DNA from: Paenalicyclobacillus mengziensis
GTDB lineage: Bacteria > Bacillota > Bacilli > Alicyclobacillales > Alicyclobacillaceae
Assembly: GCF_017298635.1 (NCBI RefSeq)
Contig: NZ_CP071182.1
Coordinates: 2,108,001-2,172,000 of the forward strand
Reading direction: 5' to 3'
DNA length: 64,000 nt
Numbering within the stretch: position 1 is the stretch's first letter; every line of letters starts with the position of its first letter. Of this stretch, positions 1 to 64,000 are shown one piece after another. The notes below the pieces were generated by a model. The model did no database searches. It saw nothing but the letters and a program-made list of their open reading frames with translations, and had not been told where the DNA came from. Made by a program: the position numbers and the translations under genes.

Positions 1-2
1 AA

Positions 3-395
3 CGGATTTGCGATGCGTTCGTATTTGACAAAGAGGTTGGGAAACTCATTGTTGTCGAGAATGAGATTGCGACTCATGATCTATGGGGTCATATCATCCC
101 ACAGATTATCGAGTTTTTTAATGGGATGCGTGATGACCAAACAAAACAGGCTCTGAAATATGATGTGGAATGGAACGCTGACGATAAACTGTCTATCATT
201 GAAGCTATTGACAAGGAACAATATGAGATTGTTGTTGTTATTGATGCCTTGACCTTCGACGCTAAAAAAGCACGTAAAGATATAAACGAGCTCATAAAAC
301 ACTTCGTTAGAAACAAGAGTATCTCTATCCATTTTCGGGAGTTTAAGATGTTCTCATCAGACAAAGACCAGCGACGATTGTTTGTGGTTAATTGA
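3..395 (+). CDS. Hypothetical protein, 5' end outside the window
   Basis: The reading frame is open from base 3 and ends at TGA 393-395, so the start lies left of the window. The visible part is about 130 residues. It opens with a hydrophobic strand and a Val-Glu-Asn-Glu stretch (VVENE), then a Trp/His-containing helix (DLWGHIIP), and later a second hydrophobic strand (EIVVVID). This looks like a compact alpha/beta domain, but I do not recognise the family. It lies upstream of the restriction-modification genes, inside the stretch interpreted here as an integrative element. Coding is supported by the long frame and plausible residue composition only. Confidence 0.5.
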   Translation, partial: RICDAFVFDKEVGKLIVVENEIATHDLWGHIIPQIIEFFNGMRDDQTKQALKYDVEWNADDKLSIIEAIDKEQYEIVVVIDALTFDAKKARKDINELIKHFVRNKSISIHFREFKMFSSDKDQRRLFVVN

Positions 396-915
396 CGTTT
401 CGTTTGAATTTCGTGAGTTGGCTGCAAGTAGCTAATCAACTAAAAGGAACAACAATAAGGCACAGCCAGCCCTCGGTTGTCGCCTTTGTTGTCAATAAAA
501 ATGGGATTCAATTTAAGACCGTAGCCGTAACCCCACAAGATGCTCTTACAGGCTCCATGCGCCGTGTTGAGTTCGATTCGGTGCCATGAAGGGGGTTGCA
601 TTAAATGCTCTACAGGGGCGATATGACTGGCTGTGACGTTCAATAAAAGATACAAGAGAAGTGGGCGGCTTTAGACTTTTCTTGGATGATCGTAACAAAA
701 ATAGCTAGTTCGCACACCATCCTCGATAAGCTGCTTCCTCGAACGATTGGAGAACGCGCCGGTCAGACAAGTTGGTGATGTTTTAGGGTGCACTGATGAG
801 TAGAACATTGTAGATTCCCGTCTTCAGAGGATGTTAAAATTGCATATGGTACTAGAGCGTAAGCATTATGAACGTTGTTGCGAGCTAATACGCCGATAAT
901 GGGGAGTTATTTTAA
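396..915. other. Gap of 520 bases with no recognisable gene
   Basis: The only open frames here are short, lack a convincing ribosome site and resemble nothing I know. The stretch should hold the promoter of the downstream restriction-modification operon. A purine-rich GGGGAG at 901-906 serves as the ribosome site for the GTG start at 916. Confidence 0.4.
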
Positions 916-3597
916 GTGAAAATCTCAGTGACAGAAATTGTCGAATTGATTAAAGTGCTTGGATTTAGAGCGGTAGATGGAGCGTCAAATATTTATTATA
1001 AGAACTATTCAAGACACCATGACTACGTGATAAAAGTAGACGTTGATAAAGAAAAAATTGAATACGGTTCGAAAATTATCCTGGGTGACCACACGACAAG
1101 TAATTTTGAGAACAGTGAAAATTTTGTTGTATTGGAATGCGTTGACAGAGTCTTGGAAAAAGGCTATTCCCCTGATAGGCTCACGTTGGAACATAAGTGG
1201 AGAATGGGAAGAAATGAAAAAGGCAAGTTAGACATTCTTGTTACTGACAAGAGCGACAATGCCTATTTAATGATTGAATGCAAAACCTCGGGAGAAGAAT
1301 ACGAGAGAGAGAAAAGGAAGATGCAGCGTGATGGTGGACAGCTCTTTTCTTATTTCCAACAGGACAAAGCTGCCCAATATTTATGTCTATATAGCTCAAG
1401 ACTCCACAATGGACAAATTGAGTTCGTAAACGACATTGTACAGATTGACGAGCAATGGAAAGAACTGAATAATCAAAAGGAAATTTTTGATCATTGGAAC
1501 AAGAACTTCAAAGACAACGGGATTTTCGAAGAGTGGGCAAAACCGTACGACATTGAAATCAAAGCACTCACAAGGGGTAGATTAAAGGAACTCAACGAGG
1601 AGGATAGCAGTCGAATATTCAATCAATTTGCTGAAATCCTTCGCCATAATGTTGTTTCGGATAAGCCGAACGCCTTCAATAAAATTTTCAATTTATTCCT
1701 TTGTAAAATCGTTGACGAAGACCGCAAACCAACGGAAGAGCTAAAGTTTCAATGGCTGGAGTCAGATACCGACGAAGAACTACAAAAGCGACTTTCAGAC
1801 CTTTACAAACAGGGAATGAAAGAGTATTTGACTAAAGACGTTACTGACTACAACGACGAGCAGGTAGCAGGAAAACTGTATGCACTTGACCCCGAGGTAA
1901 GAGAACAAATTCGTGAAATGTTTACCCGTGTCCGATTGCACAAAAATAACGAATTTGCTTTCAAAGAAGTCTTTGACGAAAAATCATTTAGAGAAAATGC
2001 AATCGTTGTTCGTGAAGTCGTAGAGTTGCTTCAACCTTATCAAATACGTTACGGACATAAACAACAGTTCTTAGGTGACTTCTTTGAACTGCTGTTAAGT
2101 ACGGGCATCAAGCAGGAAGCAGGGCAGTTTTTTACGCCAGTACCCATTGCCAAATTTATTGTTTCTTCTTTGCCTATTCGTGAACTCATTGAGCGAAAAA
2201 TTGATAATGACGAAACTAACTTTCTACCGTATACCATTGACTATGCGGCAGGGAGTGGTCATTTTCTGACCGAAGCCATGGACGAAGTTCAAAGAATCCT
2301 TGAAAGTATTGAGCCTGACAAACAAAGACCTTCGGTCAAAGCGAAACTCAAAAGTTGGCGTGAGTCTCCGTTCGATTGGGCTTTTGAATATATTTACGGA
2401 ATTGAAGCCGATTATCGATTGGTTAAAACTGCCAAAGTAAGTTGCTTTTTGAATGGTGATGGTCTGGCAAATGTGATTCACGCTGATGGCTTAGACAATT
2501 TCCAAAAAAGCATCGACTACAAAGGGAAACTTAAAGAAATCAACAATGAAGACTCCATGTACAACGGACAGTTTGACGTTTTGGTAGCAAATCCGCCTTA
2601 TTCTGTATCGGCTTTCAAAAATACGTTGAAGTTTGGCGAAGAATCATTTGAGCTATATGACCGTCTAACTGACGATAGCTCGGAAATTGAATGTTTGTTT
2701 ATTGAACGCATGAAACAACTTTTAAAACCTGGCGGCTGGGCAGGTGTGATTCTACCAAGCTCCATTTTAAGCAATTCTGGTATTTACTCAGACGCAAGGG
2801 AACTCATTTTAAAATACTTCGACTTAAAAGCAATTGCTGAATTTGGTTCAAATACATTTATGGCAACAAACACCAACACAGTGACGCTGTTTTTGGAACG
2901 CAGACATAATAACGTATGGAAAATCGTTGAAACCGCCATAAAGAACTTCTTTGACAAACCCAAAGAAGCAGCAGTAAATGGCATTGAACAAGCATTCAGC
3001 AAGTATGTAGAAGCGGTTTTTGAAGGCTTGGAACTTGCTGATTACGTTTCATTACTAACAAAAAAACCGAATGAAAAAGTACTACATCAAGAATTGTTCA
3101 TCGACTATAAAAGTTGGTTCACTTCGCTTACAGAGGTAAAACAACTAAAAGACAGGAAGGCATTTAAAGAGAAGTCTAAAACAGAGCAACAGGAAGAATT
3201 GGACAAACTATTCTTCGAAAAAGTCCTTGCCCGTGAACAAGACAAAATGCTTTATTTCTTCTTGGTTTATGGCCAACAAACAGTTCTGATCAGAGTTGGA
3301 GATAAGCAAGCAGAGAAGGATTTTATTGGTTATGAGTTCAGTAATCGTAGAGGGCACGAAGGACTAAAAATGTATCGTGATGAAAGAGGAAAGCCGACAA
3401 CTAGACTTTATGATGAAGATAATCAATTGAACCCTGAAAAGGCAAACAGTTATGTTTATCGTTCGTTCTTACAACAGGAAGTAAGTGTTGATAAATCTCT
3501 GACAGATAACATAGCTGTATCGGATACAGTGGAGTTAATGGACTTCAAGACATTTGCATTTGACAAGTCTATCTCGTTGAATGTTAAAAAAAAATAG
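916..3597 (+). CDS. Restriction-modification protein: nuclease domain fused to N6-adenine methylase
   Basis: Predicted 893-residue enzyme that joins DNA cleavage and adenine methylation in one chain. The N-terminal ~180 residues look like the HsdR N-terminal nuclease fold: D106 in KLDILV and E121-x-K123 in MIECKT fit a PD-(D/E)xK site. The centre is an HsdM-type methylase, with the SAM motif around residue 442 (DYAAGSGHF) and the catalytic NPPY at 559-562. Start is GTG 916, preceded by GGGGAG. The specificity gene follows after 20 bases. No separate HsdR translocase is seen, so the pair resembles BcgI-type systems (nuclease-methylase plus HsdS) more than classical type I; that is inference. 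Codon use is more A+T-rich than in the helicase genes downstream, suggesting transfer. Confidence 0.85.
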   Translation: MKISVTEIVELIKVLGFRAVDGASNIYYKNYSRHHDYVIKVDVDKEKIEYGSKIILGDHTTSNFENSENFVVLECVDRVLEKGYSPDRLTLEHKWRMGRNEKGKLDILVTDKSDNAYLMIECKTSGEEYEREKRKMQRDGGQLFSYFQQDKAAQYLCLYSSRLHNGQIEFVNDIVQIDEQWKELNNQKEIFDHWNKNFKDNGIFEEWAKPYDIEIKALTRGRLKELNEEDSSRIFNQFAEILRHNVVSDKPNAFNKIFNLFLCKIVDEDRKPTEELKFQWLESDTDEELQKRLSDLYKQGMKEYLTKDVTDYNDEQVAGKLYALDPEVREQIREMFTRVRLHKNNEFAFKEVFDEKSFRENAIVVREVVELLQPYQIRYGHKQQFLGDFFELLLSTGIKQEAGQFFTPVPIAKFIVSSLPIRELIERKIDNDETNFLPYTIDYAAGSGHFLTEAMDEVQRILESIEPDKQRPSVKAKLKSWRESPFDWAFEYIYGIEADYRLVKTAKVSCFLNGDGLANVIHADGLDNFQKSIDYKGKLKEINNEDSMYNGQFDVLVANPPYSVSAFKNTLKFGEESFELYDRLTDDSSEIECLFIERMKQLLKPGGWAGVILPSSILSNSGIYSDARELILKYFDLKAIAEFGSNTFMATNTNTVTLFLERRHNNVWKIVETAIKNFFDKPKEAAVNGIEQAFSKYVEAVFEGLELADYVSLLTKKPNEKVLHQELFIDYKSWFTSLTEVKQLKDRKAFKEKSKTEQQEELDKLFFEKVLAREQDKMLYFFLVYGQQTVLIRVGDKQAEKDFIGYEFSNRRGHEGLKMYRDERGKPTTRLYDEDNQLNPEKANSYVYRSFLQQEVSVDKSLTDNIAVSDTVELMDFKTFAFDKSISLNVKKK

Positions 3598-3617
3598 CAA
3601 TTAATTCCAAATGGGAA

Positions 3618-4769
3618 ATGAAACGGCTTAGAGATTTGTGTAATTTTAAGAATGGACTATGGACAGGAAGTAAACTACCGTTGTTGAAGATGAGGGTTCT
3701 GCGCAACACTGATTTTACTTTAGATGGTTATTTAACATTTGAAAATGTAGCTGAAATTGAAGTGGAAGAAAGTCAATATCTGGAACGGAGAGTAGAACCC
3801 AACGATATTTTGCTGGAGAAATCAGGAGGAAGCCCTTCTCAGGCAATTGGAAGAGTTGCATTTTATACTGGGAACAGTAACGAGTTTTCATTTGGGAATT
3901 TCATTGCAAGAATAAGACCTGTTGATACAAAACAGCTTTTGCCAAAGTATCTCTGGGCTTGTTTAAATGACTTTTACCAACAGGGAGGAACTGTTTCGTT
4001 ACAAGGCGGCATGAGAATTTTAAACTTAGATTTTGAAGGGTATAAAAATATCAAAATTCCCCTTCCACCAAAATCCGTACAAGAACAAATCATTGAAGAG
4101 ATCACTGACATTGAACAGAAAGACAAGACAGGTCAGGCAAAATTAATTGAACTTAAGAACCAGCTAACACATTTGTTTTCTGACCTTAATTATCCAAGTG
4201 AAAAATTAGGCAACCTCGCTGAGTTTAAAAACGGACTCAATTACAACGAAGATAGCACAGGAGATTTAGTTACAGTTGTTGGTGTAAAGGATTTTCTTGA
4301 AAACTTCTCGCCTAATCTCGACAATCTTGAAGATGTGAGGATTGATGGGAAACTGAAAGAAAGTTACAAGCTGCAGCCTGAGGACATATTGGTAGTTCGT
4401 TCAAATGGTTCTGCTAACTTGGTGGGAAGGTTTATCTACATCGATAAGGTTTTGAAAGACCTTTCGTATTCAGGTTTTACGATTAGGATTCGGACTAATT
4501 CAGAAAAGGTCAATCCTAAATATTTGTGCTATTGTTTGCGAACAGAGAGCGTTCGAAATGCCATAACGAAAGACCCGCAGGGCGCAAACATCAAAAGCGT
4601 AAATCAAACCATGTTGTCGTCGATAAAGATTCCCCTTCCTGACATAAATGAGCAACTTACAATTATGAACAGGGCAGAAGAACTGGAGAGGCAGATATCC
4701 GCAATTAAAAGAGAGTTGGACAACGTGAACAATGAGAAAGAACTAGTGCTGAGAAAACATTTGGAATGA
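3618..4769 (+). CDS. hsdS: Restriction-modification specificity subunit (HsdS-like)
   Basis: Predicted 383-residue DNA-recognition subunit. The chain shows the duplicated layout of HsdS. The first target-recognition half (about residues 1-150) ends at a proline-rich boundary (KIPLPPKSVQEQI), followed by a helical spacer. A second half repeats the pattern and ends with KIPLPDINEQL and another helical spacer. Each half starts with a similar L-x-x-FKNGL-type segment (CNFKNGLW, AEFKNGLN). Two recognition domains imply a bipartite DNA site. It sits 20 bases behind the nuclease-methylase gene, so the two are almost certainly co-transcribed and form one complex. Which sequence is recognised cannot be read from the gene. 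Confidence 0.85.
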   Translation: MKRLRDLCNFKNGLWTGSKLPLLKMRVLRNTDFTLDGYLTFENVAEIEVEESQYLERRVEPNDILLEKSGGSPSQAIGRVAFYTGNSNEFSFGNFIARIRPVDTKQLLPKYLWACLNDFYQQGGTVSLQGGMRILNLDFEGYKNIKIPLPPKSVQEQIIEEITDIEQKDKTGQAKLIELKNQLTHLFSDLNYPSEKLGNLAEFKNGLNYNEDSTGDLVTVVGVKDFLENFSPNLDNLEDVRIDGKLKESYKLQPEDILVVRSNGSANLVGRFIYIDKVLKDLSYSGFTIRIRTNSEKVNPKYLCYCLRTESVRNAITKDPQGANIKSVNQTMLSSIKIPLPDINEQLTIMNRAEELERQISAIKRELDNVNNEKELVLRKHLE

Positions 4770-4791
4770 GCCGCTGAGAGGTGGCTCTTTT
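4768..4791 (+). terminator. Rho-independent terminator after hsdS
   Basis: GAGCCGC and GTGGCTC form a stem with one G-U pair around a short purine loop, followed by TTTT. It begins inside the last codons of hsdS and closes the restriction-modification operon. Confidence 0.6.
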
Positions 4792-4982
4792 CATTACGAA
4801 ATGTGCAACAAAATTATGCGGAGTCGAACTTCTAGGCGGCTGCTTTGTTGTCCATAAAGCACCTATACAGTTAAATCTTAAACGGAGTTTGCTTGCCAGC
4901 CAGTTGTCAATAGCAGTATATTACCTTTGTACACGACAACGTTGCATGTCGGAGAAACCGCTGCATATAGACCGCTGCATGC

Positions 4983-5044
4983 AGGGGTAGAGCATCGCCT
5001 TGCCAAGGCGAGGGTCGCGGGTTCGAATCCCGTCTTCCGCTCCA
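4983..5044 (+). pseudogene. tRNA-Gly(GCC) 3' fragment, probable att site of an integrative element
   Basis: From AGGGGTAGAGC onward this matches a tRNA-Gly: anticodon loop TTGCCAA within a TCGCC/GGCGA stem, T-arm with GGTTCGAATCC, 3' acceptor strand CTTCCGC, discriminator T and CCA. The 5' acceptor strand (expected GCGGAAG) and the 5' half of the D-stem are absent; similarity stops abruptly at 4983. A near-repeat of ACCGCTGCAT (4958-4967 and 4971-4980) lies just before the break. Elements using tyrosine integrases leave an intact tRNA at one end and such a 3' copy at the other. The element would therefore lie to the left and include the restriction-modification genes, with the intact tRNA-Gly and integrase beyond the window. 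An intact tRNA-Ser directly follows. Confidence 0.75.
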
Positions 5045-5057
5045 TATTAGTTAAAGA

Positions 5058-5087
5058 GGGGTCACTGCCATTGGCTGACCCTTTTTT
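5058..5087 (+). terminator. Terminator-like hairpin between the tRNA fragment and tRNA-Ser
   Basis: GGGTCA and TGACCC pair around a short loop and are followed by a run of six T. Confidence 0.6.
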
Positions 5088-5096
5088 AAAGACCAC

Positions 5097-5187
<91 letters not shown>

Positions 5188-5202
5188 TTGTAGCAAGGGA
5201 AA

Positions 5203-5230
5203 TCGGCACCTTCATGGGTGTCGGTTTTTT
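5203..5230 (+). terminator. Terminator after tRNA-Ser
   Basis: CGGCACC and GGGTGTCG pair around TTCAT, followed by TTTTTT; well placed 16 bases behind the tRNA 3' end. Confidence 0.75.
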
Positions 5231-5388
5231 GCTGTTTTTACAAGTTGATGGCTAATACATCCACATTTCTGCATTTATCCAATAAATTGTATGCTACCAT
5301 TATATAGAAAATGGCTTTCAATCAATGACGAAATGTGTTGGCTTTTACAAAGAGGCGCTAGATCAATCCTTGACCTATGAGGTGTCAT

Positions 5389-8300
5389 ATGAAACAAGGA
5401 CTTTATGAACAAGTTATAAATCGTCTCACTCAAAAGCAACTCTCTATCTTGGACATGTCTACATACGATATTGGCAAAGAGCCGTTGGATGCCGAAGAAG
5501 CAAAGAAACACCTTTCCAACTATATCTCTTCTGTGACGCGTAGAGCATTAACACTTGTTCGAGAACAAGCGGGCGATGACGGTTCTGTTTTGGCACAGGT
5601 ACATCTTTGCAACGACATTATATCAACCTTAAAGGGTTCACTTGGCGATAAAGAAGCAGATGAACTGGCGTTGGAGGAACAGGGCGAGGTTTTGACGTAC
5701 GTCTACTCCAAACTTAACACAGTGAGAGGGATTGCGGGTCAGAGAGCCCCCAAGGTTCTAAGACCTGCTACTTCATTGACGCAGAGTTCTTTGTTTACTG
5801 GATCTCATTCAGAGCCCAGTATGATGAGCGAGTTAAAACATGAAATAATGACAGCGGATCGCGTCGATTTTCTCGTGTCATTTATTAAGTGGAGTGGCAT
5901 TCGTATTTTGATGGATGAATTACGTCAGTTCACGTCCACTGGAGGAAAACTCCGACTAATTACGACAACATACATGAAAGCGACTGACTACAAAGCGGTA
6001 CAGGAGCTTGCCAAACTTCCCAACACCGAGATTAAAGTCTCCTATGACACACACAGAACTAGATTGCATGCGAAGGCTTACGTTTTTTATCGGGACACGG
6101 GGTTTACCACGGCTTATGTCGGATCGTCCAACATATCCAATCCCGCATTGACGAGCGGTCTGGAATGGAACCTTAAGGTCACGGAGAAAGATGCCTTCGA
6201 TGTACTTAAGAGAATCGAAGCGACTTATGAAACGTACTGGAATGATCGAGAATTTAAGGCATTTGAACCAGGTAACGCGTCGGACGCGACACGATTAGAG
6301 GCGGCTCTTAGCAATAGTGACAAGAAGGGAACAGACCTGGCTTTCAAATTTGACATCACACCATATGACTATCAGAAAGATGTTCTTGAGAAGCTTGATG
6401 CGGAGCGAACATTATATGGACGAACCCGGAACCTTGTGGTGGCTGCAACGGGCGTTGGAAAGACGGTCATTTCTGCATTCGATTTCAAGCGATTCGTGCT
6501 GCATAACCCCAGTTCGAGGTTGCTGTTTGTTGCACATCGTGAGGAGATTCTCAAGCAGAGTCGAGATACATTCCGATTCATCCTTAAAGACTTGAACTTC
6601 GGAGAGTTACAGGTAAAGAGTCAGCGTGCGCAGTCACTCGAACATCTTTTTGTGAGTATACAGAGTTTTCACTCAATCGGATTATCGCAGGCCACTTCCC
6701 CGGATTTCTATGACTTTATCGTTGTAGACGAGTTTCACCATGCTGCGGCACCATCCTACCAACAGCTGCTGAACTACTATCACCCTAAGGTTCTCCTCGG
6801 ATTGACAGCGACCCCGGAACGAATGGACGGCAAAGATATTTTGACCTACTTCGACGATACGATTGCGGCGGAGATCCGTTTGACCGATGCAATTGACCGT
6901 AAATTACTATGTCCTTTTCAATATTTTGCAGTCACGGATACGGAGGACTTGTCAAAGGTAAAGTGGTCACGTAAGGGGTATGACCTCAAGGAGCTCGAAT
7001 CCCTGTACACAGACAATAAAATTCGCGTTACACAGATTATGAATAGTCTGAAGAAATATGTTACGGACATTGACGATGTCAAAGGGCTTGGATTCTGTGT
7101 GAGTGTGAATCACGCTCTATACATGGCTAAGGTATTCAATGAGTCAGGGATACCAGCAATGGCACTTCATGGTGGCTCGTCAGATGAAGACAGGGATGAG
7201 GCAAAGGGCAGGTTGGTGCGCGGCGAGATCAAAATGATTTTCGTCGTAGATCTATACAATGAGGGTGTGGATATTCCCGAAGTCAATACCATCTTGTTTC
7301 TTCGCCCCTCTGAGAGTTTGACAGTATTCTTGCAGCAACTTGGACGCGGACTTCGCCTTTCTGATGATAAGGAATGTCTCACAGTTCTTGATTTTATTGG
7401 ACAGGCACATAAGGAATATAACTTCGAGGAAAAGTTTAGGGCTCTGATTGGCAAGACGAAACATCGTGTCCAGCATTATGTTGAAAACGGATTTTCCAAT
7501 CTCCCCCGGGGAAGCTTCATTCAGCTCGAGAAACAGGCTAAGGATTATATCTTGAACAACATCAAGAAGGCAGTCGTCAATAAAAATCGTCTTGTGCAAA
7601 GAATGAAACAGTTTGAAGCTGATACGGGAATGAAATTGGCCCTCGAAAACTTTGTGATGTATCACCGCATGTCGCTCAACGATTTTTACGGAAACAGAAA
7701 TTCCGGACGGACATTTCGTGGATTAATGGTACAGGCCGGACTGCATGAACCATTCAACATCACGGATGGGGATTCACTCATCAAGCGGATCCCATCCCTC
7801 TTGAGCATTGACAGTAGGCCCTTGCTGAAGTTTCTCATCGGTTACATCGAGGAAGGTTACCGGCCGCAGACACAAGTGGAGCAGATAATGATGAACATGT
7901 TCTACTATACTTTCTATCGATATGCGCCGGACAAGGCTGGTTTCTCTAGTATCGAAGAAGCTGTTGCATTCATCCTGTCTTCGGACGTGTTTCGAAGGGA
8001 AATCATTGATATTTTTAAGTACAATGATGCCCATTTGTCATTTGTGGCGAAAGAAAGCCAGTTTCCTTTTCCTTGTCCACTACAGGTCCATTGCAGGTAC
8101 TCGGTCGATCAGGCGTTGGCGGCCTTCGGGTACTGGAATGGTGAGAGTGCACGACCGTTTCGTGAAGGCGTGCTGTATTTAGAGGATAGGAACACGGACA
8201 TCTTCTTCATTACACTCAACAAATCGGAGAAAGACTACTCTCCATCGACACTGTATGAAGACTATGCGATAAACGAGAGACTGTTTCATTGGCAAACGCA

Positions 8301-8544
8301 AGCGCGTACTTCTACCGATTCACCTACCGCGCAGAGGTATATTCATCATAGGGAAAGAGGGAGTCATATTGCGCTATTTGTGAGAGAGTTTAAAGAGGAA
8401 AATGGTGTCGCCTCTCCTTACATGTTTCTTGGTGAAGCTGATTATGTTCGCCACGAGGGGAGCAAACCGGTTAGCTTTGTATGGCGTTTGAGGAAAGATA
8501 TGCCTGCGGCATTGGTGCCTGTAGCAAAGAAAGGGATAGTGTAG
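5389..8544 (+). CDS. PLD-domain SF2 helicase with DUF3427-type C-terminus
   Basis: A 1051-residue DNA-dependent ATPase/helicase. After ~130 residues comes a phospholipase-D-like domain with a single H-x-K site (H227-A-K229 in RLHAKAYVFYRD, then GSSN), as in PLD-type nucleases. Next are the helicase lobes: Walker A ATGVGKT near 353-359, motif II DEFHH at 447, LTATPER, and motif VI QQLGRGLRL. The last ~350 residues match the DUF3427 type seen in large SF2 helicases. I chose ATG 5389 over ATG 5377 because GAGGTG sits 6 bases upstream of it. It heads a run with Nudix, MazG-like and second PLD-helicase genes, a setting typical of defence islands. Target and exact role are unknown. Confidence 0.85.
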   Translation: MKQGLYEQVINRLTQKQLSILDMSTYDIGKEPLDAEEAKKHLSNYISSVTRRALTLVREQAGDDGSVLAQVHLCNDIISTLKGSLGDKEADELALEEQGEVLTYVYSKLNTVRGIAGQRAPKVLRPATSLTQSSLFTGSHSEPSMMSELKHEIMTADRVDFLVSFIKWSGIRILMDELRQFTSTGGKLRLITTTYMKATDYKAVQELAKLPNTEIKVSYDTHRTRLHAKAYVFYRDTGFTTAYVGSSNISNPALTSGLEWNLKVTEKDAFDVLKRIEATYETYWNDREFKAFEPGNASDATRLEAALSNSDKKGTDLAFKFDITPYDYQKDVLEKLDAERTLYGRTRNLVVAATGVGKTVISAFDFKRFVLHNPSSRLLFVAHREEILKQSRDTFRFILKDLNFGELQVKSQRAQSLEHLFVSIQSFHSIGLSQATSPDFYDFIVVDEFHHAAAPSYQQLLNYYHPKVLLGLTATPERMDGKDILTYFDDTIAAEIRLTDAIDRKLLCPFQYFAVTDTEDLSKVKWSRKGYDLKELESLYTDNKIRVTQIMNSLKKYVTDIDDVKGLGFCVSVNHALYMAKVFNESGIPAMALHGGSSDEDRDEAKGRLVRGEIKMIFVVDLYNEGVDIPEVNTILFLRPSESLTVFLQQLGRGLRLSDDKECLTVLDFIGQAHKEYNFEEKFRALIGKTKHRVQHYVENGFSNLPRGSFIQLEKQAKDYILNNIKKAVVNKNRLVQRMKQFEADTGMKLALENFVMYHRMSLNDFYGNRNSGRTFRGLMVQAGLHEPFNITDGDSLIKRIPSLLSIDSRPLLKFLIGYIEEGYRPQTQVEQIMMNMFYYTFYRYAPDKAGFSSIEEAVAFILSSDVFRREIIDIFKYNDAHLSFVAKESQFPFPCPLQVHCRYSVDQALAAFGYWNGESARPFREGVLYLEDRNTDIFFITLNKSEKDYSPSTLYEDYAINERLFHWQTQARTSTDSPTAQRYIHHRERGSHIALFVREFKEENGVASPYMFLGEADYVRHEGSKPVSFVWRLRKDMPAALVPVAKKGIV

Positions 8545-8596
8545 AGATGGTTCCCCGAGAAGCGGGATCGTGTTTAGAGAAAAAGGGGTGCCAGGT

Positions 8597-8986
8597 TTGA
8601 AACAAGTACACGTCGTTGGAGCGGTCATGGTGCATGAACAACAGAAAATACTCTGTGCACTTCGGTCCGAACAAATGTCGCTCAGTGGACTGTGGGAATT
8701 CCCGGGAGGGAAGATTGAGCCGGGAGAAACGTCAGAGCAGGCGTTGGCACGAGAGATTCACGAAGAGTTGGGCTGTACAATTGAAGTCGGTGACTTTGTG
8801 GTCACTTGCACTCACGAGTATCTGAATGTGTGTGTTCAACTTGATACATATTATGCCGAGATTATTTATGGAACCCCAGTTGCAAAGGAACATCAAAAAC
8901 TGGAATGGGTAAATACAGACGCGTTACAGAAGCTCGAGTGGGCGCCAGCTGACATGCCAACAGTGCAGACGCTAATGAAGAAGTAG
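8597..8986 (+). CDS. Nudix (deoxy)nucleoside triphosphate pyrophosphohydrolase
   Basis: A 129-residue MutT-like enzyme expected to hydrolyse (deoxy)nucleoside triphosphates, possibly modified ones, to monophosphates. The full Nudix box is visible: GG-KIEPGE, then a helix with REIHEELG, matching Gx5Ex7REUxEExGU. Length is typical of MutT. I prefer TTG 8597, eight bases behind AAAGGGG, over the in-frame GTG 8570, because MutT proteins usually begin just before the VHVVGA strand. It starts 52 bases behind the helicase stop and 12 bases before the MazG-like gene, so the four genes look like one operon. The local substrate is inferred only from the family. Confidence 0.88.
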   Translation: MKQVHVVGAVMVHEQQKILCALRSEQMSLSGLWEFPGGKIEPGETSEQALAREIHEELGCTIEVGDFVVTCTHEYLNVCVQLDTYYAEIIYGTPVAKEHQKLEWVNTDALQKLEWAPADMPTVQTLMKK

Positions 8987-8998
8987 GAGGTCAAACAC

Positions 8999-9325
8999 AT
9001 GCCTACATACAACAAGCTTGTACGAGACAGGATAGCGGATATCATTCGGGAAAACGGAAAAACGCTATCCTCTAGGATACTCGAGCACGGTGAGTATGTT
9101 GAGGCGTTGAAGGTCAAATTTAACGAAGAGTGGCGCGAGTACAACGAAGCGCCAGATGATACGCATGCCATAGAAGAATTGGCTGATATGCTGGAGATTC
9201 TCTACAATCTTGCGAAACTTCATGGGGTTGACGAAGAAGTGGTGAATGAAGTCTGTCAGAGGAAGCGTCGGGAGCGCGGCGGCTTCTCAGATAAGGTATT
9301 TCTGATAGAGGTTTCAGATGACTGA
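8999..9325 (+). CDS. MazG-like / phosphoribosyl-ATP pyrophosphohydrolase-like protein
   Basis: A 108-residue all-alpha NTP pyrophosphatase of the MazG/HisE-like superfamily. It opens with the characteristic YNKLVRDRI. E-x-x-E pairs follow in the metal-binding helices (KFNEEWREYNEA and AIEELADMLEI), and the end is GGFSDKVFLIEV. AGGAGG lies 9 bases before ATG 8999. The end overlaps the next helicase by 8 bases, implying translational coupling. Members remove pyrophosphate from nucleotides; proteins of this short kind are often named phosphoribosyl-ATP pyrophosphohydrolase-like without evidence of histidine synthesis, and no his genes are near. With the Nudix gene it puts two nucleotide-pool enzymes between two helicases. 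Confidence 0.85.
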   Translation: MPTYNKLVRDRIADIIRENGKTLSSRILEHGEYVEALKVKFNEEWREYNEAPDDTHAIEELADMLEILYNLAKLHGVDEEVVNEVCQRKRRERGGFSDKVFLIEVSDD

Positions 9326-11333
9326 CGTAAGAATTATCACCGGCAATCTATCTGAGCACATTATACCGGCCTTGTCTGATTCCAACGCCGTTTATATGGT
9401 CGTATCCTTCGCCATGGCGTCCGGTGTTCGGATGCTATTGCCTTACTTGCGATCTGCCGTTGAACGCGGAGCTGACATCAAGATTCTGACTGGTGACTAC
9501 CTTCACGTGACGGAACCAGCGGCACTCTCCATGTTGATGGATTTAGGCGCTGCTGCTGAAGTTCGTCTATGGAAGAGTAACGGGATTGCCTTTCACCCGA
9601 AGGCGTACCTCATTGGCGTTGGTAGCGACGAGACGACGATTATTGTCGGATCGTCCAATTTATCCAAATCTGCAATGACGACCGGGGTAGAGTGGAATCT
9701 CGCGCTGAACTCAAAGGCTGCTCCTGAAACAGTGGAAGAGGCTTATCACGAATTTATGAGACTCTTCTATCACGAGCAAACCGTTCCCGTTAACCAACAA
9801 ACCCTCTTCGAGTATGACATCGAGTACAGGAGGCATTACGCACGTCGGAATACCGGTGAAAATCCATGGGCCGATCCGGAATCGAAAACACCGGAACCAG
9901 TGCACCGTGAACAACCCTCGATTGTTCGCGACCATTCCTCGTCATATACGCCAATTTCCCCAAACAAGGCACAACACGATGCATTGCAGGAACTTCACGG
10001 TTCAATCGAGGATGGCTACGACAAGGCGATGGTCGTTATGGCCACGGGGCTCGGGAAGACTTATCTTGCTGCTTTCCTAGCGAGAGAGTTTAAACGTGTT
10101 TTGTTCATTGCACATCGGGAAGAATTGCTGGTACAAGCGCAGCGGTCGTTTCGGAGTGTGTTGCCTTATCGAACAATGGGAATCTTCAACGGGTTACAAA
10201 AGGAATCCGGGACGGATTGCGTGTTCGCCTCTATTTTTACCCTTGCCATGGCACGACATCGAAAGCGGTTTGGACCCGATGACTTTGACTTGATTGTTGT
10301 CGACGAGTTTCATCACGCAGCCGCTAAGTCGTACCAGGCTCTACTAGACCACTTTCGACCCAAGTTTCTGCTCGGGCTGACTGCGACACCAGATAGGGCA
10401 GATGGGATAGACATCTATGCCCTATGTGATGGGAACGTGGCTTACCGCACGCACTTTATCGAGGCGATTCAAAATGAGTGGCTCTCTCCATTCAAGTATT
10501 TTGGTGTGTATGATGAAACAGATTACTCGAGGATAACCTGGCTCGGTACCCGATATGACGAAGATGAACTGGCAGCCCATCAGCTCAGGGATGAAGCAGC
10601 CGATGCCATCTACGAGGCCTGGGCTGAACACAAGCAGACGCGCACGATCGGGTTTTGCTCGTCCATACGCCAGGCGAACTTTCTAGCGAAACACTTCGCT
10701 AACAGTGGCGTTCGGGCACTCAGCTTGCATTTACAGACAGCCGAGATGTCACGCCAACAAGCAATACGTAGCCTTGCCAGTGGTGACCTTGACGTTATCT
10801 TCACCGTGGACTTGTTCAACGAGGGCGTGGATATTCCCAATGTCGATACCCTGTTGTTTGTGAGGCCCACTGAATCCCTCACCGTATTTACTCAACAGAT
10901 AGGGCGGGGGCTTCGCCTACATAGAGACAAGGATTATTGCGCGATTATCGATTTGATAGGGAATTATCGTAATGCAGATGTGAAGCTACGTGTCTTTGAC
11001 TCAAAGAGTGCCTGGGCAGACACCGAAAGTAAGAGCAGTATTACGATTCCGGTAGTGCCCTCAAGCTGCGAGATTCACTTGGACACCATGGTAGTTGACC
11101 TCATTCAAGAGATGAGCAGAAAACGCCATCCGCGGAAGGAACGCCTGCTACAGAATTATCGTGATGTGAAGCGATTGTTAGGACATCGGCCATCGTATCT
11201 TGAGGTTCACCTTCAGAGTGCTGTAGATGTGAAAGCATATCGACAGGAATTCGGCAGCTACGTGGGGTTTCTACAATGGGCTGGGGAATTAACGGACGAG
11301 GAAATCGAGGTTTATGAGCGGCACAAGTCTTGA
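9318..11333 (+). CDS. PLD-domain SF2 helicase, main part before an in-frame TGA
   Basis: 671 residues. A phospholipase-D-like domain fills the N-terminal ~160 residues (H93-P-K95 in FHPKAYLIG, then VGSSNLS). SF2 helicase lobes follow: Walker A ATGLGKT at 242-248, DEFHH at 329, LTATPDR, and QQIGRGLRL near 530. It is a shorter paralogue of the helicase at 5389, without that protein's long C-terminus. Start ATG 9318 overlaps the MazG-like stop. The frame ends at TGA 11331-11333 but continues in the same frame for another 138 codons carrying the family's usual C-terminal segment. This is therefore either a nonsense-truncated gene, a split gene, or a leaky TGA (followed by C). The ATPase core is complete upstream of the stop. 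Confidence 0.85.
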   Translation: MTDVRIITGNLSEHIIPALSDSNAVYMVVSFAMASGVRMLLPYLRSAVERGADIKILTGDYLHVTEPAALSMLMDLGAAAEVRLWKSNGIAFHPKAYLIGVGSDETTIIVGSSNLSKSAMTTGVEWNLALNSKAAPETVEEAYHEFMRLFYHEQTVPVNQQTLFEYDIEYRRHYARRNTGENPWADPESKTPEPVHREQPSIVRDHSSSYTPISPNKAQHDALQELHGSIEDGYDKAMVVMATGLGKTYLAAFLAREFKRVLFIAHREELLVQAQRSFRSVLPYRTMGIFNGLQKESGTDCVFASIFTLAMARHRKRFGPDDFDLIVVDEFHHAAAKSYQALLDHFRPKFLLGLTATPDRADGIDIYALCDGNVAYRTHFIEAIQNEWLSPFKYFGVYDETDYSRITWLGTRYDEDELAAHQLRDEAADAIYEAWAEHKQTRTIGFCSSIRQANFLAKHFANSGVRALSLHLQTAEMSRQQAIRSLASGDLDVIFTVDLFNEGVDIPNVDTLLFVRPTESLTVFTQQIGRGLRLHRDKDYCAIIDLIGNYRNADVKLRVFDSKSAWADTESKSSITIPVVPSSCEIHLDTMVVDLIQEMSRKRHPRKERLLQNYRDVKRLLGHRPSYLEVHLQSAVDVKAYRQEFGSYVGFLQWAGELTDEEIEVYERHKS

Positions 11334-11747
11334 CTTGAAGAAGTTGAGAAGACGGGCATGACAAAGAGCTACAAGATGGTTGTACTGTTGGCCATGCTGG
11401 AGCGGGGAAAGCGGGGCTGGACGGAGTCTGTGACACCGAAAGATGTTGCGCCATTTTTCCATAACTACCTGTTAGAGAAAGAGTATCGCAAGAAAATCGA
11501 CTTCTCGGACAGAACGCTGCAAAAGCTGTGGAAGTATGATGAAGTGGGTGTGAGCCGCCTGATTGCTACCATGCCGATGGCCATGTGGGCAGGATCGTCA
11601 AAAGGATTGGTTTCGTTTGGGGATGGGATGTTCAGGCTGGAGTTTGATGTGAGGTCGGTGGATACGGCAAAGCTGTGCGAGTGGACGAGGGAGATTTGTG
11701 AGTACCGCCTGCATTCGTATTTTGAGCGGAAGGGGAAGTCATCCTAG
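11334..11747 (+). pseudogene. C-terminal segment of the PLD helicase, separated by the in-frame TGA
   Basis: In the same frame as the helicase and without any shift, the sequence resumes as LEEVEKTGM and then TKSYKMVVLLAML. It continues for 138 codons through a conserved-looking region (DVAPFFHNYL, IDFSD, MPMAMWAGSSKG, EICEYRLHSYFER) to TAG 11745-11747. From memory this is the usual C-terminal domain of PLD-DEAD/DEAH helicases of ~810 residues. An ATG at 11358 could start an independent 129-residue product, but no good ribosome site precedes it. Whether it is expressed separately, by readthrough or not at all cannot be told from sequence. Confidence 0.75.
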
Positions 11748-11954
11748 TAATTTGACGGGCAGTTAAGACGAAAAGGTAGGGACTTCTATTGCCTCGATTA
11801 CCGAATTATTTCGACTCATTGAGTGATTCTTATTGGCTGTTGACGTTCCGGACACGACGAGTCTATTCGTTGATCATGGTAAAAAATTGAAGGAATCGGT
11901 AGAAAGTTGTCGAAGTGGAGATATATCGCATCCTATTGAGACAGGTGAACCGAT

Positions 11955-12668
11955 ATGTTTCTTAAACAACGGGAATCTAAGCACTTCCACACAGGAGTGA
12001 AGATCTCAGATGATGGCGAGTTCCTGATGTGGAATCAGTACCGTAGAACCTATGAAGGTATGGCTTCACCCCTCGAGCAAAACGAGCGCCACATTGAAGT
12101 TCTCAAAGATGCATTTGGAATCATCAATATGCCGACTAGAGTCGGCATGCGTCTATCTCCAGTCTTTCATTCCTACGTTCTTGTTTCCCAAAATGCACGA
12201 ATTAAGAGACCCAAGGAGTTTGACACCTCAAAGGTCATCAAGGCTGATATGTTGTCGACGACCATAGAAAGTCAGTTCGATAGAGCGGGCTTCTTTGACG
12301 TTCTTGGAAGTGCTTCGCGGATAGTGTCCAAGGAGACCTTAAAAGACATTGCAGGGCAGTTGATTGCCTTGCATAAGCCAGCGCCACTCGACTTCGCAGC
12401 AAAGTATAAGGTCGCAGGTAATCAGACAGATGTGCAGGCTAATCTAATAAGACACCAATGTCGTAACTGTGGCAGCGAGGACTTATCCGTACAGTATGGC
12501 CGCTATGGATATTACTTTAAGTGCGCAGCCTGTGAGGGCAACACTCCTATAAAGATAGGCTGTGGACAAGTTGGACACAAGGAGCGCATTCGCAAGCAGG
12601 GGCTCAATTTCTATCGAGAATGCGCTGATTGCGGGACGAGTTCACTGTACTACGTCAATCCGAGTTAG
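11955..12668 (+). pseudogene. NERD nuclease-related protein, 5'-truncated
   Basis: The 237-codon frame begins close to the end of the NERD catalytic core: ESKHFHTGVKI holds the E-x-K pair. It continues with the family's SPLEQNERHIEVL region and ends in a C4 zinc-ribbon-like tail (CRNCG, then CAAC, and a second pair C-GHKER-CADCG). The first ~60 residues of a NERD domain, with the catalytic Asp, are missing; a stop lies three codons upstream of ATG 11955. The preceding 11827-12000 reads in another frame as ~56 residues (with VDVPDTTSLFVDHG) ending across this start, an unrelated remnant or small overlapping gene. The most likely state is a broken nuclease gene; a product lacking the Asp should be inactive. 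Confidence 0.65.
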
Positions 12669-13193
12669 CGACGTGAGCAGAGTTCGAACGAAACCTACGG
12701 ATCGGAGGCTTCGCTATGACGGGTGCGGTTGCTTTAGTGTTTGTCGTTTGTCGGCATGATCGCTTTGGTCGTGATCGGCGTGATCACTGTGATGGCTATG
12801 CTCATCGATCCACGCAACAATTGCCCTTATCCTCTGTTCTATGAGAATCAAGACTATTATTTGTCCATTCGGTCTAATGCGCATGAGGCCGTCACGTTTC
12901 ATCACGACTCACCTTTGATTCGGAACGCGGTGCACCAGGAATACGATGATCACCTTTCCGGACACCTCAACTTTCGCACAGAGGTTGGGTTGACAGAATT
13001 GGTGGTCCGGCATCCAAGCCTGTTTGCACCCAATATTCTGGCGAAGCTCGATGCGGTCAGAACACCCTATCTGCATAGAGGGCTATGCTGTACTACGTAG
13101 GCACCGGAAAATATCTTGGGCGCCAACGACGTACGGAAGCTTTTGAACATAAGAGCCTTCGTCAAAACACGACACACGTAAAAGGACATGTTC
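12669..13193 (+). other. Gap of 525 bases, no convincing gene
   Basis: An open frame at 12741-13100 (119 codons, TTG start, hydrophobic N-terminus MIALVVIGVITVMAMLI) could encode a small membrane protein. It overlaps a His/Asp-rich repeat on the other strand, has no clear ribosome site and matches nothing I know. AAAGGA at 13181-13186 is the ribosome site for the next gene at 13194. Confidence 0.35.
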
Positions 13194-15971
13194 ATGAACG
13201 AAAACCGATACCTGGTGCTGTTAAAAGGAAAAGACAAGACCCGGGATGTGCAGAGCTTTGACCGACAAGGCCAGGTTATTGTAGTGAATTTTATCAACTC
13301 GCCCAGGAAATACACCTATATTTTCCGGGATGTACAAATCCTTGAGGCGCGATCCGTGACAGACCTGTCGAACAACCAGGTGGTGTACCAGGGAAACGTT
13401 CCTGTTCCTGGAATTCGGAGGGTAGTTGATTTCGGCAGGGTGGTCAAGCTTATCCCGGAGCGTAGGGCTGGAAAAGTGTACGATGCCGGAGATGTTCAGG
13501 TCGAAGGGAACGGCCTTAGAACGGTTGAAGGGGCGCGTGTCCTTGAGTACTTCTACAGCATCGCGAGGTATGCATCGGTGTCAGATGGTATTGCAGGCAC
13601 GAACACGTTTTTACAACAACAGTTTGCGAAACTTAAGCCGTTTACGAGCCCACGGAGTGTTCTGGCAGCTTATTTGAACCGTTCTCCTGTGCGGGTGGAA
13701 CCTCAGACGAGTTTAGACACTGTGTTTCCATTCAGGTTCAACCTGAGCCAACGAGAAGCACTGAAAAACGCCCTGCGTAGCCAGATCTCTATCATTGAGG
13801 GACCGCCAGGCACCGGGAAGACACAAACCATCCTGAACATCTTGGCAAACCTCGTGCTCCAGGATAAGACCGTGGCTGTCGTATCAAGCAACAACGCGGC
13901 TGTCCAGAATGTTCAAGATAAATTGAATGCTAAAGGGTACGCTTTTCTTGTGGCGGCGCTCGGCAATTCTGCGAATCGGAAACGGTTCTTCGAGGCCCTA
14001 CCTCGCGCAGATATCTCAGGTTGGGCAACGATAGAGTCCGATGGCAATCCGCCGCTGAGAAAACAGTTGAGCCAACTTAATCGGAAAATCGAGCAATTAA
14101 TGTCCGTCGAGCGAGAGCGTGCGAGACTGCAACATCAGCTATCTGCATACCGATTGGAGCAGGAACATTTTGAAGCTTTTTATGAGAGCCAGAACGTTGC
14201 CGAGACAAGAGCTCCGTCGTTCTTTCGACCCACGCCAAATCGATTGCTTTCTTTCTTGGCGGAGATGCGATTTGTCGAAGCGCTCGACAAGATTTCGTTA
14301 CTACGACGATTGTGGAACCTCTTTCGGTACGGACTGATTAGCCTAAAATCATCTGGTCGCAATGCCGAAGCGCTTCTCTTCATCCAGCGGAAATACTACA
14401 ACGTCAAAATCGAGCAGCTGGCCGCAAAAATTACGGTGCTGGACAATCAACTCAGTCAAGAGGACTTTCCATCCCTCTTATCACAGCATCAGGAGATTTC
14501 TGAACGCCTGTTCCGACAATATCTTCACCAGAAGTACCAGACTCCACGTCCTGGGTTTGGTCCTATCAGCTACAAGAGGCAGTTCGAACAGTTTGTGAAC
14601 ACATACCCGATCATGCTCAGTACCACGCACTCGCTACTGAATTGTATTCCGGAGAACTTCTTATTTGATTACGTTATCATTGATGAATCCTCACAGGTCG
14701 ATCTCGTGACCGCGTCACTCGCTTTGTCCTGTGCCCAGAATGCCATCATCGTGGGAGATACAAAGCAGCTTTCTCAGATTGTCGATATGAGAATCCAAAC
14801 GAGAATATCGACAACGGATCAGTTTTCAGGCACAACCTACGACTACTTTCACCATAATATTCTGTCGTCATTGATGAGCCTGTATGGTGACACATTACCG
14901 AGAACGATGTTGAGAGAACACTATCGCTGTCATCCGAAGATTATTGATTTTTGCAACCAGAAGTACTATGACGGTCAGTTGATCCCGTTTACGACCGAAA
15001 ATGAGGGAGACGTCCCTCTGATTATCTATCGGACTGCCGAGGGCAACCATATGAGCCGCTTAAGTCATGGGAATAGAGGCAGGTTCAATCAGCGTGAGCT
15101 AGATGTCATTGAGCATGAGGTTTTGGGACGCAACAATACCTTTGAGAATCTGGATTACACGGATATTGGACTCACGACGCCATATCGAAAACAGGTTGAA
15201 AAGGCTGCTGGTCAACTAGATACTACAATTGAAAAGGATACGATTCACAAGTACCAGGGTCGAGAGAAACGGGTTATGATTTTGTCCACAGTGCTGGATA
15301 GCTCGGCGGCAGGTAGAAAGGGACTGGAGTTCGTTAACGACCCATGCATGATAAACGTCGCTGTATCGCGGGCGCAGGAAAGGCTGATCCTGGTCACTGA
15401 CCACTCCATGTTCCGCACCACCCAGAGTGAAATCGGTGACTTGCTGCGGTATATGGAGTACAACACACTAGATGAACATATCATCGACAGCGACATCGTC
15501 TCTGTTTTCGATTTGCTCTATAAGGATTACTCGGACAAGCTCCGGGAACTGCGACGAAAGGTGAGAAGGCGATCAAACTACGATACTGAGAATATCATGT
15601 CAGCCCTCGTACAAGAGATTCTGTTGGATGTCCGCTATCAGGGCCTGGCATACAGAGAGCAAGTATTTGTGTGGAACCTGTTGCGCGACTTTAGCAAGTT
15701 GACTCCTGATGAGAAGCGCTATGTGCAAAACGGCGCCTCAGTGGATTTCGTGATATATCGAAAAGTAGACAAGGCTCCGGTTTTGGTCATCGAGGTGGAC
15801 GGATTTACCTATCACGAGGACAATCCTCGGCAGCTCGCGCGTGACGTCATGAAGAATAAAATCTTTGCAAGCTATAGCCTGCCGTTACTTCGTCTACCAA
15901 CCAACGGTAGTGAGGAGCAAGGTAAAATTCGCGGGAAGCTGGATGAGGTCCTAGTGGGATTGCAACGCTGA
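13194..15971 (+). CDS. SF1 (UPF1-like) helicase with C-terminal nuclease-like domain
   Basis: A 925-residue helicase. The UPF1/DNA2-type core has Walker A GPPGTGKT at 203-210, motif II DESSQVD near 497, LREHYRCHP, a UvrD-type C-terminal segment (IHKYQGREKRV) and VAVSRAQERL. The middle insertion is helical. The last ~130 residues contain SVDFVIYR (about 850) and IEVDGFTYHED (about 866), the pattern of a Vsr/DUF2726-type PD-(D/E)xK nuclease. I chose ATG 13194 because AAAGGA lies 7 bases upstream; ATG 13188 is too close to it. It lies between the PLD-helicase cluster and the Wadjet operon. Proteins with this layout are common in defence islands; specific partners are unknown. Confidence 0.82.
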   Translation: MNENRYLVLLKGKDKTRDVQSFDRQGQVIVVNFINSPRKYTYIFRDVQILEARSVTDLSNNQVVYQGNVPVPGIRRVVDFGRVVKLIPERRAGKVYDAGDVQVEGNGLRTVEGARVLEYFYSIARYASVSDGIAGTNTFLQQQFAKLKPFTSPRSVLAAYLNRSPVRVEPQTSLDTVFPFRFNLSQREALKNALRSQISIIEGPPGTGKTQTILNILANLVLQDKTVAVVSSNNAAVQNVQDKLNAKGYAFLVAALGNSANRKRFFEALPRADISGWATIESDGNPPLRKQLSQLNRKIEQLMSVERERARLQHQLSAYRLEQEHFEAFYESQNVAETRAPSFFRPTPNRLLSFLAEMRFVEALDKISLLRRLWNLFRYGLISLKSSGRNAEALLFIQRKYYNVKIEQLAAKITVLDNQLSQEDFPSLLSQHQEISERLFRQYLHQKYQTPRPGFGPISYKRQFEQFVNTYPIMLSTTHSLLNCIPENFLFDYVIIDESSQVDLVTASLALSCAQNAIIVGDTKQLSQIVDMRIQTRISTTDQFSGTTYDYFHHNILSSLMSLYGDTLPRTMLREHYRCHPKIIDFCNQKYYDGQLIPFTTENEGDVPLIIYRTAEGNHMSRLSHGNRGRFNQRELDVIEHEVLGRNNTFENLDYTDIGLTTPYRKQVEKAAGQLDTTIEKDTIHKYQGREKRVMILSTVLDSSAAGRKGLEFVNDPCMINVAVSRAQERLILVTDHSMFRTTQSEIGDLLRYMEYNTLDEHIIDSDIVSVFDLLYKDYSDKLRELRRKVRRRSNYDTENIMSALVQEILLDVRYQGLAYREQVFVWNLLRDFSKLTPDEKRYVQNGASVDFVIYRKVDKAPVLVIEVDGFTYHEDNPRQLARDVMKNKIFASYSLPLLRLPTNGSEEQGKIRGKLDEVLVGLQR

Positions 15972-16164
15972 GCTGGGCCAGTAAACTCATTACCGCAGTC
16001 TTTACAGACAAACTCCCGGACGCCCAGGTCAAACTTGGGTTCTGCCGTTTTCTTGTGCCTCTTCACCAATAGCCCTCACCACTTCCCATCGAATCCCTGT
16101 CTCGTCTCATTTTCGCGCTAGTTGCCCATCCTGAACATAGTGAATTTAGGAGAGGGGTGCGGCA

Positions 16165-17727
16165 ATGAGGCTCGTCCACTATACTGATGAGGTAGAATCA
16201 GTCGTCTTGCAAAGGATGAGTGCGGTGCAACGAAATCAGGCCAGAGAGCTCTGGGTAAAGCCTGTTCCGGAGCTGAAGTACCTGAACGCGGATAACGTCT
16301 CCCGTTATCGTCTAATCATGCGCTATTTCTATGAAAATCACAGCAAACTGAGGTATTGGCTGAAACCAGAAGAAGTCTTCTCTGGCGTCATGCACTACGG
16401 GTTGCTTGACGATTACACGGAGGACCAGTGCCAACGCGACCTCGAGGTACTGACAGAGTGGAAGAACCTGACCAGCCGCCACGACGGTGGCCGGGCGCAG
16501 TCTATCGAGGAGTATCTCCGCAAACGGTTCCGCTACCAGATGACACCGTACGCCATTGAGATTGAGCGGATGCTGCAGACCCTGGAACAACTACAGGGTT
16601 ATGGGGGTTCCCTTGAGCCAGCGCTGCTCGAGCGCATCGCTGGATATATTGCACAGATTCGACAGGCCGAGGGACAGTTTGCTGCAGGGGCGGCACACCA
16701 ACTGTGGCGTGACCTGCAGAGCGCGTTTCGACAGTTGCATGAAAGTGCCTCCGACTACCTGGCGAGCCTGCAGACAGCGCGGGTGGAGGAACTGATGTTG
16801 ACTGATCAGTTTCTTATCTTTAAAGACACGCTGACACAGTACCTGCGAGATTTTGTCCGTGGGCTGCAACAGTACGGCGTTCATGTGGAAGCGATGTTTC
16901 GGCAAACACCACAGACGGTGTGGCAGTCCTTTCTCATGGCACTTGTTGAGGATGAAAAACGGTTGCCGATGTTTGATAACCCTCTTGCAGACGATGAACG
17001 GATGGCACTTCACCAGGAAGAGTGGCAGGTCCTCGAGCAGTGGTTCGTCGGTAGCGCCACGGAGGCAAGTGACGTTTTATATCTGGAGCGACAGACGAAG
17101 GACACGATTGCGCGGGTGGTCCGTTATGCACTCGCAATTCAGGAACGGCATCAGGTAGGGGTTAGCCGGCGACGGGAACTCGAGTCACTCGGACTGCGTT
17201 TCCTCGAGCTGGACAACCCGGAAGAAGCGCACAAGCTCGGGGCATATGCTTTTGGTTTGTATCAAACGCGCCATTTCCAAGGCGAGGGAGACGCATCTTC
17301 GGATGCGGCAGACTTCTCCATGTGGGATGAGAAACCGATTGTGAGACGGCTACGGTCGCGTAGTCGGGGACAACGCAAATCTGGCGGCACCGAATCGATT
17401 CGAAGCACCAGGGTGCAACGACAAGAGGCAGCTAAGGCGATACTCGAGGCGAAGAAGCGGGAAGCGACGTTAGTGAAAACGTGGATTGACATGAAACATC
17501 TGCGCATGAGTGAACTGCCAACCTTGTCTCCTGAACAGAGAATACTGCTCCTGCAGTGGATTGGCCGCTGCATGGTCAATCAGTCCAAACTTGCCCGCAC
17601 ACCAGACGGTTTGGAGATTCGTCTGATTTTACCAGAGAATGGAGAACGGACGCGGTTGCAGTTTACGGACGGCGCACTCGAGGTACCAGACTTTGAGTTG
17701 TTCGTCGAGGAGGTTGCGAGCTCATGA
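16165..17727 (+). CDS. jetA: Wadjet type II component JetA (TIGR02677/DUF2397-like)
   Basis: A 520-residue kleisin-like subunit of an SMC-type anti-plasmid complex. The N-terminal third has the hallmark segments VPELKYLNADNVSRYR, RYWLKPEEVF and EEYLRKRFRYQMTPYAIEIER, which I recognise from the TIGR02677 family. The rest is helical. AGGAGAGG precedes ATG 16165. The stop overlaps the jetB start by ATGA, so the operon is tightly coupled. In Wadjet systems JetA, JetB and JetC form a MukBEF-like loop extruder and JetD cuts the DNA. Family assignment is from memory of conserved segments plus gene order; no domain search was run. Confidence 0.87.
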   Translation: MRLVHYTDEVESVVLQRMSAVQRNQARELWVKPVPELKYLNADNVSRYRLIMRYFYENHSKLRYWLKPEEVFSGVMHYGLLDDYTEDQCQRDLEVLTEWKNLTSRHDGGRAQSIEEYLRKRFRYQMTPYAIEIERMLQTLEQLQGYGGSLEPALLERIAGYIAQIRQAEGQFAAGAAHQLWRDLQSAFRQLHESASDYLASLQTARVEELMLTDQFLIFKDTLTQYLRDFVRGLQQYGVHVEAMFRQTPQTVWQSFLMALVEDEKRLPMFDNPLADDERMALHQEEWQVLEQWFVGSATEASDVLYLERQTKDTIARVVRYALAIQERHQVGVSRRRELESLGLRFLELDNPEEAHKLGAYAFGLYQTRHFQGEGDASSDAADFSMWDEKPIVRRLRSRSRGQRKSGGTESIRSTRVQRQEAAKAILEAKKREATLVKTWIDMKHLRMSELPTLSPEQRILLLQWIGRCMVNQSKLARTPDGLEIRLILPENGERTRLQFTDGALEVPDFELFVEEVASS

Positions 17728-19037
17728 ACACACGTCGACGAAGACGGAGCATGCTGACATCGCCGGACTTTACTGAGGATAGGCAGATGGCGGTTCAGGC
17801 CCTCCTCAATCGGCCTTTTGTGTCTCGACAGCACGATCCCGAGACGTATCAATTGGTGCGCGAGCACTTCCGAACGCTGCGCGACTGGTTTCATGAGCAG
17901 ACGGGCTGGGCGCTGATTGTGACGCGGCAGTTTGCCAAGCTGGAGAAGACACCTGGCCGTTACCAGTCGTGGATGGCGATTGAAGGTTTTCGCGACGGAC
18001 GCGACTACGGCTACTTTACCTATGGACTGTGGTTCCTCGAGGGACTGAATGAAGGCCAGCAGTTCCTGCTGTCAGAGATGGTTGAAGCGATTCGCGAGCA
18101 CCTGGTAGCGGCTGGTCTGTTTGTCGATTGGACGGTGTATGACCACCGCATGTCGATGGCCCGCGCACTGAAAAAGCTGCGGGAGCTCGATGTGCTTGTG
18201 GCGGTGGAAGGTGACGAGACGGACTGGGCGCGGGTCGGTGACGCAGATGTCTTGTACCAGGCATCCTCTCTATCCCGCTATGTGTTGCAGCGCCTACCGG
18301 ATGACATCGGAGACTTTGCCTCCATCACGATGGAGGAAGGGGATGGACCAGCCGACAGTTCATCCCACCATGCAGCGGATGACGCCTCAGATGGAATCAA
18401 CGTACGTGACTCGGACAACTCGGGGTATCAGGACGCTCAGGCCGATCCGCTGCAGCACCTCGAATCCTCCGACGTGTTCGCGACAGTTCGCCGGCGCCAT
18501 CGAGTGATGCGTCGACTGCTGCAGGAGCCCGTGGTTTACGACTGGCAGTGGACGGAAGATGAACGGCGCTATGTGCAGACACAGCGGGCTTCAATTATCG
18601 ACCGGATGGAGTCGCTCACAGGACTCCAGGGCCGGCGATTTCGCGAGGGGCTGCTATTTGTTTGGCCAGACTTGACTTCGGAAAGCAGCCTCTTCCCGAC
18701 CCTCGGCGTCCGCTCTGACATTGCGCTGCTCATCTCCGCTGCGCTTGCAAAGCGACTTCAGGGGCCGACGGTGCAGTATGACAGCCATGAGAACGGTTGT
18801 TACCATCTCACCCGTAGCGACATGGAGTCTCTTGTACGCGAGGTCCGTGAGGCATCCGGTGATTATTGGAGCAAGGAGTATCGGGAGCTGTCTACCTCGC
18901 GAGTGGCGGAAGATGCCATCGCACACATCTGTGAATGGAACCTCGGTGCACACAGCGACGGGGGCGGGTTGGTCGCCTATCCCGCGCTTTTGCGCTGGGC
19001 CGGGGAATACGAAGTGGAAGGAAGTGATGGGGAGTGA
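17724..19037 (+). CDS. jetB: Wadjet type II component JetB (TIGR02678/DUF2398-like)
   Basis: A 437-residue, largely helical protein corresponding to the KITE/winged-helix subunit (MukE-like) of the Wadjet complex. Typical segments are ALLNRPFVSRQHDPE, GWALIVTRQFAKLEK and KKLRELDVLVAVEGDE. A hydrophilic Asp/Ser-rich stretch near residues 195-235 is less conserved-looking and probably a flexible loop. ATG 17724 overlaps the jetA stop and its own stop overlaps the GTG of jetC (GTGA), so the three genes should be made in fixed ratio. Function is inferred from the family and gene order. Confidence 0.86.
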   Translation: MNTRRRRRSMLTSPDFTEDRQMAVQALLNRPFVSRQHDPETYQLVREHFRTLRDWFHEQTGWALIVTRQFAKLEKTPGRYQSWMAIEGFRDGRDYGYFTYGLWFLEGLNEGQQFLLSEMVEAIREHLVAAGLFVDWTVYDHRMSMARALKKLRELDVLVAVEGDETDWARVGDADVLYQASSLSRYVLQRLPDDIGDFASITMEEGDGPADSSSHHAADDASDGINVRDSDNSGYQDAQADPLQHLESSDVFATVRRRHRVMRRLLQEPVVYDWQWTEDERRYVQTQRASIIDRMESLTGLQGRRFREGLLFVWPDLTSESSLFPTLGVRSDIALLISAALAKRLQGPTVQYDSHENGCYHLTRSDMESLVREVREASGDYWSKEYRELSTSRVAEDAIAHICEWNLGAHSDGGGLVAYPALLRWAGEYEVEGSDGE

Positions 19038-22000
19038 GTCTCAACCGTTGGCATATCAACCGCGCAGGGGTCGTCAACTTTTGGTTGTATGACGACGCGG
19101 AGTTTCAATTGTCAGATGGTCGGCTGATTTTGCGGGGACCCAACGGATCGGGAAAATCCGTCACCATGCAAAGCTTCCTTCCGCTCGTGCTTGATGGGGA
19201 CAAGCGTCCAAATCGGCTCGATCCGTTTGGGTCACGCGACCGCCGGATTGAATACTACATGCTCGGCGAGTCGGGCAGTGGGCACAGCGACCGGACGGGT
19301 TATCTGTACCTTGAGTTTGTCGATTCGTCGGTGAATAAGTACCTTACTGTCGGCATCGGTCTTCGGGCTAGACGCGGTGCACAGGCGGTGTCGTTCTGGG
19401 GCTTTGCCATCACTGACCAGCGCCGGATTGGCCACGACTTTTTCCTCTATCATAAGGAGGGCTGGGACCTCGGGCAGGACAAGGTGCCACTTGACCGGGC
19501 GAGTCTCGAGGCCGCCATTGGTGATGGTGGCAAGGTGGTGCGCGAGCAGCGGGAATACCAGAGCCTCGTCAACCAGTTGCTGTTTGGCTTTGATGACATT
19601 GAGTCCTACAAGGAGTTGCTGAATCTCCTGATTCAACTGCGCTCCCCGAAGTTGTCGAAGGACCATAAACCCTCGGTCATCTACGAAATCCTCAATAACG
19701 CACTTCCGGCCCTTGGTGATGAAGACTTGCGGCCACTTGCGTCCGTACTTGAGGACCTGGACGAAATCAGTGACAGACTTGAAGAACTGTCCCAGTATAA
19801 ACGGGATACCCAGCAGTTGGTGACGGCCTATGACCAATACAACCGGATGCGGCTCTACGATTTATCGACCCAGGTGCTCGACCGACAGAGCGAGGTTACG
19901 AATCAGGAGAAGAACACAGCGCGCTTGACCAAGGCCCACGAAGAGTTGGAGACAAAGGTAGAGGACCTGAACCTGGCGCTTGAGCAGGTGCAGAAAGATA
20001 TCACGGACTCTGAGGCCAAGGTTGAAACCATCCAGCGTTTCGACGTGATGGAAAAGCAACACGAGTACGAGAATGTCCGTGGGCGGATGGAAGAGACAGA
20101 ACGGCAACAGGCCGCCATCGTGATGCGCCGTGATGATGCGGTGGGAGAGCACGACAGAAAGCAAATCCGCTTGGATACGATCCGGTCGGAGTTGGCAGAC
20201 CACCAGCATCTGGCACAAGAACTGCAGGCGAGGCTGGCAGAGCTCGCACAAGAGGCCGAGTTTGCTGAGCATGACGTGTACGCCGCCGACTGGGAAGGCG
20301 TTCAATCTGCAGCCAGAGTCTCGGAAGATGGTAACCTCGCTGGCCGTGACTCTGACAAGCGCGTTTGGCAGCAAGGTAAAATGGAAGGACAAGGCAATAG
20401 AGAGGGCCCTTCAGCGGATGCCATGTCAGCACGAGTTGTTCCAGAAAACGTATGGTCAGGTCTTCGCAGAGATATCAAGGAGCACGCCGGAAAATTGAAA
20501 GAAGCACGTCGGCTGGGAGAACAGGAGCGGTGGCAGAAGGAACGTGCCGAGGCTGCAGAGCGGGCGCTGAGTGACGCCAGGGAAGAGCGGGACAACGCTG
20601 AGCGTCTGGCAAGTGATAGGCAAAAAGACCTGGAACAGTGCCTGGAGGCGCAGGGCAATGCAATTCTGACTTGGCAGCGCAGGTTGACCGAGCTCCGTAT
20701 TCCGGACGAATCGTGGCGGGAGTCACTGCGGCGACTGCATCATTATCCGGACGTGCCATACAGTGACGTGGTGGCGCCGGTTCGGGATGCATTTGATACC
20801 GTGAATAAGGACATCGAGCGGCGACGAGCAGATGCCAATCATCAGAAGAACCAGTTGGAGCAGGCGAAGGCTGACAAGAAGCGAGAGCTGGCCGAGTGGC
20901 AGGGCCAGCGCGAACCGGAGCCACCGCGAAGTGAGGCAAGGGTAACCGCACGACAACGTCGCATTGAGCAAGGCACTGGAAAGGGGATGAAGGTAGGCGG
21001 TCCTCTGTACGCCCTGTGTGAGTTTCACCCGCGTGTCGACGAACGTACGCGGGCGGCGCTAGAGACGGCGCTTCACCAGGCAGGTGTCCTCGATGCATGG
21101 GTAAGTCCGCAGTACTGGGGGCTGGAGGAACGCGCGCGAAAAGTACCCGAAGGGAGCGGAAGGTCTCAATCGCGCCGTGGTAGACAACTGGACGACGGGG
21201 GCTCTTGGGAGTTGCACGCTAAGACACCTCCCTCCGTGGAACTTCAGGAGGATGAGGAAGAGGTCTTCATCGAACCGAAGCCATTGATGTTCGGCGAGAC
21301 GCTGGCTGAATACCTGACGCCGACGCCGTCCGAGGAAAGTGGGCTGACGGCAGAGCAAGTAGATGACGTACTTCGTACCATAGTGCTGTCAGACATGTCC
21401 GACGAAGATATGGAGTCCCCGTCTACGCAGATGCTGGTTTCGACAGATGGCAGGTACAGAATCGGTCCACTCTCAGGTGTATCCGTGGTGAAAGAGCGCG
21501 CCGAGTGGATAGGGGCTGAGGCGAGGCGTCAGACACGTCTTGCGAACATCGATAGACTGCAGGGGGAGATTCAGGCCCTCGATGCAGAAATTTCACATTA
21601 TCAGCAGCTGTTGCAAAGGCTTGACAGCGAGCAGCAGGCGAGCAAGAGTGAGTTTCAACAGTTCCCATCCGAGGAGCCGTTGCACTCAGCCAACCAGTCG
21701 CTCCACATGGCTAAACTTACCCTTGATGGCGCACTCGCTACCGAACAGAGAGCGAATGAAGCGCTGCGGGAAGCCACACGTAGATTACGTGAGTGTCAGC
21801 AACAGTTTGTTGAGTGTACCTCAAATTGGCGGCGCCTGCGGCGGTTGGAAGACATTGAGGCAGCCATCGAGGACCTTCATAGTTATGAGGTGACATTACC
21901 CAGTCTGCAGAGTGCAGTGACCGGGATTGCCAGGGCCGCGAGGGACATCCATACCCTGTCCGCGGAACTCGAGCGGTTGGACGACCGCATCGAGGTGGAA

Positions 22001-23440
22001 GAACTCGAACTGCGTGCGGTGACAGGACAGATGAACAAGCTGCGTGCGGACCTTCAGGCCCTGGAGCAGCTTTTAGAGGAATCCGGTTACCGTGAACTGG
22101 TCGCACAGCTCGATGAACTGAAAAGGCGACTCCAACAAGCCAAACAGTCTGAGTCAACTTTGCGCGACGACTTGGCTGATGCGCGGGAAGCCCGGGGGCA
22201 AAGTCAGGAGAAACTGAGGCAGGTCAAACAGCAACTCGCTGATGCGGAGGAACGGCTTGCTTTCGTCGCAAGACGCCTCGAAACGGAGTGGCGACTCGGG
22301 TTTGTGGAAACGGGATTTAAGGAAGCAGCCAATGCATCGGCACCGCCAGCCCCTATGGACCAGTTGCTGAAGGCTGTCCGAGAGTTCGTGCGCCAAGAGC
22401 GCGGAAAGTTCGAATCCCGGCAGGTTCGATCCGTGGAAAAGCGACTCCAGGAAGTATTCTCGCTGACCCAGAGCAGCCTTCGCGACTACGCACTCGAACA
22501 GACCTACGACGAGCGCTTCGAACGTTGGATGATTCTGTCATATCGGGACAGGGTGCATCCGCTCACACCATCCGCCTTGCTGCGGCAGATGGAGCAAATG
22601 GAAGAGGAACAGAAATCGCTCATCGATGAAAAGGACCGCGAGTTATACGAGCAAATTCTGCTCCACAGTGTTGGGAATGCCATTCGAGACAAGATCAACC
22701 GGGCAGAGCAGTGGGTCAGGGAAATGAACCAGTTCATGGGTGCCCGCAAAACGTCAAGCGGGTTTGCGCTATCCCTCGACTGGGTACCAAAGCCCGCAAG
22801 CAGCGAGGATGAACTCGATACCGATTTACTCGTGAACCTGCTTCGCCGCAGCCCGGAGACGCTGAGACAAAGCGAGATCGACATGATGATGAACCACTTC
22901 CGTACCCGCATTAACCGAGCCAAGGAACTGGCGGACGAGGGTGTGATATTGCGGGAGAGTATCACCGCTTTGCTCGACTACCGCACCTGGTTTCGCTTCA
23001 AATTGTCGTTTAAGAAGGGCGACAATCCGTACAGGGAACTGACTGACAGTCGCTTCAATGTGCTCAGCGGCGGTGAAAAGGCGATGGCGATGTACATTCC
23101 TCTGTTTGCAGCAACGGATTCGCGGTATAAGGACTCGCGGCCGAATGCACCGCGCATCCTGTCTCTTGATGAGGCATTTGCCGGGGTGGATGAGAAGAAC
23201 ATGAGCGACATGTTTGAGCTGCTGACCGACATGGAGTTCGACTACATGATGACGAGCCAGGTGCTCTGGGGCTGCTATGAAACGGTACCGTCACTGTCCA
23301 TTTACGAGGTCCATCGCCCCAATGACGCGGACTTCGTCACCCTGTTCCCGTACTACTGGAACGGAACGTCGAGGAGTCTGGTTGTGGACGACGACTGGGA
23401 ATCTGCGCGCGAGGTTGCGGCCACAAAGTCCGTGGAATGA
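19034..23440 (+). CDS. jetC: Wadjet type II component JetC, SMC-like ATPase (TIGR02680-like)
   Basis: A 1468-residue SMC/MukB-like ATPase, the motor of the Wadjet loop extruder. Walker A RGPNGSGKS lies at about 34-42, the ABC signature LSGGEKAM near 1344 and Walker B RILSLDEAFAGVD near 1375, with head halves separated by two long Glu/Arg/Gln-rich coiled-coil arms and a hinge region around 650-800. The size is near the upper end I would expect. A Ser/Gly/Asp-rich stretch near 415-470 interrupts the first coil. Start GTG 19034 overlaps the jetB stop. All ATPase motifs are present, so this gene itself looks functional even though its nuclease partner gene jetD is broken. Confidence 0.9.
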   Translation: MSLNRWHINRAGVVNFWLYDDAEFQLSDGRLILRGPNGSGKSVTMQSFLPLVLDGDKRPNRLDPFGSRDRRIEYYMLGESGSGHSDRTGYLYLEFVDSSVNKYLTVGIGLRARRGAQAVSFWGFAITDQRRIGHDFFLYHKEGWDLGQDKVPLDRASLEAAIGDGGKVVREQREYQSLVNQLLFGFDDIESYKELLNLLIQLRSPKLSKDHKPSVIYEILNNALPALGDEDLRPLASVLEDLDEISDRLEELSQYKRDTQQLVTAYDQYNRMRLYDLSTQVLDRQSEVTNQEKNTARLTKAHEELETKVEDLNLALEQVQKDITDSEAKVETIQRFDVMEKQHEYENVRGRMEETERQQAAIVMRRDDAVGEHDRKQIRLDTIRSELADHQHLAQELQARLAELAQEAEFAEHDVYAADWEGVQSAARVSEDGNLAGRDSDKRVWQQGKMEGQGNREGPSADAMSARVVPENVWSGLRRDIKEHAGKLKEARRLGEQERWQKERAEAAERALSDAREERDNAERLASDRQKDLEQCLEAQGNAILTWQRRLTELRIPDESWRESLRRLHHYPDVPYSDVVAPVRDAFDTVNKDIERRRADANHQKNQLEQAKADKKRELAEWQGQREPEPPRSEARVTARQRRIEQGTGKGMKVGGPLYALCEFHPRVDERTRAALETALHQAGVLDAWVSPQYWGLEERARKVPEGSGRSQSRRGRQLDDGGSWELHAKTPPSVELQEDEEEVFIEPKPLMFGETLAEYLTPTPSEESGLTAEQVDDVLRTIVLSDMSDEDMESPSTQMLVSTDGRYRIGPLSGVSVVKERAEWIGAEARRQTRLANIDRLQGEIQALDAEISHYQQLLQRLDSEQQASKSEFQQFPSEEPLHSANQSLHMAKLTLDGALATEQRANEALREATRRLRECQQQFVECTSNWRRLRRLEDIEAAIEDLHSYEVTLPSLQSAVTGIARAARDIHTLSAELERLDDRIEVEELELRAVTGQMNKLRADLQALEQLLEESGYRELVAQLDELKRRLQQAKQSESTLRDDLADAREARGQSQEKLRQVKQQLADAEERLAFVARRLETEWRLGFVETGFKEAANASAPPAPMDQLLKAVREFVRQERGKFESRQVRSVEKRLQEVFSLTQSSLRDYALEQTYDERFERWMILSYRDRVHPLTPSALLRQMEQMEEEQKSLIDEKDRELYEQILLHSVGNAIRDKINRAEQWVREMNQFMGARKTSSGFALSLDWVPKPASSEDELDTDLLVNLLRRSPETLRQSEIDMMMNHFRTRINRAKELADEGVILRESITALLDYRTWFRFKLSFKKGDNPYRELTDSRFNVLSGGEKAMAMYIPLFAATDSRYKDSRPNAPRILSLDEAFAGVDEKNMSDMFELLTDMEFDYMMTSQVLWGCYETVPSLSIYEVHRPNDADFVTLFPYYWNGTSRSLVVDDDWESAREVAATKSVE

Positions 23441-24288
23441 CCGACGTGCATGCTCACCTGGAGGATGGCAGGGAGACGGTGAATCGTTTGACCGAGCAAG
23501 GAGGACACCATGGAGCCAAAACTGAGGCAGGAATTATTGCACTACCTCAAGGGACCCGGGTTCAAACGCATGTGGCCGATGGTAAAAAAGAAGATGGAAC
23601 GGCTTGACAGAGTGGGTGGACGATTGACTTTGTCAGGGCTTAGCCCTGTTGAACGGCAGGCAATTGAGGGGTTACTGGCAGTAAATTTGCACGGGCTGGA
23701 CCGGTGTACCGTCGATTTGAAACAGTTGGATCATGCACTTGTTCAATCACGATTTGAAGCCTCACTAGGTGAATGCATGAACCTTTTGTACCCAGGTGAG
23801 TTTATCAGCCACAAAGCAGAGCGTGAGAGCGAACAAGTGCGGTGGTCGGCATTTCGTAGCTGGGCGAAGTCTCTTGTGAATAGTCAGGCGTTGGAAACCT
23901 GGATTGATGCGTTGTCCTCGCAGTCGACAGCGGTCGGATATCGCACGTTTCGCAGTTGTTATGATGAGTTCAGGGAAGTTGGAGAGTCAGTATCTTGGCG
24001 TCATGCGGCGTCGGGGCTGAACTTGCTGAGAGACGATGAGATTTCTCTACCATTTCGTCTACCAATTCGGTTGCCTGTCTTTGCTGCGATTACAACCGGT
24101 GATCCGCATGGGCTCGACAGAAATACCCTGGCTGGACGGATGTTTTACTGGGGTCTAATGGCACTTCGTCAACCGCCAGAGGTGTGGATGGATGCTGACT
24201 CGGGTGACGCCACTGTGGACCTGGGTGCTGATGGAGGCCTGGGTGCTGATGGAGGCCTAGGTGATGGTGAAGACATGATGACAGCTAG

Positions 24289-26132
24289 GGGTCCTGTGAA
24301 AAAGTGCGAAGCTTCCTCGATCGTTAGTTAATATATTCTATAAATGGTATAATCATCATAAGTCGAAGGCTCGGGTGTGGTGTTTCGGATGTTGCGTGAA
24401 CATGTTCGCCAATTGTCGTTTGCCGATACCGATGGCTGGTATGAAAAGATCCCGAAGAAGTCATTTTGGTATCGTATCAGAGCTTGGGCAGATGAGAATC
24501 TGCGGGATAGCATGTTTGCACACATGTATTCTGAGATTGGCAGGCCTTCGGTTCCCCCTACATATATGACAGTGTTGATGATTATCCAGACACGTGAGGG
24601 CTGGAGTGACGGACAAGCGATTGAAGCTGCTATGTTCGATGACCGCGTGAAGTATGCCCTCGGTGTGAGTCGTACGCCAGAAGTCTCCTGTGATCGCTCT
24701 ACCCTGTGCAAGTTCCGTGCGCGAGCACTCGTGAACGATTTGGACAGAGCCATATTGAAGCAGTCTCTGCTTGGAGCGGCAACGGCAGGATTGCTGGCTG
24801 ATGACGAGGACCTGGTGGACTCATACATGGTCAGCGGTGCAGCGGCGAAACAGGGAACATTCCTTCTGATTCACCAAGCTATCCGTGGCGTCCTGTGGCA
24901 GGCGGCGTGTGAACGAGTGACGGTTCCAACATTGCGGAGGGCTGATTACGCTATCCGACGCAAGCCTGATATCGATTGGACCGATGAGAGTCAGCGAAAT
25001 CAATTGCTTGAGGACCTGGTGACGGATTCACGCACTCTGACTACAGCACTCAAGGATCAACCTGGTCTGTCGGAAGAGTTGAAACAGAAACTGGACCTTC
25101 TTTGCGCCGTCACAGGACAGGACATTGAGACTTTGCCAGACGGGACAGTACGTATTGCACAAAGGGTAGCGAAAGACCGTATCATCTCCGTGGTCGACGA
25201 AGAGATGCGTCATGGCCACAAGACGACAAGCGCGAAAACGGATGGATACAAGACCCACCTCATGACGCCAAATGTGACATCTGATCAACCTCGGCTGGTC
25301 ACCTCAGTAGTGGTCACGGGAGCCAACGTTCCCGACGGAGATGTGGCCGGCGAGTTGGTGGCGGAGCGCACTTATCTCACGGGCGCAGCTCCCAAACAAA
25401 TGATGGGAGATACCGCCTACGGGAGCGAAGCTGTGCAGGAAAGGGTTCGGGAAGTATCCAAAGAGACGTCTGTGGTGGCTCCAGTTCCACCAGCCGTAAA
25501 TAAAGCAGGACATTTCAGCAAATCCGACTTCGTGATTGACACGGATGCCCATACGGTAACATGCCCGGCGGGACACACGATATCGTATGTTCCGAAGAAA
25601 CCAAGACCGAATATGAAGCCAAAGCAGGTCGTGTTCATGGACGAAGCCAAATGCCAAGAGTGCCCTCTGCGTGCCCAGTGTGTGAATGGCAAGGGGCCGC
25701 GCTCGATTCGGGTTCGGGCTGACGAGAAACAGGTACAAGAGAAGCGGGCAAAACAGAGGACGTCCGAATGGACAGAGCACTACCGAGAACGGAGTCGGGT
25801 TGAACACGTCAACGAAAATATGGTACGCCACGGCGGACGAGAAGCCCGCTATTTCGGGAAACGCAAGACAGAGTTTCAAGAGCGGATGTGTGCGACGGGC
25901 CACAACATTAATGAACTGGCTCGAGTAGCCGCCTTACGAGAGTCATCACCACGACAACGGGAGAAGTGCGCCTAAAAACGCCAAAGGAAGCAAAAACCAC
26001 ACGGAGGTGGGCTAAAAATGACCCCGAACACTGAATAGAGTGCTCAACCCCACCATAAAACCCCACATTTAGGAAATTAAAAACTCCCCAAAAGCTAGAA
26101 CAGAGGAATCAAGAACGTTTATCACAGGACCC
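24289..26132 (+). mobile_element. IS1182-like insertion sequence in jetD
   Basis: 1844 bp. Terminal inverted repeats are GGGTCCTGTGA at 24289-24299 and TCACAGGACCC at 26122-26132 (11 of 11, with weaker matching inward). Both ends are flanked by CTAG (24285-24288 and 26133-26136), a 4-bp palindromic target duplication. The interrupted gene is restored in frame when the element and one CTAG are removed, which confirms the ends. It contains one complete transposase gene, so the insertion may be recent. Confidence 0.88.
24377..25975 (+). CDS. IS1182-family transposase
   Basis: A 532-residue DDE transposase. The N-terminal DUF772-like segment (PSVPPTYMTVLMIIQTREGWSD) and C-terminal DDE_Tnp_1_6-like segment with a Cys cluster (CQECPLRAQC) mark the IS1182 group. 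Likely catalytic residues are D in EDLVDSYMV (usually DST in relatives), D in MGDTAYGS, and E in SRVEHVNENMVRHGG. Start GTG 24377 is the longest frame; ATG 24389 is an alternative. No frameshift or stop is seen, so the gene appears intact and the element possibly still mobile. Confidence 0.87.
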   Translation: MVFRMLREHVRQLSFADTDGWYEKIPKKSFWYRIRAWADENLRDSMFAHMYSEIGRPSVPPTYMTVLMIIQTREGWSDGQAIEAAMFDDRVKYALGVSRTPEVSCDRSTLCKFRARALVNDLDRAILKQSLLGAATAGLLADDEDLVDSYMVSGAAAKQGTFLLIHQAIRGVLWQAACERVTVPTLRRADYAIRRKPDIDWTDESQRNQLLEDLVTDSRTLTTALKDQPGLSEELKQKLDLLCAVTGQDIETLPDGTVRIAQRVAKDRIISVVDEEMRHGHKTTSAKTDGYKTHLMTPNVTSDQPRLVTSVVVTGANVPDGDVAGELVAERTYLTGAAPKQMMGDTAYGSEAVQERVREVSKETSVVAPVPPAVNKAGHFSKSDFVIDTDAHTVTCPAGHTISYVPKKPRPNMKPKQVVFMDEAKCQECPLRAQCVNGKGPRSIRVRADEKQVQEKRAKQRTSEWTEHYRERSRVEHVNENMVRHGGREARYFGKRKTEFQERMCATGHNINELARVAALRESSPRQREKCA

Positions 26133-26978
26133 CTAGTGATGACGTAGATGCTGGTGAAGACATGGGTGTGGGTGAAGACATGGATAGGGAGAGCGACTGG
26201 TCAAACCTTGAATCGTCAGATGGAGAGATAGTCAGGGCAGTTTATTGCTCTTTTGGTATCCTTCTCGACGACGTTAGTTCGCTCGTCTTGGTTACGAGGC
26301 TTTCTGGGGTGGCTGAACGCCCTACGGCATTGCCATTATTGACCATTGATGAACTGGCAGTTACGGAGAACCCTGGTCCGGTATTTGTAGTGGAGAACCC
26401 ATCTGTATTTGGCACACTGGTGGACAGAACAGAAGGACTTGGCAAGGAATTTACGGGAGCTTCAGAATCCAGAGGTGACACAAGAGCCAGAACAAGACGC
26501 CCTGACGGCAGCCCCCTCATCTGTACGAGCGGACAACCTTCTGTTGCCGCGCTCCATCTACTAGATAAGCTGACCTCCGCTGGTTCCACAATATACTACA
26601 GTGGTGATTTTGACGTAGCTGGGATCCAAATGGCAGTAGCATTAGCGGATCGATACGGGAAAAGCTTTGTGCCGTGGCGGTGGCAAGTTGCCGACTACCT
26701 GGGAGTAGACCATCCGGACCTACCGAAACTCTCAGATACGGACCTCACCCGTCTGGGAGAGATGAGGCTGCCTTGGGAAAGTAATGCTGCCTCGGAAGAC
26801 TCGCTGCTTCATGCAATGAAGGCCAGAGGCGTCAAGGTATTTCAGGAACATCTCATTGAGCCATTGAAAAAGGACTATGCATCGGACGGCTTGAACAGGT
26901 GATTTCGGGACGGACGTAGCCTGTGGGTTGTTTTTACGCTGGGCGAGTTGTACTCAGGTTAACGAAATAGGCATCACT

Positions 26979-27014
26979 GATGGCGTGCAGGAAGGTGGCA
27001 CGCCATCTGCTTTT
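26979..27014 (+). terminator. Strong hairpin after the Wadjet operon
   Basis: GATGGCGTGC and GCACGCCATC form a perfect 10-bp stem with a 9-base loop, followed by TGCTTTT. It sits 77 bases behind the jetD stop and most likely ends that operon. No recognisable gene lies in 26903-27293 apart from this hairpin. Confidence 0.55.
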
Positions 27015-27293
27015 GGTGGTCACTGGTTCGTTCCGTTATTTGTGCTCTTAAACTCCACATCAGTAAGATTTGGCCACCCCATGCAGCCTGGAAGAATTTG
27101 TGGGAGACCAGAGTGATTCCGGGAAAAACCGCAGGTGGATGTTGGTCTCCCGTGAGCTTCCCGTGCCTGATGAAGATCCGTGCCGTCTTTGAAGAAGGAT
27201 GGCGTTATTCATTACCCGTTTGCCGTTTGGACGTTCGGCATGGACCAGGCATTTACGTGAACGGTGTAATTCAGTTATCGGAGGGGTACGAAC

Positions 27294-27473
27294 GTGGCAG
27301 GCACAAAAAATCGGGCAAGGCTGGTGGTTCACCCAACAGAAGCTGTTCTAGGCTACAGATACTTCAGGCCATATTGGAGTGTGAGTTACATCACGGGTAC
27401 AAGACGCAGAGAAAGATATATTGAGTGTCAGGAGCCAGAGACGAAGAGGCGCAAGCAGAGAGCGAGCCGATAA
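27294..27473 (+). CDS. Possible small basic protein
   Basis: A 59-codon frame from GTG 27294 to TAA 27473, with a strong GGAGGGG at 27280-27286 spaced 7 bases upstream. The product is Arg/Lys-rich and aromatic (GYRYFRPYWSVSYITG, then a charged tail with TKRRKQR). I do not recognise it. Support is the ribosome site and a plausible composition only; it may equally be chance or a gene remnant. Confidence 0.35.
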   Translation: MAGTKNRARLVVHPTEAVLGYRYFRPYWSVSYITGTRRRERYIECQEPETKRRKQRASR

Positions 27474-27527
27474 CGAGCGCTGGTCAATACACGTTTATCA
27501 ACGTCCGACGGGAAGTGAGCCTGGAGA

Positions 27528-28166
27528 ATGGAATCAGATGCCTTTGCAATCGCGATTCAATCTTTTCTCGGGGAAGTAAGCAGTGCCAAACCAACACCAG
27601 GAGGCGGGAGTGTTACAGCAGTAGTCACGGCGCTAGGATGTGCTACGGCTGCGATGGCAGCAACTGTGGCCGCGAAAAGGAGAGGCCTATCCGCACAAGA
27701 ACAGAGTTTCCTTCAGCGACACGTGGAGAGTATCAATGAGAGCAGGTCCTATATGCTGGAAATGTGCAAGGCTGATGAAAGATTATTTGAGGATTATCTT
27801 CGAGTACTACGTCATTCCTCACTGTCTCCGGAAGCACAGCCAGAAAGAAAAGCTGCTCTTCAGCGTAGCATTATTGCCGCAACGGAAATTCCGATGCGCA
27901 CTGCGAACGAATGTGTAAAGACCCTAGAGCGTACTCGGGACGTGGCTACGTTTGTACGACCTAAGTTTTTGTCAGATGTGGGTGTCTCGGTGTTGTTACT
28001 GGAAGCGGCTGGCCAGGCCGCATTGCTTTTGGTAGATGCCAATATGCACGTAATTCAAGACGACTCTTTAAGTCATAGCATGGCAAATAAGCGGACACAT
28101 CTTGGAGAGCGGTTGTCAGAGTTGCGACTCCAGATTATGCGCGAGATAGGTCTTGCGAATAGGTAG
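27528..28166 (+). CDS. Cyclodeaminase/cyclohydrolase family protein
   Basis: A 212-residue helical protein of the formiminotransferase-cyclodeaminase (FTCD_C) family. The opening FLGEVSSAKPTPGGGSVTAVVTALG contains the signature PTPGGGS substrate-binding turn, followed by long amphipathic helices. Family members act on formimino- or methenyl-tetrahydrofolate; stand-alone versions near no folate genes are common and their substrate is often unknown. The next gene, transglutaminase-like, follows after 20 bases on the same strand and may be co-transcribed. Start is ATG 27528. No truncation is apparent. Confidence 0.8.
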   Translation: MESDAFAIAIQSFLGEVSSAKPTPGGGSVTAVVTALGCATAAMAATVAAKRRGLSAQEQSFLQRHVESINESRSYMLEMCKADERLFEDYLRVLRHSSLSPEAQPERKAALQRSIIAATEIPMRTANECVKTLERTRDVATFVRPKFLSDVGVSVLLLEAAGQAALLLVDANMHVIQDDSLSHSMANKRTHLGERLSELRLQIMREIGLANR

Positions 28167-28186
28167 AAATCTTTGTAAGGAGAGAG

Positions 28187-28831
28187 ATGAGGACATTGGA
28201 TGTAAGACTGCAAACGAGGGACCTGACGGCATTCCTTGCCGCATCGAGTATTGTAGATTTGGAGGCCCCTCACATACAAAAAAAACTTGAAGAGATTCGC
28301 TCTGTCTCAAAGAGTGATGAACAGCAAGCTAAAATTGCCTTTGAATTCGTTCGGGATGAAATTGGACACTCATTCGATCTCGATAGCGATGTCATCACCA
28401 TCGCTGCCTCTGAGGTTCTTGAAGTAAAGGAAGGTATCTGTTTTGCCAAAGCACATCTTCTCGCAGCGTTACTACGCGGTCTTGGCATTCCAGCTGGTTT
28501 TTGTTATCAACGCGTTACACGCAAGGGAACTGTAGAGTCAGGTTTCGCCCTCCATGGATTGAACGCAGTGTACTTGCCAAGTCGTGAAGCGTGGTTTCGC
28601 CTTGACCCGCGCGGCAATCGGGAAGGGGTGAATTCCCAATTCTCCCTTGACCATGAGCAACTGGCTTATAAAATTCAGCCTGATATTGGTGAAATAGACT
28701 ATCCATATGTGTTCACAGACCCGCTATCAGAAGTCATGGCATCGATGAAAAACTCTGTAGATTGCCATGAATTGTTTACGAAACGCCCGGACGCAATAGA
28801 TGCTGGTAGTCTTGTAGAGTTCGAGAGCTGA
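28187..28831 (+). CDS. Transglutaminase-like (papain-fold) protein
   Basis: A 214-residue cysteine-protease-fold protein. The putative triad is visible: Cys in KEGICFAKAHLLAALLRGLG, His in ALHGLNAVYL and Asp in FRLDPRGNR, the classic transglutaminase-core order. Such bacterial proteins are thought to be peptidases or amidases rather than crosslinkers. AAGGAGAG precedes ATG 28187. There is no signal peptide, so it should be cytoplasmic. The gene is intact and lies just behind the cyclodeaminase-like gene. Specific role unknown. Confidence 0.8.
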   Translation: MRTLDVRLQTRDLTAFLAASSIVDLEAPHIQKKLEEIRSVSKSDEQQAKIAFEFVRDEIGHSFDLDSDVITIAASEVLEVKEGICFAKAHLLAALLRGLGIPAGFCYQRVTRKGTVESGFALHGLNAVYLPSREAWFRLDPRGNREGVNSQFSLDHEQLAYKIQPDIGEIDYPYVFTDPLSEVMASMKNSVDCHELFTKRPDAIDAGSLVEFES

Positions 28832-28883
28832 TATTTCGCCCGTTGACGGCGTTGGACTTCAAAACGAAAAGGGAGACAGTCAC

Positions 28884-29255
28884 ATGCTTAATGAGAAAAT
28901 TAAAGAGATATTAGGAAAGGAAGGAGCGGCGACGTTTGCGACAGCAGGAACGGACGGACCTCATCTAGCAGCCACATGGAATAGCTATATCACCGTCTTG
29001 GAGACTGATGAACTACTGATACCTGTTGGCGGGCTTCATGAGACAGAGGAAAACATTAAACGGAATAATAACATTCAAATGATTGTAGCTTCAAAAGAGG
29101 TCAACGGAACTCACGGACCAGGTGCGGGCTATATTCTTAAAGGACCCGTTAAGTTTGAACGTCTGGGCGGTTATTTTGACCAAGTGAAAGCTCACTTTCC
29201 ATGGGCAAGAGCCGTCATGATATTCCAACCGGTAGATGTAAAACAGCTTATCTGA
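28884..29255 (+). CDS. Pyridoxamine 5'-phosphate oxidase-like FMN-binding protein
   Basis: A 123-residue split-barrel protein. The N-terminal EGAATFATAGTDGPHLAATWNSY matches the start of the PNPOx-like flavin-binding fold, where a short helix is followed by a beta strand and TxxxDGxPH. The rest alternates strands as expected. GGGAGA lies upstream of ATG 28884. Members bind FMN or F420/haem and are small redox enzymes of often unknown substrate; this one is not the biosynthetic PdxH. Confidence 0.75.
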   Translation: MLNEKIKEILGKEGAATFATAGTDGPHLAATWNSYITVLETDELLIPVGGLHETEENIKRNNNIQMIVASKEVNGTHGPGAGYILKGPVKFERLGGYFDQVKAHFPWARAVMIFQPVDVKQLI

Positions 29256-29418
29256 TGCAAACATTGCAACAGATGGAGTTGAACTGGCAATGCAGTTCAG
29301 CTTCATCTCAGTTATTCCTCAACCGGATACATGGCAGAACCCATGCATCCGGTAAACATTTCGATGGCACACCCGTAGCGAGTTCTGAAATCTCGTACTT
29401 GAGCCCGGAAACAACAGC

Positions 29419-30039
29419 TCAGACTTCCGCCCGGAACGTCTTTCCCAGTTCTTCTCCAAGACCAAAATAATGGCGAAAATTGTAGATGAGCGGACTCCAT
29501 GTCACCGGGTCAATATGTGACTCGTCCACCACGATTCGATGGTACGCATGAACCATCAATGCTTCTACTTCGATTATCCCGAAGCGTGTGCCCTCGCCCG
29601 TAGTTCGAATGTCCACAACCTTGGCTTCAATTTGTAGCGGGCATTCAGCAATGCGAGTGGGGAGCACACGGTGTGACTCTATCGCAGTTAAACCTGATTC
29701 CGCAAACTTATCCTTGGCATGGCGAAACACGCCTTTCTTGTGATTGGGAACTGGATTTGCCCCAGTGAAGGGAGCCAGCGCCTCTACCTTCTTCCATAGT
29801 GATGGATCCGGCATGTTGACAACACACTCACCATGTTGTCGCAGATTCGTGAGCCCGTGGCCGCCTTCACCCAGACCAAGAATAATTCGGTTTCCGAGTG
29901 CCCACGCAGATGACATCGGCGTGATGTTGCTTGTTCCGTCCTCGTTCAGTGTCGTGAGCAACACGACAGGAGTGCCGAAATACAAGATTTTTGGGTGAAC
30001 TATCCTAGTTCGAACGGATTCGTCTAAACGCTTATTCAT
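29419..30039 (-). CDS. Flavin reductase-like FMN-binding protein
   Basis: A 206-residue flavin reductase-like protein. Visible features are YFGTPVVLLTTLNEDGTSNI, ITPMSSAWALG and GLGEGGHGLTNL, typical of the split-barrel flavin reductase fold that binds FMN and reduces it with NAD(P)H, or uses it on another substrate. I start at ATG 30039 (MNKRLDES) because GGGAGG lies 8 bases upstream; the frame is open further upstream but those codons cross the divergent promoter region. It is divergent from the ArsR-type regulator at 30152, which may control it. Confidence 0.8.
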   Translation of the reverse strand: MNKRLDESVRTRIVHPKILYFGTPVVLLTTLNEDGTSNITPMSSAWALGNRIILGLGEGGHGLTNLRQHGECVVNMPDPSLWKKVEALAPFTGANPVPNHKKGVFRHAKDKFAESGLTAIESHRVLPTRIAECPLQIEAKVVDIRTTGEGTRFGIIEVEALMVHAYHRIVVDESHIDPVTWSPLIYNFRHYFGLGEELGKTFRAEV

Positions 30040-30151
30040 TGAGTTTGGCCTCCCATACATCTTTCTACTTCTCAGCCATTGTAAGACGTAAAATATTCGA
30101 CTATCATCGAAGTGTGAATGTGTGTTCGGACAGTTGATTGGAGGTGGTGAA

Positions 30152-30859
30152 GTGGCGACGCCCAATATCGTGGAAGTAGCATCACTTATCGGGGATCCCT
30201 CTCGTGCCGCTATGCTCATGAATTTGCTTGGCGGAAAGGCATTGCCAGCCAGTGAACTTGCTCGTGCAGCTCGGGTTACGCCGCAAACAGCCAGTTCCCA
30301 TCTAGCCAAGATGGTGGAAGGCGGGCTATTGGTCCATGAATCATACGGTCGTCATAAATACTACAGATTGGCGAGTGCAGAGGTGGGGCAGGCGTTGGAA
30401 GCGCTTAACGCCATCGCACCGCCCAAGCCGGTTCGTTCGCTCCGTGAGTCGGACCAGTCAAAGGCACTGCATTTTGCCCGTACGTGTTATGACCATATCG
30501 CAGGCGAAGTGGGGGTTGCATTAACAGACAGGATGTTGGCGCTCGGTATCATTAGTGAAGACACACGGGATTTCGTTGTCACAACCGGTGGAGCGAAGTG
30601 GTTGCGGAACTTTGGGATTGATCTTGACGAGATTCGATGTGGAAGGCGCCATTTTGCCCGTCAGTGCTTGGACTGGAGCGAGCGACGACATCATATGGCT
30701 GGGGCGCTGGGGGCTGCGGTTACGAGTAGGCTGTTTGATATGGGTTGGATTGACAGAATTCCAGGCGGGAGAGCCATTCGAGTTACAGAACAGGGATTTC
30801 GGGGATTGAGTCGAGAGTTCGGGATCACGTTCGGTGATGATTGGAAACAAGCCGAATAG
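30152..30859 (+). CDS. ArsR-family winged-helix transcriptional regulator
   Basis: A 235-residue regulator. The N-terminal ~95 residues form an ArsR-type HTH: IGDPSRAAMLMNLLGG, ELARAARVTPQTASSHLAKMVEGGLL, then a wing with GRHKYYRLAS. The long C-terminal part (helical, then GGRAIRVTEQG) has no obvious metal-binding Cys pair, so the signal is unknown. Start GTG 30152 sits behind GGAGGTGG; an in-frame ATG 30122 is less well placed. It is divergent from the flavin reductase-like gene across ~110 bases, the usual layout for local repression. Confidence 0.8.
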   Translation: MATPNIVEVASLIGDPSRAAMLMNLLGGKALPASELARAARVTPQTASSHLAKMVEGGLLVHESYGRHKYYRLASAEVGQALEALNAIAPPKPVRSLRESDQSKALHFARTCYDHIAGEVGVALTDRMLALGIISEDTRDFVVTTGGAKWLRNFGIDLDEIRCGRRHFARQCLDWSERRHHMAGALGAAVTSRLFDMGWIDRIPGGRAIRVTEQGFRGLSREFGITFGDDWKQAE

Positions 30860-30878
30860 AGGTGGTGGGGGTGTTCCG

Positions 30879-30989
30879 CTGAAACGCATCGCCATCATCG
30901 GATCGCCAGAAGCCGGCAAGTCCACGTTTGCTCGTCAACTGGGTGACATAACGGGTATCGAGGCCTTATTCGCATTCAGACAGTCATGA
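30879..30989 (+). pseudogene. Remnant of a FlaR-like P-loop kinase gene
   Basis: The frame reads KRIAIIGSPEAGKSTFARQL and GDITGIEA, nearly the same as the first ~30 residues of the intact P-loop protein encoded at 48221. It then jumps to bases resembling a later part of that gene (ATTCGCATTCAG, compare 48439-48450) and stops at 30987. No ATG/GTG/TTG start is in place. It is a copy with a large internal deletion and a lost 3' half, overlapping the end of the WYL regulator on the other strand. Confidence 0.75.
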
Positions 30990-32042
30990 AAGTCTTTCGT
31001 TTTGATGCAGAAGTCGGGCACCAATTTCGGGACCCATGATGTTGTTCTGTCCTGAATTTTGAGAACGACGGATGGCGTTCAGATTGGGTGCTTTCATGTT
31101 CTCAAGTACCTGTTGTGCTCGTTCAATGACAGCCACCTGCAATTCCTTGGGGCTGGCCACAAACACCTTACAGCTGCATTCGAGCACAGTTGCTCTGGCC
31201 ATTTCGAGTGTCTCGTAGGTAACTCGCACCGCCGTGTAGCCTTCTGGGGCATACGCATGAACTTGCTCCGTCGGAAATGAAGTCTGCTTCATGAATCTGT
31301 CAAAGGCACCCGTTTCTACCCACAGTAAGGCTTCGTAGCGAGGCAAGTTTTCCACAAACTGCTTCGCCCATCTAGTCCAAAACATGCGAAGATCAAAGTC
31401 TTTTGGCCGCTCGAAGTGTTCACTCAGTATCTCCACGTTCGTAATGCGGTTCATTCGATAGACTCGGAGTTCCGTATCTCGCTCTGCTATCAAATACCAA
31501 ACCCCAGCTTTGGCTACCAGTGCAAGGGGAGACACAACACGAACAGACACCTGGCCATTGCTCTTTTCATGGGTGAGATGGATCCGAACCGCTTCCCAAA
31601 TTGCTTCCTGAAGGGGCCGGAGAAACGGAGAAGCGATGGATTTTCCAAACCACCGTGTTTCATCCACGTAAATCCTTTGTGACACCTCTTCAACGGATGC
31701 CCTGTGTTCCGCAGATACGGCGCTGACGAGCTTATCACGAGCTGCCTCTGCATCGAGATCCCATCCCAAATCGGATAGGACACCATCTAATCCCCGCAAA
31801 AACAGCGTACGAACCTCTGGTGACTTCATGCCCGTAAGGTCCACCCGATAGCCTTCAGCCAATCGAAAGCCCCCATTTGCTCCTCGTTCTGCGTAGACCG
31901 GAACACCAGAAGCACTCAGAGCGTCCATGTCTCGTAGGATGGTCCGCTCGGACACCTCCAATCGCTCTGCCAACTGTGGGGCGCTTTGCATGCCGTGACG
32001 TTGCAGTATTAGGACAATGGCCATTAGACGATCCGCTCGCAA
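30984..32042 (-). CDS. HTH/WYL-domain transcriptional regulator (YafY-like)
   Basis: A 352-residue regulator. The N-terminal winged helix is of the DeoR/HTH_11 type (RLMAIVLILQRHGMQSAPQL, ERTILRDMDALSASGVPV, then a GANGGFRL wing). A WYL domain follows (PLALVAKAGVWYLIAERD, then RVYRMNRI), and a C-terminal WCX extension. WYL domains sense ligands, possibly nucleic acids or nucleotides. TTG 32042 is preferred because AGGAGG precedes it by 6 bases; the frame is open to 32132. It is divergent from the broken DHFR-like gene, its likely former target. The last codons overlap the P-loop remnant on the other strand. Confidence 0.8.
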   Translation of the reverse strand: MRADRLMAIVLILQRHGMQSAPQLAERLEVSERTILRDMDALSASGVPVYAERGANGGFRLAEGYRVDLTGMKSPEVRTLFLRGLDGVLSDLGWDLDAEAARDKLVSAVSAEHRASVEEVSQRIYVDETRWFGKSIASPFLRPLQEAIWEAVRIHLTHEKSNGQVSVRVVSPLALVAKAGVWYLIAERDTELRVYRMNRITNVEILSEHFERPKDFDLRMFWTRWAKQFVENLPRYEALLWVETGAFDRFMKQTSFPTEQVHAYAPEGYTAVRVTYETLEMARATVLECSCKVFVASPKELQVAVIERAQQVLENMKAPNLNAIRRSQNSGQNNIMGPEIGARLLHQNERLS

Positions 32043-32159
32043 TCTTTCCTCCTCCTCTCCAAGTATCCATATCGTATCAGATAAACATGACAGTAGATGT
32101 CGTGTTTCATCGTGTAGTGTGAAGATAATCACGTGATTCAGGATTGGAGTGGGGACAGG

Positions 32160-32546
32160 TGTCTCGGAAACTTATCTTCTACGGCGCAATCAGTTTTGAT
32201 GGCTATCTTGCAAGAGAAGACGATTCACTGGATTGGTTGTATGGAACCGAGGGTGAAGAAGAAATCGGGCAATGAATTCGTTCAATTCGTGGGCGACGAC
32301 ATCGTGGAGTTCACAAGGTCACTCAAGGCCAAGCGAGGTCAAAGTATCTGGATGGTGGGTGGCGGTGAAGCGTTGCATCCTTTGATTCAGGCACGACTTT
32401 TGGATGAATTCATCATTCAGATTGCACCAGCAATTATTGGACGGGGTATCCCGCTGTTCATTCCAGGTAACGAGGACGTAAGGCTAAGGTTGTTGGACGT
32501 TCGCCGCTGCGGGCAGTTTGCCGAGTTGCACTATGAGGCGCAGTGA
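32160..32546 (+). pseudogene. Dihydrofolate reductase-family protein, internally deleted and frameshifted
   Basis: From GTG 32160 the frame gives RKLIFYGAISFDGYLARED and DDSLDWLYGTEGEE, the start of YyaP/RibD_C-type reductases, and hits TGA after ~40 codons. The family's C-terminal half then appears in another frame (SLKAKRGQSIWMVGGGEAL, LLDEFIIQIAPAIIGRGIPLF), ending at 32546. The middle ~60 residues are missing, so the gene carries an internal deletion that also shifts the frame. It is divergent from the WYL regulator. Confidence 0.75.
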
Positions 32547-32561
32547 GGAAGGGAATGCGGC

Positions 32562-32708
32562 TTGCAACGACTCGAAATTGTTGTGATTGCCATGGCATCG
32601 GTTGATGGAAAGATGTCGACTGCCCGTGGTGTATTCCGCAGTTTCATTTTGCAGAAAAACGCGGCGCCCATTTATGCGACTACTGAATACTCATTCACTA
32701 TTCAGTGA
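32562..32708 (+). pseudogene. Remnant resembling the start of a RibD_C/DHFR-like gene
   Basis: A 48-codon frame starting at TTG 32562 reads LEIVVIAMASVDGKMSTARG, resembling the N-terminal strand of RibD C-terminal-type reductases, then becomes unrelated and stops at 32708. GAGGAAGGG lies upstream. It is probably the 5' stump of a second reductase gene. Confidence 0.45.
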
Positions 32709-32844
32709 TATCCTTATTGCCGAAACTGACAGATTAACGCAATAACGATAGCCTCCGCTTCGACATATACGGAAACCCTAAAATGGATTGTAACGAGGAG
32801 CAGATTCATTCCGTCTGTATTGTGAACGAGGAGGCACTTACGAA

Positions 32845-34161
32845 ATGAAAAGTATCAAAAAATGCGTAACAGCAGGCGTTGTATTGAGCACAGTAGGAAT
32901 TCTTGCGGGGTGTGGCAGTGCCAACATTACAACGGGTGGACAGCCCTCGACAAATACGATTAATCCAACGGTAGCGAACGCTACAACAAATACAACCACA
33001 AACTTGACGGCAAACTCTACGACGAATTCAGTGACCAATACGGCAGTAGGTATGAATACCACACCTGCCGCAGGCGTTCAAACGAATTCTCCAAACCATG
33101 ACTCGATATCAGTCACAATTCGAGGGACCGCCAGTTTGATGCACTCCAGTACATCTCATTTTGAGACCACCCTCCTGTCTTCCTACGCAAATACGATTTG
33201 GTTTGTTGCTCAGCGTAACCAGATAAGAGAGTTATGGAAAATGAACGGTAGTAAATTGACGAGGCTTACCTTGCCCGCTCATGAAATCCCGAGGCAATTT
33301 CATTTCGTGAATAGATCCGTCGGTTGGATCGTAACGGACTCGAACACAATTTTTCAAACGTCGGATGGCGGTACTTCATGGATGAAAGTTGCCTTGCCGC
33401 TACAGAGCATGCCATGGGTTCAAAATATTTCATATGACAGTGTTGGCGGGCATACTTGGCTCCTTGCTTCGGGACCTCAGGCTCAATATCAAAGCGAAAA
33501 GATGCTATTCGAAAAGAAGATGCGCAATCAGTGGACATTAGAATCGGAGTCCCATGCTTATATCACGCCAACTTCTTCCTGGAAAAGCATGCTGCGACCA
33601 GAAATCCCCGTACCTGGTGACTATCCGAGTATCCATTTTGTAACTCCCGAATTAGGATTCATGACTACGGACACTGCAGGTGGTCCAGACTTCTTGCTCA
33701 GAACAATCGATGCGGGAAGGACATGGGAACCTGATAACGTGAACGGACTCCTACCATCAACATGGGGAGGAGGGGTTACGATGTCTCCCATGTCATGGGA
33801 CGGAGAGAATGGATGGGTAGTAGTTCAGGGGATGAATGGTCAATATCTATTAAAATATCAGTCACAAAATTGGCGATTACTCGGTAAAATACCAGCCTCA
33901 CTCTCTTCACAAGACCTCGTGTATTTCTACGATTCCTCTCACGGTGTCATGAGTTTTCAGCGTGGGAAGTCGTATTATATTGCAGTTACAGCCGACGGGG
34001 GTTATCAGTGGTCGGCATGGAAACTTCCGCATAAAATAGTAAAATCAGCAGACGGACCAATCTTATCCTTGCGAGAATTCAATAATACAATCTGGTTCAC
34101 AAGGGGTGGAACGCTCTACAAGAGTTCGAATCAAGGACGCAGTTGGACTGCAATCTCTTAG
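32845..34161 (+). CDS. Lipoprotein with a sialidase/YCF48-like beta-propeller
   Basis: A 438-residue exported lipoprotein. Signal peptide MKSIKKCVTAGVVLSTVG ends in the lipobox ILAGC (Cys23). An unstructured Thr/Asn/Ser-rich linker of ~70 residues follows, then a propeller with Asp-box-like turns: SDGGTSWMKV, IDAGRTWEPD, ADGGYQWSAW and SNQGRSWTAI. Such propellers are found in YCF48-like and BNR-repeat proteins; no sialidase catalytic residues can be assigned. GAGGAGG precedes ATG 32845. The gene stands alone. The linker composition resembles that of the lipoprotein at 50601. Confidence 0.78.
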   Translation: MKSIKKCVTAGVVLSTVGILAGCGSANITTGGQPSTNTINPTVANATTNTTTNLTANSTTNSVTNTAVGMNTTPAAGVQTNSPNHDSISVTIRGTASLMHSSTSHFETTLLSSYANTIWFVAQRNQIRELWKMNGSKLTRLTLPAHEIPRQFHFVNRSVGWIVTDSNTIFQTSDGGTSWMKVALPLQSMPWVQNISYDSVGGHTWLLASGPQAQYQSEKMLFEKKMRNQWTLESESHAYITPTSSWKSMLRPEIPVPGDYPSIHFVTPELGFMTTDTAGGPDFLLRTIDAGRTWEPDNVNGLLPSTWGGGVTMSPMSWDGENGWVVVQGMNGQYLLKYQSQNWRLLGKIPASLSSQDLVYFYDSSHGVMSFQRGKSYYIAVTADGGYQWSAWKLPHKIVKSADGPILSLREFNNTIWFTRGGTLYKSSNQGRSWTAIS

Positions 34162-34546
34162 TGTCTAATTATTTCAAATGAGCATCCCACATTTATGCAT
34201 TCCAGACACTTATACATTTCCTGTAAATGAAATGCTGCATGTTGATGCTAAGACACACCTACTAGTGCTCATCACGCTTGACAAACCTGTATCGTTCTTC
34301 AGGTATCGGCGGCAGACGTTCGAGAAGGATTTCAACTAAAAATACATAAATATTCAGTATTATTTTAGGGATGCTACTGCATTAATAGGTTATGTGCAAG
34401 AGTGACTATAACGAAGCCAACCCATGAAACGTCATAAGTCGGGGGCAATCTGGCGCTCAAGCCACCCCAGAATGAATTAACGGTTGATAAAGTTTTCAGA
34501 CCAATCTAAAATTCAGATCAAATGAAATTACAGGATGTGTTGCAAT
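34162..34546. other. Gap of 385 bases, regulatory space only
   Basis: No frame with a ribosome site is present. The A+T-rich stretch before 34547 presumably carries the promoter of the ArsR/MFS pair. Nothing else is recognised. Confidence 0.4.
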
Positions 34547-35029
34547 ATGGGTCAACGAAGGCTTTTATCCATTAGCCAGGAACAGTTCGATTTGCTATCC
34601 AACGCTTTGCGCATCCGCATAATGTATGCGCTTAAAGACCGGGCACGGACTGCGAAGCAAGTTGCGGAGGAACTGGGTGAGTCATCCGGGAATGTTCATT
34701 ACCATATTCAAAAGCTTTTTAAAGGTGGACTCCTCGACCTCGTTGAAAGCAAAGAGGTGTCGGGAATACTCGAAAAGTACTATCAATCAAAAGGCGACCG
34801 ATTCGAGTTACAATCGTCAGACCAAGAAATACACGTGGAAGGAAAAACAAAATCTCGCATATTGGCAAATTTCAAAGTAACCGAGGCGGAATTGGATTTA
34901 TTCATGGATGAAATGTCCGAATTTTTTAGCAAGTGGGAGCGGAGAAACAATTCTCCTGATTCATTCGAAGTTGTCATTGATTCTTCTGTAATTATTCGGA
35001 GTCCGGACGGTGGTACGTGTGAAAAATGA
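34547..35029 (+). CDS. ArsR-like winged-helix regulator
   Basis: A 160-residue regulator with an N-terminal winged helix: FDLLSNALRIRIMYALKD, TAKQVAEELGESSGNVHYHIQKL, and a wing leading to KYYQSKGDRFEL. The C-terminal half is acidic and helical with no metal-binding Cys. ATG 34547 is used because the ATG at 34535 abuts its own AGG and lacks a proper ribosome site. The gene overlaps the MFS exporter gene that follows, so it most likely controls expression of that exporter. Confidence 0.78.
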   Translation: MGQRRLLSISQEQFDLLSNALRIRIMYALKDRARTAKQVAEELGESSGNVHYHIQKLFKGGLLDLVESKEVSGILEKYYQSKGDRFELQSSDQEIHVEGKTKSRILANFKVTEAELDLFMDEMSEFFSKWERRNNSPDSFEVVIDSSVIIRSPDGGTCEK

Positions 35030-36266
35030 GAACATGCTTCACGTTGGCGTCTATGTAGGGTCTAGAGGGGTATCTCGAATCGGCGACTTCATGCTACTTG
35101 TCGCGATCAACCTTTGGGTATTGAATAAGACGCACTCTCCAGAGGCAGTGTCGGTTTTATGGATTATCCCGGCAGTGGCTCAACTGGTTGTAACACCATG
35201 GGCAGGCAGCATTACAGACCGCCGGGATAAGCGCCGTGTAATGATTGTGGTCGAGTTGATCCGCGCGGTGCTTATCGCAGGCATGGCAATGAGTTCTAAT
35301 CTTTGGCTCTTATACATGGCACTCTTTTTGGTGAATGGTGTAGGCTCATTTTTTGCGTCGGCTTCCTCGCCCTACGTGAACTATTTGGTTCCAAATTATC
35401 GTCGCAAACGAGTCAACGCTGTTCTGGGTACGCTTCAGTCTGGAGCGCTTATCGTTGGTCCCGCACTCACAGGTCTCATCCTTCGCATGAGCGGAAGTAT
35501 CTCTCTCGCGATATGGCTCGATGCGGTTTCGTTTTTTGTTTCGGCACTGTGCATGGCGACATTGCCAAAACTGGCGGGGCAAAGGGCGCTGGAATCTGCT
35601 GCACCTGAAGAGAAACGTGCGGTGAATTTGTGGTGGAACGATATCAAGATTGCGTTTGGCGTTCTAAGACAGCGAGCGCTGTTTTCTTTTTTATTCGTTG
35701 TTGTGACGATGAACGGCGTACTTGGTGGAGCAACCGATTCTCAGGAAGCTGTGTTTGCGCGTGTAGCACTGCATTTGTCGTCAAGTGCGTACAGTTTGCT
35801 TATAGCGATAGCGGGCGTCGGATATATCGTTGGTGCTCTCTTCGTGACAATCTTCGCGAACAAGATGCCGTTGCGCCTCTTAATTGGTACTGGTTCGGTG
35901 ATTGCGAGTTGCGGGTTCGTCATCTACGCTTGGTCCCACTCTTTTTTCACTGCGTCTATAGGCTTCATTGTGCTTGGTATGTTTCAGTCCCTAGCGAGTG
36001 CAGGGTTTTCAACGTTTTATCAGTTCTCGTTGCCATCTGAGTACATGGGGCGCGTATCCAATGTTACATCGCCTCTAACGCAAATCTTGATTGTCGTTTT
36101 TACAATCCTCGTCGGAATCATAGTCAACGCCATCGGCGTTCGTGACACGACAATTGGGTCAACAACATTGATGTTTTTGTTCGGGTTGGTGACTCTTATT
36201 ACCGTTTTTTCGACACGAACAAAAGGAACGTTTCATTCTGTTGAAGAACAGTTGTCCGTGGGATGA
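35019..36266 (+). CDS. MFS transporter, probable drug/metabolite exporter
   Basis: About 415 residues with roughly twelve hydrophobic segments. After the first two helices comes the MFS motif A-like loop GSITDRRDKRRVM, and NAVLGTLQSGALIVGPALTGL resembles the motif region of MFS_3/enterobactin-exporter-type proteins. GTG 35019 and GTG 35010 are both possible starts; both overlap the stop of the upstream ArsR gene, implying coupling. Substrate unknown; antibiotic or siderophore export is the common role of this subfamily. The gene is intact. Confidence 0.82.
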   Translation: MKNENMLHVGVYVGSRGVSRIGDFMLLVAINLWVLNKTHSPEAVSVLWIIPAVAQLVVTPWAGSITDRRDKRRVMIVVELIRAVLIAGMAMSSNLWLLYMALFLVNGVGSFFASASSPYVNYLVPNYRRKRVNAVLGTLQSGALIVGPALTGLILRMSGSISLAIWLDAVSFFVSALCMATLPKLAGQRALESAAPEEKRAVNLWWNDIKIAFGVLRQRALFSFLFVVVTMNGVLGGATDSQEAVFARVALHLSSSAYSLLIAIAGVGYIVGALFVTIFANKMPLRLLIGTGSVIASCGFVIYAWSHSFFTASIGFIVLGMFQSLASAGFSTFYQFSLPSEYMGRVSNVTSPLTQILIVVFTILVGIIVNAIGVRDTTIGSTTLMFLFGLVTLITVFSTRTKGTFHSVEEQLSVG

Positions 36267-36869
36267 ATCAGTGGCGTTCAACTGGTATTGCATGCATATC
36301 CGCCCCAGTTGGAAATGTGAAACGTCACTAGAGTGCAGGTTTGTTCAATTGAATTATCCAAATATAGTTGAAGCAGAGCGACCAAACGGGGGTGAGAACG
36401 GAGTAAGCTTGGTCAGTCAGCGACATGCATAACTATTCTGTTGTGAAATGCCGAGCTTATGGGACTTTCGGGTTGCGACTTGAAAGATATCGGTAATCAT
36501 GTGGCAAGTGAAACACTCTGACACGCTTGAGCCAAAAGGCAAGTAGCCGGAATTAGTGCTCCCGTTTTACTAATTCGCAGTTCCAAGCGCTACCGCGGGA
36601 GTCGGGGCACCTAAACACTCGAGAAAAATGGGTTACCGAGGAAACATGGTAAGCCCCATGGGGTCTGTCGGAACACCGGCAGTAAGCGAAATGCAAGTGA
36701 CGCCGAACTCCCTATGGGGTAAGCGAATGGGCAAAAAGCGAATGCCGTCTTGTAATGAGGCGGATAGGGACGGTAGAAATACCAAACATGTCCCGACGCG
36801 AAAGCGTGCAGACTTGTCCGAGGTTATTCAACTAGGAATCCTACAGCATGAGACGAGGGGTGGTTTGTT

Positions 36870-38396
36870 ATGAACCGAAAAGCCGTCCGAAACGACGAGT
36901 CAACAAACCGCATCCGTAAGAATCCATCAGAAATCCACGAAGATGAGATGATGCACGCTTGGATGGAAGCTCAGAAGGCTGGCCACCACGTGAAACAACA
37001 GGAATCGCGGATAGACTGGAAGGAAATCGAACGCCACGTTCTCAGGTTGCAGAGACAACTGGTCAACGCAGTCGAACAAAACAATCGAAAAGCTGTTCGC
37101 CATTATAAGTGGCTAATCCGAACTAGTCATCATGCTAAACTTCTGGCCATTCGACACGTGACACAAGAAAATAAAGGACGACACACTGCCGAGAGTAGAT
37201 GGGAAAACCTACACGACACCAAGTCAGCGGGAGGAACTAGCTGAAATCATCAGTCTGCGAAGCAGGCCCCTTCGAGTGGCCATGGAACCAGAATGGGACA
37301 TTCAATTCTCTCCCAACACGTACGGTTTCCGTCCCAATCGCTCGACGTGGGATGCCATAAGTCAAGTCTTTCAAATTCTATGCAAGCAAAACTCGGCCCA
37401 ATGGGTAATCGAAGGTGACATCAAGGGATATTTCGACCACGTCAACCACGCAAAACTGCTGGCAAAACTGGCTCCAGAAGACCGCGTGTTCGTACGACGG
37501 ATGCTCAAATCTTCAATTGTCGACCCCGAAATGGGCCTAATCCCCAGTACCCGAGGGACTCCGCAAGGTGGCCTGTTATCACCGCTTCTTGCGGTCGTTG
37601 CGCTTCATGGAATGGAAGAAGAACTTCGACTGAAGGCGTGGGAGATGCGTTTTGGCCGGAAAATAAAGGATATTCTGGACTCAAACAAATCAGCTAAGAC
37701 TTCGAAGGTGATTCGTTTACTCAACCCAGTCATTCGCGGATGGGGTAATTACTACAGTACGCAGGTGAGCAAGAAAGCCTTTGCCTATTGTGACCACAGA
37801 ATCAACCAGATGTTATGGGAGTGGGCTAGGAGGAGACACCCAAACAAGGGTGCGAAGTGGGTATACAAGAGATATTTCCCCCCACGCGGTAACAGACACT
37901 GGGTGCTCTCGGATAAACAACAAACCCTAGCAACAATGGCAGATGTGCGCATCATACGGCACATTAAGATACAGGGACATCGCTCACCGCATCGCCCGAG
38001 TGACCATGAGTACTTCGAAGACCGACGAGAACAACTGACGCTCAAGCGACTGAATGGATTCCAGAAAAGCGTCGTGCGTAAGACCAACGGGAGATGCCCT
38101 TTGTGTGATTGTAAAATATCCGCAGAGCATCTTCGTCGCTGGCAAACAAACGGAGACAATAACATCCTATTTGTTCGCATGATTCCGGAGTGACTGGGTG
38201 GACAGTACACGATTGAAAATGTTTGCGTTGCTCATCGATGGTGTTATGAAAGGTATCGGCTTGCGAACGGATACGACATCCTACCCGAGAACCCAGAACA
38301 GTATATCTCCAACCAAGAGACGATTGTCAACGGTCGAGTGGTACAAAGACGCAACCAGTCAGTCGAGGATGAGGAACAGGACTGTAGAATGGCTTG
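36870..38396 (+). pseudogene. ltrA: Group II intron reverse transcriptase/maturase, multiply broken
   Basis: The first frame (ATG 36870 to 37244) encodes the RT N-terminal region (KWLIRTSHHAKLLAIRHVTQ). An extra base near 37190 shifts the frame; the next frame continues with DGKTYTTPSQREELAEII, then SPNTYGFRPNRSTWDAI and STRGTPQGGLLSPLLAVV. The segment before EPEWD (RT motif 1, usually RRVYIPKK and onward) is missing. So is the part with the catalytic YADD, since SPLLAVVALHGMEE runs on into a segment that ends in VIRGWGNYYS. The maturase part is present. A C-terminal HNH-like end is shifted once more near 38190 and finishes as HRWCYERYRLANGYD. At least two shifts and two deletions make it inactive. 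Confidence 0.85.
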
Positions 38397-38430
38397 AGCC
38401 GTGTGACCCGAAAGGGTCACGCACGGTTCT
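38396..38430 (+). ncRNA. Group II intron domain V
   Basis: GAGCCGTGTGACCC, a GAAA tetraloop, and GGGTCACGCACGGTTCT form the typical ~35-nt domain V hairpin with the catalytic AGC at 38397-38399. A second hairpin (38439-38460, GGCACC/GGTGCC) follows in the domain VI position. Confidence 0.85.
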
Positions 38431-38518
38431 TAGGGGGCGAGGGCACCGCAAGGTGCCTGAGCTACCCAGGCAGTAGTATTCGATAAGCCTACCAACATAC
38501 AATCGAGGTCAATAGGGG

Positions 38519-39043
38519 GTGATTAAACTGAAAAAATGGCTTATATGGGTTGGAGGTCTTGTACTTATACTGTCACTCGTAGCAAATGTATATTTGTACC
38601 AGAAACACATGAAGACAAGTCGATTTGTAGAATCAGCCGTTAGAGATGCTACATTGTCGTTGAAAACTGCGGCAACTATGCAGATTATGCCGAATGTACC
38701 TAACAACTCTACTCAGGTTCAAGGAATGCAAGTTGCTCAAGCGGCATCCTATCTATCAAGTGCCGCACCATTCCTTAACGAAATGGGAATTCATCATATG
38801 CAGGGTATAGGAACCGCTCTATCACTTGATTCGTTCCCATTAATGTATCCGCATATGAAAAATGTGAACGCAAACCAAATATTGAAACTGGTTCAATATT
38901 CGTACTCACAACTAAATGCTTGCTTCCCAAATGGACCGACTGGCAAATTGGATTTCGGTAAATTACAGACTGCAATTAATAACATTTATCAAAAGATGCC
39001 TGCGAAGATTAAGCAAAGTTATTACAATGCCAAATCCCCATAA
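38519..39043 (+). CDS. Membrane-anchored protein of unknown function
   Basis: A 174-residue protein with one N-terminal membrane segment (WLIWVGGLVLILSLVANVYL) and an extracytoplasmic, mostly helical remainder rich in Asn, Gln and Ser. No known domain is recognised. Start GTG 38519 lies 9 bases behind GAGGT. It begins ~50 bases downstream of the intron's 3' end, so its original promoter may have been displaced. Confidence 0.65.
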   Translation: MIKLKKWLIWVGGLVLILSLVANVYLYQKHMKTSRFVESAVRDATLSLKTAATMQIMPNVPNNSTQVQGMQVAQAASYLSSAAPFLNEMGIHHMQGIGTALSLDSFPLMYPHMKNVNANQILKLVQYSYSQLNACFPNGPTGKLDFGKLQTAINNIYQKMPAKIKQSYYNAKSP

Positions 39044-39214
39044 CTCCTGCTCGTTCTGTCGCATAAGGGGGCAAGAGCGACAGATCCTTCTTGAACAAAC
39101 GGGCAGCAACTGAAGAATAGAAAAACCGATTACAATAGTTGGACAGAAATAATCAGGGGTAGGATTGAGATAAGATTGTTTCGTACAGAGTTGAACAACA
39201 AAGGTGTGAAATAA

Positions 39215-40003
39215 ATGCCCTTATTGATTAATCAAAGGGTTCGTGTAAAACAAGAAGGTCCATATTATAGTGCAATCGGACTCATAACCGACTACGAAAT
39301 TGAAATAGACGCTAGGAGTTCTAGTAAAGTCGAGAAATTTAAGGTGCAACTTCCTGGCGAAGAAACTGTGTGGTTTAAAGAAGAGGATTTGGACAAGATT
39401 AGTCCAAGTCTCCATAGAGATAGTGAAAAATCAAAGGTAAAAGGAGGAATAATTTGGGTTGTATCCATAGTCTGCACCTGTTCATTGATTCTAAATGCAC
39501 TTTTGTTGAACAAACATATTGGAGAGAAAACGAATACGCCTGAAGGTGCAGTCCGTCAATTTGTTAATGAATATTATCAAGATGCGAATCAGGTAGTGCT
39601 TCAGGACAAAAGTCCAACTAATGGCGGTTACTTCATAATAGTACATAAACCTAATACCAAAGGTTATCAGTTGTTTTATACAACATTTAAGAACGGTAAA
39701 TGGATTGCCATTAATACGGATCAAGGTTATCAAAGAACGTCTACCTATGTTTGGGGTGGAACGTTTGGTCCTCAAAAACCTAATTTTGTAGCTGTGTCCA
39801 CAGAGACAAATTCGAAAATTACCAAGGTTGTTGCCTACACAAGACTAAACGGAGATGGCAAGGACATACCGTTTGCCCTCAGTAAAGTCGGAAACCTGCC
39901 ATTCTGGGCTTATAAGTATAATGTCGGTACATTTAATGCCGACTATATCGTCGCATATGACAGTAATGGAAATGTAATCTGGTCAAGCAAGCATAAGTCT
40001 TGA
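39215..40003 (+). CDS. Membrane protein with N-terminal SH3/KOW-like segment, unknown function
   Basis: A 262-residue protein. The first ~65 residues are beta-rich and start like a small barrel (INQRVRVKQEGPYYSAIGLI). One membrane helix follows (GGIIWVVSIVCTCSLILNAL), then ~160 residues outside, with strands such as GYQLFYTTFKNGKWIAI and a WGG turn. I cannot assign a family. AAAGGTG precedes ATG 39215. It follows another single-span protein in the same orientation and the two may belong together. Confidence 0.65.
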   Translation: MPLLINQRVRVKQEGPYYSAIGLITDYEIEIDARSSSKVEKFKVQLPGEETVWFKEEDLDKISPSLHRDSEKSKVKGGIIWVVSIVCTCSLILNALLLNKHIGEKTNTPEGAVRQFVNEYYQDANQVVLQDKSPTNGGYFIIVHKPNTKGYQLFYTTFKNGKWIAINTDQGYQRTSTYVWGGTFGPQKPNFVAVSTETNSKITKVVAYTRLNGDGKDIPFALSKVGNLPFWAYKYNVGTFNADYIVAYDSNGNVIWSSKHKS

Positions 40004-40259
40004 CCCAATCAATCGCTGATAACGGAGAATTTATTCGACAGAGCATTCTCGTACCCTAATAAAAATACAGTTTATCACATATAGTTTCTATTGAACTCGG
40101 GGGCTTAAGCCTGAGAGGGAGTTGGTTGTATAAATACATAATTATTCATTTGCGGCTTTTTGTGGATGTGTAGCTTAAGGGCAGGAATATTCAGTAAGAA
40201 TTAGTACGCTTTTGAGGAGGGGCGAGATGCACAAGGGGACACAACGTTCTTGGTTACTT

Positions 40260-41713
40260 ACTTGACTCTTGTAAAAAACATGTTGTCGATTTGAGGTATC
40301 TTATGATGAATGAATAGAACCTTTGTCGCTGCCCTGAAAATCAAATAGGACAATCCATCTTCCCGTCGAAATTGCGGTTACCCCTAACCAAAATCCGACG
40401 AAGAAAGGACTGTCCAAGGTCATGGTAACTGTCTATTCACATATCGTCAATTTCATTTTGCTGCTACAACTGAGCCTTTCAAAACCGCAAAGGAATCATC
40501 TGTTATCCATCATGCATGGTATCGTCCTTTGCGATGGAAGAAAGACCATCACAGCAATGCGTCGTCAAACGAAGACGAACCGTGACCTGAGCTGCATGAC
40601 TCGCTTCCTTTCAGAATCGCCCTGGAATCATCACACCATCAATCGGCAACGGCGGCGATTTCTTCAGCAACTCGTCCGGCGTGAGCAAAAGAAATGTCCA
40701 GATAAACAACTCGTCTTTCTGCTTGTCGATGACACCGGATGCATGAAGAATGCAACAACACGGAAGATGGAGCGACTGGACTTTCACTTTTTACACGCTG
40801 AGGGTAAAACAGTTTGGTCACATGTCCTTGTCACCTCCCATGTCGTGACCGGCAATATCTCTGCTGCTTATGACTTTCGGCCATACTTTCGGGAAGAGGC
40901 ATGCACCGAGCTCGGAATTGGGTTCAAGAGCAAGATCGACTTGGCAATCGAACTCGTTCAAGATTTTGACGTCAGTGATGACGAACGGGTCTATGTCCTA
41001 TTTGACAGTTGGTATGCCAGCAAAAAACTGATTGATGCATGCAATGCCAAAGGATTTCACGTCATTGCAGCATTCAAGACCAACCGGATGATGTATCCAG
41101 CCGGGATTCAGGTCAAGGTCTCAGATTTCGCTCAGCAGTACATCCGTCATACCGACCTCCGCTCCGTTACAGTGGGGGACCACCGTTACCGGGTGTACGA
41201 GTATGAAGGACAGCTGAGCGATATTGAAAATGTCGAGGTCCTGCTATGTTGGGAAGACGGCTTCAGTCCAGAGAAAACACCATTTTGCATTCTGTGTACG
41301 GATGGCGCATTGGATGTCGTGACAATCCTTCGCCATTACCTGGTGAGGTGGAACATTGAGACTGGATACCGTTACTTCAAAGACCTGCTGGGCTTTGACC
41401 AATACCAAATGCAGTCGTATCAGGCAATTGAGCGTTTCTGGACGATTCAGTACCTGGTGTATGCATACCTTGAGTTTCAGCGATTGCAGTGGACAAAAGA
41501 AGACGCCATGACGCTCGGAGATGTCGTAAGACGTATCCGCAATGAGTATCTTGGCAACATTGTTTGCTACGTATATCAGCAAGCGTTGGAAAATCGTCCT
41601 CTCCTCAAGGTACTAAATACCTTGCACCTCATTGCCTGAAACGACCGCGAGACCTTACCCACTACAAGTCTGCCTAATTCTGGAGTTTTGAACCGATTTT
41701 GCAAGAGTCAAGT
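40260..41713 (+). mobile_element. IS701-like insertion sequence
   Basis: 1454 bp. The inverted repeats ACTTGACTCTTGTAAAA (40260-40276) and TTTTGCAAGAGTCAAGT (41697-41713) match at 16 of 17 positions. TACTT flanks both ends (40255-40259 and 41714-41718), a 5-bp target duplication. It contains one complete transposase gene and splits the host gene described at 40227. Confidence 0.85.
40422..41639 (+). CDS. IS701-like DDE transposase
   Basis: A 405-residue DDE transposase with an IS4/IS701-like layout. LVDDTGCMK carries the first Asp, YVLFDSWYASKKLID the second, and VRWNIETGYRYFKDLLGFDQYQ the Glu in the YREK-like position (here YRYFK). Intact from ATG 40422 to TGA 41639. It matches the flanking inverted repeats. 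Confidence 0.85.
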   Translation: MVTVYSHIVNFILLLQLSLSKPQRNHLLSIMHGIVLCDGRKTITAMRRQTKTNRDLSCMTRFLSESPWNHHTINRQRRRFLQQLVRREQKKCPDKQLVFLLVDDTGCMKNATTRKMERLDFHFLHAEGKTVWSHVLVTSHVVTGNISAAYDFRPYFREEACTELGIGFKSKIDLAIELVQDFDVSDDERVYVLFDSWYASKKLIDACNAKGFHVIAAFKTNRMMYPAGIQVKVSDFAQQYIRHTDLRSVTVGDHRYRVYEYEGQLSDIENVEVLLCWEDGFSPEKTPFCILCTDGALDVVTILRHYLVRWNIETGYRYFKDLLGFDQYQMQSYQAIERFWTIQYLVYAYLEFQRLQWTKEDAMTLGDVVRRIRNEYLGNIVCYVYQQALENRPLLKVLNTLHLIA

Positions 41714-42408
41714 TACTTATTACGGATGCACCAAGAGATTTGAATTTTGCTATGTACGTAGCTTGTTCCTTCAACATCATTCCAGAGACTACGCCTTTTG
41801 TTAGAGAACAAGTTTGGTCTGCGTACCGTGCGGATATCTTGGACAAAGAGGAATACAAGACGTTAAATTCACAATGGCTACGCTGGTGGCAAGACATCGT
41901 ACAAGATCGGGCTGATAATGAACTGCATGGGAGATGGAGTCGACATTACTCTCCTGACGGGCAGTTTGCAGCCCTAGAAGACCCCCTTCGTGGTAGATGC
42001 GCACAGGTCTTCCACTCATTCAATGAATGGTGGGGACTTACGGCAGGTGGTCAGCAAGGCGTGAATTACTGGGACAAGGCAGGAAACCTTCGCTCCATCG
42101 TAAAGCGAGTGGAAGATGAACTCGAAACAACGATCAAACCCTTTAAGCTAGTCGTTGATTACGTTTATACAGGGCTTGGGAGAATTGTGGAGGTCACGCC
42201 CTCATATGCCATCATGAGCGTTCACCGTCCAAATTTGTCGGTACATAACGATGATTGGCGGTTGGCAAAAATCCGTGAGTTAGCGTAGAAGTTCCGTCGT
42301 TAGTCATAATGAACGACATCGGCTCCGTTTCGTAGAAACGTGGATTACATTGTCCATACTGCTTAATGGCAGGCAATGCAGAGCCACAATACGAAAGGAG
42401 TCGTTAAT

Positions 42409-42767
42409 ATGAAGGATTGCACAAAATTCGTAGGTTTAGACGTGTCCAAAGATACCATTGCAGTCGGCGTGGCAGATGAAGGTAGAGGTCAACCCAGGTT
42501 CGTCGGAATGTTTCCCAACTCTGTTGAGTCTGTCAGAAGTTTGGCAAGGCACCTATCCGAAGACGGAGTTCACTTGGAGTTCTGTTATGAGGCAGGACCA
42601 ACGGGTGACTCTATCGGTTGCTACGTGCTATGGAGTTGTCTTGCACAGTGGTTGCTCCGACTCTTATCCCAGTCTGGCAAGGTGACAGAGTCAAAACAGA
42701 CCGACGGGATGCGTTGAGACTCGCAAAGCTCTCTACGAGAGCGTTTATACCACTGATGCTTCCTTAG
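42409..42767 (+). pseudogene. IS110-family transposase, frameshifted 5' remnant
   Basis: AAAGGAG precedes ATG 42409, encoding KFVGLDVSKDTIAVGVADEG, the typical DEDD-type IS110 start, then FCYEAGPTG. Near 42620-42640 the frame shifts; the family sequence continues as [18 protein letters not shown] and [13 protein letters not shown] before ending at TAG 42765-42767. The C-terminal two thirds are absent. No IS110 ends could be defined. Confidence 0.8.
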
Positions 42768-42964
42768 GGGTGACCGTCGCTGACATTCTGGAACTTGTTC
42801 ACGCTGAACAGGGCACTGACAGCGCAACCGTAATTGGATGGGATTGTAACTGTCAAAAGGAATGGCCGTCTCCTTCGAGCTGAGCTATCTGCTCGCATCC
42901 GTCGAATGAGTGGCAATAACCCAGGCATACCGGGAAGGAGAACCCGCTGATTGGAGGAGGTAAC

Positions 42965-43462
42965 ATGCTCAACTCGATTCGAGTTATGACATCCGCTTAT
43001 TTGTTTTACGGAGATTCGGTTTTACTCATGCAGCGCTCACCTCGCAAGAAATTCATGCCAAACGTGTGGGCTGCCGTTGGTGGACACGTTGAGCCAGGTG
43101 AGCATGGGGATTTGCTCCAATCATGCCTTCGAGAGATAGCTGAAGAGACCGGAATACAGCCAAGCCAACTGAATGGATTATCGCTCAGATATGTTCTGTT
43201 GCGACAGAGAAACAAAGAACTCCGTCAACAATTCGTGTACTTTGGAACGACAACAACAGCTGACATTGGATCGACAGATGAGGGCACATTGCACTGGATT
43301 CCGTATCACGAAGTTTTTAACCGTAGAATGACCGACAGCAATCGATTGATGCTGGAACACTACTTTGGGAACACCGACGATAAGCAAATCTGGGTAGGGA
43401 CTTTGCAAGGGGTAAATGGTGGGGCCGTTGTACGTTGGGCTCCAATGTCAGATTGGGGGTAA
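42965..43462 (+). CDS. Nudix hydrolase
   Basis: A 165-residue Nudix enzyme. The box is complete: GGHVEPGEHGDLLQSCLREI then AEETG. The N-terminal strand region (YLFYGDSVLLMQRSPRKKFMPNVWAAV) fits the fold; the C-terminal part lacks a specific signature, so the nucleotide substrate is open. GGAGG precedes ATG 42965. The APH-like kinase gene follows after 14 bases, probably as an operon. Confidence 0.85.
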   Translation: MLNSIRVMTSAYLFYGDSVLLMQRSPRKKFMPNVWAAVGGHVEPGEHGDLLQSCLREIAEETGIQPSQLNGLSLRYVLLRQRNKELRQQFVYFGTTTTADIGSTDEGTLHWIPYHEVFNRRMTDSNRLMLEHYFGNTDDKQIWVGTLQGVNGGAVVRWAPMSDWG

Positions 43463-43476
43463 GTGGGAGGTGGATC

Positions 43477-44511
43477 GTGAGTAAACACAGCATGGGACTA
43501 TACACAAACCTGGATTGGAACGTAATAGGTGCGGTGCTTGGCATTGGCGTACCAAAGACACCACCTCGGCCAGTAACGGGAGGCCTTTTGCATCGTATGT
43601 GGAGAGTAGACACCGAGCAGGGAACGTATGCAGTGAAGGTCTTGAACCCGGAAATCATGGGACGACGTGAGGCCAAGCACAACTACCGAGTATCAGAACG
43701 GGTGGCACAGGCGGCCTACAAGAAAGGGGTTCATGCTGTCCCGGCACGAATGGTTGGGAATGAACCTTGGATTGAAGTAAGCGGTTCACACTTCATGGTA
43801 TTTGACTGGATTGAGGGACGCACGTTGTTGGCTGGGGAATGCACCGTGAGTCACGCCCGCACCATTGGTGATGTGTTGTATGGTATTCACGCCTTACACA
43901 TAAACGTTGATGGATTGGAATTGCCGACGGGTGAAGAAGTACCCATCGAGACTTGGCGAGGGCACATCAAGAGAGCCAAACAAAGAGGAGTGTGTTGGGG
44001 CGTTCCCTGGGAATATCTCCTTGACGAGGTTGTTTGTTGGTCTCGCTTGTATGGGGAAGCGGTAAGAAACCTTTCCGAACAAGTGGTTGTTAGTCATCGG
44101 GATCTGGATTCAAAGAATGTGATATGGAGTGACGAAGACGTTCCTTATCTGATTGACTGGGAGTCTACAGGTTACATAAATCCGACAGTTGAATTGGTGG
44201 AGGTTGCACTCAATTGGAGCCGACTGGCGGACGGGGCAGCCGATAAGAAACGCTTTCAGGCAGTAATCACAGCCTATGTCCATGCAGGTGGAGTGCCACG
44301 GGATGAGGTGTCCGATGCGGTACACGCCACCTTGGGTGGTACGTTGGCCTGGCTAGAGTACAATATGCGGCGCTCCCTAGATGACGAAGTGTTTGGAACA
44401 GAGGAACGAGGACTCGGAACCAGGGAGGTCCGTCACACGATTGATGCGTTAAAGAGATTCACTCAAACTGCGCCAGAATGCATCACTTGGGCGAACGAGA
44501 TTTTGCTATGA
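43477..44511 (+). CDS. Aminoglycoside-phosphotransferase-like kinase (APH family)
   Basis: A 344-residue small-molecule kinase. It has the APH catalytic loop HRDLDSKN, the metal-binding D in YLIDWESTGY, and an N-terminal nucleotide-binding lobe with YAVKVLNPE. GTG 43477, 5 bases behind GGGAGGTGG, is the likely start; the frame is open to 43435. The substrate cannot be told: APH-family kinases act on antibiotics, choline, thiamine, homoserine and others. It lies directly behind the Nudix gene and ahead of a remnant that resembles the C-terminal part of another APH-like protein. Confidence 0.8.
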   Translation: MSKHSMGLYTNLDWNVIGAVLGIGVPKTPPRPVTGGLLHRMWRVDTEQGTYAVKVLNPEIMGRREAKHNYRVSERVAQAAYKKGVHAVPARMVGNEPWIEVSGSHFMVFDWIEGRTLLAGECTVSHARTIGDVLYGIHALHINVDGLELPTGEEVPIETWRGHIKRAKQRGVCWGVPWEYLLDEVVCWSRLYGEAVRNLSEQVVVSHRDLDSKNVIWSDEDVPYLIDWESTGYINPTVELVEVALNWSRLADGAADKKRFQAVITAYVHAGGVPRDEVSDAVHATLGGTLAWLEYNMRRSLDDEVFGTEERGLGTREVRHTIDALKRFTQTAPECITWANEILL

Positions 44512-44512
44512 G

Positions 44513-44800
44513 CAGAACAATATCGATGACTACTGGATCTCGCAGATCCCTCAATTTCTGCGTCTAAGAGAAATCATCGTATATGTGGGCATGTACAAAA
44601 ACCACCCCGACATCTCAGAGCTTAACCAATGGGGCAAGGACTATGTGGCTGAAGCGAAGGTGAGAATTGAGAAAGGAATTCCGATTGTGGTTCTCGGAGG
44701 AAGTGGATTTCTCCACTCTCTGGAGTTGACCGAGGTTGTGAACGATTGGGACTTAACGACAGTAACCCCCAAGGAGGCGATTTCGCTGCCGGTCAGAAGC
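44513..44800 (+). pseudogene. Mosaic remnant: APH C-terminal piece joined to another gene fragment
   Basis: The frame read from 44513 gives DDYWISQIPQFLRLREIIVY, typical of the C-terminal helices of APH-family kinases, without any preceding catalytic domain. It continues through KGIPIVVLGGSGFLHSLELT and VVNDWDLTT, which looks like the beginning of a nucleotidyltransferase-type protein, and then runs in frame into the next broken gene at 44801. There is no proper start. I read it as two 3'/5' stumps fused by deletions. Confidence 0.5.
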
Positions 44801-45398
44801 ATGCCCGAAGAAACAGCTGTTGAGCTTCTGTCTCAATTCGAGGCTATTGGCATTCATTCGTCTCTGGATTGACGGAGGCTGGGCCGTAGACGCTTTACTT
44901 TGTCAGCCGACTCGTCCTCACGGAGACTTGGATATCGTCGTTCAGAAGCAGGACGTTGAACACACTCGGGATGTTTTGAAGGAGTTAGGTTATAAGGACC
45001 AGATGGATGTAGACACGAGACCGTCGAACTTCGTGATGGCGGATGAAGCAGGGCACGAAATCGACTTGCACGTTATCGAGTTTGATGAGGATGGCAATGG
45101 TGTGTATGTTCCGCCCGATTTGGGCCTTTCATATCCCTCTGATTCCCTGACAGGTCAAGGAGTAATCGGATGCCATCTGGTGTCTTACATCTCTCCGGAG
45201 TGGCTTGTTCGCTTCCATACTGGCTACGAAATTGACGAACAAGACATCCACGATGTGATGGCGTTGCACCGTCGGTTTGGCGTGTCGTTGCCGGACGAAT
45301 ACATATTGTTGCCTAAAACCAGTGACGACCGAGACGCACAGGCAGACGAGCAACTTGTGAAGTACAGTTCACTGTCACTGCCGACAGAAACAAAGTAG
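44801..45398 (+). pseudogene. Lincosamide/aminoglycoside nucleotidyltransferase-like gene with a 4-bp duplication frameshift
   Basis: From ATG 44801 the frame reads ETAVELLSQFEAIGI, and after the shift WIDGGWAVDALL, RPHGDLDIVV and HEIDLHVIEFDEDGNG, the layout of LinA/ANT(2'')-like nucleotidyltransferases, with the D-x-D metal site in GDLDIVV. At 44850-44857 the tetranucleotide ATTC is present twice in a row; with one copy the frame is continuous (GIRLWIDGG). The duplication causes the early TGA. Apart from that the sequence down to TAG 45398 looks well preserved, so the mutation may be recent. Confidence 0.75.
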
Positions 45399-45401
45399 AT
45401 T

Positions 45402-45698
45402 TTGGGAGCAGCATTATATCATCCTACATCTGAGAAGATTGAAGCATTGCTCACCTCGGTATATGCGGAATCGGACACAGGGCTATTCGGTTTGAAGATA
45501 GGCGAGATCGTTGTCGCTGTTATGGGGATTAGGCTCGACAGCCAATCGGTTGCCGAAATCTTACATATTGCGGTCGGTAAGGAAAGCCGAGGCAAGGGCT
45601 ATGGCCGTCGCCTAATCGAGTTGGTCGTTCAGGAAGAGGTATTGACGGGTCTCTCCGCTGAAACAGATTGTGATGCGGTTGGGTTCTATCAGCGTTGA
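45402..45698 (+). pseudogene. GNAT acetyltransferase, 3'-truncated
   Basis: A 98-codon frame starting at TTG 45402 carries the GNAT core: a strand ending EILHIAVGKESRGKGYGRRL with the acetyl-CoA loop RGKGYG, then LSAETDCDAVGFYQR. Family members continue with a final strand (usually GFE and so on), but here the frame stops and unrelated sequence follows. The acetyl-CoA site is intact; the end of the fold is lost. Confidence 0.65.
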
Positions 45699-45796
45699 AC
45701 TTGGCGAAGTTCGAGAGTCGGTACTGGAAAGCGGAGGATTACTATCTACGGACGGTCTTGCCAGCAGAGCAAGCGGATGTGGTAATCGAATCCTGA
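45695..45796 (+). pseudogene. 3' remnant resembling a nucleoside/uridine kinase tail
   Basis: In a third frame the sequence reads ESRYWKAEDYYLRTVLPAEQ and then ADVVIES before TGA, resembling the C-terminal end of P-loop kinases of the uridine kinase kind. Only ~33 codons remain, fused directly to the truncated acetyltransferase. Confidence 0.4.
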
Positions 45797-45884
45797 CCGG
45801 ATAACTTCAGCATTGACTGGGGGAGAGAATATCAAGCGTGATAAAATGAGGGATAGTTCTGCAATATTTCGGGAGGACAAAAAT

Positions 45885-46301
45885 ATGATTTATGATGGGA
45901 ATTGCCCGTTTTGCAATCCGCACAAAGATAAGGAGCAAAATATCATATTTGAAAATGAAACTTGTTACTTCCTCCAGCACAACAAACAGCAAGATGTGCT
46001 GGAGGGGTGTGGCGTCATAGTCCCCAAAAACCATCATGCGAATGCCTTCGAACTAACAAGAGAGGAATGGAACGACACATACGATTTATTACAGAAAGCA
46101 AAAGCGTATTTAGACCAAGAATACACTCCGGCTGGATATACACTCGGTTGGAATGTTGGTGAAGTTTCTAATCAGTTTATTTTCCACAGTCATTTTCACG
46201 TTATCCCGAGGTATGATGATGAACCTTTGGCTGGAAAGGGGATTCGTTATTGGTTGAACCAGCCGGAGAATAAACGGGAAAAATTAATGATGCGAAAATA
46301 A
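45885..46301 (+). CDS. HIT-family hydrolase
   Basis: A 138-residue HIT protein. The motif FHSHFHVIPRY holds the histidine triad (H-x-H-x-H) with the catalytic central His. CPFCNPHKDKEQNIIFEN is the usual Cys-containing N-terminus and VIVPKNHHANAFEL the usual middle. Members hydrolyse nucleotide phosphoramidates or Ap4A-like nucleotides. ATG 45885 is preferred because GGGAGG lies 9 bases upstream, although the frame is open to 45813. Intact, unlike most of its neighbours. Confidence 0.85.
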   Translation: MIYDGNCPFCNPHKDKEQNIIFENETCYFLQHNKQQDVLEGCGVIVPKNHHANAFELTREEWNDTYDLLQKAKAYLDQEYTPAGYTLGWNVGEVSNQFIFHSHFHVIPRYDDEPLAGKGIRYWLNQPENKREKLMMRK

Positions 46302-46397
46302 TCTTGTTAGAAAAGCGAGGATGAGTGCGTAACAACACCAGCTTTTAGTCGAAATAAACAACACCCTATGTGTATCTACATGGCGGCGCACTCGCCT

Positions 46398-46832
46398 CTA
46401 CGGTTCTCTTAGCACCTTCTGATAGTGATGCTGGGTCTTCGTTCGCTCGTATCCAAGTTTTGGGTAGAAGTGATGCGATTCGGGACGCTGCGTGCCGGAC
46501 CTAAGCCGAACGACACGATACCCGTTCTCCAATGCCCAGTTCTCAGCCTCGGTCATCAACAATCGCCCCACGCCTTGCTGCCGATATCGATTGTCCACAA
46601 CGATGCCTCGCACCTCGACGTACGGCGGGGAACTTAGGGAATGGATGCCATGTACGTGTATCCATCCGATGACCACGCCATTGTCCTCGACAACGAAAAT
46701 CTGATGCTCCGTCAGTCGCTGTAAGTGATGAAACCGCTCCTCAACTTCTTCTCTGCTGGCAGGATAACCAAATTGCTCGCATAATGCTGTTACCTGCTCA
46801 ACATCTATTGATTCCATTCGGCGCACCAGCAT
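46398..46832 (-). CDS. GNAT N-acetyltransferase
   Basis: A 144-residue acetyltransferase with the acetyl-CoA loop RQQGVGRLL after the strand VEVRGIVVDNRY, and the closing SHHFYPKLGYERTKTQHHY typical of the fold. ATG 46832 lies 7 bases behind GAGGAG; an earlier in-frame start at 46847 is possible. The first ~30 codons of this gene recur as a decayed copy at 51359 on the same strand, as part of a larger repeat. Substrate unknown. Confidence 0.8.
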   Translation of the reverse strand: MLVRRMESIDVEQVTALCEQFGYPASREEVEERFHHLQRLTEHQIFVVEDNGVVIGWIHVHGIHSLSSPPYVEVRGIVVDNRYRQQGVGRLLMTEAENWALENGYRVVRLRSGTQRPESHHFYPKLGYERTKTQHHYQKVLREP

Positions 46833-47022
46833 ATGACCACTCCTCAAACTTTGATTTCTCCTCGGACTTCGTGATTCCTCTACGCCGTGCTATTTAAGGT
46901 TTGGCTAAACGCATTCTAATGTGCAGGAAATGTATGCGGAAGTATGGAAAGAGTCTGCGAACTTAATAAGTCCAAAATGCGTACCGACTCGTGAACGAGC
47001 GTCTCGAGGAGATGTTATGGAT
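46735..47022. repeat. Direct repeat, copy A (~290 bp)
   Basis: This block recurs at 51359-51644 in the same orientation at roughly 85% identity by eye. It covers the 5' end of the acetyltransferase gene, its upstream region, and the ribosome site and start (GAGGAGATGTTATGGATGA) of whatever gene follows. Copy A leads into an aminoglycoside adenylyltransferase-like fragment, copy B into a DinB/YfiT fragment. It looks like a duplication or a recombination hot spot. Confidence 0.8.
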
Positions 47023-47322
47023 GAGAGGGGTCTGACCGAAAATGCCCGAGTTCGCCGCCATATTCGTCTGGTAGCGGTGATCGGTTCACGTGCTCGAACG
47101 GATCGACCGGCGGATTCGTGGTCAGACTTGGACCTACTGCTTTTCACAAAGAATCCATCGGTATGGACAGCACTATTGAACACCGTTGATGTCTTCGGAA
47201 GTCTCGGCAAGGAACTTGCCGGGCAGTTGGGGTACGCCTATCCGAACGATGCTCATGCGTATGTTGTAGGTCTCCTCCGAGAGTATCGAGAGACAAACAA
47301 TGGATGCAGAGTTGGCGAATGA
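47017..47322 (+). pseudogene. Aminoglycoside 6-adenylyltransferase-like (AadE-type) fragment
   Basis: From ATG 47017 the frame reads TENARVRRHIRLVAVIGSRA and then SWSDLDLLLFTKNPS, the nucleotidyltransferase core with GS and D-x-D of the ANT(6) kind. The frame stops after ~100 codons, whereas ANT(6) proteins have ~280-300. The following 47300-47443 frame (AELANDFFYPLDAFYRQREK) is of unknown origin. A catalytic-domain stump without the C-terminal domain is unlikely to work. Confidence 0.6.
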
Positions 47323-47628
47323 TTTTTTCTACCCTCTTGACGCCTTTTACAGGCAGAGGGAGAAACAACCACTCATCGAGTTCGTGGATAGAATATACGC
47401 ACCTCTCGGCGGTCAGCTCTTTGATGGGTTCAGTCAAAAGTAAGAGTGATGATAATGTTCTCGTTGGGGAAGTGGAACGACCGACCAAGCAACTTGACGG
47501 CATGAATTTGGATATAGGTATGCGTGAATTTGAACGGTCATCTTCCGTATCAAGAGCAGGTGGGCCAAGCATTTTGGCCATTTATATTTCGTATGTCGGG
47601 TATACACACATCATCTTCAGGAAAGGGC

Positions 47629-55804: not shown

Positions 55805-56941
55805 ATGATTTCCCAAATAGGTCCTAAGAGTCTCGGGATAGAACTTGTCAGGCAATATGTCCAAAAAACTCAGGGACCTGGATTGGATGGTACGGTTCAC
55901 AAGAGCTGGAATTACGAGAGTGGAATTGTTTTAAAGGGAATTGAATGTGTATCGCAGCTAACTGAGCATGGGCAGTACTTTGAATACCTTCGCAATGTGG
56001 TAAACCGTGTCGTAACGCCAGATGGAACTATCCTCGGGTATTCGCCTGAAGACTATAACCTAGACCACATCAACGAAGGTAAACTTCTCTTTGGATTGCT
56101 GCGAAAAACAGGTGACGAGCGTTATCGAAAAGCCATTGACCTGCTTGTGACCCAGATGCAACGCCAGCCCAGGACCAAGTCGGGAGGATTTTGGCACAAA
56201 AAAATCTATCCGTTTCAAATTTGGTTAGACGGGGTCTATATGTCCTCCCCCTTTTTAGCGCAGTATGCAAAGGAGTTTGACCAACCCGTATGGATGGACG
56301 ACGTGGTTGGGCAAATCCTTTTGTTGGAAGAGCATACCCGTGATGCTCGAACTGGCCTTCTCTATCATGCATGGGACGAAACTGGAGAAGAACAATGGGC
56401 AGACCCTAAGACGGGCTGTTCTCCTCATTTCTGGGGCCGAGCCGTGGGGTGGTTTACCATGGCCATTACGGATGTACTCGATTTCCTACCGTTGAATCAT
56501 CCAAAACGAGTGTCTCTCATTGATGTTTTTCAGCGTTTGATAAACGCACTTATAGAGGTTCAAGACCCTTACTCGGGACTGTGGTGTCAGGTTCTTGACT
56601 ATCCTCTTTCTAATGGGAATTATTTTGAGTCCTCGTGCAGCGTCATGTTTATCTATTCCATTGCCAAGGGGGTACGTAAAGGCTATCTCGCACCGCGTTT
56701 TGCTCGTCATGCCCAGACAGCGTATAAAGGGTTGCTTTTACACCGAATAGATCGTGATAACAAAGGAGCCATTCACCTTACACATTGCAATGCCGTGGCA
56801 GGACTTGGTAATACGCCATATCGTGATGGTTCCTACGAATACTACGTACAGGAAAAGATGACAACAGATGACGCGAAAGCATTGGGCGCTCTCATGCTGG
56901 CTTGCGTGGAATTAAGTAGACTGGATGCGGCTGCAGAATGA
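55805..56941 (+). CDS. Unsaturated rhamnogalacturonyl hydrolase-like protein (GH105)
   Basis: A 378-residue (alpha/alpha)6-barrel enzyme of GH105. It removes the unsaturated galacturonate from oligosaccharides made by pectate or rhamnogalacturonan lyases. Family-like segments are SWNYESGIVLKGI, DHINEGKLLFGLL, FQIWLDGVYMSSPFLAQYA with the catalytic-type Asp, SPHFWGRAVGWFTMAI, and SGLWCQVLDYP. There is no signal peptide, so it acts in the cytoplasm on imported oligosaccharides. ATG 55805 lies behind GAGGGTGG; a longer frame opens at 55772. It follows the GH28 gene by ~120 bases and probably shares its transcript. Confidence 0.88.
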   Translation: MISQIGPKSLGIELVRQYVQKTQGPGLDGTVHKSWNYESGIVLKGIECVSQLTEHGQYFEYLRNVVNRVVTPDGTILGYSPEDYNLDHINEGKLLFGLLRKTGDERYRKAIDLLVTQMQRQPRTKSGGFWHKKIYPFQIWLDGVYMSSPFLAQYAKEFDQPVWMDDVVGQILLLEEHTRDARTGLLYHAWDETGEEQWADPKTGCSPHFWGRAVGWFTMAITDVLDFLPLNHPKRVSLIDVFQRLINALIEVQDPYSGLWCQVLDYPLSNGNYFESSCSVMFIYSIAKGVRKGYLAPRFARHAQTAYKGLLLHRIDRDNKGAIHLTHCNAVAGLGNTPYRDGSYEYYVQEKMTTDDAKALGALMLACVELSRLDAAAE

Positions 56942-57142
56942 AGTGTTAGATGGTCGTAAAAGTGTTGTGTGTGGATACTAAAATTGATGTAAATCGATAA
57001 AGCGGTTTCTAAAATTGCGAATAGAAACTTAACAGACGTTGTGCCGCTGAAACTCGGGTGGTAACATGTCATTCTAGGAAAGTGCGTGTAAGAAAGTAAA
57101 ACGGTTAAAATGCCAGATATTTTGTACGAGGGCTGTGATTTC

Positions 57143-58114
57143 ATGACAACCATCAAGGATATCGCCCGTCTCGCTGGAGTGAGCTACAGTACGGTATCAA
57201 AGGCACTCAACAATAGTCCATTGGTGCGGGAAGATACCAAGCGAAAAATTCTTGAGATTGCTGTAGAACATAATTACAAGAGGAACTTACTGGCTCGACA
57301 ACTGGTGTCGGGTCGTAGCAAGCTAGTTGGCTTGGTATTGCGGGATGTTGGCAATCCTGTGTTTTCTTATCTTGCGACGCAGATTCACTCGTCCTTGCAG
57401 TCAATCGGTTATGAAATGATTTTGGCGTTGTCTAGTGAGGGTATAGGATTGTTGGAAAATCTCAGGGTAGACGGGTTGCTGTTTTGGGGTCACGTCGATC
57501 CCGATTCCATTGAAGCGAGAAAGCTGAGGAGTTTACGTGTCCCGGCGGTGCTCCTCGGTAATGATATGAAGGTTGAGCTTCCTTCGTTGAAAGTCAATCG
57601 CAAGGGGGGGATTTCAACTGCCGTCCGACATTTGCGAGACCTTGGTCATCAACGAATTGGCTTGATTGGGAATTCACAGGAAATCAAAACTCAGCTTTTC
57701 AAGGAGAGTGTTCTTGAAGCAGGATTGCAGTTTCGTGCTGAATATGTACTGCCTAGTCACACCAAGTGGGAGGGAGGGTATAAGGCGATGAAAGAACTGG
57801 AGTTCTCCAAGCACTCTCCAACCGCATTTATTGGTGTAAACAACCTGGTAACAATGGGAGCGCTCCGCGCATTACTAGAGCGCGGCGTCGCCATACCGGC
57901 GGATATTTCGTTGGTTGGATACGATGACCTGCCCGAGATGGAGCGCACGGAAATCCCCATTACTACTGTAGGACCACCGATTGATAAAATGGCGGAAGTA
58001 GCAATCCATATGATTTTGAAACTGATTGATGGCGAACCCTTTGACGCTGAGACATGGATTGAACCTGTCCTGCACGAGAGAAAATCTTCGGGTAGGTGCA
58101 TGCAGACACAATAA
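57143..58114 (+). CDS. LacI-family transcriptional regulator
   Basis: A 323-residue repressor. The N-terminal HTH and hinge are textbook: TTIKDIARLAGVSYSTVSKA, LNNSPLVREDTKRKILEIA, YKRNLLARQLVSGRSKLVGL. A periplasmic-binding-protein-like sensor domain follows (VLRDVGNPVFSYLATQI, HLRDLGHQRIGLIGNS, ISLVGYDDLPEMERTEIPITT). ATG 57143 begins the canonical HTH; the frame is open to 57110. Two identical palindromes (54065 and 58619) and one imperfect one (58461) are its probable targets. The inducer is presumably a pectin- or rhamnogalacturonan-derived sugar. Confidence 0.9.
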   Translation: MTTIKDIARLAGVSYSTVSKALNNSPLVREDTKRKILEIAVEHNYKRNLLARQLVSGRSKLVGLVLRDVGNPVFSYLATQIHSSLQSIGYEMILALSSEGIGLLENLRVDGLLFWGHVDPDSIEARKLRSLRVPAVLLGNDMKVELPSLKVNRKGGISTAVRHLRDLGHQRIGLIGNSQEIKTQLFKESVLEAGLQFRAEYVLPSHTKWEGGYKAMKELEFSKHSPTAFIGVNNLVTMGALRALLERGVAIPADISLVGYDDLPEMERTEIPITTVGPPIDKMAEVAIHMILKLIDGEPFDAETWIEPVLHERKSSGRCMQTQ

Positions 58115-58460
58115 TGATGGTGTACGAGAGAGTAGGTTCTGCATGTCTTTAGACGCAGAATTTTACATAACTGTAAATCTTCAGTCCGGCAACTGGGCCT
58201 TTAATCACCGTGCTTGGAAACGTGATGGGAAGTTAGCGACTTGGCAAAAGCAGTTTCGGAAAAGGTTAAGAGATGTTCTTGTATGACATTGCAGGTTGCA
58301 CCCAGACCTTTGTTGTTTATACACGGGGCTGAAGACCGTACATTTCCAGTCTCTGCAACGTGAGAATCGTTCCTCTATTTGGGACTTTCTACGGAAATAT
58401 CGTATCCGGAGAACAGAAATGTAAACAATACATGACTTATTTTTCTGACTGACGCGAAAA

Positions 58461-58476
58461 ATAACAACGTTTCCAT
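58461..58476 (+). promoter_or_regulatory. Imperfect operator, possible third LacI site
   Basis: ATAACAACGTTTCCAT matches the first half of the cluster palindrome exactly (ATAACAACGTT) but diverges in the second half. It lies 158 bases upstream of the perfect site, in the 538-base gap behind the LacI gene, a spacing compatible with looping. Confidence 0.4.
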
Positions 58477-58556
58477 TGAATTTCTTTAACACGAATGATA
58501 CCATGCTCAGTAAGGGGATTCATTGAGATTAGCTTGCAAGTATTTAAGTGATGTGA

Positions 58557-58572
58557 TTGAAAGCGCACACAA
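58557..58572 (+). promoter_or_regulatory. cre-like site for CcpA
   Basis: TTGAAAGCGCACACAA fits the catabolite-responsive consensus WTGNAARCGNWWWCAW at 15 of 16 positions (one C in place of W). It lies 46 bases upstream of the perfect operator, as expected if the operon is also under carbon catabolite repression. The rest of the 58115-58652 gap holds no recognisable gene. Confidence 0.5.
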
Positions 58573-58618
58573 AGCACTCTTTTCGTTCAATTAAATAATT
58601 CTTTTTTTTTACCGGTAG

Positions 58619-58634
58619 ATAACAACGTTGTTAT
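58619..58634 (+). promoter_or_regulatory. 16-bp palindromic LacI-type operator, site 2
   Basis: Identical to the site at 54065-54080 (ATAACAACGTTGTTAT). It is close to the ribosome site (AAGGGGAGAG) of the oxidoreductase gene, the first gene of the transporter operon, and follows an A+T-rich stretch with nine consecutive T. Confidence 0.75.
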
Positions 58635-58652
58635 TTTAAGGGGAGAGACAGC

Positions 58653-59963
58653 ATGATTAAAAATTATTGCATTGTCGGGTTGGGTTCCAGAGGACTTTAT
58701 ATGTACGCTCAAGACTTGCTTTCGAACTATCGAGACGTGGCTCGCTTGACGGGACTGTGCGACATCAATGCAGGACGAATCGAAAATGCGAAGCAGGTAC
58801 TGGGGGAAGATATTCCTGGATTTACTGATTTCGAAGAAATGCTCGATAAGGTGCCTTGTGATGTGGTGATTGTTACAACGAAAGACGCCGCTCACGATCA
58901 CTACATCATTCGAGCCATGGAGAGAGGCAAGGACGTCATTACTGAAAAGCCAATGACGACCACAGAAGAGAAGTGTAACGCAATTTTGGAAGCAGAGCGC
59001 CGCACCGGACGCAATGTACGCGTGACTTTCAACTATCGTTACGCCCCCTATAAAACTCAGGTGAAAAAGTTGCTACGTGAGGGAATCATAGGAGAAATTC
59101 ACTCCGTGGAGTTTCGCTGGTTTCTAGATACGGTTCATGGCGCCGATTACTTTCGACGCTGGCACGCCCATAAGGAGAACTCCGGAGGATTGATAGTTCA
59201 TAAGTCGACGCACCACTTCGACCTAATCAATTGGTGGTTGGATTTAGAACCTCAAGAAGTCGCTGCCATGGGTGCTCGGAAGTATTATGTTCCGTCCAGG
59301 TACCCAAAACATGGCGAGCGCTGTGCAACGTGCGAAGTTGCTGACGGGTGTGAATTTTATCTTGATTTAGGTTCCGATGAGAAGCTGAAAAAATTATACA
59401 AGGATAACGAACAACTTGACGGCTATTACCGCGATCGTTGCGTGTTCTCGGAGGACATTGATATCGAGGACACCCTGTCGGTTATTGTTCGTTATCCCCA
59501 GCAGATTCAGTTAACTTACGGTCTCACGGCCGCGACCTCCTTCGAAGGTTGGCAGGTGGCGTTTAATGGAAGTAAAGGACGTTTGGAGGCGTTCGAGCCG
59601 GAGTATTTTGTCAGTCAGCATGAGCAAACAGAATTTGGTAGACGAAGCAGCATGCATATTCGCCAGCCCATGGACTGGCGGCATGGGGAGGAGGGTGAGA
59701 TATCCAGGTTTGATTCACTTCAAATTCGGTTCTACCCACTTTTTGGCGGGGTTCAAACCTTTGACGTGCCTTACGTGCAGGAAGGACATGGCGGTGGCGA
59801 CCGGCTTCTTCGAGACCATTTGTTTCGTGATGCCAGCTACGATCCGTACGGACATGTGGCCGGTACTAGGGCTGGTGCGATGTCCATCTTGGTCGGGGTT
59901 GCCGCAAACAAATCGATGGCGGAAAAGCAATTTGTGCGAATTGGAGATTTGTTGGCAGAGTAG
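58653..59963 (+). CDS. Gfo/Idh/MocA-family oxidoreductase
   Basis: A 436-residue NAD(P)-dependent sugar dehydrogenase-like protein. The Rossmann start reads CIVGLGSRG, VVIVTTKDAAHDHY follows, and the family's EKP motif is in VITEKPMTTTEEK. The C-terminal sheet domain contains STHHFDLINWWL with the catalytic-type His. Between about 220 and 270 lie four Cys (CATCEVADGC, YRDRC), which could bind a metal and are not standard for the family. AAGGGGAGAG precedes ATG 58653. It heads the operon with the ABC transporter. Substrate unknown; a uronate or rhamnose derivative is plausible from context. Confidence 0.85.
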   Translation: MIKNYCIVGLGSRGLYMYAQDLLSNYRDVARLTGLCDINAGRIENAKQVLGEDIPGFTDFEEMLDKVPCDVVIVTTKDAAHDHYIIRAMERGKDVITEKPMTTTEEKCNAILEAERRTGRNVRVTFNYRYAPYKTQVKKLLREGIIGEIHSVEFRWFLDTVHGADYFRRWHAHKENSGGLIVHKSTHHFDLINWWLDLEPQEVAAMGARKYYVPSRYPKHGERCATCEVADGCEFYLDLGSDEKLKKLYKDNEQLDGYYRDRCVFSEDIDIEDTLSVIVRYPQQIQLTYGLTAATSFEGWQVAFNGSKGRLEAFEPEYFVSQHEQTEFGRRSSMHIRQPMDWRHGEEGEISRFDSLQIRFYPLFGGVQTFDVPYVQEGHGGGDRLLRDHLFRDASYDPYGHVAGTRAGAMSILVGVAANKSMAEKQFVRIGDLLAE

Positions 59964-60039
59964 TTCGCAACACCTACAAAGTGGCGCAATGGCTAGCGCG
60001 AACCCGCTGTATTTACTAAATTTGATTGGGGGTCATTGA

Positions 60040-61344
60040 ATGAAAAAATCAGTCTTCACAGCGTTGGCGATTGGTCTTGGTTTAAGTCTAACAGTTACAG
60101 CTTGTGGTAACAGCAGCAATGGGTCGAATAATAACTCCTCTTCCAGTAGTAGTAAACAAATCAACCTGACCTTTTTCTGGTGGGGGAATACGACTCGAGA
60201 CAAACTGACGGAAAAGGCGATTGCCGACTATGAAAAGCTACACCCAAATGTGCACATTACCCCGGAGTTTGATGGGAGCTTTTCGGACTATTGGCAGAAA
60301 TTAACTACCCAAATTGCTGGTGGAAACGCGCCGGACATTATGCAACAGGATTATGATTACATTAATCAATACGCTTCACGTGGCGCCTTGTTAAATATGG
60401 CGAAGTTAGGGATTGATACATCGAATATCTCGTCGAGTGTTCTTAATGATGGTGTGATTAATGGGAATCTTTACGGGATACCGAATTCTCTCAATGCCTA
60501 TGCTCTGTTTTACAATCCAAACCTGATGAAACAAGCGGGTGTTCAGATTAACAGTAATACAAGGTGGACATGGAGCCAGTACGCGAATGTGATTAACCAG
60601 GTTCATACGAAGCTAGGTATTTATGGTGCAGATGACCCAGAAGATTACCAGCATTTCGCAATGTGGGCTCGCCAAGCCGGTCAGTCTTTGTATAGCAGTG
60701 ATCAGAAATCCGTTGGCTACACGGCCTCAACTCTTGAAAACTATTTCAACTACTGGGCACAACTTCGACAAACTGGAGCAGTACCCAACGGAGCAACAAT
60801 GTTAGCTCATAAGATGGGTAAATCGACGGATTTATTTGATACAGGTAAAGTCGCTTCCTTCATTTACTGGTCTAATTTGTACGGTTCTCTCAATAAAGCC
60901 ACTTCCCAGCCTTATCAAATAATGCTGCCTCCTGCTGCTCCTGGGCAGAACGAGGGGCTGTATGTGAAACCTAGCCAGTTTTGGAGCATTTCATCTACGA
61001 CCAAGCACCCGAAGCAGGCAGCAGAATTTGTGAATTGGTTGCTCAACAGCATTCAAGCAAACGAGGATCTTGGGACAGAGCGGGGAATTCCGGTGTCTAG
61101 CGCAATCCGTACCGCAATGGAGAAAACGGCTTCACCAGCGAACAAAGCACAGTTTCAGTACATGGATAAGGTGCTGTCTGTCGCGAAGACCCCATTGGGC
61201 CCCCCGTCCCCACCCGCAAGCGACCAGATTTTGTCCGCATTTACGACGGTATTAGGCGAACTCACATACAACAAGGAGACGCCGCAACAAGCTGTCCCTT
61301 CCTTTATCACGCAGGCAAATCAGCTTTTGAGTCAAGGTCAATGA
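60040..61344 (+). CDS. Sugar ABC transporter substrate-binding lipoprotein
   Basis: A 434-residue family 1 extracellular solute-binding protein. Signal peptide with lipobox TVTAC (Cys22), a Ser/Asn-rich linker, then INLTFFWWGNTTRDKLTEKA, the standard start, and GGNAPDIMQQDY. Aromatic residues in the binding lobes (WTWSQYANV, FWSIS) fit a carbohydrate ligand. GGGGGT lies before ATG 60040. A hairpin and two permease genes follow. It likely binds pectic oligosaccharides, as judged from the neighbours. Confidence 0.88.
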   Translation: MKKSVFTALAIGLGLSLTVTACGNSSNGSNNNSSSSSSKQINLTFFWWGNTTRDKLTEKAIADYEKLHPNVHITPEFDGSFSDYWQKLTTQIAGGNAPDIMQQDYDYINQYASRGALLNMAKLGIDTSNISSSVLNDGVINGNLYGIPNSLNAYALFYNPNLMKQAGVQINSNTRWTWSQYANVINQVHTKLGIYGADDPEDYQHFAMWARQAGQSLYSSDQKSVGYTASTLENYFNYWAQLRQTGAVPNGATMLAHKMGKSTDLFDTGKVASFIYWSNLYGSLNKATSQPYQIMLPPAAPGQNEGLYVKPSQFWSISSTTKHPKQAAEFVNWLLNSIQANEDLGTERGIPVSSAIRTAMEKTASPANKAQFQYMDKVLSVAKTPLGPPSPPASDQILSAFTTVLGELTYNKETPQQAVPSFITQANQLLSQGQ

Positions 61345-61377
61345 TTGTAATATCAAGGATCGGGTGCGAGTCACAAT

Positions 61378-61412
61378 TCCTGGAGGCCACCAGTCACCGG
61401 TGGTTTCCAGGA
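61378..61412 (+). other. Intergenic hairpin between binding-protein and permease genes
   Basis: TCCTGGAGGCCACC and GGTGGTTTCCAGGA form a 14-bp stem (12 standard pairs plus a near-match) around AGTCACC, with no T-run after it. Such elements commonly stabilise the 3' end of the binding-protein mRNA or reduce read-through so that the lipoprotein is made in excess over the permeases. Confidence 0.6.
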
Positions 61413-61445
61413 GCTAAATGCTAGTCAAACCGTGAGGTGAAACCC

Positions 61446-62372
61446 TTGATTCAAACCGTGGAACAACCTGAGAAATCAACTCGAATTAAACCGAAAGTGA
61501 AGCGCAAAGGTTTGGAGAGAGCTGCTCCGTATTTGTTTCTATCTCCCTGGATTATTGGATTAATCGTTTTTTCGGTGGGACCCATTCTTTTATCTCTCTA
61601 TTTTTCCTTTACGAATTTCAACCTGCTTCAACCACCTCAATGGATAGGTTTTCAAAATTACAAAAACATCTTCACAAACGATACACTGTTTTATACATCT
61701 CTGCGCGTGACCTTCCTTTATCTTCTGATGGCTGTGCCCATCAAACTAATTGTAGCGTTAGCAATTGCGATGCTGCTTGCAAAAAATATTCGTGGAATTG
61801 GCTTTTACCGAGCCATCTATTACATTCCTTCCCTCATTGGCACGAGTGTTGCGGTTGCATATTTGTGGCAGCAAATTTTCGGCCAAAGTGGTCTGATTAA
61901 CAAAGCGCTGTTGCTGTTTGGAATTCATGGTCCGGCTTGGATTGATAGTCCTAGCACAGCGTTGTTTACACTTAGTCTATTACAGGCGTGGTCCTTTGGG
62001 TCTTCGATGCTGATTTTTTTAGCGGGCCTCAAGGCGATTCCAGATTCTTTATACGAAGCCGCAAAAATTGACGGAGCGAATCGGTGGCAGCAGTTTCTCC
62101 GGGTTACAGTTCCATTATTGTCTCCGGTTGTCTTCTTTAACTTGATTATGACCATCATCAATTCTTTTACGCAATTTACTCAAGGTTTTATCGTGACAGA
62201 TGGCGGCCCTATCAACTCGACCCTGTTTTATGCCTTGTATCTGTACAACCAGTTTTCTTTCTTTAAGATGGGTTACGCTTCGGCGCTGGCATGGATTTTG
62301 CTTATCATCATTGCTGTCTTTACGTCCATTGTATTCATGACCAGTAAACGTTGGGTCTATTACGAGTCGTAG
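61446..62372 (+). CDS. Sugar ABC transporter permease (MalF/UgpA type)
   Basis: A 308-residue inner-membrane permease with six hydrophobic segments, starting at YLFLSPWIIGLIVFSVGPIL. The EAA loop that contacts the ATPase reads EAAKIDGANRWQQFLRVTVP. TTG 61446 is preferred because GAGGTG lies 6 bases upstream; GTG 61437 is the longer alternative. It pairs with the permease at 62382. No ATP-binding subunit is encoded in view, so a shared MsmX-type ATPase elsewhere would be needed. Confidence 0.88.
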   Translation: MIQTVEQPEKSTRIKPKVKRKGLERAAPYLFLSPWIIGLIVFSVGPILLSLYFSFTNFNLLQPPQWIGFQNYKNIFTNDTLFYTSLRVTFLYLLMAVPIKLIVALAIAMLLAKNIRGIGFYRAIYYIPSLIGTSVAVAYLWQQIFGQSGLINKALLLFGIHGPAWIDSPSTALFTLSLLQAWSFGSSMLIFLAGLKAIPDSLYEAAKIDGANRWQQFLRVTVPLLSPVVFFNLIMTIINSFTQFTQGFIVTDGGPINSTLFYALYLYNQFSFFKMGYASALAWILLIIIAVFTSIVFMTSKRWVYYES

Positions 62373-62381
62373 GAGGAGCCT

Positions 62382-63227
62382 ATGAAGACGCCTCGGAAAA
62401 TAAATTTTAGTAACATGTCAACTCATATCGTTTTGATTGTGTTCGGGATTCTGATGATTTATCCCGTCTTGTGGATGTTCTTTGGTTCTTTTAAACGGAC
62501 GCGAGACATCTTTTCCAACCCTTCGTTCCTGCCGACTCATTGGACACTCAAGGACTACATCGAGGGGTGGTCAACGTTACCTAATATGAACTTCGGCCGG
62601 TTTATTGGGAATTCCTTCTTGATCTCTGCATTCGTCATCATCGGAACGGTGCTGTCTTGTTCTCTCGTAGCCTATGGATTTGCCAGGTTTGAATTTCGTT
62701 TTAAGCGAACGCTGTTTGCCATTATGCTCATCACGATGATGCTGCCGAGTCAAGTCACCCTTATTCCGCAGTATACAATGTTTCATATGTTGGGGTGGAT
62801 TAACACTTATTATCCATTAATTGTTCCCGCGTTCTTTGGTTCTCCGTTCTTCATTTTCCTGCTCATTCAATTCATTCGGGGATTGCCGAGAGAGTTGGAT
62901 GAGGCAGCAAAAATTGATGGATGCAACACCTTTCAAATTTACTACCGAATTATCATGCCATTGACTGTCCCAGCACTCATGACGACCGCAATTTTTAGTT
63001 TCATTTGGTCATGGGATGACTTTTTCTCTCAATTGGTGTATCTGAATTCTGCGAAGTTGTTCACAGCTCCACTCGGTCTCAAGCTGTTTATGGATGAATC
63101 CCAGGCCCAACAATGGGGTCCCATGTTTGCGATGTCGGTCATCTCGTTAATTCCATTGTTCTTGGTGTTTATGCTCTTCCAGAAATACATTGTCAAGGGT
63201 ATTGCAACTTCAGGCATGAAGGGATAA
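62382..63227 (+). CDS. Sugar ABC transporter permease (MalG/UgpE type)
   Basis: A 281-residue second permease subunit. Six hydrophobic segments, PVLWMFFGSFKRTRDIFSNP near the start, and the EAA loop DEAAKIDGCNTFQIYYRIIM with MPLTVPAL. AGGAGGAG precedes ATG 62382, ten bases behind the first permease stop. The two permeases would form the channel for the binding protein at 60040. The 267-base gap after it holds no gene and may contain a promoter for the next GH28. Confidence 0.88.
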   Translation: MKTPRKINFSNMSTHIVLIVFGILMIYPVLWMFFGSFKRTRDIFSNPSFLPTHWTLKDYIEGWSTLPNMNFGRFIGNSFLISAFVIIGTVLSCSLVAYGFARFEFRFKRTLFAIMLITMMLPSQVTLIPQYTMFHMLGWINTYYPLIVPAFFGSPFFIFLLIQFIRGLPRELDEAAKIDGCNTFQIYYRIIMPLTVPALMTTAIFSFIWSWDDFFSQLVYLNSAKLFTAPLGLKLFMDESQAQQWGPMFAMSVISLIPLFLVFMLFQKYIVKGIATSGMKG

Positions 63228-63494
63228 TCGTAAGCGCCATCGAGTTAAGATTCCCCATGACGATCCCGATTGCACTTGGATAAAAGGTTGGCGAATCTGT
63301 ACTTTACGGTCACCTTGCTCAATCCCCCCACGTTGCAAGAGCTAAACGAGTTTGCCTCGACGAAGAGGGGGATGGATTCGCTTTGTCATCACCCATCGTT
63401 GGTGCGATGCAAAATGAAAATGCTGTTATACGACATATAAAACTCAGTCCGCTGTCCCGTTATTTATTTTGGCAATTTTCAAGGAGAGATAAGT

Positions 63495-64000
63495 ATGCAA
63501 TCAGAAGCGAACGAGTGGATGCAGCGAATCTTGGAACCGCCCGCAATTGAAGGCCCCATCTTGAGTATCACCGAATTTGGTGCCGTCGGAGATGGCAAGC
63601 ATCTCAATACAGATGCTTTTCGAAAAGCTATAGAGTCATGTGCATCAAGAGGTGGCGGGACCGTAGTCGTACCTGAAGGAAACTGGTATACCGGCCCCAT
63701 TCATTTCAAGAGTCATGTGAGATTGCATTTGGAACGGGGAGCGATGGTCAGTTTCAGCACTCAGCCAAACGACTACCTCCCACTAGTGTTTACGCGCTGG
63801 GAGGGGGTGGAGTGTTACAACTATTCTGCCTTGATTTATGCCATCGATTGCCATCATGTGGCTCTTACCGGAGAGGGCACTCTGAATGGAAATGGGTCGG
63901 CCTGGTGGGGGTGGAAGCAAACACAGAAGATGGCAGCTGAGAAATTATATAACTCGGAGGCGGATGGAATTGCGGTTGAGGACCGTAGGTTTGGAATCGA
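63495..64000 (+). CDS. GH28 glycoside hydrolase, leaderless, 3' end outside the window
   Basis: AAGGAGAG precedes ATG 63495. The visible 168 codons show the GH28/pectate-lyase-3-like start ILSITEFGAVGDGKHLNTDA, then FRKAIESCASRGGGTVVVPE, GPIHFKSHVRLHLERGA and ALTGEGTLNGNGSAWW. There is no signal peptide, so it should be cytoplasmic and act on imported oligosaccharides, unlike the secreted GH28 at 54109. The catalytic part lies beyond the window edge. Confidence 0.85.
   Translation, partial: MQSEANEWMQRILEPPAIEGPILSITEFGAVGDGKHLNTDAFRKAIESCASRGGGTVVVPEGNWYTGPIHFKSHVRLHLERGAMVSFSTQPNDYLPLVFTRWEGVECYNYSALIYAIDCHHVALTGEGTLNGNGSAWWGWKQTQKMAAEKLYNSEADGIAVEDRRFGI

Follow-up and report, generated by a model that had tools for sequence, protein, structure and literature searches.

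SauUSI (PDB 7clg) is a type IV restriction enzyme dependent on m5C or hm5C that combines a PLD nuclease with an SF2 ATPase; passages of two reports describe it as one enzyme with no partner (PMC7913695, PMC3874153), and by one of these accounts it restricts alone in E. coli (PMC3874153). The same passages of the two reports are silent on how harm from modified cytosine in the nucleotide pool is avoided. McrBC, also of type IV, has AAA_5 ATPase and PD-(D/E)XK nuclease domains instead. Two families of small nucleotide hydrolases include enzymes that act on 5-methyl-dCTP: part of one paper (PMC10742078) names NudG (Orf135), a Nudix protein, and RS21-C6/DCTPP1 as hydrolases specific for 5-methyl-dCTP, and DCTPP1 is described elsewhere as MazG-like (PMC4491611). 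PDC-S07 is a PADLOC candidate, a label that the PADLOC output gives to Nudix proteins without a mechanism.

The window is a 64,000-nucleotide stretch of the Paenalicyclobacillus mengziensis genome. As the initial annotation had it, two PLD-SF2 proteins, here called H1 and H2, bracket a Nudix gene and a MazG-like gene, with all four on the forward strand. The spacing is tight, with 25 nt between H1 and the Nudix gene, 12 nt between the Nudix and MazG-like genes, and an 8 nt overlap (9318/9325) between MazG-like and H2. A Wadjet system adjoins the cluster, as had also been stated, with PADLOC finding JetA2, B2, C2 and an interrupted D2 within 16165-26902.

Features of the cluster, with coordinates in the window and the evidence for each
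Feature	Coordinates	Strand	Evidence
H1: SauUSI-superfamily PLD nuclease + SF2 ATPase + DUF3427/SRA-like C-terminus	5389..8544	+	Pfam, PADLOC, SauUSI alignment, motifs
Nudix hydrolase (PADLOC PDC-S07), H1 partner	8570..8986	+	Pfam; PADLOC 173 bits; Nudix box and PAD motif
MazG-like all-alpha NTP pyrophosphohydrolase, H2 partner	8999..9325	+	Weak Pfam; relatives' names; acidic pattern
H2 first part: PLD nuclease + SF2 ATPase, in-frame TGA at end	9318..11333	+	Pfam; SauUSI E=3.8e-84; intact relatives
H2 C-terminal part, separate ORF, same frame	11358..11747	+	Aligns with C-terminus of intact H2 relatives; no Pfam match

By sequence, H1 belongs to the SauUSI superfamily of modification-dependent (type IV) restriction enzymes, and it is predicted to cut modified DNA. 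Pfam recognizes PLDc_2, ResIII, Helicase_C and DUF3427 domains, the last of these in H1 only; the PADLOC model mREase_IV (type IV methyl-directed restriction) matches almost the full length at 765 bits; and SauUSI itself is matched at E=7.6e-88. A PLD nuclease with its HxK motif is fused to the SF2 ATPase, and GSSN, Walker A and DEFHH motifs are also present. The alignment extends into the SRA target-recognition domain, through residue 919 of 953 in SauUSI, and of the five 5mC-pocket residues given in a passage on SauUSI (PMC7913695), four (F841, I842, D858 and W868) are kept in H1 and Y831 is not, as judged by eye; the putative SRA domain and its pocket are thus read from the alignment. H1 differs from SauUSI in falling into a separate clade by score and in having about 110 extra N-terminal residues. 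The longest ORF starts at 5377 and 5389 is its second ATG, a start that agrees with the relatives, as alignments to many of them begin at residue 5.

H2 can be placed in the same superfamily, and is likewise predicted to cut modified DNA. Its first part has PLDc_2, ResIII and Helicase_C domains, thus a PLD nuclease with an SF2 ATPase, and the match to SauUSI ends at SauUSI residue 665, the C-terminal domain probably being a different one. The description of H1 and H2 as differently sized paralogues needs amending: both are PLD-SF2 proteins, but H2 is not simply short, since an in-frame TGA at 11331-11333 interrupts it, beyond which the frame continues from 11334 and includes a 129-aa ORF (11358-11747). 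Both parts form one ORF, of 811-862 aa from stop to stop, in 12 named loci; H2 occurs only in pieces in seven further named loci, so that breakage also occurs elsewhere. The H2 of this genome is probably truncated or inactive, and because of this break the cluster in its present state may not be fully functional. A structural model of an intact H2 relative has SauUSI as its first match by Foldseek, while VIA-align places RadD first and SauUSI 35th.

In the Nudix protein Pfam finds a NUDIX domain. The PDC-S07 match spans residues 11-137 of 138, the Nudix box and PAD motif are intact, and all four linked Nudix proteins that were tested also match this model. The MazG-like identity of the fourth protein is weak in Pfam. 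Its score of 20.6 bits is below the gathering cut-off of 27, and a PDB sequence search with it returned no DCTPP1 chain, the sole hit (E=0.27) being another protein; many named relatives are annotated as 'MazG superfamily NTP pyrophosphatase' or 'nucleoside triphosphate pyrophosphohydrolase', and the acidic metal-binding pattern E-E-x-x-E ... E-x-x-D is present, with E43, E44, E47, E60 and D63 kept in 120-121 of 121 rows.

The cluster is composed of two two-gene modules, H1 with Nudix and MazG-like with H2, a grouping that follows from the pairs being found mostly apart across genomes. It had been proposed as a single undescribed four-gene defence system, and this we consider extremely improbable: the helicases match PADLOC type IV models and SauUSI, the Nudix protein matches PDC-S07, H2 is split here, and the two pairs are separate in most genomes. 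The best case for a single system is that all four families do occur together in six of 80 named loci, four of them in the order MazG-H2-H1-Nudix (L014, L017, L047 and L053); the order seen in the window, H1-Nudix-MazG-H2, is found in one of the 80 (L021). The predicted co-occurrence holds for the pairs and not for the four genes in that exact order.

A conserved link of PLD-helicase nucleases to families of nucleotide pyrophosphohydrolases is supported. Among 250 genomes of the same class, which are not independent of one another, 53 of 58 H2-type genes have a MazG-like gene immediately upstream, either adjacent or with a short overlap of a few bases, as against 0 of 73 other PLD-helicases; these counts include the genome studied here, and one of the 73 is a fragment of H2 at the end of a contig (G081). 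Of 143 non-H2 PLD-helicase genes, 78 have a Nudix gene within 300 bp, counting single ORFs of at least 700 aa and leaving out broken genes, identical sequences and loci L089-L128, and the farther flank (1.71 Mb) holds ten more Nudix matches. With types assigned by score and length and not from a tree, the fractions are 30/38 for SauUSI-type, 17/18 for T3-type and 31/87 for H1-type genes. SauUSI-type genes thus have a Nudix neighbour too, and at one locus (L215) the helicase is near-identical in kind to SauUSI (1616 bits) with the Nudix gene upstream. The first Nudix profile was built from Nudix genes in these same loci; the PDC-S07 model is independent, and with it 61 of the 72 genomes that carry a non-H2 PLD-helicase have a Nudix gene, vs 31 of 178 others; per genus the counts are 36 of 43 vs 12 of 63. 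Absences are not firm here, since only a few candidates per genome were scored at E<=1e-60.

Chance co-location was rejected, as the pairings far exceed what it would give. In a Pfam control drawn from small genes lying over 2 kb away from the helicases (140 of 698), NUDIX is absent among the 25 of 75 families listed, and because every family with at least two members appears among those listed it can have at most one member in the control. Two control genes are, by their coordinates, MazG-like genes. Shared ancestry alone as the source of the linkage is weakened by the changes in orientation and by the several Nudix lineages: Nudix genes occur in several orientations to the helicase, and the linked partners fall into several lineages, in a tree with few columns and 26 open forks. 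These several orientations and lineages point to repeated linkage, and the pairing as a whole recurs with hydrolases that differ and are not orthologous.

We tentatively propose, at somewhat less than an even chance, that each SauUSI-like nuclease has beside it its own hydrolase, which likely hydrolyses 5-modified dCTP and so spares host DNA. The substrate is suggested by analogy, since NudG and DCTPP1 are known 5-methyl-dCTP hydrolases. The SRA-like C-terminus of H1 would recognize 5-methyl- or 5-hydroxymethyl-cytosine, and the enzyme would translocate on ATP and cut with its PLD domain, like SauUSI. When modified DNA is restricted, or when a phage that makes modified precursors infects, 5-modified dCMP or dCTP may join the host pool; polymerases would build it into the host's own DNA, and there a nuclease that depends on modification could not tell self from foreign. 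The Nudix or MazG-like enzyme, the latter as the partner of H2, would destroy the modified triphosphate first, and would thereby do what a methyltransferase does in ordinary restriction systems, except that self is left unmarked. An accessory of this kind fits with SauUSI restricting by itself. Of the initial nucleotide-pool model, sanitising enzymes as partners are thereby retained by inference, while the idea that the pool is depleted as phages replicate found no specific support. A literature search returned no statement of a general nuclease-hydrolase pairing or of a mechanism, although MutT beside SauUSI homologues appears in one figure legend (PMC7641849, in the part seen). The conserved link suggests a simple and testable answer to self-harm from modified cytosine in the pool, and a role for both the PADLOC candidate PDC-S07 and the widespread MazG-like family.

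The relationship of the window Nudix protein to NudG bears directly on this proposal. The two share the Nudix family, the Nudix box and the PAD motif, and the closest solved relatives are 5x1x, 3ees and NudG (2rrk). The NudG model (NCBIfam PRK10546) is missed at 111 of 156 bits, though, and the MutT model (NCBIfam TIGR00586) more narrowly at 89.7 of 97.9 bits; the best solved relative is labelled MutT, and the PAD Asp is equally common in unlinked Nudix genes (32/32). This greater nearness to MutT counts against protection from 5-modified dCTP, as E. coli MutT acts only weakly on 5-methyl-dCTP according to a passage in PMC3744803. The hydrolases might instead remove oxidised or mutagenic nucleotides, as MutT does, and be linked to the nucleases through damaged DNA or repair synthesis after cutting. 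MutT-named relatives, the near-miss of the MutT model and the many unlinked copies of both hydrolase families are consistent with this, as are the organism's own genome yielding a single hit (E<=1e-10) to the NudG model and the rise in mutation rates on loss of NudG reported in part of PMC5158307. We nonetheless judge it decidedly unlikely, for it leaves unexplained why MazG-like genes accompany H2 and not other PLD-helicases, and why Nudix genes are next to three of four helicase types.

Protection of host DNA from 5-modified dCTP must also accommodate members of these families that stand alone. No Nudix gene is within 300 bp of 56 of the 87 H1-type genes, only one in ten distant plasmid relatives has an adjacent Nudix, 46 of the 96 PDC-S07 Nudix genes have no PLD-helicase nearby, and 36 of 89 MazG-like copies do not adjoin H2 (five of these are beside a Nudix gene without a helicase); all of these count against it. 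Excluding eight of 97 MazG-like rows (seven fragments and one weak) left 85 of 90 MazG-like genomes in the counts, and with the excluded rows restored the number of genera that have a MazG-like gene but no H2 rises from 12 to 16. At Nudix-free loci, 45 of 48 small neighbours were scanned (three H1 fragments being dropped) and no family had more than two members, with one MazG-like protein among them; around unlinked Nudix genes no neighbour recurs across distant genomes in 37 loci inspected by eye. The hydrolase could instead be itself a weapon, destroying a phage precursor such as 5-hydroxymethyl-dCTP while the nuclease cuts modified phage DNA. Such a two-layered attack draws on the same linkage data, on the action of SauUSI on hm5C besides m5C (PMC3874153, in a passage) and on the listing of the PDC-S07 Nudix by PADLOC as a phage-defence candidate by itself. 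We consider it unlikely, and note that PDC-S07 genes away from a PLD-helicase fit a weapon and a general function alike.

The H2 genes that lack an adjacent MazG-like gene bear on the proposal in both directions: at three of the five a HIT-family hydrolase occupies the slot, which favours a hydrolase partner, but HIT enzymes have no obvious activity on modified dCTP. PADLOC relates this HIT hydrolase to a Thoeris HIT protein, and the exchange, together with the tight coupling of MazG-like and H2 genes, would suit a regulatory role in which the hydrolase controls the nuclease by destroying an activating nucleotide signal or by binding it. This seems very unlikely to us: a convergent arrangement is common for the Nudix gene (11 of 30 SauUSI-type, 13 of 17 T3), unlike most operon-borne regulators, and SauUSI is reported, in the passage cited, to be active as a single polypeptide (PMC3874153).

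Hydrolysis of modified nucleotides in the pool may, in a broader and more doubtful form of our proposal, be a general feature, such that modification-dependent restriction enzymes do have a self-protection partner, with Nudix, MazG-like and HIT enzymes recruited repeatedly and the choice following the recognition domain of the nuclease, even across to McrBC-type enzymes. Classical McrC genes (37 matches) have no hydrolase partner directly beside them, from coordinates inspected by eye, and this too counts against such protection. In its favour, a MazG-like gene is directly upstream of four of 18 genes of another type IV kind, McrB-like (MrcB_N), all four within one bacterial family. The C-terminal domain of H2 gives no clear match in a structure search when folded alone; part of it resembles the McrB-like N-terminus (hhalign 92%, E=5e-7, 41 columns). 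H2 probably reads its target through this other C-terminal domain, which is a possible new reader of modified DNA.

The gene association described in the initial annotation is real and its conservation strong, and the sequences suggest that the cluster is a type IV restriction system with a dedicated partner of the nucleotide-hydrolase family, arranged as two modules, H1 with a Nudix gene and a MazG-like gene with H2. H1 and H2, each combining a PLD nuclease with an SF2 ATPase, are by sequence comparison relatives of SauUSI, a staphylococcal type IV enzyme described as cutting 5mC and 5hmC DNA (PMC3874153). The PADLOC model for methyl-directed type IV restriction (mREase_IV) matches H1 at 765 bits over residues 120-1046, most of its length; the alignment with SauUSI extends into the SRA target-recognition domain, and, judged by eye, H1 retains at the matching positions four of the five SauUSI pocket residues that PMC7913695 names. 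The predicted structure of an intact H2 relative (mean pLDDT 81, pTM 0.49) has SauUSI as its top Foldseek match, and VIA-align ranks RadD first and SauUSI 35th, the latter aligned over 517 residues, more than any other entry listed, though with a large rmsd. Predicted alone, the H2 C-terminal region would be mostly helical with a small hairpin, and a search of solved structures gave it no clear relative. PADLOC has the helicase and the Nudix (PDC-S07, a phage-defence candidate model) as separate entries, and the literature searches brought up no paper discussing the MazG-H2 pair or a mechanism.

Features of the window and of three comparison loci (L129, L131, L132)
Feature	Location	Coordinates	Strand	Remarks
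Type IIG-like methyltransferase gene and type I-like specificity gene	window	916-4769		just ahead of tRNA-Ser
Apparent 3' part of tRNA-Gly gene	window	~4977-5043		by eye; no ARAGORN call
tRNA-Ser	window	5097-5186		precedes H1
H1	window	5389 (or 5377)-8544	+	PLDc_2, ResIII, Helicase_C, DUF3427 (Pfam)
Nudix gene	window	8570-8986	+	
MazG-like gene	window	8999-9325	+	
H2	window	9318-11333	+	PLDc_2, ResIII, Helicase_C (Pfam)
129-aa ORF	window	11358-11747	+	same frame as H2
SF1-type helicase, 927 aa	window	13188-15971		C-terminal DUF2726; Mokosh helicase models matched in part
jetD2 (Wadjet), two halves	window	23510-24331, 26162-26902		insertion element between
Insertion element, identical stretch	window	24294-26115		transposase-like ORF of 537 aa
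HIT-family gene	L131	4579-4950		directly upstream of H2, replacing MazG-like; Pfam
HIT-family gene	L129	7110-7481		directly upstream of H2, replacing MazG-like
HIT-family gene	L132	4600-5001		directly upstream of H2, replacing MazG-like

H2 is split in the window genome, because in all 12 named loci with an intact gene both parts form a single ORF, with an amino acid in the alignment column of the window TGA. The 129-aa ORF is without a Pfam match and aligns to the C-terminus of these intact relatives; seven further named loci hold H2 pieces only. The split may reflect either decay or sequence error.

MazG-like and H2 proteins were searched in 250 genomes of the window's class. A MazG-like gene lies directly upstream of 53 of the 58 H2-type genes (own genome counted) and of none of the 73 other PLD-helicases, and is present in 30/30 genera having H2 versus 12/76 without it (16/76 once left-out fragment hits are added). 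A scripted adjacency rule places the two side by side in 11 of the 12 intact loci; the exception, L053, has ORFs with a longer overlap when measured stop to stop. Five H2 genes are without an adjacent MazG-like gene: in three the slot is occupied by a HIT-family protein (that of L131 is related by PADLOC to a Thoeris HIT protein), one has a MazG-like gene ~0.9 kb away and one has neither.

Nudix genes pair with several helicase types, lying within 300 bp of 30/38 SauUSI-type, 17/18 T3-type (a third PLD-helicase group, ~1,075 aa) and 31/87 H1-type genes, with 10 further matches in 1.71 Mb of flank. With the PDC-S07 model, 92 of the 250 genomes yield a total of 96 Nudix genes, of which 50 lie no more than 2.2 kb from a helicase match; these Nudix genes occur in 61/72 genomes having a non-H2 PLD-helicase versus 31 of the remaining 178 (odds ratio 26, p=1e-23) and, in the genus count, which is safer because genomes are related, in 36/43 versus 12/63 (p=2e-11). 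At locus L215 a Nudix lies directly upstream of a helicase whose SauUSI score is 1616 bits. One 3.9-kb contig, unverified and listed as Staphylococcus phage (OR849961.1, L279) but probably host DNA wrongly labelled, carries a Nudix ORF overlapping by 8 nt (stop to stop) a SauUSI-like ORF that scores 1255 bits against the L215 helicase.

The hydrolase partner appears to have been recruited repeatedly, as varied orientation and the Nudix tree indicate. Nudix position varies by group (tandem downstream, tandem upstream or convergent). On a tree built from 115 Nudix proteins, 8 label changes are needed to account for the H1-linked members, and well-supported branches force at least 4 of these; the window Nudix falls with T3-linked and unlinked genes, outside the main cluster of 20 H1-linked proteins. 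The contexts of all 36 MazG-like copies not beside H2 were retrieved; in four loci of one bacterial family (L140, L146, L147, L151) the gene is directly upstream of a McrB-like gene (Pfam, 4/4), with a McrC-like neighbour by Pfam in two. These few cases hint that the choice of partner follows the recognition domain, because the McrB-like N-terminus shows similarity to a segment of the H2 C-terminal domain (HMM E=4e-6, one protein; hhalign 92%, E=5e-7, 41 columns). In one genus a Nudix adjoins MazG-like (L136, L138, L139, L149, L152), with no PLD-helicase in the stretches examined.

As a grounded hypothesis, we propose that the hydrolases are guards. A modification-dependent nuclease comes without a methyltransferase that marks self, which obliges the cell to stay free of the mark, and the partners would clean 5-modified dCTP, keeping it out of host DNA; we infer this role by analogy, because the NudG and DCTPP1 families are those found beside the nucleases. 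E. coli possesses its own NudG. Orf135/NudG and RS21-C6/DCTPP1 are described as specific 5-methyl-dCTP hydrolases (PMC10742078), DCTPP1 is described as MazG-like (PMC4491611), and SauUSI is reported to restrict alone in E. coli (PMC3874153), which agrees with the partner being a guard and not a subunit. Against a guard stand the H1-type genes (56/87) and distant plasmid relatives (9/10) without an adjacent Nudix, the finding by eye of neither hydrolase directly beside any of 37 McrC matches, the score of the window Nudix (under a NudG cut-off and just short of a MutT one), and the PAD Asp, which is common to unlinked Nudix genes; HIT enzymes, too, do not obviously suit a 5-modified dCTP substrate. 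The hydrolase could instead be a weapon destroying the phage's modified precursor, and the evidence, fitting either role, cannot separate it from the guard.

The tRNA-Gly-like segment ahead of tRNA-Ser may be an integration-site mark. At L240 (G000:C1:2239187-2246014) a second gene of the H1-like kind, with 51-54% identity, is broken into three pieces, and no Nudix gene was found across the 15-kb stretch; the pieces are separated by two identical copies of the insertion element of jetD2, which has 11 full-length copies at ~100% identity in the genome.
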